From contig OZ025887.1 of assembly GCA_964019415.1 (NCBI GenBank), positions 447,501 through 511,500 of the forward strand: a stretch of DNA of 64,000 nt. The letters run 5' to 3'. The DNA is from Ianthella basta. Taxonomy: Eukaryota > Porifera > Demospongiae > Verongiida > Ianthellidae. Of the stretch, positions 1 through 64,000 are shown piece after piece. The notes below the pieces were generated by a model. The model ran no database searches. It saw nothing but the letters and a program-made list of their open reading frames with translations, and was not told the DNA's origin. The translations under genes and the position numbers were made by a program. Every line of letters starts with the position of its first letter. Within the stretch, counting starts at the first letter, position 1.

Positions 1-686
1 GTTTAAAATTGTGTCGAAGATGGTGATGATCATTTGTACAAGAGAGTCCACTTGTCTGCTAACCATGCCAGCTGTCTTCCATAGGGTTTCTGCTGGTAAA
101 ATTCTTTCCTACAAATGCAGCACAATCTCCTTACTAGTGCCAATCGTCACCTCTTTGTTGGCCCTAGCACTCTTCATATCTTTCACAGTTACAATGTGTT
201 AATTGCTGTGAATACTGTTATCTATATGTAATATATGAATCATGGTTAAGTGGTGTATTGCCCGTATATACGACTGTCATGGCTTTAGTGCTAAAGTGCT
301 TAGAATTGCCGAAGAATTATCCAAGGTGAATAGCAATCTTGCCGATGCAACAATACCAGTGGGAAAAAGTGTCGTAGACACTGGAAATGCAGTGTGTGTG
401 TGTGTGCGTATGTATGTGTGTGTGTACGTGCATACCTGTGCGTGTGTGTATGTGTACATAGAGTGGCACAAGCATAGATAATCCTATTATACACATAATG
501 ATCACATGTACACTTGTGTGCAAATACGACTAGTACAATACAAACTTGTGTAGAAGTGTGTATCTATGGCAACATGATGGAGGTGTGATTGAAGGGAATC
601 AACTAGGTTTGAATCAGGGCAGCAACTAACTATACATGGCTTCCTAAGTTCCATTTCATTGTGTGTTGTTATCCTTACTCACTCAG

Positions 687-782
687 CTGTGTGCAATCCA
701 TCCTGTGCTAACGGGGGGACATGTGTGGCACCTTACACATGTGCTTGTCAGCCAGAATGGAGAGGGCCCACTTGTAACCAAC
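687..782 (+). CDS. EGF exon (gene 1, first copy)
   Basis: A 96-nt phase 1-1 exon between a cag acceptor and a gtgagt donor encodes one short EGF domain of the type [20 protein letters not shown]. The same exon type follows the EMI module in genes 2 (31212-31307) and 3 (54797-54892). Gene 1 therefore probably starts upstream with a signal peptide and an EMI module of the same kind. It lacks the DxDEC calcium-binding start of the later EGF exons. Because it is symmetric (1-1), it can be used together with its copy at 2999-3094 or skipped without a frame change. Confidence 0.8.
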
Positions 783-3700
783 GTGAGTTACAGTATATAC
801 ATTTTCAGACAAATTTTCATCAAAACATCCATCACAGCTTTAGTGCTAAAGTGCTTAGAATTACCGAAGAATTATCAACGTGAGTTACAGTATAATATTA
901 TACATTTTCAGACAAATTTGCATCAATGGAAAAAGTGTAGGCATTTGTATTCTTCAATTAGGTCTTATTAATTACCAAACCGTACTGTATCAAGTGTACC
1001 AATGTCCTAATGTAACACAAGATGTTGGTGTGAGTGGGTGCATAGGTAGAGTGTTTGTGCTGTCTGTGATTAAAGTATAATCTATCAAATTATGGGAAAT
1101 TTTAGGCATTTACATTCATTGACTAGGTCTTATTCATTTCCGAACTATAACAATTGTAAACAAGTATGCAGTGCTGTGGATTTAGAGCTGGAAGAGGGTG
1201 TATCGATCACGTTTTTGCTGTGAGGCAGGTGTTTGAGAAGGTGATCGAGAAGGACAAGGTGGTATATGCAACATTCATAGATTTGGAGAAAGCCTATGAT
1301 AGTGTAAGCAGAGAGAAGCTGTGGGTGGCTCTGAAAGATTATGGTGTGAGTGGAAAGTTGTTAGTAACAGTTCAGAGTCTGTATGAAGATGGTTGGGCGA
1401 GAGTGAGAGTAGGAGGAAGGGAGTCATCACGGTTTCAGGTTAAGAGTGGAGTAAGGCAGGGCTGTCCCCTATCTCCATGGCTTTTTAACATCTTTATTGA
1501 CAGAATAGTGACAGAAGCAAGGAAGGAGTTCTATGGCAGTGTACAGCTATCTACAGGGCAGTTGGAGGTATCATTGTTTGCAGATGACCTGGTGATGCTG
1601 GCAGAAACTGAGGAAGCGCTGCAACACAATTTGCAAGAGCTGAATGATAGATTGGATGAATAGGGAATGAAGGCAAACTGGCAGAAGACAAGGGTCATGA
1701 GGGTTGGAAGAAAGCATGAGGTGTGTAATGTCAAAGTTAAGGGTGAGAGAGTGGAACAAGTAAAGGAGACGAAGGGACAATGATCAGGGGATCAATGGGG
1801 GTATGGACAGTGAGGTGGAGCAGAGAATGAGAATGGCGTCGAGGATGGTGGGGGCAATTGGAAGCGCAGTGCTGGGAAGGAAAGAATTGACAAAGGGGAC
1901 AAAACTGAGGGTGGTGAATGCTACGGTGATTCCCACCTATGGGTGTGAAGCATGGGCATTGCAAGCAAGACATAAGGGAAGAATACAGGCTACACAAATG
2001 AGAGTGTTAAGATGAATAGAGGGGGTGTCAAGGTTAGATAGAATAAGGAACGTGGATCTTAGGGGCAGATTGAGGCAGGAGGGAGTTTTGGATCTTGTAA
2101 ATAGACAGCAGCAGAAGTGGAAGCAAAGATTAGAGGAGATGAGCAGCAGTAGAGTGACAAAGATAGTGTATGATGGTGAGGTTCCAGGAAAGCGCCCTCG
2201 AGGAAGAACTAGAATGAGGTGGACTAATAATTTTGCTTAACTTTATATATTATAAACTGAGTTATGACATTATTTTCTAGAAACTCCTGTTAATTGTATT
2301 AGGGCGACCTCCCACATGGGAGATAAAACCCTCATGTGCATTGATTGATTGATTGAACAATTGTAAATGTCATAGGATAACATGTAATGTACAGTGGGTC
2401 CCTGTGTGCGAGTGCTGTGGTGCTTTGTGCATGTGAGTGTGTCTATGTATAGCTGGTCACATCAGCTCAGATCAAGTCTGAATGACCCTGCATGACCTAT
2501 AGAGAAACTACAATCCAGCACCCGAGCATAGTTAACAAATGGTGCTGCATGCTACAGTATAGTAAAATACACTCCTGCATGCGATAATGCAGTGTCCTGC
2601 ACCAACACTGTAGACATGCAATGCATATAATTTTGTACAGGAACCGTCAGTCCAGCATCTGGAAGCTTAAGTGGAGGAATTTAGTGTGTGTACGTGCGTG
2701 CGTGCGTGCGTGCATGCGTGCATGCATGTGTGCATGCACGTGTGTGTGCGTGTGTGTATGTGTACATAGAGTGGCACAAGCATAGATAATCCTATTATAC
2801 ACATAATGATCACATGTACACTTGTGTGTAAATATGACTAGTACAATACAAACTTGTGTAGAAGTGTGTATCTATGGCAACATGATGGAGGTGTGATTGA
2901 AGGGAATCAACTAGGTTTGAATCAGGGCAGCAACTAACTATACATGGCTTCCTAAACAAGTTCCATTTCATTGTGTGTTGTTATCCTCACTCAATCAGCT
3001 GTGTGCAATCCATCCTGTGCTAACGGGGGGACATGTGTGGCACTTAACACATGTGCTTGTCGTCCAGAATGGAGAGGGCCCACTTGTGACCAACGTGAGT
3101 TATATACATTTGCAGACAAATTTGTATCAAAAGATCCGTCACAGCTTTAGTGCAAGTTTCAATATACACAACTAACGAGGCATTAATTAAGTGAATGACA
3201 TAATGTCACATCTGAGTGTCGGTGTGAGTGGGTGCATGCATGCGAGCGCTGTGGTGCTTTGTGCATGTGATTGTGTCATAGCTGGTCACATCAGCTCACT
3301 TCCAGTTTGACTGACCCTGTGTGGCCTATATATAGAGAAACTGCAGTCAAGTACCCGAGATTACATAGTTAACAATTGGTGGCTGCACACTGTATCTTTC
3401 ATGTGCTCATGAAGTGCTGCAGTGTCCTGCATCGACACTGTACACAATACCTATGTTTTGTGCAGGAACTGTCAGTCCGGCATCTGGAAGTTTAAGTGGA
3501 GGCACAATTCTTTCACTCTACCATAGTGATGTGTATGACATGAGCTCAGTAGACAAGTCTTCTGTAGCAGTGGACGTTGGTGGCATTCCGTGTGACGTCC
3601 TCTCCGGGTAGGCCATACATGCACTAGTGCACTCCATCACTCTGTCTTTAACTATTTGTTAGCACCTCTAATCTTGCCCATGTTGCAGGCTGAGCACAAC

Positions 3701-6700
3701 TTCCACCAGGCCCCTGAGATGCACAACCAGAGCATATCCATCTGCTCAGGAGGAGCACAGCTCACCTCCACTAGCAGTGACTGTTGCACTAGGCAGCAAT
3801 GAGTACCAACTAACCTCTGACTTCACATACTCTTGGAGCAGCACACCACAAGTGAGTGCACACACACATGATGGGCAAGCACCAGTACTGTACTGCATGT
3901 GGAGTGGTGTGTAATTATTTACAAATGCAAGTTGAATAAAGGGCCACTGAATTACTATAGAATCAAACCCACTACTGCATAATGTATTATCTTTTCTGTG
4001 CAATAGCAGCTCCTTCTGATAGCGGACCCCATGATTTGATTCACTTCTATCTGCTTCTCCTTCAGATCCACTACCTTGATCCTCCTGCTATCCCAGTTGG
4101 TCACATGCTTGGGTTTACTGGCGTCAACCTGCCTGAAGATCCCAGGGATATTGAGGCAGTGTTCATTGGGGAACAGCCATGTGACCTCATTGACACTGCA
4201 AGCAATGACCCTTATGGAACATACACCAAAGAACACACCAACCCTTTCCGTTGGATTCGGTGTCTCCCACGGCAGGTGCCTCCAGGTGTGTACAATGTGA
4301 GTGTGGTGGTGAACAGTGGCACAGACGGGAAAGCATGGAGACACAGCAACTCCAAGTACTATGGACCTGGTGGTAGGCTCATCATGTTGGAGGTGTTTCC
4401 AGGTGAGGGATACAGACCTGTATACTTTCTATTGCTAGCATAAGGCTTATTGTATATTGTGTTAAGCTGTCTCTTTCTTGTCAGACATTCACTCGGTGCA
4501 GCCATCTGCTAGCCATCCTCATGGAGGAGAGCTGATTACCATTACTGGAGTTGGGCTGAACTGTGGTGCGGTAGTGGACATTGATGGAGTCCCGTGTAAA
4601 GTAATCCGCTCAAACTTCGAAGAGGTTAAGTGTGTGACTGGTGCAGCCCCTGAGGATCACCTGGCTGTGTCAGAAGATGGGATTTATTCTGAAATTCATG
4701 AAGGGTATAGGTTCAAAGGTGAGTTGGATGTGAGCTGCATCAGAATTTAGCTACGTTGTGACATGTGGTAAGTGTTTATGCAGGTGGGCGAGGTGTCTCA
4801 AGCAGAGTTTTTGAGAATGTGGGCGGCAACTACATTAGAGAGTTACGTGCAGACCCAGACTACCCTGACAATCCAAACTACTACTTTATCTATCCATCCT
4901 ATCAACCTGAAGGAACCAGAAGGTATAAATTTCTTATAAACAAATTTTCTTTACTGGCATTCATGTATTCAACTTTATGCGTTGCATTATGTTCCCTTTG
5001 TGTAGATACGATAGGTCAGGGGAACTATTACGAGCATTTTTTACACCCCAGGAGACCACAACATATCAGTTATGGATTCAGTCAGACAATGAAGGACAGC
5101 TTTTTTTCGGAACAAGTGCAAACATCAACAGTGTAACAATGTACGTGCATCATAGTACTATAATGTGCCCTCCATGTGTATTGCAGTATGATGCTGTGTG
5201 CAGGGGTGTATTTAATTGTTCTGTCTTACCTTCTTACCTTCTCAATTACCATGTCCACTTTCAGGGGTGTTTGCAAGGGGTCCACTGTATATACAGCATT
5301 AATATTGCTGAATGGGTATTTCATGCATAAGTTGATATGCTTCTATCTACGTATCTATCTTTCTTCCCCAGGATTGCAAGAATTTTTACCTGGAATGCAT
5401 ACACTTTTGGTACGAAGCTGGTGACTCGTTCCTACCTACTGGATGCCACACAGAGAGCTGCTCCAATGGAACTGGTTGCAGGGGAGACATACCTGTTAAT
5501 TGCAATAAATAAGGAAGATACTGGCAGTGACTTCATCAGAGTGAGCATGCTGAGTTTGCAAACCGTGTTTGGTTGTTGGTTTGCTCATGGTTTCATGACT
5601 GAACACACTGTGCCTCTTCACAGGTACTGGCCCTACTTCCTAACTCAATGTACATGAAGAATGAGTCAGGTTGGGTGATTCAGGATGAGCCAGGGTGGCC
5701 CAATGGGTACTTCATGAGGCCCCTCCCTGGGTTCATGCTGCAGACTGTTGAGGAGACCCCACAGGTACACAATGAAGCATTGTGTACTGTTATACAATAA
5801 TTACGAATAGACTACTACAGAGAACTAGGAAAATGTGGTTGAGGCTGAATTAGACAACAAATCAATATCCTTTGCTTATAAATTAAAGGAAAATGGAAGA
5901 AAATCACTGTCTATCTATATCTTATTTCAAGGTTGACTATTCATTGTTTGCAACAACCAAAATTAATAGTCGAATATTCATTCCATCGGAAAAAGAAACC
6001 AAAAATGGCAGTCGACTATTGTAGCGAATACTGAAAGTGGGAAGAGAAATCCAGAGGAAGAGCAGAACAGGTGCATTTGTCCTGAAGAAAGCACTTTCCA
6101 GTCGTCTCTCCATAAACTGTGAGCACTATACGGCGTTTTGTTTCATACATATTGACTCGAACGAAATGAGGATTTCGACTATCAGAAGCCATTTTTCTGA
6201 CATCATAAGCCCACAAATATCAATCAGTCAATCAATCAATGCTCAGTGGACATCAACACCCCCAGTAGCGGGGTCGTCCATTACAAGTAGACATAAGAGG
6301 CTCAGAGAAAAGATTATCATGTACTCGTAAAATAATTAATAATATTAACTGGACATTTCGCAGCTATAGTCCATAATATTTTAGTTTACACCATAATGTC
6401 TCAGAAGGGATCTCTCTATCTCTTCCTGGGGCGTCCACTTGGTCTCTTTCCAATTCCTTTCCCAATCATCACCTTCTCCACCACACTTACCCTCCTGTTC
6501 TCCACCTTCTCCTTCCAGCATTCTCTACTCTTTTCCACCTCCTTCAATACCGGTTCTAGTCTTAGCCTCTCCCTCATTGTCTTATTTCTGACATGGTCCA
6601 ACCTAGACACACCTGCAATCTTTCTTAGCACCCTTATCTCCTCTGCCTGCAGCCTGGACTTTTCCCTCTCCTTTAGAACTCACGACTCACACCCATATGT

Positions 6701-9700
6701 TAGTGTTGGAACCACCACTGCTTTGAACACTGCTACTTTTGCTTTTCTGCTGGTTTCTCTGCATAAACCTTCTTCATTCATCATATCGCTTGTTACACAC
6801 TAGCCATGACAGTCATTCACTGATGAAGGTGACCGTAGAGTCACCGAAACGTCTAAACAATTATTAACTTGGGCTAGTGTGTAACAAGCGATATGATGAA
6901 TGACTTCCCTAGCCACTCAGGCCTTTACAAACCTTCTTCATTGCCCCCACTGCTTGCATTTTCATTCCAATTCTCCTTTCCGTCCCTTCTGGCCCATGAA
7001 TGTTCAAACAAATAAAATAATTTCTTGAATATTTGGCTACCGAACGAATATTCGACTAATTGGTTATTCGTTCGACCCCTAGTCTGCAGTCAGGCATTAT
7101 AGGAGGATGGCTCATGGGAGCCCTAGTTGAACTCTCACTATAATTATGGAGTAATGCTTTAAAAATGGGAAATTAATAATAAGGATAGCTGCATAGATGG
7201 GTCGAATACTGGAGTATATAAATGCGTAACATTATCACACCTGCGTCACATGTATGTATTAATGGCATACACTTTTAAATTACGCACACAGGTCCATCTG
7301 CGTGTCAATGGCCTTCTTGCAAGCTGCCTTGGAGGAGAACCACTCTACTATGCCAGCCCTTCTCCTTACAATGGCTGCTCATTTATGTACAGACACTCTC
7401 GTCCTCATATCACTCGCACTTGTCCAAACACATGGGAGCTGTCATGGAATATTTCCATCCTCGAGAATGTTGCCATTGCACTGTATACAATCACTTTGGA
7501 GGCAGTGGGAAGGGAGAGAAGGATTTTGAATGTGGCTGGGAATGGTGAACAAATAGAAGGGTTCACAGTGACTCTTACTAATGTCTCCATGGAAACAGAA
7601 TACACAGCAACCATTACTGGCATTACTGTGAATGGTGAACATGTCCCAGATAGTGTTGTTTTCTACACTGAGTCATGTGGTGAGTATGCCATGACCTAGC
7701 TGTTCATTGCGTGTCACTATTCATTGATCGCACTCCAACTTTGCATTCTGTTTCATGTCCATACCACCAACAGCTGTTCTGGGCCAGTTAGGCTAGTACT
7801 GTGGGCATTGTATAGACATGATGAATGGTGGTGTTTCCTATGTAGAACATACCTGCACACTATACTGCAGTTTGAACTATTTATATCAATTGGTTGTATA
7901 ATCAGTGCTGGATGGACCACAGTGTGCTGTGTCAAGCCCAACATGTAGTATGTGCAATGCTTACACACCTATGTGACTATACCAATGTGCCTTTCCGTGT
8001 TTCGCTCCTAAGATGAAGTAACTGTTGCTGTTGACGGCTACACTCACAGCAGTACCCTCACATGTGGGGACTCAGTTCCCCTTGGAACTCAACTCCTCCT
8101 AGTCTGTCAGGTTGTTGGTCTACCTTATGGAACACCACTCAGCTACACCTGGACCTGTCCAATTGGACCATGTGAAGTAGAAGGGTATTATGGTAGAAAG
8201 GTCTACAACAACCACATCTTGGTTGTTAACATGACATCCACAAGTGACGGAGGGACATACACCTGTCAGGTGACAACTACAGGAGGACAGGAAGCTACTG
8301 GGAACATTACACTCAATGTTGCTGGTATTATATGTCTTGCATGATACATTCATGCCTCACAAGTTTCCATACCTTCTGAGTTTGTGTATATCAGACAGAT
8401 ACATGGGTTTGAAGGTGGTCATTGCCGTGCATAAATGCTATTGCACTAATACAGTTTTCTGCTGTATAGTCTATGTACTGTACTGTACATGTACTGTATA
8501 TAGAGCCTAAAATGTGATGCAGCAGCAGCTCATGATACAGCCCATAGACTGACGAAGACCCTCAAGGTCAAAATGTCTCACTAATTTGTCCTTCTTTGCT
8601 ATGTGATTGGTCAAGAATGAACCCATTGCTGCACTATGATGGATGATGATGTCAAGATACCCTTCCATACTATGCATACCTTGTCAGTGTCCTTTGCCGT
8701 AAACTGATGATTGATGTGCAATCTGTTCTCCTTCGCACCCAGGTGGTCTTGTTGTCCACAGCTTTGGCCGACTCATATCATTTGAGTTCCCCATAACCGA
8801 TCTACAACAGATATCTGGTCCTGATGGGATTGGGAGGATCACCTGCACTGACAGCAGTGGACCAGCTAGGTTCCTTACACCAAGTGGATCACTAAACACT
8901 GGTGGAGTGAGTCAAACAACAGATGGAACTACGGCAACACTAGTAGTGAATCCAGCCAGCGTCGACAATTACGAAAACAGGGATGCATACTGCAATGACT
9001 TCCGTCTTTCTTACACCTACCTCTTCCTCTCAGGCCGTGGTAAGTAAACAGCATGTCAGAAGATGTTGAAAACCGCAGGCACTGCATGTGTTAGATGAAT
9101 ACATTTCAGCTCCTGAACATACACAGGAGTTACGTAATTTCCATTTACTCCTCTCAGTTCATATTAGGATAGTATGTGCTATTAGTCTCAAACTCTGACC
9201 TTGTCCAATGGTTGCCATTTTGTTCACTGCGGCAGCCGGCAGACAGGGTGAGGGTATGATACTAGTGCTGTGTGTCCACAAGTGCTGCATAACGGTACCA
9301 TTGCAAGAATGCTAGAGGAGATGTTAGCTCTGAACTGGCTACCTCCTACTGAGCCTAACCTAGAGCTAGACTTACCTGTCAGTGATTACCAACAAACTTA
9401 CATAGTGCCAGCTCTATGTCCTTGTGTAGCAGTGCAGGTACTAACTGTTTTGCATTTTCAGATCCATTCAGTGTCCCAAGACTCGCAGTCAACACAGTCA
9501 CTAACTCAGATGTAGAGTATCGAGCTGAGCGGAGTGACACTGCGACAGAACGTGTCATCACTGGATATGATGTGTTCCGTTTTGGAGTCCCAATGATAGG
9601 AGTATATGGTAATGCAGAAATTAGGAGGTCGTTCTCAATCAGCCCAGTGGTACCAGGTGCTCAGTACAGGATTAGAGCATGGGCAATTGGTGGTGTGGCT

Positions 9701-12700
9701 AGCTCAAGTAATAGGAGGAGTGAAGTACCAGCAGTGGAGTATGTGACAACTGGAACAGCAAGTGAGCTGTACTCACTACCTACTGTAAATCACATCAACT
9801 ATACATAGCATGTATACAATATAAAAGTCATAGCTCAGTCCATCACTCTATTGGTGCCTCATCTTTGAAATGTCCAGTATGGAATGTTGCATAGGAATAG
9901 AGTGAAGGATCACTGGTAAAGAGTTACAATTAGGCGTACTCATGCAAGCCTATTATGGTTTTGTGTAACATCACACACATAGAGACCCTCAAACAGAGAT
10001 ACTCAGTGCTGTCTCTGCTGATTGACTTACCCTACTATTACATTAAGTGTCAACAAAATCATCTAATATTTGCACCTTTCAGTGCTATAGGTGTTACACT
10101 ATCACCACCTGATCAGTTAGGTTTGAAGTGCTTCTCATTTGCCTCATAGAATCATCAGTGCCAAGATTGCTAACCATTACAAGAATGCTGGAAAAGAAAT
10201 TAGAACTGAACTGGCTACCTCCTACTGAGCCCAATGGAGAGGTGCAATACATCATATACTACACACCAGAAGGTGGCACAGAACAGTCAATTTACACTGG
10301 GAGCAACCTGACCTATTTCAACTTGACAGGACTTGAGAGGAACCAACTGTACATCAACATTGCAGTACAGGCTGTCAACTCAGCTGGGCGGTCAGACAGG
10401 AGTGTAGCTATAACACGATACAATCACGCACCATCTGGTGAGCTGCAAACAGCAGCAACGCAAACGGATACTGTAGGATTGGGAGTATGCTAACACCATT
10501 TCTTAAGGGCATCATAGTAACTGTTGACAGATGGTCATGCTTCCTCATCATTGGGTCTTCCTGCTCAATCCGTCAGTTTGTTAGTATTGCCATTCATTTT
10601 CTATTCATAATTTTCTGTACAGATGTTAATGAGTGTGCCATTGACAATGGTGGCTGTGAACAGGTGTGTAACAACACTGTTGGCTCCTACTACTGCTCCT
10701 GTCACTCTGGGTACAGGCTGGATGTTGATGACCACAGGTGTCATGGTGAGACATACGTAGATGATTGTATTGTGTAGATTTTGTGAGCACTGTGGTGCTA
10801 AAACATGTGTAGCACGTGTCCTGGTGCATGAATGAACATAACATTATACGCAATTACAATTAACAATTCTGCGTGAGCATTTACTCACAGTTCTGCACAA
10901 ACAGGCTTACAGTGGTCACCCTGTTACCACTGATTGCATGCCTCCATTGCAGATGTTAACGAGTGCTCCACTGGTAATGGTGGCTGTGGACACACATGTA
11001 ACAACACCATTGGCTCCTACCACTGCTCCTGTGATCCTGGGTACAGGCTGGGTGATGAGGGTCGGAGGTGTCATGGTGAGTATCACAAATCCTACCCCAC
11101 AGATCCTGCAGGCAGCTCTGTAATGGTCAAGTAGAGCATGCATGATTGATTACATCTACACAGTATAGTATATAGTGAGCAATCTACTGTATCCTAATTA
11201 ATATACCAGAATTATTTCTCATAGTGAAGCTGTAACACCTCCCGTGTGTAGATTTTGTGAGCACTGTGGTGCTAAAACATGTGTAGCACGTGTCCTGGTG
11301 CATGAGTTGACATTTACAAAGAAGGCTGGCTCAAATCAACACCAGGCCTTGTTTTTTGTTCACACTCCTACATCTTCAATATTTATACCGTGTCTCTCTA
11401 CACAGATATCAATGAATGTGCTGAAGGTACAGCAGAGTGCAACCAGATCTGTGTCAATACCCAAGGCAACTACACATGTGACTGTTACCATGGATACAAC
11501 CTCTTAACTCCTTATGACCACACTTGTCATGGTAAGACGTAGTGTCTGTATGTCAATGTACAATGCAACAATGTAAGCTTTGCACTCACCTACTGACAGA
11601 CATTGACGAGTGCACCACTGGTAATGGTGGCTGTTACCACAACTGTAACAACACTGTTGGCTCCTACCACTGCTACTGTCGTACTGGGTACACACAGGAC
11701 AGTGATGGTCGCAACTGTAATGGTAAGTGTTGTAGTGTGAGCTAACTGTGTGGTGAAGCTAGATGATATGTGCTCTTTTCACAGATGTTGATGAATGTGC
11801 AGAGAACACAGATGGCTGTGAGCAGATATGCACAGACACTGATGGCTCCTTTCAGTGTTCCTGTAGATATGGGTTCCGTCTTGGCAGTGATGGGAGGAGC
11901 TGTGATGGTAAGTGTGCTACTAAGCTTCATAATCCGTTGTACAATAATTATTCCTTGTATGTTGTATACTTCATTATGGGTCTAAATAATTATTAAAACA
12001 TATGATGTATGTCTAAGCTAGGGTACACTCATTTGGATCTCCTGCAGACATTAATGAGTGTGCCGAGGATGACCACGTTTGTGCCCACAACTGCCACAAC
12101 TCTGTTGGAAGTCACTCCTGCAGTTGTAATGCTGGGTACAGGTTGAACCCAGATGGAAGGAACTGCGATGGTGAGTACAGGGCAAGTGACAGCTGTCTGG
12201 TCTGCAGGATTGACTTCTCTATTGATCTTTCCCGTCCATTCCATTCTCTATGCAGACATCAATGAATGTGCTGAAGGCACTGCAGGTTGCAATCAGACAT
12301 GTACAAACACTCCTGGCAACTACACATGTGCCTGTTACCATGGATACACTCTCAGCACTGCTAATCGCCACATCTGTCTTGGTGAGTACCTGGTGTGCAT
12401 TGAATGTCCTTCACTCCAAGGAGCAGTACTGTAATATGATTTTGCTTACTCTGTGCAGATGTTGATGAGTGCTCCACTGGTAATGGTGGCTGTCAACACA
12501 ACTGTAACAACACTGTTGGCTCCTACCACTGCTACTGTCGTACTGGGTACACACTGGACAGTGACGGTCGTACCTGCAATGGTAAGGGCTGTAGTGTGAG
12601 CTAACTGTGTTACATGTTGTGCAGTGCGGACAAGTAATCTACACGTGTGCAGGCTTGTAGCTACAGTGAATCTTTGCTTTCTCATCTACTGTATCTCAGT

Positions 12701-15700
12701 CTACAGTATCTTGTATCTCAAGCTAGATGATATCTGCTCCTTTCACAGATGCTGATGAATGCACAGAGAACACTGATGGCTGTGAACAGATGTGCACAGA
12801 CACTGATGGCTCTTTTGAGTGTTCCTGTAGAGCTGGGTTCCGTCTTGGCAGTAATAGGATGAGCTGTGATGGTGAGTGTGCTACTAAAGGTTGCCTGCAA
12901 GTACATGCAAGCTCCATAATGCATAATAATGCATTAACTATAGTGTATAGATATGCACCTATAAGTTCTTCAATGCTTCTATTGCACAATATCTAATGCT
13001 TGCATATTGTAGCACGGTTTGTTTGACTGCGAAGGCAATCTGCTGGTTATCAACTTGGCTCATGTATTGCTGCAGTGCCAGCAACGTACTGTTTCGCTTC
13101 TTTGTTCAGCTGGAGAAATGCACAATCAATCAGGACTAGCAAATCTTCTCTGAAATCCACTCAGCCTTCCATCCTCTTGTGGAAGTGGTCCAACCAGTCA
13201 CCCCAGCTCCCTTCACTGCAGAACAATTGTGATAGTACCAGGGGATGCACTGTGGTTGGACTCAATCCCTGCTGTTCCTCTTGTGCCATCTTGACTTTCC
13301 GTAGCTAGCAGAAGGCAATCCTGCCGATTATGCCAATGTAATTGCGACTACGTAGCTAAGCTGGAAGTTGTTGTAACTCAGGGATGCACCTCGGGCATGC
13401 AACTGGTCACCAATACAAACTGTGCTACACAAAATTATGCACTTCGCTGAATAATAACTCATATACATTATGTAGATAGGTCAACTATTGTTCTGCAGAC
13501 ATTGATGAGTGTGCTGAAGATGACCACGTTTGTGCCCACAACTGCCACAACTCTGTTGGGAGTCACTCCTGCAGTTGTAATGCTGGGTACAGGTTGAACC
13601 CAGATGGAAGGAACTGTGATGGTGAGTACAGGGCAAGTCTGGAGGAGTATATTTTGCACCCACACACCCACGCACGTGTGTGTGTGTGTGTGTTTGCGTG
13701 CGTACGTGTAAAACTGTACTTGATTGTAGTAATCATAGTGCATATTCAGGTTAAGGAAAATTTGCAATTGAAAGTTGTTCCAAACTGTGCCAATTGTAGC
13801 GGGGCCTTCAGGACACGACAACGAACTGGTCACCATGGAGGTTCAACTCACAATGAACAAGAACACGCACCATGTGGTCGTAACCAAAAACATGCATACA
13901 AAGTAACATAAGAATTTTAAGTAGGCAGCATGCGTACACGTGACATAAGAATAGCGTGACGTAAGAATGATAAGTAAGCAGGATGCAACCACATGACATC
14001 AAATACAGATGATTACAAAATAGAGTGAATACATATAGTGGCTACATACAAGGTAACATAACTCAAGTATGTATGCATGCATGAGTATTGTCAATATACT
14101 GTCACACAATGGAAGTGAGCATGAGAAGTATCACAGTATATCATAAATGACACTAGTGCTGATTGGCATACATCAGAAAAGCACTAGTCGTGAGTGTAGG
14201 AATGCCCGTAACAGTAGTAGCAACCCATGGTTGAGCATGGACACACAATAGTCCCATTCATCATGGAATCAGCCAATGGGACTGTTTATTGCTGTCCTCT
14301 AATGTGCCAGTAGTGTGGCAAATTGTACATGTACATTGTTGTTCGAGCCCTACACCTTATACCATGTGCACAAAAGACACATTCCTAAAATCTTCAAGCA
14401 TACAACGCGTGGTCAAAGTATATTGCAATATTCCTTGGTTAAGGGAAAGTCATAAAGCATATGTCCATGTCTAGTAAAAGTCTTCATTTGATCTCCAACC
14501 TAGCTCCTTTTGCTCCTCTCCACTCCACTACACAGACATCAATGAATGTGCTGAAGGTACAGCAGAGTGCAACCAGATCTGTGTCAATACCCAGGGCAAC
14601 TACACATGTGACTGTCACCATGGATATGACCTCCTAACTCCTTACGACCACACCTGTCTTGGTAAGACCTAGTGTCTGTATGCCAATGTACATTACAATA
14701 GCATAAGATTTGCTCTCACCTACTGACAGATGTTGATGAGTGCATCACTGGTAATGGTGGCTGTCAACACAACTGTAACAACACTGTTGGCTCCTACCAC
14801 TGCTACTGTCGTACTGGGTACACACAGGACAGCAATGGTCACAGCTGTAATGGTAAGTAATAGTGAAGTTAACTGTGTGGTGTGATGTGTAGTGCAGACA
14901 AGTGCATGCTCTGCAGGCTTGTAGCTACCAAAGCTACACGATATGTGTTTCTTTACACAGACGTTGATGAATGTGCACAGAACACTGATGGCTGTGAACA
15001 GATGTGCACAGACACTGCTGGCTCTTATCAGTGTTCTTGTAGAGATGGGTACCGTCTTGGCAGGGATGGGAGGAGATGTGAAGGTGAGTGTACGTACATA
15101 ACTAGTTTCAAGATTGTGTGTAGGCAAGTACGGAACCCTTACCAATGAGGACGTGGTACTCCTAACAATGTGCTGACATGGTCATAAAGAGTATGCTTGA
15201 GCTCTTACTAAGTATGTTTTGACATCTCGTGAAATAGATGTAAACGAATGCTTTGTGGATGCTGACGGATGTGCACACAACTGCCACAACACTGAAGGTG
15301 CTCACAACTGCAGCTGTGATGAAGGGTACATGTTAAACCCTGATGGAAGGAACTGCAACGGTGAGCAAGAGAAGGAGAACTGATGTGGTCAAAGTGGACC
15401 AGGTGCATGCCTTCGTTGAACATGAAATCTTCCCTTCCATTGTCTCTAATCCTCTTCACAGACATTGATGAATGTGCTATGGGCACACACCTGTGCAACC
15501 AGATCTGTGATAACACTCCCGGCAACTACACATGTGCCTGTAACCATGGATACTCTCTTAGTACTGCTAATCAATACACCTGTCATGGTGAGTCATGATC
15601 AGTGGTGTGTTCATTGTCACTATATGGACCTTATTATGACATTGACTCTGCATGTCTGTTCTGACAGATATTGATGAGTGCACCACTGGTAATGGTGGCT

Positions 15701-18700
15701 GTCAACACAACTGTGAGAACACTGTTGGCTCCTACCACTGCTACTGTCGTACTGGGTACACACTGGACAGTGATGGTCGCAACTGTAATGGTAAGTGTTC
15801 ATGCAGATGTTGTAAAACCCTCTGGAGCAGCCATGATCAGTAGGCTGCACTAGAACAGTTAGTCTGACTTGACCTGTTCTATGTATCTCCTTCACTATAA
15901 TTATGTATAAGAACATCCCATACTCCGGTGTGTGCTAGGACCAATGTCATAGTGTTACTTTCTACCATTTGCAGATGTCAATGAATGTACTGCACATACC
16001 GATGGCTGTGGACAGGATTGCACCAACACTGTTGGGTCATTTATGTGTTCCTGTGGAGATGGTTTCCGTCTTGGTAGTGATGGGAGGAGCTGTGAAGGTG
16101 TGTGTGCTACTATATTAATGTTATTTTCATTTACATCCACTCTGCACAGTATAATGCACATTTGCAAGGTCACTAAACTCAAAGTATTTGTGACATGTGC
16201 ATCTCTTGGATCTTCCTGTAGACATTGATGAGTGTGCCGAGGATGACCACGTTTGTGCCCACAACTGCCACAACTCTGTTGGTAGTCACTCCTGCAGTTG
16301 TAATGCTGGGTACAGGTTGAACCCAGATGGAAGGAACTGTGATGGTGAGTCATATCTGATAGGGGGTCATATGTGGACGTGCCTTCCCATGTGTATATAC
16401 AAATTTACTCAGACAATGGTTTCATTCTACAGATATTGATGAATGTGTGGAGAACAGTGATGGTTGTGAGCAGATGTGTACAGACACTGATAGCTCTTTT
16501 CAGTGTTCCTGTAGAAATGGTTTCCGTCTTGGCAGTGATATGAGGAGCTGTGATGGTGAGTGACCCATTAGAGATACGTCCGCAATTGATTAAATTTCAC
16601 AGGGTGTGTTCATTCTGGAAAAATCTCATATTTTCCAAATGTCCAATGTAATTCATGTCCACATTGACAATCACTGTGATATCGTGCTACGTAGGTATTA
16701 GGCAATCCCCAATTTCTATGTGCATGGCACATACAGGTAGTTGTGTAGTCTGTTCAATTCATATGTGCATGCTTATTATACTGTATACATAATATTATAT
16801 ATATCAATTGTGGAAGCCAAGTGAACAATTGTAGCCCACGTAATTGTAATGCTGTACTTTTACCTATAGTTAGTAGTTTAATCTGATATGAATGGCTAAT
16901 TACTACGGTCTCCATGCAGACATTGACGAGTGTGCTGAGAATGACCACGTTTGTGCCCACAACTGCCACAACTCTGTTGGGAGCCACTCCTGCAGTTGTA
17001 ATGCTGGGTACAGGTTGAACCCAGATGGAAGGAACTGTGATGGTGAGTACAGGGCAAGTGACAGCTGTCTGGTCTGCAGGATTGACTTCTCTATTGATCT
17101 TTCCCGTCCATTCCATTCTCTATGCAGACATCAATGAATGTGCTGAAGGCACAGCAGGTTGCAACCAGGCATGTACAAACACTCATGGCAACTACACATG
17201 TGCCTGTTACCATGGTTACACTCTGAGCACTGCTAATCATCACATCTGTCTTGGTGAGTACCTGGTGTGTATTGTATGTCCTTCACTCCAAGGAGCAACA
17301 CTCTAATAAGGCTTTGCTCACTCTGTGCAGATGTTGATGAGTGCTCCACTGGTAATGGAGGCTGTGGACACACATGTAACAACACCATTGGCTCCTACTA
17401 CTGCTCCTGTGATCCTGGGTACAGACTGGGTGACAACAGGCGCAGATGTCACAGTGAGTGAATGGAATGCATTGTGTCAGTCCAGTGAGCACTCTGTTGT
17501 GTCCTGTACCAGTTAGTGTACACTGCAGCTGATGTAGGATTGGATGTATGCTCATTACATCATAGTCTGCATGTCCTCTGTGTTGTGAGCATTTTGCCAG
17601 TGCTTGAGGCAGTAAGAGCTCCTATCATATGCTGTATTGATTCACAATTTCAGATATTGATGAATGTGCAGAGAACAGTGATGGCTGCGAGCAGATGTGC
17701 ACAGACACTGATGGATCATTTGAGTGTTCCTGTGGAGATGGGTTCCGTATTGGCAGTGAAGGAAGGAGCTGTGATGGTGAGTGAACTGCTGGAAAGATGT
17801 GAGAAGGCTGATTGAAATTCACAGGGTGTTCTATTTTAGATTGAATTCTCAAAAGAGTCCAATCAAATCAACACTGACAATCACTGCAGCATGGTGCTAG
17901 GTGTTTGGGTGCATGNNNNNNNNNNNNNNNNNNNNNNNNNNNNNNNNNNNNNNNNNNNNNNNNNNNNNNNNNNNNNNNNNNNNNNNNNNNNNNNNNNNNN
18001 NNNNNNNNNNNNNNNNNNNNNNNNNNNNNNNNNNNNNNNNNNNNNNNNNNNNNNNNNNNNNNNNNNNNNNNNNNNNNNNNNNNNNNNNNNNNNNNNNNNN
18101 NNNNNNNNNNNNNNNTGAGCCTGTGCAACCCCCAATTTCTAATAATATGCGGTAGTTACAAGTGAGTGTTAGTCCATTGTTTCATATGCCTACATATTTC
18201 TATTGCCAACAATAGTGCAGACCAATTCAACAACTAGACTACATTATTAGTTCCAAAATGGCAGTCATGCACTCCAATTAGTATACAGTGTGTACTGTAC
18301 AGCTTCAGACTTTACTGGTCATGTATTACTTCAGGGATATAGCAATACGTACTTCTTTGGAGACCATGTAGTAACGTTATACTCTATATTTGTGCACAGC
18401 TTTCGCTTCTCCCTTCTTTGACATCCTATACATAAGGCCATGCAATGGGCATACCCTTGATCCTTTCTTTCTTGACTTTGCATCAAGTATAGTAGTAATA
18501 TTGGTCTCCTGCAGACATTGATGAGTGTGCTGAGGATGACCACGTTTGTGCCCACAACTGCCACAACTCTGTTGGGAGTCACTCCTGCAGTTGTAATGGT
18601 GGGTACAGGTTGAACCCAGATGGAAGGAACTGTGATGGTGAGTACAGGGCAAGTGATAGCTGTCTGGTCTGCAGGAATGCTTTCACATCCGATCTTCCCT

Positions 18701-21700
18701 GTCCCCTACATTCTCCATGCAGATGTCAATGAATGTGTTGAAGGCACAGCAGTTTGCAACCAGAGGTGTATGAACACTCCTGGAAACTACACATGTGCTT
18801 GTTATCATGGATACACTCTCCACTCTGATAATCGTCATATCTGTGTTGGTGAGCATCTGATGTGTAGTGCGTAACATATATAGTCAGTGTCCTTCACACC
18901 AACTTGCAGAGCAGTGCTCAACAGAGACTTTGCTTACTCTGTGCAGACATTGACGAGTGCACCATTGGTAATGGTGGCTGTGGACACACATGTACCAACA
19001 CCATTGGCTCCTACTACTGCTCCTGTGATCCTGGGTACAGACTGGGTGATGAGGGTCGGAGGTGTCATGGTGAGTGAATGGAATGCATTGTGTCTGCCTA
19101 GTGACCACTCTGTTGTATCCTATACCTGTCAAGTGGGTGTAAACTAGTTTAGGATGGTATATATGTATGGTCATTACATCATAGAGTCTGTCCTTTATGT
19201 AGCAGACATCCCATGCAGCTAGAAAGGCAGTAAGACTTCCCAATGCATGTTCTTTCCAATCACATTCCTAAGACATTGATGAATGCACGGAGAACACTGA
19301 TGGCTGTGAGCAGATATGCGCTGACACTGATGGTTCTTTTGAGTGTTCCTGTAGAGCTGGATTTCATGTAGGCAGTGATGGAAGGAGCTGTGACGGTAAG
19401 TTCACACTGTTCATTGGAGTACACAAAGGATTGTGCTTTAAAGTAGTTAATTCTGTAAGCATCCTGGTAGAGACAAAGTGATCGATATTCTACCCTATCA
19501 CAATTAGATGTTATGGTATATACGGTGTAGTTGAGATTAGGGACCAGCAGAGCTATTCTTTAATAGCAGCCAGGTCTTGAAAAGAGTCCGGATTTTAAAT
19601 GAAACTGGGCCTTGAATTAATATTATAACTAATCTGGATTTTAATTAAGAAATAGTGCACATGTTACTGTAGGCTCCAGATGCAAAACTCAACTAGGTTG
19701 AGACTTTGTCTGCAAGACTTAGAGTGAGTGGGTATGGAAAGCATCTTAGAAAGTCATCCTCAATTCCTGCACAGAACTTGCTTGCAAAGATGTGGTTTAG
19801 AAGTTACCTAACCTTGCTTCTCTCAAAGGGGTGATCTAACGTCATAGCACTCATTACCACTGGCAAACACATTACACAAGTATATATAGCAGCCAAAGTC
19901 AACTGGGAGTTGTACATTTGATCACTTCTGTACCCATCTTGACCCATATACATTGTGCAGATATTGATGAGTGTGCCACTAACAATGGTGGATGTGAGCA
20001 CATGTGTAGCAACACATTAGGGAGCTTCTACTGCACCTGTCCAAGTGGCTACTATCTGATATGGGATGCAAGACGATGCGAAGGTACGATTGTGCAAAGT
20101 CTGCATTGAATGTCAGAGTTTATGTGAAGTGAACAGTTTCTTTCCTCTGACTGCAGAGTTCATTGAGAATGCAACAGTTGGTTGCCCTATCAATCCTGAG
20201 TGGGAGATGGATGTTGGTGACATTCGGTGCAATGACAGTGACTGTGTTATCTCTATTCTGCTGCAGTTAGTGGGGTACTTCCTGGATACTGATGGTGACA
20301 ACATAGGGGACTATACCGATGACGGTGACACTTTCAGTACATACTTTGACCCAGAAAAATCAATCTGCATTACTGACATACTGAAGGCACTATTAAATGG
20401 TAACCAGTATAACATTGTCTTGCCATTCAATCCCATTGTGAGTTGGTACTCCTTCACCAGGAGCACACAAGTTTCAATCTGTCAGCTTCTGCCCATCACT
20501 GAACAGGAAGTCGTCTACCCTGGCATTCTGTGGCTGAGTGACATTGCAATCACTGTGGAATTGGTAGGTATCACTGACCCACAGATCTACCAGATAAGGC
20601 AGCAGGGCACTGGACATGTGGGTCACATTGTGTTTAGTGAGGCAGTAGTGAACGCTTCTGCTGGCAGATGGTACATTGAAGGAATGAGGGCTGTCGGCCA
20701 ATCAAACCTGCCACTTACCAATGTGATTGACATTTTCTCTCTTCAAGCAGTCTTCTCCACACCGCTAGACATCTCAGCATGGAATGTTGACATTGAGAAT
20801 ATGTTTGCTGTGTTTGACTTCTCACAGCTCACTGTGGCAATTAATATCCGTGGCACACTTCACATCAGCTTGTGGCACTCTGTGAGTGTATGCATGGTCT
20901 CTCAACTGAGCCTTAACCCACAAGACAGGAGGGACAACCACTTTGCAATTGTAACAGACTGCAATAGTGACAAGCTCGAGACTGGTTCATTCTCCTTGGG
21001 TGAGGTTCTGTACAATGTGGCACAGGTGAACATTGGTCCTGTGTCACAGCTGAACAACTGGAACCTAGGCCACTTTCAACTGTTTCTCACAGGAGCATCC
21101 TCCTTTGCCCTTGATGAGGACACGGCTGCTCTACTGCAGTTCCACATCAGCTGCACCTCTGTCCTTGCTGAAGCTGTGGGATCGTCCATCTTGGTTGATC
21201 TTTCATTCGCACCACCTCACTTCTCTTTTGACCCCAGCCATGCTGGACACTGCAATATGGGAAGGCCTTTCTTCATACAGATCATGGAAGAAGAAGATGG
21301 CAGAATGGCTCACTTTGTCCCCGTAGAGTATTTGGCGGTTTCTTACAGCACCTTCAGACCACACATCATCTCTAACATCACTATTGATGAGTTCATGAAT
21401 GCTCTTGGCCTAGAAGGCTTACAGGAGGCACACAGTACACTGCTAGGAGGAGGGGCTCTTGGACTAAACAACATTAGCACCATTACTTATCTAGTCTCTG
21501 AGGCAACAATCAAAGTGACTTCCTTCATCAGTCGTACGCTAATCTTAGCTGATGGTTATGTCGAAACCCACAACTTGTCCTTAATCACACAGATTAGCTT
21601 CACTAATGAGGAGGTTGGAAAAATGGCCTTCCTTACTGGAAAGTGCAAACATTTGAAACTGGACTTTGATGTAAACATTGATCTTGACTTGGAAGAAGAT

Positions 21701-24658
21701 GCATACAGGTTTAAAGGCTATAACCCTTTGTCAGTCAACCAGAGAGCCTTGCTAGCTGATCTCGGCCTTTCATTTCAGAATGAAATTGCTCTGAAGTTCA
21801 TTGGTCTGTTTGATTTTGAGCTGCATCAACCATTCATCACCATTACATCTGACTCAGGGGTGGAGAATGAGGTTAGAGAGGGAGAAGTCTGCATAGGAGG
21901 ATTGTTGGTGCCTGGTCCTGACAACCCCTTTATTGGGAATGCTAACTACTCTGGTTGTGTCACTAATGGCAATGTACAGTCATCCACAGCAGGGTGGGAG
22001 ATTGCAGGGTCATCACTGATCAGCCTCTTAGAGCCTTACACAGGTGAAGTGGTACACCAAATACCATTCCTCAATACTAGGACCAGAGCCTTAGTGGTTT
22101 TCAGTGACACAACCCTCCCTGTGTCTCCACTCAACGGAGACTTGCTGAGTGAAGTTAACATCATGCAAGGCACATTCGTCTTTGTGCAAATGACGTACCC
22201 AACAATATGCAAGGACATGTGTCAGTTCGTCATGCTATCTCAAGAAGAAGGTTTCCACTTCCAGTTGAAAATTGGAATCAGCATTGATTTTGGAGTGAGT
22301 TCTGAAGGCCGCAATTTTGCAAACAAGAACAGCATCAGTTCTGAGGAGCTCCATGAGTTAGGAGCAGTTGTGGAAGTGGCAATGACATTCCCATTAGCAG
22401 ACTTCCAATTTGGTGCAGCGAGGGCAAGTGGTGCCAAGTATCATTGCGTAGTGGTATCTGACTTTAGCAGTAACTCCAACAGTGCTGTGGTTGAGTACAG
22501 TGTTGCCATACCACTCACTCTGCATTTTGATGACCCACAGTTTGAGCTGCTTGGGCAAGTGGAACTGATGTTCCCAGAGCATCAGCTAGTACTCCAGGCT
22601 GCTGGTGATGGGTGTGTGAGGCTGTCCAGCACGTTCTCCATCTGCAACATTCACCTTGTCTTCACTGTACCTACAGACGGTGATCAATTGCCAGGTTTTG
22701 TCTTCTCAGCACAGCCTATACTTGGTAGTGCAAACTGTGCAGCTGCAGGTCCTCTGCCATACACTGCTGTTGTTACAATCAATCCAACATTTGTGTACGT
22801 AGAAATTGATGAGATATTTACTGTAGCTAATCTCATGGAATACTTCTGTGTGGATACAGGAAAGGTGTCTAAGGTCCTTCGAGAAGCTACATTTCCACAA
22901 GGGCTCATCTTCTCTCACGGGGCCAACTCTGTTACTGTCGGCTACTCCAACGTTGACGTAGACAATGGCCAACTCGTACGAGGCACAGTAGACCTCTTTG
23001 GTGTCAGTGCATTCACTGAGCTCCACCTCAACTTGCCTACCTCCTTGACACTTGTGGCTGTGATGGACCCCATTAGCATGTCAAGAGGCTTCATCAAGAT
23101 GACAGCAAGCAGAAGTTATCGCTACCATGGTCCGTTGTTCTATGGTTCTTATGATGCCAGCGATGCTTTGAATCCAGTGGTAGCCACTAATGCATCGGGC
23201 AGTGTTAACGTCCTGGGTCAAGATATAGATGCAATGCTCGTGGTTGATGACAATCACCTCAGACTTGCTCTTGATGCATGGGTTTACCAGAGGGTGCATG
23301 TGCACATTGAATGTGAAGCTAGTTATGGCACCCCACAGAATGCAGCATTCAGTGTCATTGGTCATGTAACTGACAAGTCCCTTGGTGTCACTGTAGACTC
23401 CATTGACCAGATGTACCAGCAACGCTCCCAGTATGTGACCGCAGTTACTAAAGTAGCCTTGGATCGGGTTTCCAGGGCAACAGAGACTTACAATGATGCA
23501 ACAGCTGACCACAGTACATTGGAAGAGTACACTTTGGCAGTTACAAGGAAGGAAAGGGAAGCCTATCATGAACTGGCTGACGTGCAGTACCAGATAGACC
23601 AGTGGTGCCCAGTGGACAGCATTTGTGATGGTAAGTGTGTGAATAGTGTGTAGTAGCAAGATGCTATGAGAGACTGTAGCACTCTATAATGTATGATTGA
23701 AGAAGCCTGTCTCTGTCTCTATAATGTATGGTGGTCTGGCGGTATACTACTGCATGGGACGTACAAACCAAATGCCAAGCTTGCCTTTTGTGTATACAAT
23801 TGTTCTGAAGTCTCCTCCCTACTTTGGCTGTACATTGTGTCTGTTGTTCTACACTCTCCCTATACAGAGTGTGTGGCACATGACAAGTGTGCCAAGATAT
23901 CATTTTACAATCTTCTTGTGCGAAACAGTCCTTGCTGCCTAAGGAAGCAATCTACCACTTGTCGCATGAAGGCATTCGAGTGCTGGATTGTTCAGGAGTC
24001 CATCAAGACCAGCATTAGAATGGCTGCAGCAGTGTGGCACTCCGCTGTCATTCAACGTAACCTTGCTGAAACCCTTCTGCTTGCATCTGGTACCTTTAAA
24101 GAAGAGGCCAGTGAGAGGCTGCAGGTTGCCACTGATGCACTGGACACAGTCCTGGGTGCTGTGTCAGAGGATATTGGTTTTGTTTCCAGAGCTAGTAAGT
24201 TGTTAGGCGATGCTGTTGAGGGAGAACTGAGTTCTGTTATTGACGTGAAGGCAATACAGTGGGAAGTGGAGATGTCCCTGTTCAAACGCTTGGAGTTTGA
24301 TGTCAGCATTACTGCTGGCTTCACTGGCCAGACACTGAAGACCTGCACTGGTCATGTCGTGCTCCACGAACCTACCTCTCACATGAAGGCCATCTTGTGC
24401 TGCCTGTTTGACTCATTCTGTGAAGACACACAGAAGAAGAGATTCAAGAAATTGAAGCTGAAGCCACTGGTGTAAGTTTGTTGTGCTGTTGCTTCCTCAT
24501 GTACATGTGCTTTTGTTGGTCGTATAATTTGCTGTACCTACCATGGCACACATTGTGATGTAGCATGTTTTGATCCTGTCTTCCTCTGACCTCTTCCATG
24601 CAGGCTGGCTGAACTCTACTATCACACTGGGAACCCCTTTGGAGAGAGGGTTAGGTAG
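687..24658 (+). CDS. Gene 1: giant secreted IPT/PA14/FN3/Ig/cbEGF protein (5' partial)
   Basis: This is a multi-exon gene whose start lies before the window. About 46 exons can be chained by GT/AG sites with consistent phase, almost all phase 1. With both copies of the first EGF exon the chain is 10,832 nt, which reads without a stop as about 3,609 residues ending at TAG 24656-24658. Domain order is EGF, EGF copy, three IPT/TIG, PA14-like, FN3-like, Ig, an unassigned domain, two FN3, 28 cbEGF, a 1,158-residue unassigned region with a coiled coil near its end, and a 220-residue C-terminus. No membrane helix is visible, so I infer an extracellular matrix or secreted adhesion protein. The first EGF and the cbEGF array are paralogous to genes 2 and 3 downstream. 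The IPT-to-FN3 segment and the C-terminus are not. Exon borders are read by eye, without transcripts. Confidence 0.85.
1161..2355 (+). mobile_element. 5'-truncated LINE (non-LTR retrotransposon)
   Basis: Reading from about 1172 the sequence encodes the reverse transcriptase palm: [25 protein letters not shown] and the catalytic FADDLV motif at about 1579-1596. The C-terminal conserved parts YGCEAWAL and [10 protein letters not shown] follow at 1939-2224. The reading frame is broken by stops (for example at about 1661) and at least one frameshift, and the endonuclease part is missing, so it is a dead 5'-truncated copy. It ends in a short GC-rich hairpin and an ATTG microsatellite (2340-2355). 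A 12-bp target-site duplication, AACAATTGTAAA, flanks it at 1149-1160 and 2356-2367. Clade not assigned; the microsatellite tail is compatible with RTE-like families. Confidence 0.85.
2641..2684 (+). pseudogene. Truncated copy of the IPT exon start
   Basis: After a good acceptor (tacag) the sequence matches the start of the intact IPT exon at 3466 ([12 protein letters not shown] in both). It then runs into a TAG after GGI and breaks off into the TG-rich microsatellite that starts the second duplication unit. If spliced in it would end the protein, so it is most likely skipped. It marks the downstream edge of the duplicated unit. Confidence 0.75.
2999..3094 (+). CDS. EGF exon (gene 1, duplicated copy)
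   Basis: This is a near-identical copy of the exon at 687-782 with the same acceptor context and donor, produced by the local tandem duplication. It encodes [20 protein letters not shown] and ends in the same phase. It joins in frame to the first intact IPT exon at 3466. Only a few residues differ from the first copy (YT to LN, Q to R, N to D). Confidence 0.8.
3466..3851 (+). CDS. IPT/TIG domain 1 (two exons)
   Basis: Exons 3466-3607 and 3689-3851 (phases 1-2 and 2-0) encode one immunoglobulin-like fold shared by plexins and transcription factors. It begins [19 protein letters not shown], has the [10 protein letters not shown] strand, and then the RPLRCTT strand. This matches the pattern of the IPT repeats in fibrocystin/PKHD1-like proteins: V.P..GS..GGT, then I.G..C.V, then I.C.T. 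It is the first of three IPT units leading to a PA14-like region, an order known in PKHD1L1-type proteins. It acts outside the cell; ligand unknown. Confidence 0.75.
4066..4402 (+). CDS. IPT/TIG domain 2
   Basis: A single exon of 337 nt (phase 0-1) encodes [19 protein letters not shown], then [32 protein letters not shown] and a tail ending in LIMLEVFP. The spacing of the glycine-rich opening, the two cysteines and the PPGVYNVSV strand follows fibrocystin-type IPT units. It sits between IPT 1 and IPT 3 with short introns. Assignment rests on pattern, not on a search. Confidence 0.7.
4485..4718 (+). CDS. IPT/TIG domain 3
   Basis: A 234-nt exon (phase 1-1) encodes the clearest IPT unit of the three: [19 protein letters not shown], then [19 protein letters not shown] and [11 protein letters not shown]. 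The opening S..P..G...GGxxxTI.G and the paired cysteines are typical. It directly precedes the PA14-like exons. Confidence 0.8.
4784..5764 (+). CDS. PA14-like domain (four exons)
   Basis: Exons 4784-4922, 5006-5140, 5372-5540 and 5624-5764 join in frame. They begin [20 protein letters not shown] and continue with [12 protein letters not shown], then [17 protein letters not shown] and [18 protein letters not shown]. The order of a PDxPD loop, a strand Y.x.W.xSDNxxxLFF and a strand GETYxLxAxxKE is that of PA14 folds, which bind carbohydrate or calcium in other proteins. Its place after IPT repeats recalls PKHD1L1. The last exon ([12 protein letters not shown] to EETPQ) may belong to the following unit. 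Confidence 0.65.
6222..7010 (-). mobile_element. LINE 3' fragment on the minus strand
   Basis: On the minus strand the sequence encodes the C-terminal LINE motifs [22 protein letters not shown] and [11 protein letters not shown], ending in an untranslated region with a GC-rich hairpin and an ATTG-type microsatellite (about 6222-6245). The layout matches the LINE at 1161-2355, so the two belong to one family, but this copy is only the 3' end. A stop interrupts the frame just after TYGCES. It lies in the long intron 5765-7291 of gene 1. The intron ends near 5930-6030 and 7030-7085 share inverted CGAATATTCG-like sequence, perhaps from an older DNA element. Confidence 0.7.
6779..6928 (+). mobile_element. 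Short hairpin insertion carrying a hammerhead-ribozyme-like core
   Basis: A 150-bp insertion lies within the minus-strand LINE, flanked by the 14-bp direct repeat AAACCTTCTTCATT (6765-6778 and 6929-6942), which looks like a target-site duplication. It contains a perfect 30-bp inverted repeat (6776-6805 with 6872-6901). The loop holds CTGATGA (6820-6826), a 6-bp stem GGTGAC/GTCACC (6828-6833 with 6840-6845) and GAAACGTC (6846-6853), the conserved core of a hammerhead ribozyme. Hammerheads are known in the terminal repeats of Penelope-like elements and in non-autonomous retroelements. Family membership here is inference, and stem I is weak. Confidence 0.55.
7292..7679 (+). CDS. FN3-like domain exon (gene 1)
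   Basis: This 388-nt exon (phase 0-1) encodes [15 protein letters not shown] and then a fibronectin type III-like stretch. It has [13 protein letters not shown], a strand [29 protein letters not shown] and [15 protein letters not shown]. The W, the Y/T pair before ATIT and the closing strand match FN3 B, F and G strands. The first 40 residues, with three cysteines, are not part of a clear FN3 and may complete the preceding region. Confidence 0.6.
8013..8324 (+). CDS. Immunoglobulin domain exon (gene 1)
   Basis: A phase 1-1 exon of 312 nt encodes a full Ig fold. It has [11 protein letters not shown] with the B-strand cysteine, YTWTC with the core tryptophan, and then the signature [12 protein letters not shown] with the F-strand cysteine, ending GNITLNVA. 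Two extra cysteines (TCPIGPC) sit after the tryptophan. The 1-1 phase is that of a shuffled domain exon. It lies between the FN3-like exon and an unassigned exon. Confidence 0.85.
8549..8576 (+). other. Degenerate hammerhead-like motif in an intron
   Basis: CTGACGA (8549-8555), a 4-bp stem GACC/GGTC (8557-8560 with 8566-8569) and AAAATGTC follow the order of the hammerhead core at 6820-6853. The stem is shorter and a conserved G is lost. It is probably a decayed copy of the same repeat family. It lies in the intron 8325-8742, where I see nothing else. Confidence 0.3.
8743..9039 (+). CDS. Unassigned extracellular domain exon (gene 1)
   Basis: A phase 1-1 exon of 297 nt encodes about 99 residues beginning [20 protein letters not shown]. 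It contains two cysteines (RITC and AYCNDF) and ends YTYLFLSGR. Its length and symmetric phase suit an Ig-like or other beta-sandwich domain, but the usual Ig tryptophan and DxGxYxC motif are absent. Function unknown. It continues the frame between the Ig exon and the FN3 exon at 9462. Confidence 0.65.
9290..9440 (+). pseudogene. Partial copy of an FN3 exon
   Basis: Positions about 9295-9360 repeat the opening of the FN3 exon at 10150 ([21 protein letters not shown] in both). They then diverge into [16 protein letters not shown] and stop matching. A fitting acceptor/donor pair of the right phase is not evident, so it is most likely a decaying duplicate exon in the intron 9040-9461. Its match shows that the FN3 exons here have also been duplicated locally. 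Confidence 0.55.
9462..9761 (+). CDS. FN3 domain exon (gene 1)
   Basis: A 300-nt phase 1-1 exon begins [20 protein letters not shown] and includes [13 protein letters not shown] and [16 protein letters not shown]. The P-rich start and the [10 protein letters not shown] strand are FN3-like (usual form LxPxTxYxxxVxAxN), although the B-strand tryptophan is not obvious. It ends at A before gtgagc at 9762. Confidence 0.6.
10150..10437 (+). CDS. FN3 domain exon (gene 1)
   Basis: A clear fibronectin type III unit in one 288-nt phase 1-1 exon. It begins [20 protein letters not shown] and has the core WLPPTEPNG, then [31 protein letters not shown] and SAGRS. All the usual strands are present: W.PP..PNG, Y.I.Y, LTGL....Y.I.V.A.N..G.S. 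It is the last module before the cbEGF array. Confidence 0.85.
10623..13621 (+). CDS. cbEGF array of gene 1, part 1 (10 exons)
   Basis: Ten phase 1-1 exons each encode one calcium-binding EGF with the D[IV][DN]EC start and six cysteines. Type follows each: 10623-10745 C, 10953-11075 C, 11406-11531 B', 11600-11722 C', 11785-11907 D, 12048-12170 A, 12256-12381 B, 12459-12581 C', 12749-12871 D, 13499-13621 A. B-type exons are 126 nt, the others 123 nt. Most types have the Cx[DN]x4[FY]xCxC hydroxylation consensus, but type A has His in place of the aromatic. Such arrays form calcium-stiffened rods. The two first C exons carry an identical repeat of about 61 bp in the introns after them. Confidence 0.9.
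10771..11305 (+). repeat. 61-bp intron repeat pair
   Basis: Positions 10771-10831 and 11245-11305 appear identical over about 61 bases (start TGTGTAGATTTTGTGAGCAC). Each follows a C-type EGF exon (10623-10745 and 10953-11075). This points to a recent tandem duplication or conversion of exon plus downstream intron. Confidence 0.8.
12872..13498 (+). other. Intron of gene 1, no further feature seen
   Basis: A 627-bp intron between a type D and a type A cbEGF exon. Apart from a short direct repeat around GCGAAGGCAATCTGC (about 13030) and a similar AGAAGGCAATCCTGCC (about 13310), I see no gene or named element. Confidence 0.5.
13622..14535 (+). other. Intron of gene 1 with short repeats
   Basis: A 914-bp intron. 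It holds a short CA/TG microsatellite (about 13660-13700) and an imperfect tandem repeat around 13900-14000, in which units with ACATAAGAAT/CGTAAGAAT and AAGTAGGCAGCATGC/AAGTAAGCAGGATGC recur. No coding signal was seen on either strand. Confidence 0.5.
14536..17776 (+). CDS. cbEGF array of gene 1, part 2 (13-exon shared block)
   Basis: Thirteen phase 1-1 cbEGF exons: 14536-14661 B', 14730-14852 C', 14961-15083 D, 15238-15360 E, 15462-15587 F, 15668-15790 C', 15975-16097 D, 16222-16344 A, 16433-16555 D, 16920-17042 A, 17128-17253 B, 17331-17453 C, 17654-17776 D. The same order of types is found in gene 2 (41284-44556) and gene 3 (58118-63750), so this block predates the gene duplications. Type E ([13 protein letters not shown]) and type A lack the aromatic of the hydroxylation consensus. 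The 85-bp intron 17043-17127 is identical base for base to 12171-12255. Confidence 0.9.
17916..18115. other. Assembly gap of 200 N
   Basis: Exactly 200 N interrupt the intron 17777-18514 between a D and an A cbEGF exon. The homologous intron of gene 2 (44557-45104) reads straight through the matching place: GGGTGCATG at about 44685 is followed by CCTGAG and a run of C, just as GCATG precedes and TGAGCC follows the gap. The true missing length may be small, and no exon need be lost. Confidence 0.85.
18515..20083 (+). CDS. cbEGF array of gene 1, part 3 (5 exons)
   Basis: Five phase 1-1 exons: 18515-18637 A, 18723-18848 B, 18947-19069 C, 19273-19395 D, and 19961-20083, a divergent C-like unit ([20 protein letters not shown]). 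The first four form one more A-B-C-D block. The last is the least homogenised EGF of the gene and joins in phase 1 to the large exon at 20157. The intron 19396-19960 (565 bp) shows nothing I can name. Confidence 0.9.
20157..23630 (+). CDS. Large intronless exon: 1,158-residue region of unknown family (gene 1)
   Basis: One open exon of 3,474 nt (phase 1-1), about 28 times the length of its neighbours, encodes 1,158 residues with no stop. It begins [19 protein letters not shown], has an acidic loop [15 protein letters not shown] that could bind calcium, then long alternating hydrophobic stretches that suggest beta strands, with scattered cysteines and N-glycosylation sites. Near the end (about 23400-23600) lies a helical, charged stretch with coiled-coil character ([20 protein letters not shown]), followed by [10 protein letters not shown] do not recognise the family and no catalytic motif stands out. 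Genes 2 and 3 have nothing comparable; gene 2 ends in a membrane helix instead. The acceptor at 20156 and the donor gtaagt at 23631 are good. Confidence 0.85.
23868..24658 (+). CDS. C-terminal exons of gene 1
   Basis: Exon 23868-24471 (phase 1-2) follows the large exon. It encodes a cysteine-rich start ([15 protein letters not shown], then [19 protein letters not shown]) and a long, probably helical middle part ([20 protein letters not shown]). It ends with [12 protein letters not shown] and the basic [12 protein letters not shown]. The last exon 24604-24658 adds [17 protein letters not shown] and TAG. No membrane helix or GPI signal is apparent, so the product should be secreted. Family unknown. 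The donor used is the gtaagt at 24472. Confidence 0.75.
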
Positions 24659-25389
24659 TTTATACAACTGTTCCAAAGTAACTCCTACCACGTAGTGTAT
24701 ACACTGATAGTTATATGTAACACATAGCAGTGAAACTGTATTAATAGTGAAGTGCACTATTTTACGTACCAAGACACTAGCTACCTTTCTTTATAAACAG
24801 TTATCCACTTATATGGTTACAACATTGCGCTACTCATGTTTGGTATAATAGCAATGTGCCACAGTGGTTGACCAATGTAGCCTGTATGTATGTAGTCTGA
24901 AGAATATTATACAGTTGTGCTGGATTGCACTCCTGTTTCACGTGGTTCATGCAAGCACCTTCAGTACACGTCTACAGGTACAAGGAATGCTTGCCAACAG
25001 CGCCAGTGTGCGGGATAGACCCTAGAAAGGGCCACAAGGTGGCATCACTACAGCTGGACTCAACCTCTTTAGGTGATGAGGTGCATGTCCTCCTAAACCT
25101 ATAAGCAGACAGTGTGAGTGGTTGGTACAAGGTAGTTGGACAAGGTTATCACTGCCATGGCTATGGGACCTTATCAGACCCCTCCCATAGTACATCTTTC
25201 AATCAACTTGTGTGTGTGCTAATTGCAGTAACACACCTTCCCAGTCTGCATGGTGTGATTGTTAGTGGTGTAACACAATATTGTGTGAGGGGTGCCCCAT
25301 TGGGATGAAAGGCATGCAGAGGGCTGGGTCAGTTAGTGTCAACAAGCACACTGTCAATGAACATTAATGTAATATACTAGGCACATGTC

Positions 25390-25716
25390 ATTGATAATCA
25401 TCAGTAAGACGAGCCGGAGCAAGGATCGAATAAAGCAATAACATCGCACACACTCAGTAGACTGCAGAGATTGTAGCTGCAGGCTAGGAAATGCCTCGCA
25501 GCAAATGATACATTGCGCCACCTCCAGTTTAGATAGGTGTCTATGGAAGGCACCCATTTTGTGACGAACCACAGGCTGTTCAAGCAGTGAAGGTTGCGTC
25601 TGCACGCGACGTTGTGCTCTATGCCTTTCTCTGTCACGGTCTAATCGTGCTTCTGTCTCTGCAACAGTTTCAGTAGCACGTCGTTCGGTCTGGGCAGCAC
25701 TTATCTGCAGCAGTCG
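25390..25716 (-). mobile_element. Helitron N-terminal fragment, left arm of a palindrome
   Basis: On the minus strand this reads ISAAQTERRATETVAETEAR, LDRDRERHRAQRR, then LEQPVVRHKMGAFHRHLSKLEV and CIICCEAFPSLQ. The R-rich repeats with AETxxxxEARLxRxRER, followed by a short cysteine-bearing segment, resemble the region before the Rep/helicase core in animal Helitrons. No Rep or helicase domain is present, so this is a fragment. It forms an inverted pair with 25775-26096. Confidence 0.65.
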
Positions 25717-25774
25717 GGCCAGTCTCTGGTCTGCACTTTCTGCAGAGCGTCGTGCCCTCTGGGCAGCACTTAAC

Positions 25775-26096
25775 TGCTGCAAATAAGTGCTGCCCAGACC
25801 GAACGACGTGCTGCTGAAACTGTTGCAGAGACAGAAGCACGATTAGATCGTGACAGAGAAAGGCATAGAGCACAATGTCGCGTGCAGTCGCAACCTTCAC
25901 TGCTTGAGCAGCCTGTGGTTCGTCACAAAATGTGTGCCTTCGGTTCCATAGACACCTACCTAAACTGGAGGTGGCGCAATGTATCATTTGCGAGGCATTT
26001 CCTAGCCTGCAGCTACAATCTCCGCAGTCTGCTGAGTGTGTGCGGTGTTATTGCTTTATTCCTTGCTCAGGCTCGCCCCACTGATGATTATCATCT
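25775..26096 (+). mobile_element. Helitron N-terminal fragment, right arm of a palindrome
   Basis: This is an inverted copy of 25390-25716 with scattered differences, separated by about 58 bp. It encodes ISAAQTERRAAETVAETEAR and LEQPVVRHKM, then loses frame. The two arms of over 300 bp could form a large cruciform or hairpin. It lies only about 100 bp before the CRE-like site of gene 2. Confidence 0.65.
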
Positions 26097-26195
26097 GCCT
26101 AGTACAATGTTGTCCAAACACGCGTAGGAGCTAGCTGAGCTGGCCAAGCAATTATGCCCAGGTCAGCAAGTAATTTGTTTAGGGTTTTTGTCCCA

Positions 26196-26338
26196 TGACG
26201 TCACTATATGACTCGCTTCTAGGAAACCTCCTCCTCCGCAGGAATTCGCTGCTATATTCTCGTAGCGTTCGGCTTGCCACATCAATCTCAGCCGTGGAGT
26301 GCTCATCCTGCAACTATACATCTATAGGGTATGTTGCG
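26196..26338 (+). promoter_or_regulatory. Inferred promoter and non-coding first exon of gene 2
   Basis: The CRE-like palindrome TGACGTCA lies at 26196-26203. About 140 bp downstream is a conserved GGTATGTTGCGA, whose GTATGT (from 26339) would serve as a splice donor. The same arrangement occurs upstream of gene 3 (CRE 51878-51885, donor at 52039), with similar sequence between (GTGGAGTG, GCTCATC). I infer a CREB/ATF-type site, a transcription start between site and donor, and an untranslated exon spliced to 28689. No TATA box is clear. Confidence 0.45.
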
Positions 26339-28688
26339 ACGTACTTGATTGTTGAGCTGTATTATGTTTGACTTAGCTAGTAGATGTTAGCTATTTGAGG
26401 ATAGAAACAGCTTGAGGATATCTATACGAGAGACGTCGGTTTCACGGTTTGTCCCACGAGATCACCTTGCGGTGTATCGTAACATAGCCAAAAACGCTGT
26501 GCAACTACCGCCAATTGAAGGGTATAGTGCACGGCGAATAGCTAAACCTGTTAGCGATAACAGCTGCGTAGACGCGACCAAAGGTGACAGAAAAATCGTG
26601 CGATGTTCGAAAGCGAGCGAAGAGAGGATGGTACGGTCAATTTATCGCAAGCATCGAATCGTGCAACTTTACTTTGAACGAAGGAAACATAGTTGTAGGT
26701 ATGCGCGTAACAGATATATTGTTTGAGCTGCACTTGTCTTGAGTTCACACTCTTCCTAGCTCATTTGACCAACGCTCTCGCGCGTTCTTGTTACTACGGA
26801 ACTTCTTCACGTGCAGCCAGCAACCGTAAAGTTTCACCCCACTCCTTTAAGGAAAACAAAGCTGGAGATCCTCCGAAGCACTCCTCTGTCTTCTTCAGCT
26901 CAGTGAACTAAGTAAACCCTATGTTAAAGAATACCATTTTACTGTGTTTACTCTAGGTGTCATTCCATTCATTTCATTTAATATTTCATTATTATACTGG
27001 AATTCCATGCACTTAGTCCTAATAGACTACTTTCCAGGGAGCCCATGCAGTAATGGGTCTGGCTCCTGAGTTGAGAATCGTTGAATTGGCCCTGTGATGG
27101 CAGTTTTATACGGGTGGCAGAGTGGGGAAGGGGATCCCAAAGGCAAGTACAAACTCTGGTATAGGAACAGGTAACTTTTGCCCTAAGCTTGCTCTTGAAG
27201 ACATTCAAACTCTTCTCTGACTTCTTGAATAGCTATTTGAGTGGGGTATAGATGGTGACTAATCCAAGTTAGGGGCTTGAGCCTTATGCAGCAGTTTGTT
27301 AGTCTGCCATACATTAGTGTGAGTAGCAATATTTACATGCATGTGGTCTGTGTTGCTCTTGCTACCTGCTGTGCAATGGTTAATGTTCAAGTAGTACAAT
27401 CTAATAACTCAAGCTAAGAATGGCTTTAGTCTTAAAGCAACCCATAATCGTCTTTCGTCTCAGGGAACACTTGTTTATGCCCCATGCAGTGTGTAGTAGT
27501 CAGAAGTGGCATGACCCTTCCCTGTAGAAGGTTCAGGTTCCATCACTAACATTGATTTGTGCATTCTGTGACTAAGTTACAGCCCAATCAGATTACAGGA
27601 AAGGTATGCCGCAAAACATGCATATCTGCGAGTGGCAGCAGAGCAGGGAGCATTCTACACTGTGATGGAAGACATCCAGCAACTTGGCTATACAGCCACG
27701 AAGCCAGAGTAGCTTTAAATTGTCCCTGCTTCATTTTTGGTTAGAATGTCTTTGCAGTTTTACTGACTGACTTTGGGCAGAGGCTGTTTCTGGTGCCTTC
27801 TAGTGGTGTTCGACCTATATTATTGCTGATCAGAGAGTCATCAATTGTCCTTACTGTCTCTCCATTGAAGGCTATATTATAAAAGATCAGGTAAATTCAT
27901 GTACAAATTGCACTATTAGCTGATGGGAAATTTGAGCTACTTAATATTGTACAATCATTTTAAATTTTCACAATTAAGAAAGATCGACAAACAGCAAAAT
28001 TAATCTGAAATAACAATAGGCACTCATGCGCACTGCCCATATTATAGTGTTGCACCACTGAGTGGGCAATAAGTCAGTGGAATAGTCGATGGATTGCTCC
28101 TCAGAGAGCTGATTCAGAAGGTCAATATGGCCTCAGTCACTGGGTGCATGGTGTTATGATGTGGCTTCCTATAACTATGTTATGCATGTTATGTTATGCA
28201 TACACGCTGGCTCCCTAATTGTGTTATGCTTATTTTGTTATACAAGGCACTAGTAGTGCATGCATGTGTCTGGTACAAATCATTTATCTATTATACGTAT
28301 AATTATAATATTTAACAAATGATCTGCCGCCCCTTATGCACGTATGAAGCAGCATAGTATGGGGCAATGCTCAGTTAGCAGAGGAGCTATCCTGCTGCCT
28401 TGCTTTGGGGAGCATCCCTCTTCTCACTTAGCATTGAAGCCAACTATCTGAAGAACATAGTAGTGCTTCAGACACCGGGGAGTTTTTGCGACCCACTGAG
28501 TCACAAAATTCATGCGAAATAAAATGTAAAAAGTTGTGTGCATACAGTATGATTTTGGTAAGTTCTTCTGCCAGGGTGAAACCACTGCACCATCCCTACG
28601 TCACACTTGTTTCGTTTCCCTAGTAATTACAACAAACCCTACAAGTGCTAATTTCTGTTATAGTGTGTAAAATGTACTCTTCCTACAG
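26339..28688 (+). other. Probable 5'-UTR intron of gene 2
   Basis: No convincing coding sequence. Several blocks match the corresponding 52039-53210 region of gene 3: the segment with TCCCACGAGATC (about 26450), the GTGCAGCC/AACG stretch (about 26810), TAGTAGTCAG (27493), GGCAGCAG...CAGGGAG (27630), CGCTGGCTCCCTAATT (about 28205) and GCAGCATAGTAT...CTTCTCACTTAG (28348-28432). The region ends in a pyrimidine-poor acceptor TCCTACAG, conserved in gene 3 as TCTTACAG. Confidence 0.55.
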
Positions 28689-28711
28689 ATCTCAACTGGA
28701 AAAAGACTTCA

Positions 28712-28830
28712 ATGGGTTTGCAGCTGTGCTGGGCTCTTCTGAGCGTCCTTCTGGTGTTAGCCATCTCTCAGGAGGGAGGTGCTACCTGCACTTGTCCCTC
28801 AAATGGATGCCGCCAAAGCCCATCCACTGG
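28712..28830 (+). CDS. Signal-peptide exon of gene 2
   Basis: The first coding exon, preceded by 23 nt of untranslated exon after the acceptor at 28688. It encodes [19 protein letters not shown] and then [20 protein letters not shown], a classical signal peptide with probable cleavage near GGA/TC. The start is supported by the hydrophobic leader directly after the ATG and by the matching exon of gene 3 at 53240. It ends in phase 2 at GG before gtaaga. Confidence 0.9.
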
Positions 28831-30842
28831 GTAAGAATATTGTGTTTAGTCTACGTACATGCAAAGAGTCTGACATGCATTATAATTATGATGGTAGCAC
28901 CTGAATCCTGGTGTAACTTAGTCTTGCTCAATAAGAGGAATGCATGCAAAGATGGTTTGACACATATGAGACTAGAGGCAACACTGCCACTACAATTTAA
29001 ACCCTGCATGCATGCATACAGTCATGATTGCTCCAGTGTACAGAGACTAATTTCATTGAAATGGAGTAGGACTCCATTTTCCTCTGTAGGACCTTGTAAC
29101 ACATGTCCTTTCGGTTCTGGCACAAGTATTAATTTGATACTGCTGTCTGTGATTCCTTTTTGGCACATTACCCCACTCTAATCAGTGCCCGCTGGTGCTG
29201 GAATGAGATTTCATGGTTATTGCTAGCTGGAGAATGTTTGACCAATTTGTGAAGAATTCATTAGTTACCAATGGTTAAAGCCACACACGCAGGACTGTAC
29301 ATGAAATTATATACCTAATTGTACCTATAATACCTATAATACTTTTGTGTATCTATAAACTCTGTATTCAGTGTGTGTAGTGTGTAACAGTAAGCACCTC
29401 AGATACTTGGATCAGGTTGCAATCAAACAGAAACAAGCAAATATGTCAATATATACCATGCATACAAAGTGACAAAGACGCAAAAGATATTGTGAAGCTA
29501 CAATGAGATGCGTAATGCCGGTCACATGATGTGCGTATTGCGTGATTACAGGAAGTAAAATGGTGTTACAAGAAGTGTTAATGGTAAATGTGCAATAATC
29601 AATATGACCTGCTAATCATGCAACACAAACAATACCAGTACACTACTTGTGTATTCACCTCATTGTCATGGACTATGCTGTGCTTACATGAATGTTTTCA
29701 TCTGTGCTTGATATACTCTATTTTAACTTGCTCTTGTGCTGCAGTTTATGCCATGCACGTGGTTCTAGGGCTGCTTCGTATCAGTCCTCTTACTATGCAA
29801 CGGATTACTACTACCAAGCATACACAACCAGCTGTGGCTTTTGGGGGTGGAGTCGATGCCGCAGAACAAGGCGATTGTAAGCATATGTATGGTTATGTAT
29901 TTCATAGTATGGTACGAATGTAAGTTGGGATTGGTGTACAATATGCATGCAACATCACTTCCTAATTCATGCACTCATCTATACATTTCATGCAGATTGC
30001 AAACTTTGTCAGAATGCTTTAAAACTGTATACATTCTAGAAATTCTTTAGTGGAGATTGAATTGACCTTGTCAAAGTTATTCAACATGCACTGGATGCAA
30101 TCATATGCATATTCTGATAGATACATAGTTTGATCTGTGGTCTCTAGTCTTTAGAGGTACAAACACTGCACCATACTTTGCCACAATCACCCCGTTTGCA
30201 GAAATGAATAGCAGATATGCTGGAACAATTTAGTTGACCATACAGTACAAAGTACACAGTAGGGCAGGGACAAAGCTTTGAACTAGTCAAACTTTCAATT
30301 CTTTCTAAAATATTTCAAAGCTTTTTATAAGACACTAAGCTTTGGCAAGCTGTTACCAGTCAGTTTGACTATATAGTGTGAATATAGAAGAGTATAGTGA
30401 AGCCCAACAAACATAGCTATCTGGACATATTCTTTATGATGTCCATGACCATCACATCATAGCTATAGGTAGGTCAGGTAGCTGTTTCCATACATCAGTA
30501 CATTCCCTTCATGGTAATGGTTAATGTTTTTATGGCATTGTCTATATGTAGGTCTAGACAAGTTGTAAGGTATCGAACTTCCTATCGGACTCAGTACTAC
30601 TGCAGACTTCAGTGTTGCACTGGATATCGACAATTGGGACAAACCTGTGTCCGTAAGTGCTCAATATAATTATTTGCTATCCATGACTCACTCATGATCA
30701 GTAATACAGTGTCTTGAACAAGACCTTCACACACACACACACAACACCTATGCAGTAGCCCAGTACACAGTTGCCTGACAATCCCTATGGTGCAGGGTCC
30801 AAATCCTACTTCACCCATTCTCCCTCTTTCAAGTTTGCTTGA

Positions 30843-30934
<92 letters not shown>

Positions 30935-33900
30935 ACACTGACACTCAACACAGATTGAATTAATCTCTTGTGGCTAAAAGAATGCCACCGAAATCCAAAT
31001 TGAGACATTTCCAGTGAACAATCACAACATAGCTGTCAATCATGTGTCATTAATGGCTTCCATGATGCAAAAACTACAGCCATCAATTTAATTGTGCTAA
31101 AGTGCTAAGCAATTTTTCAGGTCTAGGGAAAGATCATATTTTTGAACTGTTTAGTAGACATTCTGAGAGCAGTAGCACAGTTTACAATCTGTACTTTGTG
31201 CTGTCCTTCAGCTGTGTGCAATCCACCCTGTGCTAATGGAGGAACATGTGTGACACCAAATGTATGTGCTTGCCGCCCGGGATGGAGAGGACTCACATGT
31301 AACCAAGGTGGGCTGTGGTTGTAGCAATTTTGTCAAATTTGCCATCAAATGTAATGTGGAAAACTACAAAGTTGAGAAGTGACACCTCGCATTATGAACA
31401 CACCTTCCAAGAAGTTCAAGTTTGAAGAAACAGCTCCTGTTAGCTTACAGAACCTGGTCCAACTTCATAGCTCAAAAGGACTGGTGGGAGGAGGGAAATT
31501 AATCATGACCTAGGCTCGAACATGGGAATTAGGTTACAGCCATTGAGCCACGTACCGATCCTGGTCACAACCAATTATCTCTCCTCACCATATTGTAATA
31601 GCTCTCAGCTATAGGGTTTAAGCCTATGTCACAGGCTAATTTTCCTCCTCCCACCATTTCCTTTCAAGCTATGAATTTGAACACCCTTTGCCACAGATAC
31701 AGCCAGCTCACAAACACTATTGCACACTACATTACCACTAGAAACACTATGGAAGCATAGCATGGTCCCCTTTCCGGTATAGAGATCAGCTGTAGCTGTT
31801 CATAAATCGCTCCCATTTTAAGAGTGATACAGAGCACCAGACAGTTGTAATGGTCTTAGACTAAATCGATTGCATACAGAAGATGAAATATGAAAGTTCA
31901 CATTTTGGATGAAATGCTTAGTCTTCTATGTCACACATGAGCTCAGCACCATTCTGGAAAATAGCCAAGATGGAGTGGAATGAGAACCTGTGTACACTGT
32001 ATATGAACATGCTTGTTATTCTAATGGCATAGTCATTTATCAATGGCAATAACAACAACATGCTTTTGCAATAGCAAGCCAACCAAAAAAGTTGTCCATT
32101 CAAATTCTTCTTTTCAGATGTTAATGAGTGTGCCACTGGTAATGGTGGCTGTGCGCACAGATGTACCAACACCGCCGGCTCATACCGCTGCTCCTGTGAT
32201 CCTGGGTACAGACTGGGCAGTGAAGGTCGGAGATGCAATGGTGAGCAAACATGTACAGAAGTTGCAATTGTATATGATTCTCTAAATCTTCAGAGCAATT
32301 CCATTAAATTGTATTGTATTGTGTGACTGCGTGCTCCGTCAAGTACTGTAACGGTTATACATATACTCCTGTAATCTACTGTATTCAAGCCAGTGAGTTC
32401 TCATAAACTGCATATGAGGCTGCTATGAGAAACCTTAGGGTGCATTCTTGAGTCCTTCCCTTAACTTCTGTGCAGATATTGATGAATGTGCTGAGAACAC
32501 CGATAATTGTGGCCAAGACTGTACAGACACTGATGGCTCTTTTGAGTGTTCCTGTAGAGATGGGTTCCGTCTTCGCAGTGATGGGAGGAGCTGTCAAGGT
32601 GCATGTGATGCATGGGTATCAGCAAGCATCATACCCAATGGTTTTCTAGTGCAATTTTTAAAGCATACGTTTTCAAGGTATATAGAACAGACGACCCCCG
32701 TTCAGTTGAAGAGTATGTGGAACCTTTCTTTGTTCTCATGCAGACATTAATGAGTGTGCTGAGGACGACCACGTTTGTGCCCACAACTGCCACAACTCTG
32801 TTGGGAGTCACTCCTGCAGTTGTAATGCTGGGTACAGGTTGAACCCAGATGGAAGGAACTGTGATGGTGAGGAATATGTTAATATGTCTTCCCATGTGCA
32901 CAGTTATCACTCATACAGTCATTGGCTTCAATCTACAGATATTGATGAATGCACAGAGAACAGTGATGGCTGTGAGCAAGAATGCTCAGACACTGATGGT
33001 TCCTTTGAGTGCTCCTGTAGAGATGGGTTCCGTCTTGGCAGTGATGGGAGGAGCTGTGATGGTGAGTTAACCACTTGAGACTTTCCTGAAGAGAAATTGA
33101 TTGTGTTTCATGAGGTGCAATGTTTATATAAGCATGAATTTCACTGGGAATAGCCATGCATACAGATGGTTTCTTGCCATAGATTATTGCAGAGGTTAGT
33201 AATTGCATAAATTCAAGAAGTGATAGTTCTCTTTGGTATTCATGCAGACATCAATGAGTGTGCTGAGGATGACCATGTTTGTGCCCACAACTGTCACAAC
33301 TCTGCTGGGAGTCACTCCTGCAGTTGTAATGCTGGGTACAGTTTGAACTCAGATGGAAGGAACTGTGATGGTTAGTCATATTGGAACATGTCTGCAAATG
33401 AGTACAGCTGTCAGCTAGTGGCTTCACTCTGCAGATATTGATGAGTGCACAGAGAACACTGATGGTTGTCAGCAGACGTGCATCAACACAGACGGCTCCT
33501 TTCAGTGTTCCTGTAGAGACGGCTTCCGTCTTGGCAGTGACGGGCGGAGCTGTGAAGGTGGGTGGACTGCTTGAGAGATGTTACAAATTGATTTCACTGT
33601 GTGTGTTATTTCAGGAAAAGTTCATTAATTGATCTGCATTGGTAATGGTCTTTATGCAGACATTAATGAGTGTGCTGAGGATGACCACGTTTGTGCCCAC
33701 AACTGCCACAACTCTGTTGGAAGTCACTCCTGCAGTTGTAATGTTGGGTACAGGTTGAACCCAGATGGGAGGAACTGTGATGGTGAGTACAGGGAAAGTG
33801 ATATCTGTCTCATCTGCAGGAATGCCTTTTTCTCATCTGATCTCCCTGCTCGTTTCATTCTCTATGCAGACATCAGCGAATGTGCTGAAGCCACAGCAGG

Positions 33901-36900
33901 TTGCAACCAGAGGTGTGTGAACACTCCTGGCAACTACACGTGTGCCTGTTACCATGGTTACACTCTGAGATCTGATAATCGTCACATCTGTCTTGGTGAG
34001 TACCTGATGTGTATTGAATGTCCTTCACTGCAAGGAGCAGTAATCTAATATGGTTTTGCTCGCTCTGTGTAGACATTGATGAGTGCTCCACTGGTAATGG
34101 TGGCTGTCAACACAACTGTAACAACACTGTTGGCTCCTACCACTGCTACTGTCGTACTGGGTACACACTGGACAGTGATGACCGCAGCTGTAATGGTAAG
34201 TATGTGGTGTGAGCTAACTGTAGTGTGCAGTGTAGTGCAGACAAGCCCTCTGCAGGTTTGTAGTTGCTGTAGACCAATGCTCTCACCGTTAATAATATGG
34301 TGTGACCATCACACCAGTCATTGCTCACACCAAGGCTGTGATCAGTCACACCATTACTTTAGTGTGACATTCACACTGACACCAGTATCCACACTGTCAT
34401 GCCATTTCTGATAGATTAAGAGACTTTGAAGTAATTCATAACCGAAATTATAGATGACAAGAGTTATTTGGAATCCTATACAAGCTAGCTATAGTACACA
34501 GCTACCCAGGACACAGCTACGCCTGATGGTATATATGTTGTGTACAATGGGAGGACCTCCTCAAACTCAGTATGCCATTTGTGCATTTAAATTGTACCGT
34601 TAATTAGGTACATTGTGTTGCAGGGAATGCCGTATTCCCTGGTCAAATTCATTGGGGTATCAGATGCCCAATGTTTGCAGGGGATGCCGTATTCCCTGGC
34701 GAAGTTCACTGCAGCTCTCATTTGTCTCAGTCCATCAACTGGGCACATCTGAAACAGATGATATTTTCCCTTTTCACACAGATACTGATGAATGTGCAGA
34801 GAACACTGACGGCTGTGAGCAGATGTGCACAGACACTGATGGCTCTTTTGAGTGTTTCTGTGAAGATGGTTTCCGTCTTCACAGTGATGAGAGGAGTTGT
34901 GAAGGTGTGTTTCCACTGTTAAATCTGCTAGAGTTTGTGCATAAATTCACAGTGGTGTCAATCTCATGCACATAGATGTCGATGAGTGTTTTGTCGATGT
35001 TGATGGATGTGCACACAACTGCCACAACACTGAGGGTGTTTACAACTGTAGCTGTGATGAAGGTTACATGTTGAACCCTGATGGAAGGAACTGTGATGGT
35101 GAGGAAGACTGAGGGAAAATGATCTGGGGTCACAGAGTGGGCCTTTCTTGAATCTAGATTCTCTCCTTCCCCTTTGTCTCTACCTCTCTACACAGACATT
35201 GATGAATGTTCTTTGGGCACACACCTGTGCAACCAGATCTGTGCCAACACTCCCGGCAACTACACATGTGACTGTAACCATGGATACTCCCTTAGCACCG
35301 CTAATCAATACACCTGCCACGGTCAGTGTGTACATGTGGTGTGTTCATTGTCACTATGGACCTCATTATGACATTGACTCTGCATGTCTGTTTTAACAGA
35401 TATTGACGAGTGCACCACTGGTAATGGTGGCTGTCAACACAACTGTGAAAACAGTGTCGGCTCCTACAACTGCACTTGCCGTACTGGGTACACACTGGAC
35501 AGTGACAGTCGCAGCTGTAATGGTAAGTATGCTCATCTCTTGTCAACAATATAGTCTCTCTAGCAGAGTGCATGTTGGCTGCATCAGATTGCTGCAGCAG
35601 TTTCAGCTTTCGATTAGCTCATTCAGCATAACACTACAGGGCCGTAGCACCCAGTCCGGCCAGTCCAGCTATGGCCAGACCGCTTTTTGCTGCTGGAACA
35701 AAAATTCTAAATATTGAAGATATGCATTCTAAACACACTTTCAAATTGGGAGAGGGGGTACTGGCCTAAGGTTAAACAACATTCTAAAAGCAGAGTGGTC
35801 TTGTTACAGTGTTGCAGGACTTAGTTTGAACAAGGAATAGCCAGATACTTAGTTCTCTAACCAACCATAACGGCGGCAGCCATTTTATGGATGTCGCATG
35901 ACATTTTTTGACGTTTTCTGATGCGTAAAATGGTGTGTTAATTGATCACCTTGCAAAATCAGACAGCACAGTAGCGCTTCAGTCATGTACAGCGGATTTA
36001 TGCAACCTTGCAACAGTTCCCACACCATGGGCAGTTGTTACCTAGGATACGAACTGGTACTGTACTCACCTCACGAGTACTCAGGTATGGGAACTGTTGC
36101 AAGGTTGCATAAATCCGCTGTACATGGATGTATGCATGCAGCATGGTGGTATATATTTGTACATGGGAACATGTGCGTAGCTTGAATGGGCATAAGCATG
36201 CAATAGGATAGTCTCCTGTGGCAACCCTTATTATTGCACATTCACATGTACACTTGCACTATAATACGCAGGCGGAGAAACAGGGGATGGTAGCAAGACC
36301 GCAAGAGCGGCAAAATGTTGGCAGATGTAGGGATGGTGAAAATGTATTCAAAGTCAGCGCATGTTAATGACCTGGGTTTTGCATCGACCAGCCCTCCTTG
36401 TTGCATGGACCGGCTGCCCCCCCTCCTTGCATGGACCGGCCCTCCTCCTGTTTTTGGAGGAAACATTTTTACACACCATTTGCATTGATGGTGTCTTCTA
36501 TTCAAGGGTAGGAGAGATTTGTGCTGCCTAGCATCGGAGAGACAGCCAAAAAAAACACTAGATTTCGATTTTTAATGCGCAATCTTCTTATTTCAATGCA
36601 TTGTATTACCTGTTTCATGGCACTTGATCGCCTTTCCTGCTGTAAGTGCCTGTTGGTCTATGTTACATTTTATCATACTCATTGAAGTGTTGATGGGCCT
36701 AGAATTGCTCCAAAAGTACTCACAGAACATTTAAACATCAAAAATTTTCCTGGGGGGGCATGCCCCCAGCCCCCCTAGTTTGTGTCACGTCATCTATGGC
36801 CTGACCGGTTTTTATCTTGGTGCTACGGCCCTGCACTACCATTTACTCCCGGTGTGTGCTGGGTCAATTATCATGCAGCACATTTATTTTGGGTCACTTG

Positions 36901-39900
36901 TCTAGAAATGGATGGTTGCCATTTGCCATTTTAACGAGAATCTATAGCTACATACGTAGTGATGTCATTATGCTCAACAGCTGCAATTGCATGGAACAAG
37001 GCAGAATGCCTCCAAGTGTATTTGGAGAATTTGTGATGGAGAATGAATAAAGTGGGAATTCTGTACACATAGGTTAACACCTTACATTAGTGAACAATAG
37101 CAAATTGAACTATAGTATTGTACACTTACTGTATCTTGGGCATTACTTTATTCTGCCAGAACACTGAGAAACCGCTACTTGCCACTGGTGTCACCAAAAT
37201 GACATCACTAGCTCAGTTACTTATTATAATCATCCAGTTTGGACAGCTGAGTCAGAAGTACATTGAGTAGTGTAGTGGTGCTGTACCTCCCTTTGCAGAT
37301 GTCAATGAATGCGCAGAGAACATTGATGACTGTGATCAAGACTGTGCAAACACTGATGGGTCGTTTGAGTGTTCTTGTAGAGATGGGTTCCGGCTTGGCA
37401 GTGATGGGAGGAGCTGTGAAGGTGAGCTGTCTGAAATGTGCCATCACTACGAGAGTCCATTTTGGCACATGACAGTGAACTGCATGGATAGTCCTCCAGT
37501 GCTACCTATCATTGTGCAATGCCCAATGAAGTCATGACATTCATTGCGATACACATACTGTACAGTATAGGCCTATATATATAGTGAATCTGAGCAATCT
37601 GAATTCTCCCATTTGTACGGTATTCCTGTAGACATTGACGAATGTGCTGAGGATGACCATGTTTGTGCCCACAACTGCCACAACTCTGTTGGAAGTCACT
37701 CTTGCAGTTGTAATGCTGGGTACAGGTTGAACCCAGATGGAAGGAACTGTGACGGTGAGTACAGGGCAAGTGTATGGTCTGCAGGAATGCTTTCGCATCC
37801 GATCTTCCCTATCCCTTTTATTCTCAACACAGACATCAATGAATGTGATGAAGGCACAGCAGGTTGCAACCAGAGGTGTGTGAACACACAAGGCAACTAC
37901 ACATGTGCCTGTTACCATGGATACACTCTGAGCTCTGATAATCGTCACATCTGTCTTGGTGAGTACCTGGTGTGTATTGAATGTCCTTCACTGCAAGAAG
38001 AAGTACTCTAATAAGGCTTTGCTTGCCTGTGCAGATATTGATGAGTGCAACACTGGTAATGGTGGCTGTCTACACAACTGTAACAACACTGTTGGCTCCT
38101 ACCACTGTTACTGTCATACTGGGTACACACTGGACAGTGATGGTCGCAACTGTAATGGTAAGTGTTGTAGTGTGAGCTAACTGTGTGGAGTGCAGCATAG
38201 TGCAGACAAGTAGTGCTCTGCAGGTTTGTAGCTACGTAGATTATTGCTCTCTCATTTGTCTCAATCTCTCTACAATGTAATTGTGAGCTACTGTAGATGA
38301 TATTTGCTCCTTTCACAGATGTTGATGAATGTGTAGCGAACACTGACGGCTGCGAGCAGATGTGCACAAACAATGGTGGATCATTTGAGTGTTCCTGTAG
38401 AAATGGGTACCGCCTTGGCAACAATGCAAAGAGCTGTGAAGGTACACTGCTTGCAAGACATGCAACTGCCTAACAATGCAATCATTAAATTGCTGCATGC
38501 AAATGTTCTATAAATGCTTCTGCTGCAAAGTATATCAATCCCTATACAATTCTTGTAATTATGGGCCATAGTCCCTATATATAAACCCAAATGTGATGCG
38601 GTGGGGTTTATATTTACATTCTCTTTCTTCTCATGCAGACGTTGACGAATGTGCTGAGGATGACCATGTTTGTGCCCACAACTGCCACAACTCTGTTGGG
38701 AGTCACTCCTGCAGTTGTAATGCTGGGTACAGGTTGAACCCAGATGGAAGGAACTGTGATGGTGAGGAATATACTTTTTAGTTAGTGAGTTAAGATCACT
38801 CAGGCATCCTGTCAGTTGTCTGTGGTACAAAGAAGATCTGCTTCTGCTTTTTTTAATGAGGCTTGGAGTGGAGCAAGCAAACAATTCTGTTCCACTTTAG
38901 CTGTAATGAAGCCTCCCATTTCCTAACCAGCCTGCCAACCCTAACCCTAAGACTATTCCAAATGGCAGTAGGCTAATCGTACAGTGATGTCTGATCCCTA
39001 TAGGTCTTTACCTTGCGCGCAATAGGACAATAAAAGTCATTTGTGGCACCTTCATGCCTACAACCCTATCCCAATAATATGATTGTGAAAATCCTGAGAG
39101 AAGGGGCATTTGCAGAATATACATTCATATATAAAAATGGTACACTTCCTTGTTTGATCTCCACTTCTTCGCCCTATTCTGACCCTCTACTCATGACTAG
39201 ACATCAATGAATGTGCTGAAGGCACAGCAGAGTGCAACCAGATCTGTGTCAATACTCAGGGCAACTACACATGTGACTGTTACCATGGATATGACCTCTT
39301 AACTCCTGATGACCACTCTTGTCTTGGTAAGACCTAATGTCTGTAAGCCATTGTACAATGCAACAATAATATAAGATATGCTCTTGCCTACTGACAGATG
39401 TTGACGAGTGTTCTGTGGGCAATGGTGGCTGTGGACACAACTGTAACAACACTGTTGGCTCCTACCACTGCTACTGTCGTACTGGGTACACACTGGACAG
39501 TGATGGTCGCAGCTGTAATGGTAAGTGTTGTGGTGTGAGCTAACTGTGTGGTGTGCAGTGTAGTACAGACAAGTTCCCACGCAGGTTTGTAGTTACAGTG
39601 GAGTATTGCTCTCTCATCTGTCTAAATCTGTCTACAATGTACATTTGAAGCTAGATGATATTTGTTCCTTTCACAGATGTTGATGAATGTGCGGAGAACA
39701 GTGATGGCTGTGAACAGATGTGCACAGACAATGATGGCTCGTTTGAATGTTCCTGTAGAGTTGGGTACCACCTTGGCAACAATGGGAGGAGTTGTGAAGG
39801 TAAACTGCTTGCATGCGAGACAGCTGTCTAAACAATACAATCACTAAAAGGGATTACTGCAAGGAAATGTTCTATAGTTATATGATAGTCCTTTTGCACA

Positions 39901-42900
39901 ATTCCTGTAATGAGCCCATACATTCTGTATGGGTACACTCACTTGGATCTTCCTGCAGACATTGATGAGTGTGCTGAGGATGACCACGTTTGTGCCCACA
40001 ACTGCCACAACTCTGTTGGGAGTCACTCCTGCAGTTGTAATGCTGGGTACAGGTTGAACCCAGATGGAAGGAACTGTGATGGTGAGTACAGGAAGTGACG
40101 GCAGTCGGGTCTGCAGGAATGTACCATATGTGTACTAATGTTCACAGGACTTCATTCTGCAACTTCACTAATCAGCAAACGCTAAACAGAAGTACTAGTA
40201 ACACATGAAAAACTTGAGAAGTACTAGTAACACATGAAAAACTTGCCCTAGTGCCCAAGGCACCACACATACATGCAGGAAGTTACTAGGTAGGCACAGT
40301 ATACAATCAAGACCTTAGGGTTAACTTCTGACTACACTACTGTAGATGCTTTCATCTCAATGTTGCTATCCATTCAGCATTCACGTATTACACAGTCACA
40401 TACATGTGTGTGTAATACTTACATGTAGTATTCATGCATGGTGTTTGCTCAAGTCAAAACAGATACATGAATGGGATAAAGACATCTCTCAGCCACTAAC
40501 CTGCCCATAGGCTGATAGGCTGGGGAATCTGGGGTTGGAAGAACACCCTCACAGCCTGCATCTGGAGTTTACACATATTTTTGCCGAATACCTTTTTAAT
40601 GGGTACTATTATTTGCAGGTACTCATTTAATAAATTTTAGAAATTTGTTAAATTTGTAACCACATGTTTTACATGTTATAGAAATTATTTATACACACAA
40701 AGCTAGAAAACCGCTAAAATAAGTTCCCGCCAAATGTACATTCCTCCAATTTGCTAAAATTTGTGTTTGCAAATAGAACCCATAAGGTATGTATTAGTTT
40801 TAACAAAATTGAACCATTCCAAATAAAAGAATAATTATTAGTTTAATTAAAAATTTGAAGTTTTAATAGGTACAATTTTAGCGAATTTTACATTTGCTAA
40901 GATTGACCAATATTAATGCCCACTGGTACCTTTGAGGTAACCATTGGCTGGAGAAGCAAGAAAGATGAGAATCCTCCCATTTGTCAGCCAGTCTTTGTGC
41001 CTGGTGACATTAGTCCTCTAAAGGGCCAACAGTGAGGAGAATAGTGAAATGGCATTTGAGCCGTACAGGTCTTGATACATTGTGTGTATGTACGTATGTG
41101 TGATACATACAAAGGAGTCGTTCATAAAATCTTCAAGCAGTCATATATCAAGTAAAATTGTGAAATTTGTAAGCAGTGAACATTTGAGAAATATACAACC
41201 TGCAACATTTTCACACACACGGCTTAGCTTCAGTTGATCACCAACCCCCAGCCTCCTTTGCCCTTCTCCAATCCTCTACGCAGATATCAATGAATGTGCT
41301 AAAGGCACAGCAGAGTGCAACCAGATCTGTGTCAATACCCAGGGCAACTACACATGTGACTGTCGCCATGGATACGACCTCCTAACTCCTTACGACCACA
41401 CTTGTCTCGGTAAGACCTATAGAGTATGTACTGTATGTCAATGTACAATACATCTGTATAAGATGTACACTCACCTTTTGACAGATGTTGACGAGTGCAC
41501 CACTGGTAATGGTGGCTGTCAACACAACTGTAACAACACTGTCGGCTCCTACCATTGCGACTGTCGTACTGGGTACACACTGGACAGTGATGGTCGCAAC
41601 TGTAATGGTAAGTGTTGTAGTGTGAGCTAACTGTGTGGTGTGCTGTGTAGTGCAGACAAGTGTATGCATGCTCTGTAGATTTGTAGCTACTGTAGACCAT
41701 TGCTCTCGCTTTTGTCTCAATCTATCCACCATGTATGTGTGTACTTTTGAATCTAGATAAAATTTGCTTCTTTCACAGACATTGATGAATGTGCGGAGAA
41801 CACTGATGGCTGTGAACAGATGTGCACAGACACTGATGGCTCATTTGAGTGTTCCTGTAGAGATGGGTACCGTCTCAGCAGTGATGGGAGAAGCTGTGAT
41901 GGTGAGTGTGCAGATATAGCTTGTGTTAAGATCAAGGCAAGTACACATCTCTTAAATGAGCACATCACGCACATGATTATATATTAGACTGTACGTACAT
42001 GTGCAGTGCACTAAGTATACATACTTGGGTTCATGCTATGATTGTATGACAATGTGCTGATCATCTCATGGAATAGATGTTGATGAGTGCTTTGTTGATG
42101 CTCACGGATGTGCACACAATTGCCACAACACTGAGGGAGCTCACAACTGCAGCTGTGATGAAGGGTACATGTTGAACTCTGATGGAAGGAACTGCGATGG
42201 TGAGGAATAGATAGTGACCTGGTCGGAGTGGTGCCTACCTTGAACCTGGATTCTCTCCTTCCCCTTTGTCTCTACCACTCTACACAGACATTGATGAATG
42301 TTCTTTGGGCACACACCTGTGCAACCAGATCTGTGACAACACTCCTGGCAACTACACATGTGACTGTAACCATGGATACTCCCTTAGTAGTGCCAATCAA
42401 TACACCTGCCATGGTCAGTGCGTGATGTGTGTTCACTCTCACAATATACTTCATTGTGACATTGACTCTGTCTGTTCTGACAGATATTGATGAGTGTGCT
42501 ACTGGTAATGGTGGCTGTCAACACAACTGTGAAAACAGTGTTGGCTCCTACCACTGCTACTGTCGTACTGGGTACACACTGGACAGTGACAGTCGTGGCT
42601 GTAATGGTAAGTAAGTACACTCATTTCTTGTCAACAATCTCTCAAACAGTCACTTGGCTACTTTAGAGCACTAGACCATTTTAGTCTGACTTGCATGACC
42701 TGTTCTAGCTCCTTCATTATAGGAACATCTCATACTCCCTTTGTGTGCTAGGTCCAATGTTATAGTGTTGCTGTGCCTCCATTTGCAGATGTCAATGAAT
42801 GTACAGTGAATACTGATGGATGTGAACAAGAGTGTACCAACACGAATGGGTCTTTTGAGTGTTCCTGTAGAAATGGGTTCCGTCTTAGCAGTGATGGGAG

Positions 42901-45900
42901 GAGCTGTGATGGTTAGTGTGTTGCTACATACGTATATCACTGATGTTTCCCTTACAAGTTCAATTATTAGGCATCCAGCCGTTATGTACATTTGCAAGGT
43001 CACTGAACTCATAATAATTGTGACATGTGCATCTCTTGAATCTTCCTACAGACATTAATGAGTGTGCTGAGGATGACCACGTTTGTGCCCACAACTGCCA
43101 CAACTCTGTTGGGAATCACTCCTGCAGTTGTAATGCTGGGTACAGGTTGAACCCAGATGGAAGGAACTGTGACAGTGAGTCATATGTTGACATGTCTTCC
43201 CATGTGCACGGTTATCACTCATACAGTCATTGGCTTCAATCTACAGATATTGATGAATGCACAGAGAACAGTGATGGCTGTGAACACCAGTGCACAGACA
43301 CTGATGGCTCTTTTGAGTGTTCCTGTAGAGATGGGTTTCGTCTTGGCAGTAATGGGAGGAGCTGTGATGGTAAGTGGACTGCTATGAAGTTGCACACAAT
43401 TTGTGCAAATTCAGGAAGCATTCTCATAATTCATATATCATCCAATGTAAATCAAATCAATACTGGCATGTATTTGGTCTGTGAGCCCAAGTAATCCTCA
43501 ATACATCTGTGGTACATACAGGTGAGTTGGTCTGTACAATTCATATACGCATGCTTATCAATAGCTAGGTATCGTACAGATCAGTCAATAACTAGACCAC
43601 AGCACCAAAACCAGTCCCAAAATGACAGTCTCATAACTACATTGATTTTTTATCTAGTGAGTGCAATAATCTGATATGAGTGGGTATCTATTTGGTATTC
43701 CTGTAGACATTGATGAGTGTGCTGAGGATGACCACGTTTGTGCCCACAACTGCCACAACTCTGTTGGGAGTCACTCCTGCAGTTGTAATGCTGGGTACAG
43801 GTTGAACCCAGATGGAAGGAACTGTGATGGTGAGTACAGGGCAGGTGATAGCTATCTGGTCTGCAGGAATGTCTTCTCATCTGATCTTCCCCGTCCCTTC
43901 CATTCTCTATGCAGACAGCAACGAATGTGCTGAAGCCACTGCAGGTTGCAACCAGAGGTGTATGAACACTCCTGGCAACTATACATGTGCTTGTTACCAT
44001 GGATACACTCTCAGCACTGCTAATCGACACACCTGCCTTGGTGAGTACCTGATGTGTATTGACTATCCTTCACTCCAAGGAACAGTACTCAGAAGGCTTT
44101 GCTTGTTCCATGCAGATGTTGATGAGTGCTCCACTGGTAATGGTGGCTGTGGACACACATGTAACAACACCATTGGCTTCTACTACTGCTCCTGTGATCC
44201 TGGGTACAGACTGGGTGACAACAGGCACAGATGTCACAGTGAGTGAATGGAGTGTATTGTATCAGTCTAGCGAGCACTCTACATGTGCATCCTGTACCTG
44301 TCCAGTGGGTGTACTAGTGTAGGATTGGATATATGGTCATTACATCATGGCCTACCTCTATGTAATGGACATTTCAGCTATGCTTGAGGCAGTAAGAACT
44401 CCCATTTTATGCTCTTTCCTTTCACGTTTTCAGATATCGATGAATGTGCGGAGAACACTGCTGGCTGTGGGCAGATGTGTACAGACACTGATGGATCTTT
44501 TGAATGTTCATGCAAAGATGGGTTTCGTCTTGCCAGTGATAAAAGGAACTGTGATGGTGAGTGAACTGCTGGAGAGATGTCAGAAAGCTGATTAAATTTC
44601 ACAGGGTGTGCCCCTTTAAGTAAAATTCTCATTTTCATAGTAAGGCACTATAGTCACTGTGATATGGTGGTGAATTGATACTTGGGTGCATGATCCTGAG
44701 TAGTCCCCCAATTTATATGTGATACACACAAGTCAGTGAGTCTGTGTGCTTCATAAATTATGCCTATAATCTATAGCTGCAGTGCTGGCTAAGTCAACAA
44801 CTAGACCACAGTACTTATGTGTCTTTAGTCCTATCACTCCCAACATAGCAGCCATATGTGCACTTGCCTATTCGTTCATATTACAGACACGACAGCTTCA
44901 GGTTTTATTTGGTCATGTTACATGATCACTTCAGGGCTATCCCTTTGGTGTTTAGCTAACTACACTAGACAAACTTTACAACCAGCTGCATGTGCAAATG
45001 GATATCCTTTGGTCACTTCCTAATTCCACTTGCTCATGCCAGCCCCTTTATCTAGTTAGTGCAATAATCTGATATGAGTGGGTATCTATTTGGTATTCCT
45101 GTAGACATTGACGAGTGTGCTGAGGACGACCATGTTTGTGCCCACAACTGCCACAACTCTGTTGGGAGTCACTCCTGCAGTTGTAATGCTGGGTACAGGT
45201 TGAACCCAGATGGAAGGAACTGTGATGGTGAGTACAGGGCAAGTGACAGCTGTCTAATCTGCAAGGAATACCTTCACATCTGATCGTCCCTGTCCCTTTC
45301 ATTCTTCTATGTAGACGTTAATGAATGTGCTGAAGGCACAGCAGGTTGCAACCAGACATGTATGAACAATCCTGGCAACTACACATGTGCCTGTTACCTA
45401 GGATACACTCTCAGCTCTGTTGATCGCCACGTCTGTCTTGGTACGTTCCTTGTGTGTATTTATACAATTTCCTTCACTCCAAGGAACAATACTTTAATAA
45501 GGTTTTGCTCACTCTGTGCAGATGTTGATGAGTGCTCCACTGGTAATGGCGGCTGTGGACACACATGTAACAACACTGTTGGCTCCTACTACTGCTCCTG
45601 TGATCCTGGGTACAGACTGGGTGACAACAGACACAGATGTCACAGTGAGTGAATGCGTGTGTCTGCCCAAGAAGCACTCTAATGTGTCCTGTACCTGTCC
45701 AGTGGGTGTGTAGTGTAGGATTGGATGTATAGTCAGTACATCATGGCCTGGACATTTGAGCTAGTGCTTGTGGCAGTAAGACCTCCACTTTTATGCTTTT
45801 TCCATTACAATTTCATGCAGATATTGATGAATGTGCACAGAACAGTGATGGCTGTCAGCAGATATGTACAGACACTGATGGATCTTTTGAATGTTCATGT

Positions 45901-48900
45901 AAAGATGGGTTTCGTCTTGCCAGTGATGAAAGGAAATGTGATGGTGAGTGAACTGCCGGAGAGATGTAGAATGTGATTGAATTTCACAGGGTGTGCAACT
46001 TATTAAATCGCTAAACACAAAATGTCACTGTTATATTGTGTTAGGTATTTGAGTGAGTGGGCCTGAGCAATTCCCAATTTACATGTCACATGCAGACACG
46101 AATGACTCTGTTTGATTCTACCTACGTATAATATACGTATATGGTGTACACCCAGTCAACAACTAGACCACAGTAACTATTAAAACCTCATTATCACTCC
46201 TAACCAATGGCAGTGGCATGGGGTGGGGGTGGGGGGGCTAGGGGCCTGTAAGCCAGCAATAATTCTTGATCAAGAGAACTCTTACCACCAAGCACCTCGC
46301 CCCCAAGCCATGTCATGTTCCACCACCACTAGTTCTAACATCAGCTATGCACTTGCCCGTTAATTTGTACAGGGGTATTGTTTTCAGGTTTTAATTGGCT
46401 ATACTGCATGTTTACAACTGGAGCTTAGCCAACTATACAGTATTAAATTTACAACCAACTGCATGTGCGCAGTAGCTGAAATAATCTTTGGTTACATCCT
46501 AATTCCACGTACTTTGCAATAATCTGATACGAGTGCGTAATTGCATATTTGCTATTCATGCAGATGTTGACGAGTGTGCTGAGGACGACCACGTTTGTGC
46601 CCACAAGTGCCACAACTCTGTTGGGAGTCACTCCTGCAGTTGTAATGCTGGGTACAGGTTGAACCCAGATGGAAGGAACTGCGATGGTGAGTACATAGCA
46701 AATGACAGCTGTCTGATCTGCAAGGAATGTCTTCCCATCTGATCTTCCCCATCCATTCCATTCTCTATGCAGACATCAATGAATGTGCTGAAGGCACAGC
46801 AGGTTGCAACCAGACATGTATGAACACCCCAGGTAACTACATGTGTGCGTGTGACCATGGATACAATATCAGCATTATGGATCGCCACATCTGTCTTGGT
46901 GAGTACCTGATGTGTGTATTCAATGTCCTTTACTCCAAGGAGCAGTACTCTAATAAGGCTTTGCTCACTCTGTGCAGATGTTGATGAGTGCTCCACTGGT
47001 AATGGTGGCTGTGGACACACATGCAACAACACCATTGGCTCCTACTACTGCTCCTGTGATCCTGGGTACAGACTGGGTGACAATAGGCACAGATGTCACA
47101 GTGAGTTAATGGAGTGTATTGTATCTATCTAGGGACCATTCTACATGTGTATCCTGTAACTGTCCAGTGGGTGTACTAGTGTGTGATAGCCAATACATCA
47201 TGGTCTGTCCTCTATGTACATACGTATATAGTGGACGTTTGAGCAAGTGCCTGTGGCAATAAAAACTCATACAAATGTTGTATATATGCTTTCCATTTAC
47301 ATTTTCAGATATTGATGAATGTACATTGAGCAATGATGGCTGTGATCAGATATGCACAGATACTGTTGGCTCCTTTGAGTGTTCCTGTGAAGATGGTTTC
47401 CGTCTTGCCAGTGATGAAAGGAACTGTGATGGTGAGTAAACTGCAGGAAATATGTCAGAATTAAGGTTGACTGAATGTTGTGGGGTGTGCTACTTTAACA
47501 GTATGGGTAGAATGAAGAATCATGAGCAGAATAACAGCAGGAGTCCGTACGTGGAGGGGACCATTGCCTGGCGACCAATTAGTGAACATGTCAAACTGAA
47601 GGCCCAAGTTGGACTGTTACTGTCCATAGACCATTGGAATGGCATATGGCTGGAAGGAAAGGTGGTACCACCTGGAATCAAACTTATATAGGGCTTTTGG
47701 ATTCCTACTGACTTTTATAATTAGCAGCTTGCACTGGTGGCTTTCGTCCTATAGCACTGGCGCATACACTGCATGCATGCACATATGCAACTTGCACTGT
47801 GTGGTGGTGGTACGTATTTACTATTTACAGCACTGATCACCCTGCAGATATCGATGAATGTACAAACAACACCAGTGGATGTGACCATAATTGCAATAAC
47901 ACTTTGGGAGGGTATTTCTGTCATTGCAAGGATGGATTCCTGCTAAGCAGTGACAACCACACATGTGATGGTGAGCTGAGCACATCCATGGCTAAGTGCA
48001 GTCACATGACTTTGTGTGTTAACTCATATGGCTGCACAATAAACCTTACTAAAATAATCTTTAACTGCATTACTTTGTCAATGAAGACTTACAACGTCAC
48101 TCCTATTGTGTTGTCCTTGCATGTTTTCATCTGTGTAGCAAAACCACAAGTTGTACAGGAGCTTCTAAGCCGTAAGTGCTGGCTTGTGCAATACATCTTA
48201 TATAAGTGACTATCAATAGCCTGATACTCTGTGTATATGGATGATACAAGTTTCGTGTTCCCTGTACATTTGTACGCATAGGGTTGGGTTGGTTGCCCCA
48301 TAGGATGCTGCAAAGCCAAAAACCATCAGAATGAGGCTACATAGGTAGAATAAAATTCAGGCTCTGCTATCTAGTGACATATCTAAGTGCTTTTACTCTA
48401 AACTGACATCACATCTCTCCCTAGTCAGAGGCAGTTAGTATGCTAAGCTAAATATACTTATGATTCAGAAACAGTGGTGAGGACAGGGCATGACACATTC
48501 TTCACAAACAGCGCTTGACAGAATGATTCTCAGGTGAACAATTTTTTGAGTCTGTGGAAAGGAATCCTTTGTCATATGTTGGGCAGCAAACACTGTAAAT
48601 CCCTTACCAGCTTCTTCTTGGTCTGTGTGAACATTGGCACATCATACTATATGTAGATGTAACACTTCTGAGCTCACACTCTTTGAAGTGCAGTATATAA
48701 AACTAGAGAATACTTCTGCATACTGGGGATTCCGAAGTAGTTATGAAGATGTGGGAATGTCACAAACAGTACAAAATAGGAAAAGGATGTTACACAGTAG
48801 AGCATTAACCATGAACCCCATCCCTACATCTTTAACTAATTGTGTTACAGATTTAAGTGTTCTCTATAGTCATATTTATGTATACGGTATTCATAATACA

Positions 48901-49895
48901 GTATGTATAAGTCAGTTTGCTCATCTTTTATGCATCCTGTATGCTAGTCTGTTGTCTATTTTTAGTATTAAAAGTTATAGTGCTGGAAGTGTCCATCACA
49001 TCATCTTTTACATCTTCACAGGTACAAGCGTAGGAGCCATCAGTGGAGTATCTGTGGCTGTGATTCTTGCTTTCATACTAGTCTGTGTCTTGGTGGTGGT
49101 GGTAATTGTCATGAAACGGCAAGCCAAAAACTGTAAGTCACAGGGCCAGGTGGAGATGCGTTTGCATGAAACTTGCATAACATCACAAGCAGACTCATAT
49201 CTATATGTAATTGGGATAGCCGTGTGGTAGCATATGAATTGTAAGAGACAATTTAAACTACGACTAAAACAGTATACATAGTATTATGCTGTACACATGC
49301 ACACACCTTTGCTGTGAGAACATTCAGCAATTACATTATTATACTAACACTACTACTGTATAAATAGTCAATATGTTGCCTCTCATTTGAGACTTGATAT
49401 GTTTATGTGGAACCTGTCTAGGATGATCACTATGTAAGGCAGCCACCTCTTTAAAACAGCCAGACTTACAACCTGTAATATAGCACTAACATAGCACTAA
49501 AACATTGCAGTCTACCTCAGAGTCTGTAATGTAGCCACCTCTGTTCAAGTGCAGGCCTGTTATGTCTGGCCCACAATGGTTTTCTTAGACAGGTTTCATT
49601 TTAAACATTATAATCCAATTTTGTGATTAGTTTTGTGTAGAAAGTACAGTCAACTGCTTGCATTCTGATTCTGCCATCTGTTCAACATGCAGTTTGTCGA
49701 AAGGCAACCATAGCAGCTCCTAATGGTTACAATGGCCATGAAATGTCCACTATAATAGCTAATGCAAAAGTCCAACCAGCTGGTGATGATGACGATGTTG
49801 TGGCAGAAGGCAGTGAAGATGGGTATTTAGAAAAGGAGGAACCACCTGCATATGACACCCTCCAAGACACCCTCCCAGACGCCATGCTCTATTAA
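28712..49895 (+). CDS. Gene 2: EMI-EGF-cbEGF(45) transmembrane protein
   Basis: This gene appears complete. Fifty-two coding exons chain in frame from ATG 28712 to TAA 49893-49895. Their lengths sum to 6,357 nt, giving 2,118 residues. Order: signal peptide and TCTCPSNGC segment, EMI-like module (2 exons), one EGF of the [10 protein letters not shown] type, 45 cbEGF, an 11-residue linker, a transmembrane helix and a 67-residue cytoplasmic tail with PPAY. The EMI-EGF-cbEGF start recalls EGFL6/7/8 and MEGF-type proteins, but the array is far longer and membrane-anchored. Inferred role: a cell-surface adhesion or matrix receptor with a long calcium-stiffened stalk. It is flanked by paralogous genes 1 and 3 in the same direction. 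Confidence 0.88.
29745..30652 (+). CDS. EMI-like module of gene 2 (two exons)
   Basis: Exons 29745-29876 (phase 2-2) and 30552-30652 (phase 2-1) encode [16 protein letters not shown], then [19 protein letters not shown] and [20 protein letters not shown], ending GQTCV. The CG.WGWxRC, repeated YRTxYR and closing CCxGY...GxxC pattern is that of EMI-type modules in front of EGF domains, which mediate multimerisation in emilins and related proteins. The introns before and after (28831-29744, 29877-30551) hold nothing I can name. Confidence 0.75.
30765..30932 (+). repeat. tRNA-derived SINE-like stretch ending in a CA microsatellite
   Basis: Positions about 30750-30818 carry an A-box-like TAGCCCAGTAC and, about 40 bp on, a B-box-like GGTCCAAATCC, spaced as in tRNA genes. 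A perfect (CA)n run follows at 30845-30932. This may be a tRNA-derived SINE with a simple-sequence tail, or chance resemblance beside a microsatellite. It lies in the intron 30653-31211. Confidence 0.35.
31212..31307 (+). CDS. EGF exon after the EMI module (gene 2)
   Basis: A 96-nt phase 1-1 exon encodes [20 protein letters not shown] and [11 protein letters not shown], a laminin/EGFL-like EGF without the calcium-binding start. It is the orthologous position of 687-782/2999-3094 in gene 1 and 54797-54892 in gene 3. Confidence 0.9.
31465..31678 (-). repeat. tRNA-like sequence between inverted repeats (SINE/MITE-like)
   Basis: On the minus strand an A-box match TGGCTCAATGG (31540-31550) is followed about 20 bp on by the B-box-like GTTCGAGCC (31513-31521). 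The stretch is enclosed by imperfect inverted repeats of about 38 bp (31465-31503 and 31637-31677, with GGTGGGAGGAGG against CCTCCTCCCACC). It is either a tRNA-derived SINE caught in a small inverted-repeat element, or a MITE with tRNA-like sequence. It lies in the intron 31308-32117, otherwise blank. Confidence 0.4.
32118..40081 (+). CDS. cbEGF array of gene 2, part 1 (23 exons)
   Basis: Phase 1-1 cbEGF exons with type: 32118-32240 C, 32476-32598 D, 32744-32866 A, 32939-33061 D, 33248-33370 A, 33435-33557 D, 33660-33782 A, 33870-33995 B, 34073-34195 C', 34782-34904 D, 34976-35098 E, 35196-35321 F, 35400-35522 C', 37299-37421 D, 37632-37754 A, 37833-37958 B, 38035-38157 C', 38319-38441 D, 38639-38761 A, 39201-39326 B', 39398-39520 C', 39677-39799 D, 39959-40081 A. 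A run of alternating D and A units precedes repeated A-B-C'-D blocks. Introns of like position resemble one another. The intron 38762-39200 has nothing I can name. Confidence 0.9.
34618..34711 (+). repeat. Direct repeat with a small hairpin in an intron
   Basis: Two units about 57 bp apart (34619-34653 and 34675-34711) share TTGCAGGG(A/G)ATGCCGTAT and TCCCTGG. Each first half folds on itself (AGGGAAT against ATTCCCT). They lie just before a D-type exon in the intron 34196-34781. The same intron has a cluster of GTGTGA/TCACAC inverted motifs at about 34300-34400. Function unknown. Confidence 0.5.
35637..36833. mobile_element. hAT-like non-autonomous DNA transposon
   Basis: The inverted termini CAGGGCCGTAGCACC (35637-35651) and GGTGCTACGGCCCTG (36819-36833) are perfect over 15 bp. 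They are flanked by an imperfect short duplication (ACACTAC and GCACTAC). CAGGG-type ends and a 7-8 bp duplication are usual for hAT elements. About 1.2 kb lies between with no transposase reading frame. It fills most of the intron 35523-37298 of gene 2, while the equivalent introns elsewhere in the cluster are short. Confidence 0.65.
35984..36125. repeat. Perfect 39-bp inverted repeat inside the hAT-like element
   Basis: Positions 35984-36022 are the exact reverse complement of 36087-36125, with a 64-bp loop. The arm begins CATGTACAGCGGATTTATGC. The lack of mismatches suggests a recent origin or active correction. The transcript would form a strong hairpin. Confidence 0.85.
40082..41283 (+). 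other. AT-rich intron of gene 2 with a 29-bp tandem repeat
   Basis: A 1,202-bp intron. A perfect tandem pair of 29 bp lies at 40188-40216 and 40217-40245 (unit start AGAAGTACTAGTAACACATG). The part 40560-40930 is AT-rich with repeated TTTGCTAAAATT/AATTTTAGC motifs on both strands and may be an old MITE. No coding signal seen. Confidence 0.5.
41284..44556 (+). CDS. cbEGF array of gene 2, part 2 (13-exon shared block)
   Basis: Exons and types: 41284-41409 B', 41485-41607 C', 41779-41901 D, 42077-42199 E, 42288-42413 F, 42484-42606 C', 42789-42911 D, 43052-43174 A, 43247-43369 D, 43707-43829 A, 43915-44040 B, 44116-44238 C, 44434-44556 D. The order is identical to 14536-17776 in gene 1 and 58118-63750 in gene 3, down to the position of the E-F pair and the extra A-D step. 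Type F exons use a GTCAGT donor in genes 2 and 3. The introns are also alike. Confidence 0.9.
45105..47970 (+). CDS. cbEGF array of gene 2, part 3 (9 exons)
   Basis: Two full A-B-C-D blocks and a closing unit: 45105-45227 A, 45315-45440 B, 45522-45644 C, 45821-45943 D, 46564-46686 A, 46773-46898 B, 46978-47100 C, 47309-47431 D, 47848-47970. The last is a divergent cbEGF ([20 protein letters not shown]) that belongs to none of the repeated types and probably marks the ancestral membrane-proximal EGF. The D-to-A introns 44557-45104 and 45944-46563 are homologous to each other and to 17777-18514. Confidence 0.9.
47971..49021 (+). other. Introns around the linker exon of gene 2
   Basis: Apart from the small exon 48139-48171, this stretch has no further coding signal that I trust. 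An open stretch in 48634-49020 runs into the membrane exon but lacks splice support and codon character, and I read it as intron. Confidence 0.5.
48139..48171 (+). CDS. Small linker exon of gene 2
   Basis: A 33-nt exon (phase 1-1) between tgtgtag and gtaagt encodes [11 protein letters not shown]. It keeps the frame between the last EGF (ending at 47970) and the membrane exon (49022). Skipping it would also keep frame, so its use is likely but unproven. It would form the juxtamembrane stalk. Confidence 0.55.
49022..49132 (+). CDS. Transmembrane exon of gene 2
   Basis: A 111-nt phase 1-1 exon encodes [20 protein letters not shown] followed by CVLVVVVIV and the basic stop-transfer MKRQAKN. The length and composition of about 24 hydrophobic residues followed by K/R fit a single-pass type I membrane protein with the EGF array outside. 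Confidence 0.9.
49693..49895 (+). CDS. Cytoplasmic tail exon of gene 2, with PPAY motif
   Basis: The last coding exon encodes [17 protein letters not shown], an acidic stretch [20 protein letters not shown] and [17 protein letters not shown], then TAA. PPAY is a PPxY motif, the known ligand of WW domains such as those of Nedd4-type ubiquitin ligases or YAP. GYLE and AYDTL are possible phosphotyrosine or sorting signals. The intron before it (49133-49692) is blank. Confidence 0.88.
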
Positions 49896-51079
49896 TCTGT
49901 CATTAATTGCAGGGTGTTACTCTTATAGTATAGCTATAATACAGCTGTTTGTGAACTTTTGTTATCAGTTGTAGAACTTCAAGTGAAGGGCTGGCAAGTG
50001 GCTCAGGTCACTGTCACTTCTTATACATGACACGTCTTATATAGACCTCTTTATTTCCTGCGTCATTTAGTACTAGTCAGACCTCACACCCTGTATTATG
50101 TATTGTGTATGATGTATGTACATGATAGGATGAACTATTGACTGTATTCGTATGTGTATATGTACACAATTGTCAAAATTGCTCATGATTCTTGGCCTTA
50201 TACGGTAAATTGTGTAATTTAGTAAAATTTAGTAAAAAAGTGTAATTTACCACTTGAGGTTTAAGTTAAGTGAATGTACGTTCATCTGCATGCAGTGTGC
50301 ATCATGTATATGTTTACTGTCAATGGTATGGTATAAATTCAATAGCTGTATAACTGATACACATCTATACAATTACTATTATAAATATATCATAGCAACT
50401 TGGAGTGAGGATTACACTACTATTTTGTGTGAATTGACAACTACAGGGAGCGCACCAGATTGCAGTGTGACTGTCACTCCTAAACTTAATACAATGACAT
50501 ATAAACTGTATAAGAATTGTGTACATGCAATGTGGACCTGTTGTTTTGAGTGCAGGCACATGTATTCAACAAATTGAATGAGAAATATGTGCTCATCTGC
50601 ACTGATAAACAAAACTGTTGACTCTCACGTAATAAGTTTCCTAAACAACAAATTGAGTTATTTTTTCAATTGCCCTCAACTGGGAAGCACTCAATTGTAC
50701 ATCCAGTTCACAGTTTAGGAAACACAGCTTAAACTATATTCAGCAACATATGCCATTTCAAACTTGACCAGGAAACCACCTACGTACAAGTTTATTTGTC
50801 TGAATGTGTATTACCGGTTTGTATAACATACCTGGTATACACTGCATTCATGTGAACAACAATGGGGGACTGTATAGAATGTTTTTCTGTGTGTACACCA
50901 GCTGCAACTTTTCATTCTCTTAAACCTTTATTAGCATGCAGGTTTGTAGTCCAAAAACATCTGCCAAAAGTCCAAAATGTTGTCGGGGGTGGGACTTTGG
51001 GGTGAAAGTGTTGATGCATTATGTAAACCTTGCTGTGAACATCACTTGTTGCAAGAACGCACGGGTCCAGTTTGTTTAA

Positions 51080-51173
<94 letters not shown>

Positions 51174-51877
51174 GTGTGTGCCAGCTAAGGGAGCCTATGA
51201 GACCACTCCTGCATATTGTCATCTTTCAATCACCTTGCATGTGTGTTGCAGTAAGACATTCTCATGTGGTGTGATGTATATGTAGCTAGTGGTGTAACAC
51301 AGTATTGTGTGACAGATGTACGTACCATAGGGATGAAAGGCATGCAGTGAAGTTAGCTAGTGTCAACATACTATGCTGAAAATAATTTTAATGAGATCAC
51401 TAATGGAGCTGATAATTAGTGGAGCATTCCCCTCCATTATGTCCACATATTACCCTCTAGTCAAGAGGAATCCATAGCACTGGTTGTGTGTGTAATGGTC
51501 CTCAGCTGTCGTGTTTAGTCTGCATGTGGTTGGTGCATGCATGTATTGCGCATTAGCATTCACTGTGCATGCTAATGCCATCTCCTCGCAATTCTGTAGG
51601 TCTTGTGCACATTAACGTTTTACTGCATGCACTGTTAACTCAATTCATCGCTGCCCTCAAACAGAGAGCATCCGCTAATATTCTGCACCGTTAGCCAGCT
51701 TAATACATTAAAATTATAATACTGTTATACAGAGTATGCATGAACATAAATAAATGTTCACTTCATGTGCCCCATTGGCGCGAGTAATATTGATCAAGAA
51801 GATATACGGTATATAGCAGCTGAGCTGGCTAGGCATAATGCCCGGTCAGCAAGTATAGTTGGTTTTGTGTTGTCCGA
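49896..51877. other. Intergenic region between genes 2 and 3
   Basis: The 3' flank of gene 2 has no clear AATAAA. A near-perfect (TG)n run lies at 51081-51180. From about 51185 the sequence is homologous to 25140-25345 upstream of gene 2. The Helitron palindrome found there is missing here. No coding sequence seen. Confidence 0.65.
51081..51180 (+). repeat. (TG)n microsatellite
   Basis: About 50 TG dinucleotides with one CG interruption near 51169. It sits at the edge of the region duplicated between the upstream flanks of genes 2 and 3. Confidence 0.95.
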
Positions 51878-52038
51878 TGACGTCATTCAGCATATGCTGG
51901 TTAATTCCCACACCAAGTCCCTGCGTGGAACAACTTTGCGCTTCTTGGAAAGCCTTCTAGGAGTTGACTGCTATTCTGATACCGTTCTTGCCACGTTCAG
52001 CCCAGCAGTGGAGTGTATGCTCATCGTGTAACTGCAAG
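51878..52038 (+). promoter_or_regulatory. Inferred promoter and non-coding first exon of gene 3
   Basis: TGACGTCA at 51878-51885, then GTGGAGTG and GCTCATCG, then CAAG followed by GTATGT at 52039, match the arrangement upstream of gene 2 (26196-26338). Preceding similarity includes GAGCTGGC and GGTCAGCAAG. Conservation of the palindrome and donor within diverged sequence supports function. Start site not mapped. Confidence 0.45.
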
Positions 52039-53210
52039 GTATGTTGCGATATACGCTAGTATAGATAATTTGCCCGTTGCGAATATTAAATCGCTATATC
52101 TGGCGAAAGAACCAAATGTGGGGATATCTACGCGGGCTCGAGTGCTGTCAGTTTCTCCCACGAGATCGCCTTACGACACATCGAATCATAACGTAGCCAA
52201 CACCGCGGCTTGATCATATGCTGCTTCAGTATAGCACACGGCGATCGAGTTTCTACGTATAATAGTTGGCTAGCGAGTGGTCGCTAGAAGAAACACAAGG
52301 CGACATTCCAGTAAGCGACAATAATGGTATTGTCAATGTATTGCAAGCAGTTAATGATTCAACTTTGAACGAAGGATATTGTTTGGGCTGCACTCACTAT
52401 TGCATTTTTCTGTTCTTTAACCGATGCTCTCATCACAAATCGCAGCTTATCTTCAACGCTTCTTTAATACTTGCATGCTTGCCGTCGCGTTCTTGTCACT
52501 GTGGCAGTTTATCACGTGCAGCCGGCGTATACGTATTACAGCAACGGTTCACGGCATTCCTTCAGGAAGACAAAGCAAGAGACCCCGGAGGCACTCCACT
52601 GTCTTGCACAATGTCAAGACGGTAAATGGTGACTAGTCCATTAAAACATTTAATGCCTGTTACGCCTATACCCCAGTGCGTAGTAGTCAGCGTGGGTGAA
52701 CCTACCCCGCCGAAGGGCCATAACCTAATTCGTATCCGCGGGTGGCAGCAGCCTGAACAGGGAGTGTTCTACGCTGAGACGGAAGCCATCTGATGTGTTG
52801 ACGACACAGCCATGAAGCCAGATTAGCTATAGCTGTAAGTCCTGTCCGGCATTTGCCGACTGGATTTGGGAAAGGTCAGCTCACTAATCATTTTATGCTA
52901 CCCCTACCCCTAGGCTTATTGCGTTAAACGTGCTGGCTCCTTAATTATGTTATGCAAGGCAGTTCACAGCTATGCCTAGTATAAGCCCTTTTATCTGTAG
53001 GGAGTTTTAAAAATTATCCCCCCCTCCCCCCCCCCCCCCTTATGTACATTATGGAGCAGCGTAGTATAGGTCAACGCACAGTCAGCAGAGGAGCCATCCC
53101 ACTGCCTTGCATTAGGGAACATTCCTCTTCTCACTTAGTATTGAAGTCCATACAGCCCTGTAACTGCATGCTTCTATTCCAGTGTGTATCAATGTATGCT
53201 CTTCTTACAG
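52039..53210 (+). other. Probable 5'-UTR intron of gene 3
   Basis: This is half the length of the gene 2 counterpart (26339-28688), with the same blocks in the same order (CCCACGAGATCGCC, GTGCAGCCGGCG, TAGTAGTCAG, GCTGGCTCCTTAATT, GGAGCAGCGTAGTATAG). A C-rich run lies at 53018-53039. Open stretches here are not conserved as protein in gene 2 and are not called. Confidence 0.55.
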
Positions 53211-53239
53211 ATCTCAACTATAGCTAGAAAAGGATTCCA

Positions 53240-53352
53240 ATGGGTTTGTGCAGTACTGTTCTGATCATCCTTCTGGTGTTGGGCATCACCCAGGAGGGAG
53301 GTGCTACCTGCACTTGCCCCTCAAATGGATGCCGTCAAAGCCCATCCACTGG
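53240..53352 (+). CDS. Signal-peptide exon of gene 3
   Basis: It encodes [18 protein letters not shown] and then [20 protein letters not shown]. The leader differs from gene 2 in most positions and is two residues shorter, while the 20 residues after it are the same in both. It is preceded by the conserved acceptor at 53210 and about 29 nt of untranslated exon, and ends in phase 2 at 53352. Confidence 0.9.
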
Positions 53353-56300
53353 GTAAGAATATTAATATTAGTGTAAAGTCTGTTCATAGGTAAGGCTATT
53401 TAGTAGCATTTGGGCCATGGGAGACTGACTGTTGTAGAGAGGTGACTGCCTTTATACAGTGACTGTAAAATTCTGCATGCTAACTTGAACTTAAAAGAAA
53501 TGAATCAAATGTATATCCTTATTGAAATACATTTTGCATATTAACAATTTAGTGCAGCTATAAACTCTGTATTCAGTGTGTGTAAGGACTCACCTCATCT
53601 GCATAAACTGTGCTGTGCTGTGTGTTTCATCTGTGTCTGAGTGATACGTTTTCTTGATCTTGTGCTGCAGCACGTGCCATGTAAGTGGGACTAGGTCTGT
53701 GGCACATCAGTCCACTTACTATGTAACGGTGTACTACTACCAGGGCTACACAACCAGCTGTGGCTTATGGGGGTGGAGTCGGTGCTACGGAACAAGACAA
53801 CAGTAAGCATTCTTTTGTATTTCATAGCATGACTTGTGAGAGTGAGTTGAGATTGTATGCATGCCAACACCATGGCCACTTCCTAATGCATGCACACAAC
53901 TGCAGTGACAGAAATATCCACTGGTAGCTAATTCATCTGCATACAGATTGCATTTTGTAAATCTTAGTAAAAGCAATCCTATGAAAAGGACGATTTGACT
54001 AGTATGCATGGGTTTAAGAGAATAGTGTAGACCAACAAACATTTCTGGTCTTATTCCTTTATGTTGTCCCCCTACCCAACATATCATATGCTTCTATAGC
54101 TGGTCAGTGACCTGGTACCATACACCATGCAGTACGTTTCCTCTGTGATAATCGCCAATGTATTTGTGGCAATACTTCTAGGTCAAGACAAGCTCCAAGG
54201 TATCGAACTTACTATCAGACGCAATATTACTGCAAGCTTCACTGTTGCTCTGGATACGAACAAGTGGGACAAACCTGTGTTTGTAAGTGCTTCATGTAAT
54301 CATGAGCTATCCACATGTCTCACTCGTGATGTATAAGGTAGTAGTATGAAGTCCAGTGATTCAGAATTTCATTCAAACAAACCCTTCCTGTTTTGCCTAT
54401 CTATACTCTACTATACAAAGCCACACACAATTATACACACACTGACACATGCACCCAGAGAGCATAACAGTTTTATGTCGTAATCGCTTAAGCCCAATTA
54501 TATCCCTTGATTGTTGTCTGTGTGTTAAATAATGGGACCGAAACTGCTGTATCTTCCAGTAGACAGTCACAACATGGTTAACATCATCAATGACTGCCGT
54601 GATGCAATAAGTACAGACATCAATCTGTGGGAAAAGTATTATTAATAAGTAAATTTCAGCTTATCTGATACAGTCTATGAGTGCATTACCTCAAACAGCT
54701 AGGTCTAGGGGAACATGCTAAAATTGAAATCATGAGCAGCTAGTGTAAGACGTTAGCACAGTTGTTTACAGTTTTGTACTTTATGCCACCCTGCAGCTGT
54801 GTGCAATCCACCCTGTGCTAACGGAGGAACATGTGTGGCAACTGACACTTGTGCTTGTCGCGGAGGATGGATGGGAGTCGCATGTGATCAAGGTTAATCA
54901 CCACAACCAATCATCCCAAAGCCAACTTGTGCCAGTGGTATAGCTAGTTCTGGCTGGAATGGTTACAATAACACATGTATTGCACAACCCTGCATGTTGA
55001 CATAATTATTGTGGGCAAGCGGTTGCCAGAGCGATGGTTGTACGTAGCAGGGCCATGTACAGTGTTACACACATGCAGGCTCTCATTCCATTTCACCTTG
55101 TTATTGGTGTTATTCCCAGACAGCACTGAATATGTGTCTCAGCCCATGCACCATTGAATACGTACATTAATATCATGACATAACAGATTGTGTTTCTGTC
55201 GGCCATCTATACCCTCATTGTATATTGTCATGATCCTTTTCAGATGTTAATGAGTGTGCCACTGGTCATGGTGGCTGTGCGCACAGGTGTACCAACACCA
55301 TTGGCTCCTACCGCTGCTCTTGTGATCCTGGGTACAGGCTGGGCAATGAAGGTCGGAGGTGCAATGGTGAATATAGAAACTGAATTGTGTAGCACTTTAA
55401 TTAAGTTGCATACGGTAGCATGTAAGATTGCATGTGCTCTGTCCAGTAATGTTAAGTTATGTAGTGGTTATTATGCAAATAGTAGCTACTGTGGCTGTAC
55501 TGTATGTGAACTGTAGCTACAAATGGACTGTACCTCCAGTGATCTGCCCTGTTCAACAAGCCGCATAGTTCTATTACAGTGAAGCTGCAATGAGAAACTT
55601 CCCAGGTGCATTCAATTTTGAGCTCTTTCCCTTCACTTCTGTACAGATGTTGATGAATGTGCAGAGAACACTGATGGCTGTGAACAGACATGCACAGACA
55701 CTGATGGCTCTTATCAGTGTTCATGTAGAGATGGGTACCGTCTTCGCAGCAATGGGAGAAACTGTGATGGTATGTGTGATGCTGGACTATCAACTAACAT
55801 CAAGCCCAATGCTCTATAGTAAACTGGTTTAGAGAATATAACTAGATCCTGTCTTTGTTCTTATGCAGACATTAATGAGTGTGCTGAGGATGACCATGTT
55901 TGTGCCCACAACTGCCACAACTCTGTTGGAAGTCACTCCTGCAGTTGTAATGCTGGGTACAGGTTGAACCCAGATGGAAGGAACTGCGATGGTGAGTCAT
56001 ATGTGGACATGTCTGCCTATGAGTACAGCTGTCAGCTGGTGGCTTCACTTTGCAGATATTGATGAGTGCACCGAGAACACTGATGGTTGTCAGCACACAT
56101 GCATCAACACAGACGGCTCCTTTCAGTGTTCCTGTAGAGACGGCTTCCGTCTTGGCAATGATGGGAGGAGCTGTGTTGGTAAGTTTGCCACCTCGTGCAT
56201 GGATTCCACTTTGGTCATTGAATTACTCTTGCTTAGGCCTGCCCAAATAATATACACTGCATTTCTATCTTGAGCGAGCGTAATAATTGCATTAATCTCA

Positions 56301-59300
56301 AACATAATATCTCTCTTTGGTACTCGTGCAGATGTTGACGAATGTGCTGAGGATGACCACGTTTGTGCCCACAACTGCCACAACTCTGTTGGGAGTCACT
56401 CCTGCAGCTGTAATGCTGGGTACAGGTTGAACCCAGATGGAAGGAACTGTGATGGTGAGTACTGCGTTTGCAGGAAAGTCTTCACATCTGATCTTATCAG
56501 TCTGTCTATTCCATCCCTAATTTAGACATCAATGAATGTGCTGAAGGCACAGCAGGTTGTAATCAGACATGCACAAACACCCCCGGTAACTACACGTGTG
56601 CCTGTTACCATGGATATGTTCTCAGCAGTGCTAATCGCCACATCTGCCTTGGTGAGTACCTGGTGTGCATTGAATGTCCTTCACTGCAATGAGCAGTGCT
56701 CAAAAGGCTTTGCTTGTTCCATGCAGATGTTGACGAGTGCACCACTGGTAATGGTGGCTGTCAGCACAACTGTAACAACACTGTTGGCTCCTACCACTGC
56801 TACTGTCGTACTGGGTACACAGTGGACAGTGATGGTCGCAACTGTAATGGTAAGTGGTGTAGTGTGAGCTAACTGTGTGGTGTGCAGTGTAGTGCAGTCA
56901 AGTGTTCTGCAGGTTCATAGTTACTGTGGACCATTGCTCTCCTGTTTGAACCTAGATTATGTACTTTCTGCTTTTTTTGCAGATGTTGATGAATGCGCAG
57001 GAAACCGTGGCGGTTGTCAGCAGATATGCACTAACACAGATGGCTCTTTCGTGTGTTCCTGTAGAGATGGGTTCCGTCTTGCCAGTGATGGGAGGAGCTG
57101 TGAAGGTGTGTTGACCAGACAGTAACTATAGACAGATGCAGAACAATACACTAATATATGAGATTAGCACAAGTAAGTATTCTACTGTATATTTACATTA
57201 TTATAAACTCCAATACACAATTCTTGCAATTTTGTCCCATGAATACTTATGCGATGCGTAAGGGTTAATAATTAATTCCTTTTATATGCAGACATTAATG
57301 AGTGTGCCGAGGATGACCGCGTTTGTGCCCACAACTGCCACAACTCTGTTGGGAGTCACTCATGCAGTTGTAATGCTGGCTACAGGTTGAACCCAGATGG
57401 AAGGAACTGTGATGGTAAGCTTAAGAGTTATGGAGTTAAGGTTAGGTCACTCAATAGTATGTCAGTTGTCTGTGATACAGAGTGGTCATATGCTTCTGCT
57501 CAGCTTACAAAGTTAGGCATTTTGAATATTAAGACTTGTGAGGAGATCAAGCAAAACAATGAAATGTTCAACATAAGCTGGAAAGAGGTCTCCTATTTGC
57601 TGTACTAAATGTGGCCGAGACTGACTGAGTCACTCTACTAATGCTTCTTCACAGGATTAGATGATGCTCAAGCTTCCCCCATGCAGGCCTGCCTGCCACG
57701 CCTGGGTTGATCAAAAGAGTATTATTTGTAATTATAGGAATGTCCTGTACTTTAAGCTATCCACTGTCAGATGTATGTACACACGTGAATGTAGACATCT
57801 CTCACCTATTAGCCAGCCCATAGGCCGGAAGATCACAAACTGGCTTCTGGGCCTGGTGACTATAGTCCACTAAAGTGCCCAAATGTGGTGTGTATGGTGT
57901 AATGTTTCCTCGCTATATCACATAACTATTATGTGTTGTATGTTGTTAATCGGTATGTTTTGGGTAAGTGTAACCTGTGCCATGTTGTAACACAGTGACT
58001 GAACACTGACTACTTTACAAGGTCATTTTATGTACACACACAGCACACTGTCTCGCTTGATCATGCAGCAACTCCCTCCTCCTTTGCCTATGCATATCTG
58101 CCTGGCCCTATACGCAGACATCAGTGAGTGTGCAAGTGGCACAGCAGAGTGCAACCAGATCTGTGTCAATACCCAGGGCAACTACACATGTGACTGTCAC
58201 AATGGATACGACCTCCTAACTCCTTACGACCACACCTGTCTTGGTAAGACCTAGTGTCTGTATGCCAATGTACATTACAACAGCATAAGATTTGCTCTCG
58301 CCTATTGACAGACATTGACGAGTGCACCACTGGTAATGGTGGCTGTCAGCACAACTGTAACAACACTGTTGGCTCCTACCACTGCTACTGTCGTACTGGG
58401 TACACACTGGACAGTGATGGCCGCCACTGTAATGGTAAGTGGTGTAGTGTGAGCTAACCGTGTGGTGTGCAGTGTAGTGCAGACAAGTGCTCTGCAGGTT
58501 CATAGTTACTGCAGACCAATGCTCTCTTGTACTGTACATTTGAATACATTTGAAGCTATATTGCTTCTTTCATTCTTTTTGCAGATGTTGACGAATGTGC
58601 AGGGAATAGTGATGGCTGTGAACATACATGTACAAACACTGATGGGTCATTTGAGTGTTCCTGTAGAGATGGGTTCCGTCTTAGCAGTGATGGGAGGAGC
58701 TGTGAAGGTGCGTGTGTCCTCTGTATAATCTACTGAGGGAAGTGTGCATAATTTGTATATACTGGTGTCAATCTCATGGAAACAGATATCAATGAGTGCT
58801 TTGTGGATGCTCATGGGTGTGCCCACAATTGCCACAACACTGAGGGAGCTCACCACTGCAGCTGTGATGAAGGGTACATGTTGAACTCTGATGGAAGGAA
58901 CTGCAACGGTGAGGGTGTTGATCTGATTAGAGTGATTCCCTATAGCTCCTGTGTATACACACATACATACATATGTATGTACAGTATACAGTGTACCCTT
59001 TCTTTTCTACCACTCTACACAGACATTGATGAATGTTCTTTGGGCACACACCTGTGCAACCAGATCTGTGACAACACTCCCGGCAACTACACATGTGACT
59101 GTAACCATGGATACTCCCTTAGTACTGCTAATCAATACACCTGTCACGGTCAGTGTGTACATGTGATGTGTTCATTGTCACTATGGACCTCATTATGACA
59201 TTGACTCTGCATGTCTGTTTTGACAGATATTGACGAGTGCACCACTGGTAACGGTGGCTGTCAACACAACTGTAACAACACTGTTGGCTCCTACCACTGC

Positions 59301-62300
59301 TACTGTCGTACTGGGTACACACAGGACAGTAATGGTCGCAGCTGTAATGGTATGTAAGTGTACACGTCTACACTAGTACAATTAGTCTGACTTGACCATC
59401 TCATTCATTGTAAATCATCTCTTCCTCCCTGTGTATGCTCAGTCCTGTGTCATAGTGTTACTGTACATCCTTTTGCAGATGTTGATGAATGCATGGAAAG
59501 TAATGATACCTGTGAACAAGAGTGTGCAAACACTGATGGGTCATTTGGGTGTTCTTGTAGAGATGGGTTCCGGCTTGGCAGTGATGGGAGGAGCTGTGAT
59601 GGTGAGTGTGTTCTATATTAATGATAAAATAAGTGTATATCCTTTACAGACTACACTGATCTATCAGGCACCAATCCACTCTGCACAAAAATTGTTGTGA
59701 TACATGATCATTCGATATTCATGCAGATATTGATGAGTGTGCTGAGGATGACCACGTTTGTGCCCACAACTGCCACAACTCTGTTGGAAGTCACTCCTGC
59801 AGTTGTAATGCTGGATACAGGTTGAACCCAGATGGGAGGAACTGTGATGGTGAGTCATATGTGGACATGTCTGCCAATGAGTACAGCCGTCAGCTGGTGG
59901 CTTCACTCTGCAGATATTGATGAGTGCACCGAGAACACTGATGGTTGTCAGCAGACGTGCATCAACACAGATGGCTCCTTTCAGTGTTCCTGTAGAGATG
60001 GGTTTCGTCTTGACAGTGACGGGCAGAGCTGTGTTGGTAAGTGGGCTGCTTGAGAGATGTCACAAATTGATTTCACTGTGTGTGTTAATTCAGGAAAAGT
60101 TCATTAATTAATCTGCATTGGTAATGGTCTTCATGTAGACATTAATGAGTGTGCTGAGGATGACCACGTTTGTGCCCACAACTGCCACAACTCTGTTGGA
60201 AGTCACTCCTGCAGTTGTAATGCTGGGTACAGGTTGAATCCAGATGGAAGGAACTGTGATGGTGAGTACAGGGCAAGTGACAGCTGTCTGGTCTGCAAGA
60301 AATACCTTCACATCTGATCGTCCCTGTTCCTTTCATTCTCCTATGCAGACATCAATGAATGTGCTGAAGGCACAGCAGGTTGCAACCAGACATGTATGAA
60401 CACTCCTGGCAACTACACATGTGCCTGTTACCATGGATACACTCTCAGCACTGCTAATCACCACATCTGTCTTGGTGAGTACCTGGTGTGTGTATTGAAT
60501 GTTATTCACTGCAAGAGCAGTACTCTAATAAGGCTTTGCTTACTCTGTACAGATGTTGATGAGTGTACCAGAGATTATGGTGGCTGTGGACACACATGTA
60601 ACAACACCATTGGCTCCTACTACTGCTCCTGTGATCCTGGATACAGACTGGGTGACAACAGGCACAGATGTCACAGTGAGTGAATGTAATGTAGGTAATC
60701 TTAACTCTTTTTAGAGGTTCATTTTCTCTCGTCTTGCCTTGTCTTGTCTCATCTTGTCCCATCTTGTCTCATCTCGTCTCATCTTGCCTCATCTCGTCTC
60801 ATCTTCCTCAACTTACCTCATCTTGCTTCATCTTGCCTCGTCTTGTCTCATCTTGTCTCATCTAGTCTCATCTTGCCTCATCTTGTCTCATCTTGCCTTA
60901 TCTTGTCTCATCTTGCCTCTTCTCATCTCATCTTGTCTCATCCTGTCTCTTCTTGCCTCATCTTGCCTTATCTTGTCTCGTCTTGTCTCAACTTGTACCA
61001 TCTTGCCTCATCTCGTCTCATCTCGTGTAATCTCGTCTCATCTAGTCTCATTCTGTCTCATCTTGCCTCATCTTGCCTCATCTTGTCTCATCTAATCTCA
61101 TCTCGCCTCATCTTGTCTCATCTTGCCTCATCTTGTATCATTTTATCTCATCTTGCCTCATCTTGCTTCGTCTTGTCTCATCTTGTTTCATCTCGTCTCA
61201 TCTTGCCTCATCTTGTCTCATCTTTTCTCATCTCGTCTCATCTCGTCTTATCTTGTCTCATCTTGTCTCATCTTGTTCCATCTAGCCTCATCTCATCTCA
61301 TCTCGTGTCATCTCGTCTCATCTTGTCTCATCCTTTCTCATCTTGCCTTATCTTGCCTCATCTTGTCTCATCTTGTCTCATCTTGCCTCATCTTTTCTTA
61401 TCTTGCCTCATCTTGTCTCATCTTGCCTCCTATTTTCTCATCTTGCCTCATCTTGTCTCATCTTGTCTCATCTTGCCTCATCTTGTCTCATCTTGTCTCA
61501 TCTTGCTTCATCTTGGCTCGTCTTGTCTCATCTTGTCTCATCTAGTCTCATCTTGCCTCATCTTGTCTCATCTTACCTCATCTTGTCTCATCTCGTCTCA
61601 TCATGTCTCATCTTGCCTCAACTTGCCTCGTCTTGCCTCATCTTGTCTCATCTTGCCTCATCTTGTCTCGTCTTGCCTCATCTTACCTCGTCTTGCATCA
61701 TGTCTCATCTTGCCTCATCTCATCTCATCTTGTCTCATCTTGTCTCATCCTTGCTCATCTTGCCTTATCTTGCCTCATCTTGTCTCATCTTGTCTCATCT
61801 TGTCTCAACTTGTCTCATCTTGTTTCATCTTGACTCATCTAGTCTCATCTTGCCTCGTCTTGTCTCATCTTGCCTCATCTTGCCTCGTCTTGTCTCATCT
61901 TGCCTCGTCTTGTCTCATATTGTCTCATCTTGCCTCATCTTGTCTCATTTTGTCTCATCTTGTCTCATCTTGTCTCATCTTGCCTCATTTCGTCTCATCT
62001 TGTCTCATCCTTTCTCTTCTTGCCTCATCTTGCCTCATCTCTTCTCATCTTGTCTCATCTAGTCTCATCTCGTCTCATCTTGTCTCATCTTGCCTCATCT
62101 TGTATCATCTTGTCTCATCTTGCCTCATTTGCCTCGTCTGGTCTCATCTTGTCTCATCTCGTCTCATCTTGCCTCATCTTGTCTCATCTTGCCTCATCTC
62201 ATCTCATCTCGTCTCATCTTGTCTCATCTTGTCTCATCTTGTTCCATCTTGCCTCATCTCGTCTCATCTCGTGTCATCATCTTGTATCATCCTGTCTCAT

Positions 62301-63750
62301 CTTGCCTCATCTTGCCTCATCTTGTATCATCTAGTCTCATCTTGTCTCATCTCGTCTCATCTTGCCTCATCTTTTCTCATCTTGCCTCATCTTGCCTCAT
62401 CTTGTCTCATCCTTCCTCATCTTGTCTCATCCTGTCTCATCTTACCTCATCTTGCCTCATCTTGTCTCATCTTGTCTCATCTTGTTCCATCTTGCCCCAT
62501 CTCGTCTCATCTCGTGTAATCTCGTCTCATCCTGTCTCATCCTGTCTCATCTTGCCTCATCTCGCCTCATCTTGTCTCATCTTGTCTCATCTTGTCTCAT
62601 CTTTTCTCACCTTGTCTCATCTTGTATCATCTTGTCTCATCTTGCCTCATCTTGCCTTGTCTGGTCTTATCTTGTCTCATCTCGTCTCATCTTGCCTCAT
62701 CTCGTCTCATCTTGCCTCATCTCGTCTCATCTCGTCTCATCTTGTCTCATCTTGCCTCATCTTGCCTCATCTTGTCTCATCTTGTCTCATCTTGTTCTAT
62801 CTTGCCTCATCTTGTCTCATCTTACCTCATTTGGTCTCATCTCATCTCACCTTGTCTCATCTAGCCTCATCTTGCCTCATCTTTTCTCATCTTGCCTCAT
62901 CTTGTCTCATCTTGCCTCATCTTGCCTCGTCTTGTCTCATCTTGTCTCATCTTGCCTCATCTTGCCTCGTCTTGTCTCAACTTGCCTCATCTTGCCTTAT
63001 CTTGTCTCATCTTTCCTCATCTTGTGTCATCTTGTCTCATTTTGTCTCATCTTGTCTCATCTTGCCTCATCTCGTCTCATCTTGTCTCATCTAGTCTCTT
63101 CTTGCCTCATCTTGCCTCATCTTGTCTCATCTTGTCTCATCTTGTTCCATCTTGCCTCATCTTGTCTCATCTCGTGTAATCCCGTCTCATCTTGTCTCAT
63201 CCTGTCTCATCTTGCCTCATCTTGTCTCATCTTGTCTCATCTAGTCTCATCTTGTCTCATCTTGTCTCATCTTGCCTCATCTTGCCTCGTCTTGTCTCAT
63301 CTTGTCTCATCTCGTCTCATCTTGTCTCATCTCGTCCCATCTTGCCTCATCTCGTCTCATCTCGTCTCATCTTGTTTTATCTTGCCTCATCTTGCCTCGT
63401 CTCATCTCATCTTGTCTCATCTTGCCTCATCTTGTCTCATCTTGTCTCACCTTGTCTCATCTTGTCCCATCTAATCACATCTTGAGCCTCATGCATATAT
63501 GCATGTGTGGACAATACACCACTGTCTGTTCTGTGTGTAGGGAACATTTATAAGTCAGTGCTCGAGGAAATGCAAGCTTCCATTGTCTTAACAATTATAC
63601 TGTATGCTCTATCCGTTTACATTTTAGATATTGATGAATGTGCAGAAAGTAGTGTTGTCTGTGAGCAGGTGTGCACAGACACTGATGGCTCTTTTCAGTG
63701 TTCCTGTAGAAATGGGTTCCGTCTTGGCAGTAATGGGAGGAGCTGTGATG
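53240..63750 (+). CDS. Gene 3: EMI-EGF-cbEGF protein, paralogue of gene 2 (3' partial)
   Basis: The gene starts at ATG 53240 and runs past the window end. The visible exons are a signal peptide, two EMI exons, one EGF and 22 cbEGF, all in frame. The exon phases and order of the first four exons equal gene 2. The first array is shorter, with one early A-D step fewer and several A-B-C-D blocks fewer before the shared 13-exon block. By homology, further A-B-C-D blocks, a membrane helix and a PPxY tail are expected downstream. Upstream regions are homologous to gene 2, so this is a tandem duplicate at about 26 kb spacing. Confidence 0.87.
53671..54282 (+). CDS. EMI-like module of gene 3 (two exons)
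   Basis: Exons 53671-53802 and 54182-54282 encode [36 protein letters not shown] and [20 protein letters not shown], ending GQTCV. All cysteines of the gene 2 module are kept, but many other residues differ, far more than in the neighbouring EGF exons. The introns 53353-53670, 53803-54181 and 54283-54796 show nothing else. Confidence 0.75.
54797..54892 (+). CDS. EGF exon after the EMI module (gene 3)
   Basis: A 96-nt phase 1-1 exon encodes [20 protein letters not shown] and [11 protein letters not shown], the counterpart of 31212-31307. The donor is GTTAAT, weaker than usual. The next intron 54893-55243 is blank. Confidence 0.88.
55244..57414 (+). CDS. cbEGF array of gene 3, part 1 (9 exons)
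   Basis: Exons and types: 55244-55366 C, 55647-55769 D, 55869-55991 A, 56056-56178 D, 56332-56454 A, 56526-56651 B, 56727-56849 C', 56983-57105 D, 57292-57414 A. The opening C-D-A-D-A equals the start of the gene 2 array (32118-33370). The next intron 57415-58117 (703 bp) is a B'-preceding intron of the long type, with no named feature. Confidence 0.9.
58118..63750 (+). CDS. cbEGF array of gene 3, part 2 (13-exon shared block)
   Basis: Exons and types: 58118-58243 B', 58312-58434 C', 58585-58707 D, 58786-58908 E, 59023-59148 F, 59227-59349 C', 59479-59601 D, 59727-59849 A, 59914-60036 D, 60139-60261 A, 60349-60474 B, 60553-60675 C, 63628-63750 D. The order equals the block in genes 1 and 2. 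The intron between the last two exons holds the 10-bp minisatellite, against about 200 bp in the other genes. The stretch 63751-64000 matches the D-to-A introns 17777-18514 and 44557-45104, so an A exon should follow beyond the window. Confidence 0.9.
60724..63482 (+). repeat. Minisatellite of 10-bp units, about 2.75 kb
   Basis: About 275 tandem copies of a 10-bp unit, consensus TCTCATCTTG, with common variants TCTCATCTCG, CCTCATCTTG and TCTCATCTAG. The + strand is about 80 per cent pyrimidine. The unit lacks stops in all three forward frames, so long open frames (for example 60744-62519, repeating [10 protein letters not shown]) are a by-product. Rare variants such as TTGTTCCATC followed by CTCGTGTAAT recur near 60985, 61270, 62240, 62480 and 63140, showing longer-range duplication within the array. 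It lies in an intron of gene 3. Confidence 0.95.
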
Positions 63751-64000
63751 GTGAGTGAAGTGCCAGAGAGCTGTCAAAAGGTTGATTGAATGTTGTGGCC
63801 TTGGGGTATGTTGTGTATATAAAATACAATTTCACGTACTTTCATCAATCACCACTGACAGTCATCAAAGTATAGTGCTACATAGGTTTTGGTTGTGTGA
63901 GACTGAGCAACCTCCAATATATATGTGATAGACACAAGTCCATGAGTCTGTTTCGTATGCTTATACTATAACTTATACATAGCTATAATGCTTAGTCATT

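Follow-up and report, generated by a model that had tools for sequence, protein, structure and literature searches.

Close to the 3′ end of gene 1, an EGF-array gene in the window (the whole 64,000-nucleotide stretch of Ianthella basta DNA analysed here), lies a large plus-strand exon at positions 20157–23630. It is 3,474 nt long and of phase 1-1, with 1,157 whole codons and a split codon at each end, and is spanned by a plus-strand open frame of 1,197 codons (20060–23653); the chance of one such frame at the local base composition is about 10^-29. The borders read from the sequence are an acceptor at 20157 (...ctgcag^AGTTC) and a donor after 23630 (...GATG^gtaagt), and the splicing of gene 1 given here is likewise predicted from sequence. 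The original prediction of a 3.47-kb open exon, phase 1-1, among exons of about 123 nt is confirmed by this frame and its splice borders. An EGF exon of 123 nt (19961–20083) directly precedes the large exon, and an exon scan placed 24 EGF exons of 123 or 126 nt upstream of it at 10623–19395; the scan required phase 1-1 and favoured lengths near 123 nt, and it thus speaks for the existence of such exons and not for their share. The EGF_CA-type array as a whole occupies 10623–20083 of the plus strand (24 scanned exons; 28 EGF_CA-like places by pattern) and includes a 200-base gap of Ns at 17916–18115. Both of the array exons tested pass the Pfam EGF_CA cut-off, with FXa_inhibition scoring higher. 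Two 96-nt EGF exons on the same strand (687–782 and 2999–3094) probably also belong to gene 1, and their best Pfam match is EGF_Teneurin, with EGF_2 nearly equal. A signal-peptide-like frame about 2.4 kb upstream of the window is taken as the putative first exon. Behind the large exon, whose product we refer to as the module, is a plus-strand exon at 23868–24471 encoding a Cys-rich segment, helices and beta strands, with borders read from the sequence; a similar exon lies behind the module copies on contigs C18, C20, C21, C3, C23 and C7. The presumed last exon, also read from the sequence, is at 24604–24658 (plus strand) and ends in TAG.

Genes 2 and 3 are paralogues that by eye resemble gene 1 in having a signal-peptide-like start together with short EGF and EGF_CA exons; the starts at 28664–28831 (gene 2) and 53228–53353 (gene 3) are similar to that upstream of gene 1. 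They had been predicted to lack the module, and a search of the genome agrees: at E ≤ 1e-3 the window's part of contig C20 contains no second module match, and none follows before 2.256 Mb, so genes 2 and 3 are without it. Gene 2 differs from gene 1 in having a transmembrane-like hydrophobic stretch (at ~49.0 kb, by eye) behind its EGFs in place of the module, and so it may be a membrane-bound counterpart of the secreted-type gene 1. This stretch and a basic tail were seen by eye at about 48900–49150. Cys segments at 30469 and 54111, in genes 2 and 3, look EMI-like to the eye and gave no match in Pfam. Gene 3 extends past the end of the window, and between its EGF exons (60719–63484) lies an array in which a 10-base unit, TCATCTTGTC, recurs about 277 times with 82% matches, giving rise to long open frames of repetitive sequence.

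The module consists of two diverged repeats of about 235–250 residues, a core of about 265 residues and a C-terminal helical stretch, as judged from sequence profiles (all coordinates on the plus strand). Repeat 1 (20351–21055, aa ~65–299) is beta-rich by pattern, and repeat 2 (21329–22075, aa ~391–639) matches it in profile comparison, with an hhalign E of 4.4e-9 in the 12-copy alignment (reversed control 0.039) and 6.6e-8 in the 10-copy alignment. The core (22541–23338, aa ~795–1060) is the part homologous to bacterial proteins (see below); it also has a weak profile match to repeat 2 (E 8.2e-4, given without a reversed control). Two predicted amphipathic helices of coiled-coil-like character (23396–23605, aa ~1080–1149) follow, assigned from the periodicity of 12 copies and from a low-confidence model. 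Of the features named in the original prediction, the acidic loop is present at 20285–20329 (aa 43–57) and is confined to two of the ten aligned copies, this one and that on C18. The regular hydrophobic alternation, which is beta-strand-like, is weak in the window copy (lag-1 z of −3.4 over aa 1–1060) and becomes strong on averaging 12 copies (z −8.1). The coiled-coil-like end appears as helical periodicity when the last 95 columns are averaged over the 12 copies (z 3.2 at lag 4 and 3.9 at lag 7), and is absent from the window copy by itself (aa 1061–1150, z 1.0 and 0.7 at these lags). Structure prediction, proposed along with these features, yielded two single-sequence AlphaFold models of window fragments with mean pLDDT values of 35.4 and 32.0, too low to use as structures or to assign a fold; in the former, block means over the helix region are 43–67.

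The module had been described as a region of no recognised family, and searches of Pfam, NCBIfam, PHROGs and PDB sequences agree, none giving a significant match. The lowest E value in the family searches is 0.013, to one PHROG and from one of ten copies; PHROGs gave weak scattered matches only, as did PADLOC with the bacterial proteins described below, and searches of PDB sequences ended either without a match or with matches that were weak or due to chance. No relatives were found in viral contigs or phages, or in two scans of prokaryote genome contigs that depend on short peptides. The DUF6603 profile (PF20248) has no match in the genome or in the six plasmid records described below, and is also silent in 14 control genomes; DUF6603 is likewise absent from the hmmscan listings of the sponge module and the bacterial proteins. 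No description of the module was found among literature titles, which does not in itself prove that it is unpublished.

In the 21-kb mitochondrial contig of this genome COX1 has TGA in frame (TGA=Trp), and a 78-residue frame was identified by eye as atp9, features that together suggest a demosponge. Within its own genome (209 Mb in 96 contigs, with match counts that are lower bounds) the module is one of many. At least 23 stretches match the window copy and at least 22 match another copy used as query, and together these make up at least 16 loci, spread over seven contigs and including that of the window. In twelve loci a single open frame spans the complete module without interruption. These are the window locus, those on C18, C20 (2.256 Mb), C21, C3 (7.083 Mb), C23 (1.904 Mb) and C7, and five on C17. 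At three others (C20 2.307 Mb, C17 3.804 Mb and C3 7.068 Mb) the module is incomplete or disrupted. In a second C23 copy (1.921 Mb) the reading frame changes in mid-module, at 5300–5480 of its stretch, giving two frames, through a frameshift, an intron or an assembly error. There are thus at least 15 loci besides that of the window, and a one-off capture in this gene is not supported. The identity of the copies to the window copy falls as low as 15%. For seven computed pairs of the 66 possible, dN/dS is between 0.20 and 0.41, and the window exon is under purifying selection, with a value of 0.28 against the C18 copy, to which it is 74% identical.

Two properties recur across these loci. One is that none of the 12 whole copies has an intron within the module, and phase-1 borders on both sides could be read in ten of them, the window copy included; the C7 copy is left out of this count, its border not being settled. 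The other is the company of EGFs. Within the stretches examined, EGF_CA-like sequence lies upstream of the module in 11 of the 12 whole copies, and therefore the joining of module and EGFs probably predates the duplication of the loci. The exception is the C7 copy, for which 23.4 kb upstream was searched and no EGF_CA-like sequence was found. One C17 copy has its nearest EGF_CA-like sequence 10.3 kb away, past transposable-element-like frames; the minus-strand frames of this kind that separate the two are at 812–3719 of that stretch. Homologues both split by introns and always linked to EGF arrays, the pattern that the original prediction had set against a captured gene, are not what the genome holds: no introns were seen in the whole copies, and the C7 copy has no EGF_CA-like sequence in the 23.4 kb searched.

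Outside the sponge, the only match of one C17 copy in a tblastn search of 72,556 plasmid records is one Streptantibioticus plasmid (two records, E 2e-4). The C21 copy finds the same place at E 0.1. Plasmid searches with the window copy or with one from C23 give no bacterial match at E up to 1. The matching frame in Streptantibioticus pSCAT (P0001) is 1,204 residues long, and chained searches from it led to relatives in Priestia (WP_252282221.1), Herpetosiphon (ABX07633.1), Mycetohabitans (WP_338911921.1), Calothrix (BAZ36677.1) and Hymenobacter (WP_243803070.1); further chained matches include Paenibacillus (mostly beyond the core) and Deinococcus plasmids (the helical tail region only). The six relatives are unannotated plasmid proteins of 998–1,527 residues. 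A profile of the core from 12 copies (aa 795–1060) matches Streptantibioticus at 1.1e-8, Priestia at 2.2e-8, Herpetosiphon at 2.1e-6, Mycetohabitans at 5e-6, Hymenobacter at 4.9e-4 and Calothrix at 0.01, and reversed controls against the same six proteins give E values of 0.19–0.46. With the 10-copy full alignment the corresponding values are 1.3e-6, 4.6e-6, 1.6e-4, 5.8e-5, 0.0064 and 0.087, Calothrix being weak in both comparisons. The 12-copy profile matches a five-member bacterial profile at E 1.2e-15 (reversed control 0.16), where the bacterial profile omits Hymenobacter for its proline-rich insert and is built from fragments picked after the alignments were seen.

HMMER scores the Streptantibioticus protein at 19.0 bits with the 10-copy profile (E 0.014 per nominal million sequences), and the best of 200 shuffled controls scores −2.3. 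Run in six frames over the six whole plasmid records, the family profile matches three, each once and within the relevant gene, and the other three are without a match. In the reciprocal direction the Streptantibioticus protein finds eight places in the 209-Mb genome at E up to 10. Six are family members (8.8e-6 to 0.0076), as is a seventh (1.44), and the remaining one, at 9.3, does not belong to the family. The core is about 17–27% identical to the bacterial proteins in a collinear match of up to ~260 residues; for Herpetosiphon, Hymenobacter and Calothrix the homology extends over 63–115 columns. The profile match is thus significant, collinear and reciprocal, with negative controls, as is expected of a new core family shared with bacteria, and on these sequence comparisons the sponge core is homologous to unannotated giant bacterial proteins of at least four phyla, those of Streptantibioticus, Priestia, Herpetosiphon and Mycetohabitans. 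A search for bacterial homologues, which the original prediction had called for, therefore succeeds for the core. For the N-terminal repeats no bacterial match is clear: the best, against Priestia (8.1e-4), falls in the region also matched by the core, and the one after it has an E value of 0.0031. For the exon at 23868–24471 there is nothing beyond the reversed controls in the six proteins (best 0.01, Hymenobacter).

The bacterial giants and the sponge module have the collinear core in common, and the homology seen is confined to it. They differ in that no EGF match is listed for the bacterial proteins, whereas the sponge module sits behind EGFs. Repetitive, helical-looking tails lie past the core in several of the bacterial relatives, Herpetosiphon among them; the homology seen does not extend to these tails and the terminal helices of the sponge module. 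No Pfam match below E 0.04 was seen for the Streptantibioticus, Priestia and Herpetosiphon proteins. Among the six, the strongest Pfam matches are Fibrinogen_BP (6.5e-9) and PhageMin_Tail (0.0022), each in one member, and the strongest others are RuvA (NCBIfam, 0.0047) and ZorA (PADLOC, 9e-4), again each in one. The gene neighbours differ between the records. An Exo_endo_phos-matching gene (4964–5971 of its stretch) is directly upstream of the Herpetosiphon giant gene, a Calothrix gene 33% identical to it (1897–2937 of its stretch) is directly upstream of the giant gene there, and GH108-annotated genes are near those of Mycetohabitans and Hymenobacter.

A system that invites comparison is that of the teneurins, for which a bacterial origin of the giant module behind the EGFs is proposed (PMC6297184, PMC13018210); the former describes a choanoflagellate teneurin gene whose extracellular part sits nearly entirely on a single giant exon, read there as a sign of gene transfer. 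In teneurins as in gene 1, a giant module with bacterial relatives stands behind an array of EGFs, and the best match of the gene 1 short EGFs to EGF_Teneurin concerns the short EGF type only. The two differ in several ways. Teneurins have RHS/YD repeats and an NHL propeller, and the gene 1 module has neither: hmmscan against Pfam lists no RHS or NHL family for the window module or the ten aligned copies at E up to 10, or for two further copies at E 0.1, and gene 1 is not a teneurin because its module is without such a match. Teneurins are type-2 membrane proteins, and gene 1 may instead begin with a signal-peptide-like start. The bacterial relatives are also different, being YD/RHS-repeat proteins for teneurins and other, unannotated giants for gene 1. 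The parallel to the teneurin proposal lies in the occurrence of the core in at least four bacterial phyla, the intronless module and the early linkage to EGFs.

Our best explanation, which taken as a whole we regard as about as likely to be right as wrong, is that gene 1 encodes a secreted protein with an EGF rod and a new module, an undescribed domain family, whose core is of bacterial-like origin, and that it has a matrix or adhesion role. The product would have a signal peptide and then two short EGFs, about 24–28 calcium-binding EGFs forming a stiff rod, the single-exon module of ~1,100 residues and finally a helical end rich in Cys. A bacterial-like intronless gene would be the source of the module or, at a minimum, of its core, and the fusion with an EGF gene would have preceded the duplication of most of the loci. 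Outside the cell the EGF rod could hold out the module as a large beta-rich surface for binding or self-association, and the terminal helices may serve in multimerisation; the architecture is what suggests the matrix or adhesion role. A long beta groove that binds lipid or some other hydrophobic ligand would also suit the amphipathic alternation of the strands, and near the Streptantibioticus relative there are a polyprenyl synthetase frame and, just upstream, a frame with a JHBP match. We consider such a groove unlikely, since the JHBP match is sub-threshold (E 0.0023, 17.6 bits, cut-off 29.2) and is found in one of the six records, the neighbours differ elsewhere, and the structure models are too low in confidence to use.

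The origin of the module is where the alternatives diverge most. Capture of a bacterial gene behind EGFs, by analogy with the teneurin proposal, is plausible. Counting against our explanation are the absent tblastn matches of the window and C23 copies and the marginal one of the C21 copy, the three plasmid records without a match in six frames, the weakness of Calothrix, the want of a clear bacterial match for the N-terminal repeats and the following exon, and the two prokaryote scans that yielded no relative. Capture by exon shuffling, as originally suggested, accords with the symmetrical 1-1 exon, the bacterial relatives for part of the module and the lack of introns in the 12 whole copies, but not as a one-off event. 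The clear donor lineage that was to support it did not emerge, the matches coming from several phyla and covering only the core. The module family may instead be old and vertically inherited, the relatives compared here being those in its own genome and in prokaryote and viral sets. An old animal or eukaryotic extracellular domain, with the bacterial proteins as distant cousins or recipients and with introns never gained or lost, is a serious contender that we rate somewhat short of an even chance: the copies diverge to 15% identity with the window copy, the EGF linkage is shared by nearly all whole copies, and the core is only distantly similar to the bacterial proteins, yet all 12 whole copies remain intronless amid intron-rich EGF arrays and the bacterial relatives span at least four phyla.

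Two further readings carry much less weight. Reverse transcription of an intron-bearing host gene into an intron of the EGF gene, with subsequent exonisation, would explain an intronless module between phase-1 introns, but no intron-split relative is among the own-genome matches (whose counts are lower bounds), and we regard such retroposition as improbable. Convergent beta-strand patterns in place of homology are, if anything, a shade less probable still. They might account for the low identity and the beta-rich repetitive composition, and for the four single-copy plasmid searches, two of which had no match and one a match at E 0.1 only; however, reversed sequences keep both composition and alternation and yet give E values of 0.16–0.46 against 1e-8 to 1e-15 at best for the forward comparisons, and the core match is collinear and reciprocal. 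Returning to bacterial capture, its most specific form is a second teneurin-like event in which a giant non-YD bacterial protein entered the animal (perhaps sponge) lineage intronless, was fused behind EGFs and expanded to at least 16 loci for secreted proteins, and this we put forward as a rather doubtful proposal.

It is unusual for a large module with no family in the searched libraries to occur in part both in an early-branching animal and in scattered bacteria. The 12 whole copies make the capture reading testable across sponges, choanoflagellates and bacteria. Even without capture, this is a domain missed by current annotation in sponge and bacteria alike; if capture is true, it would be a second case, beside the teneurins, of how animals built giant extracellular proteins.
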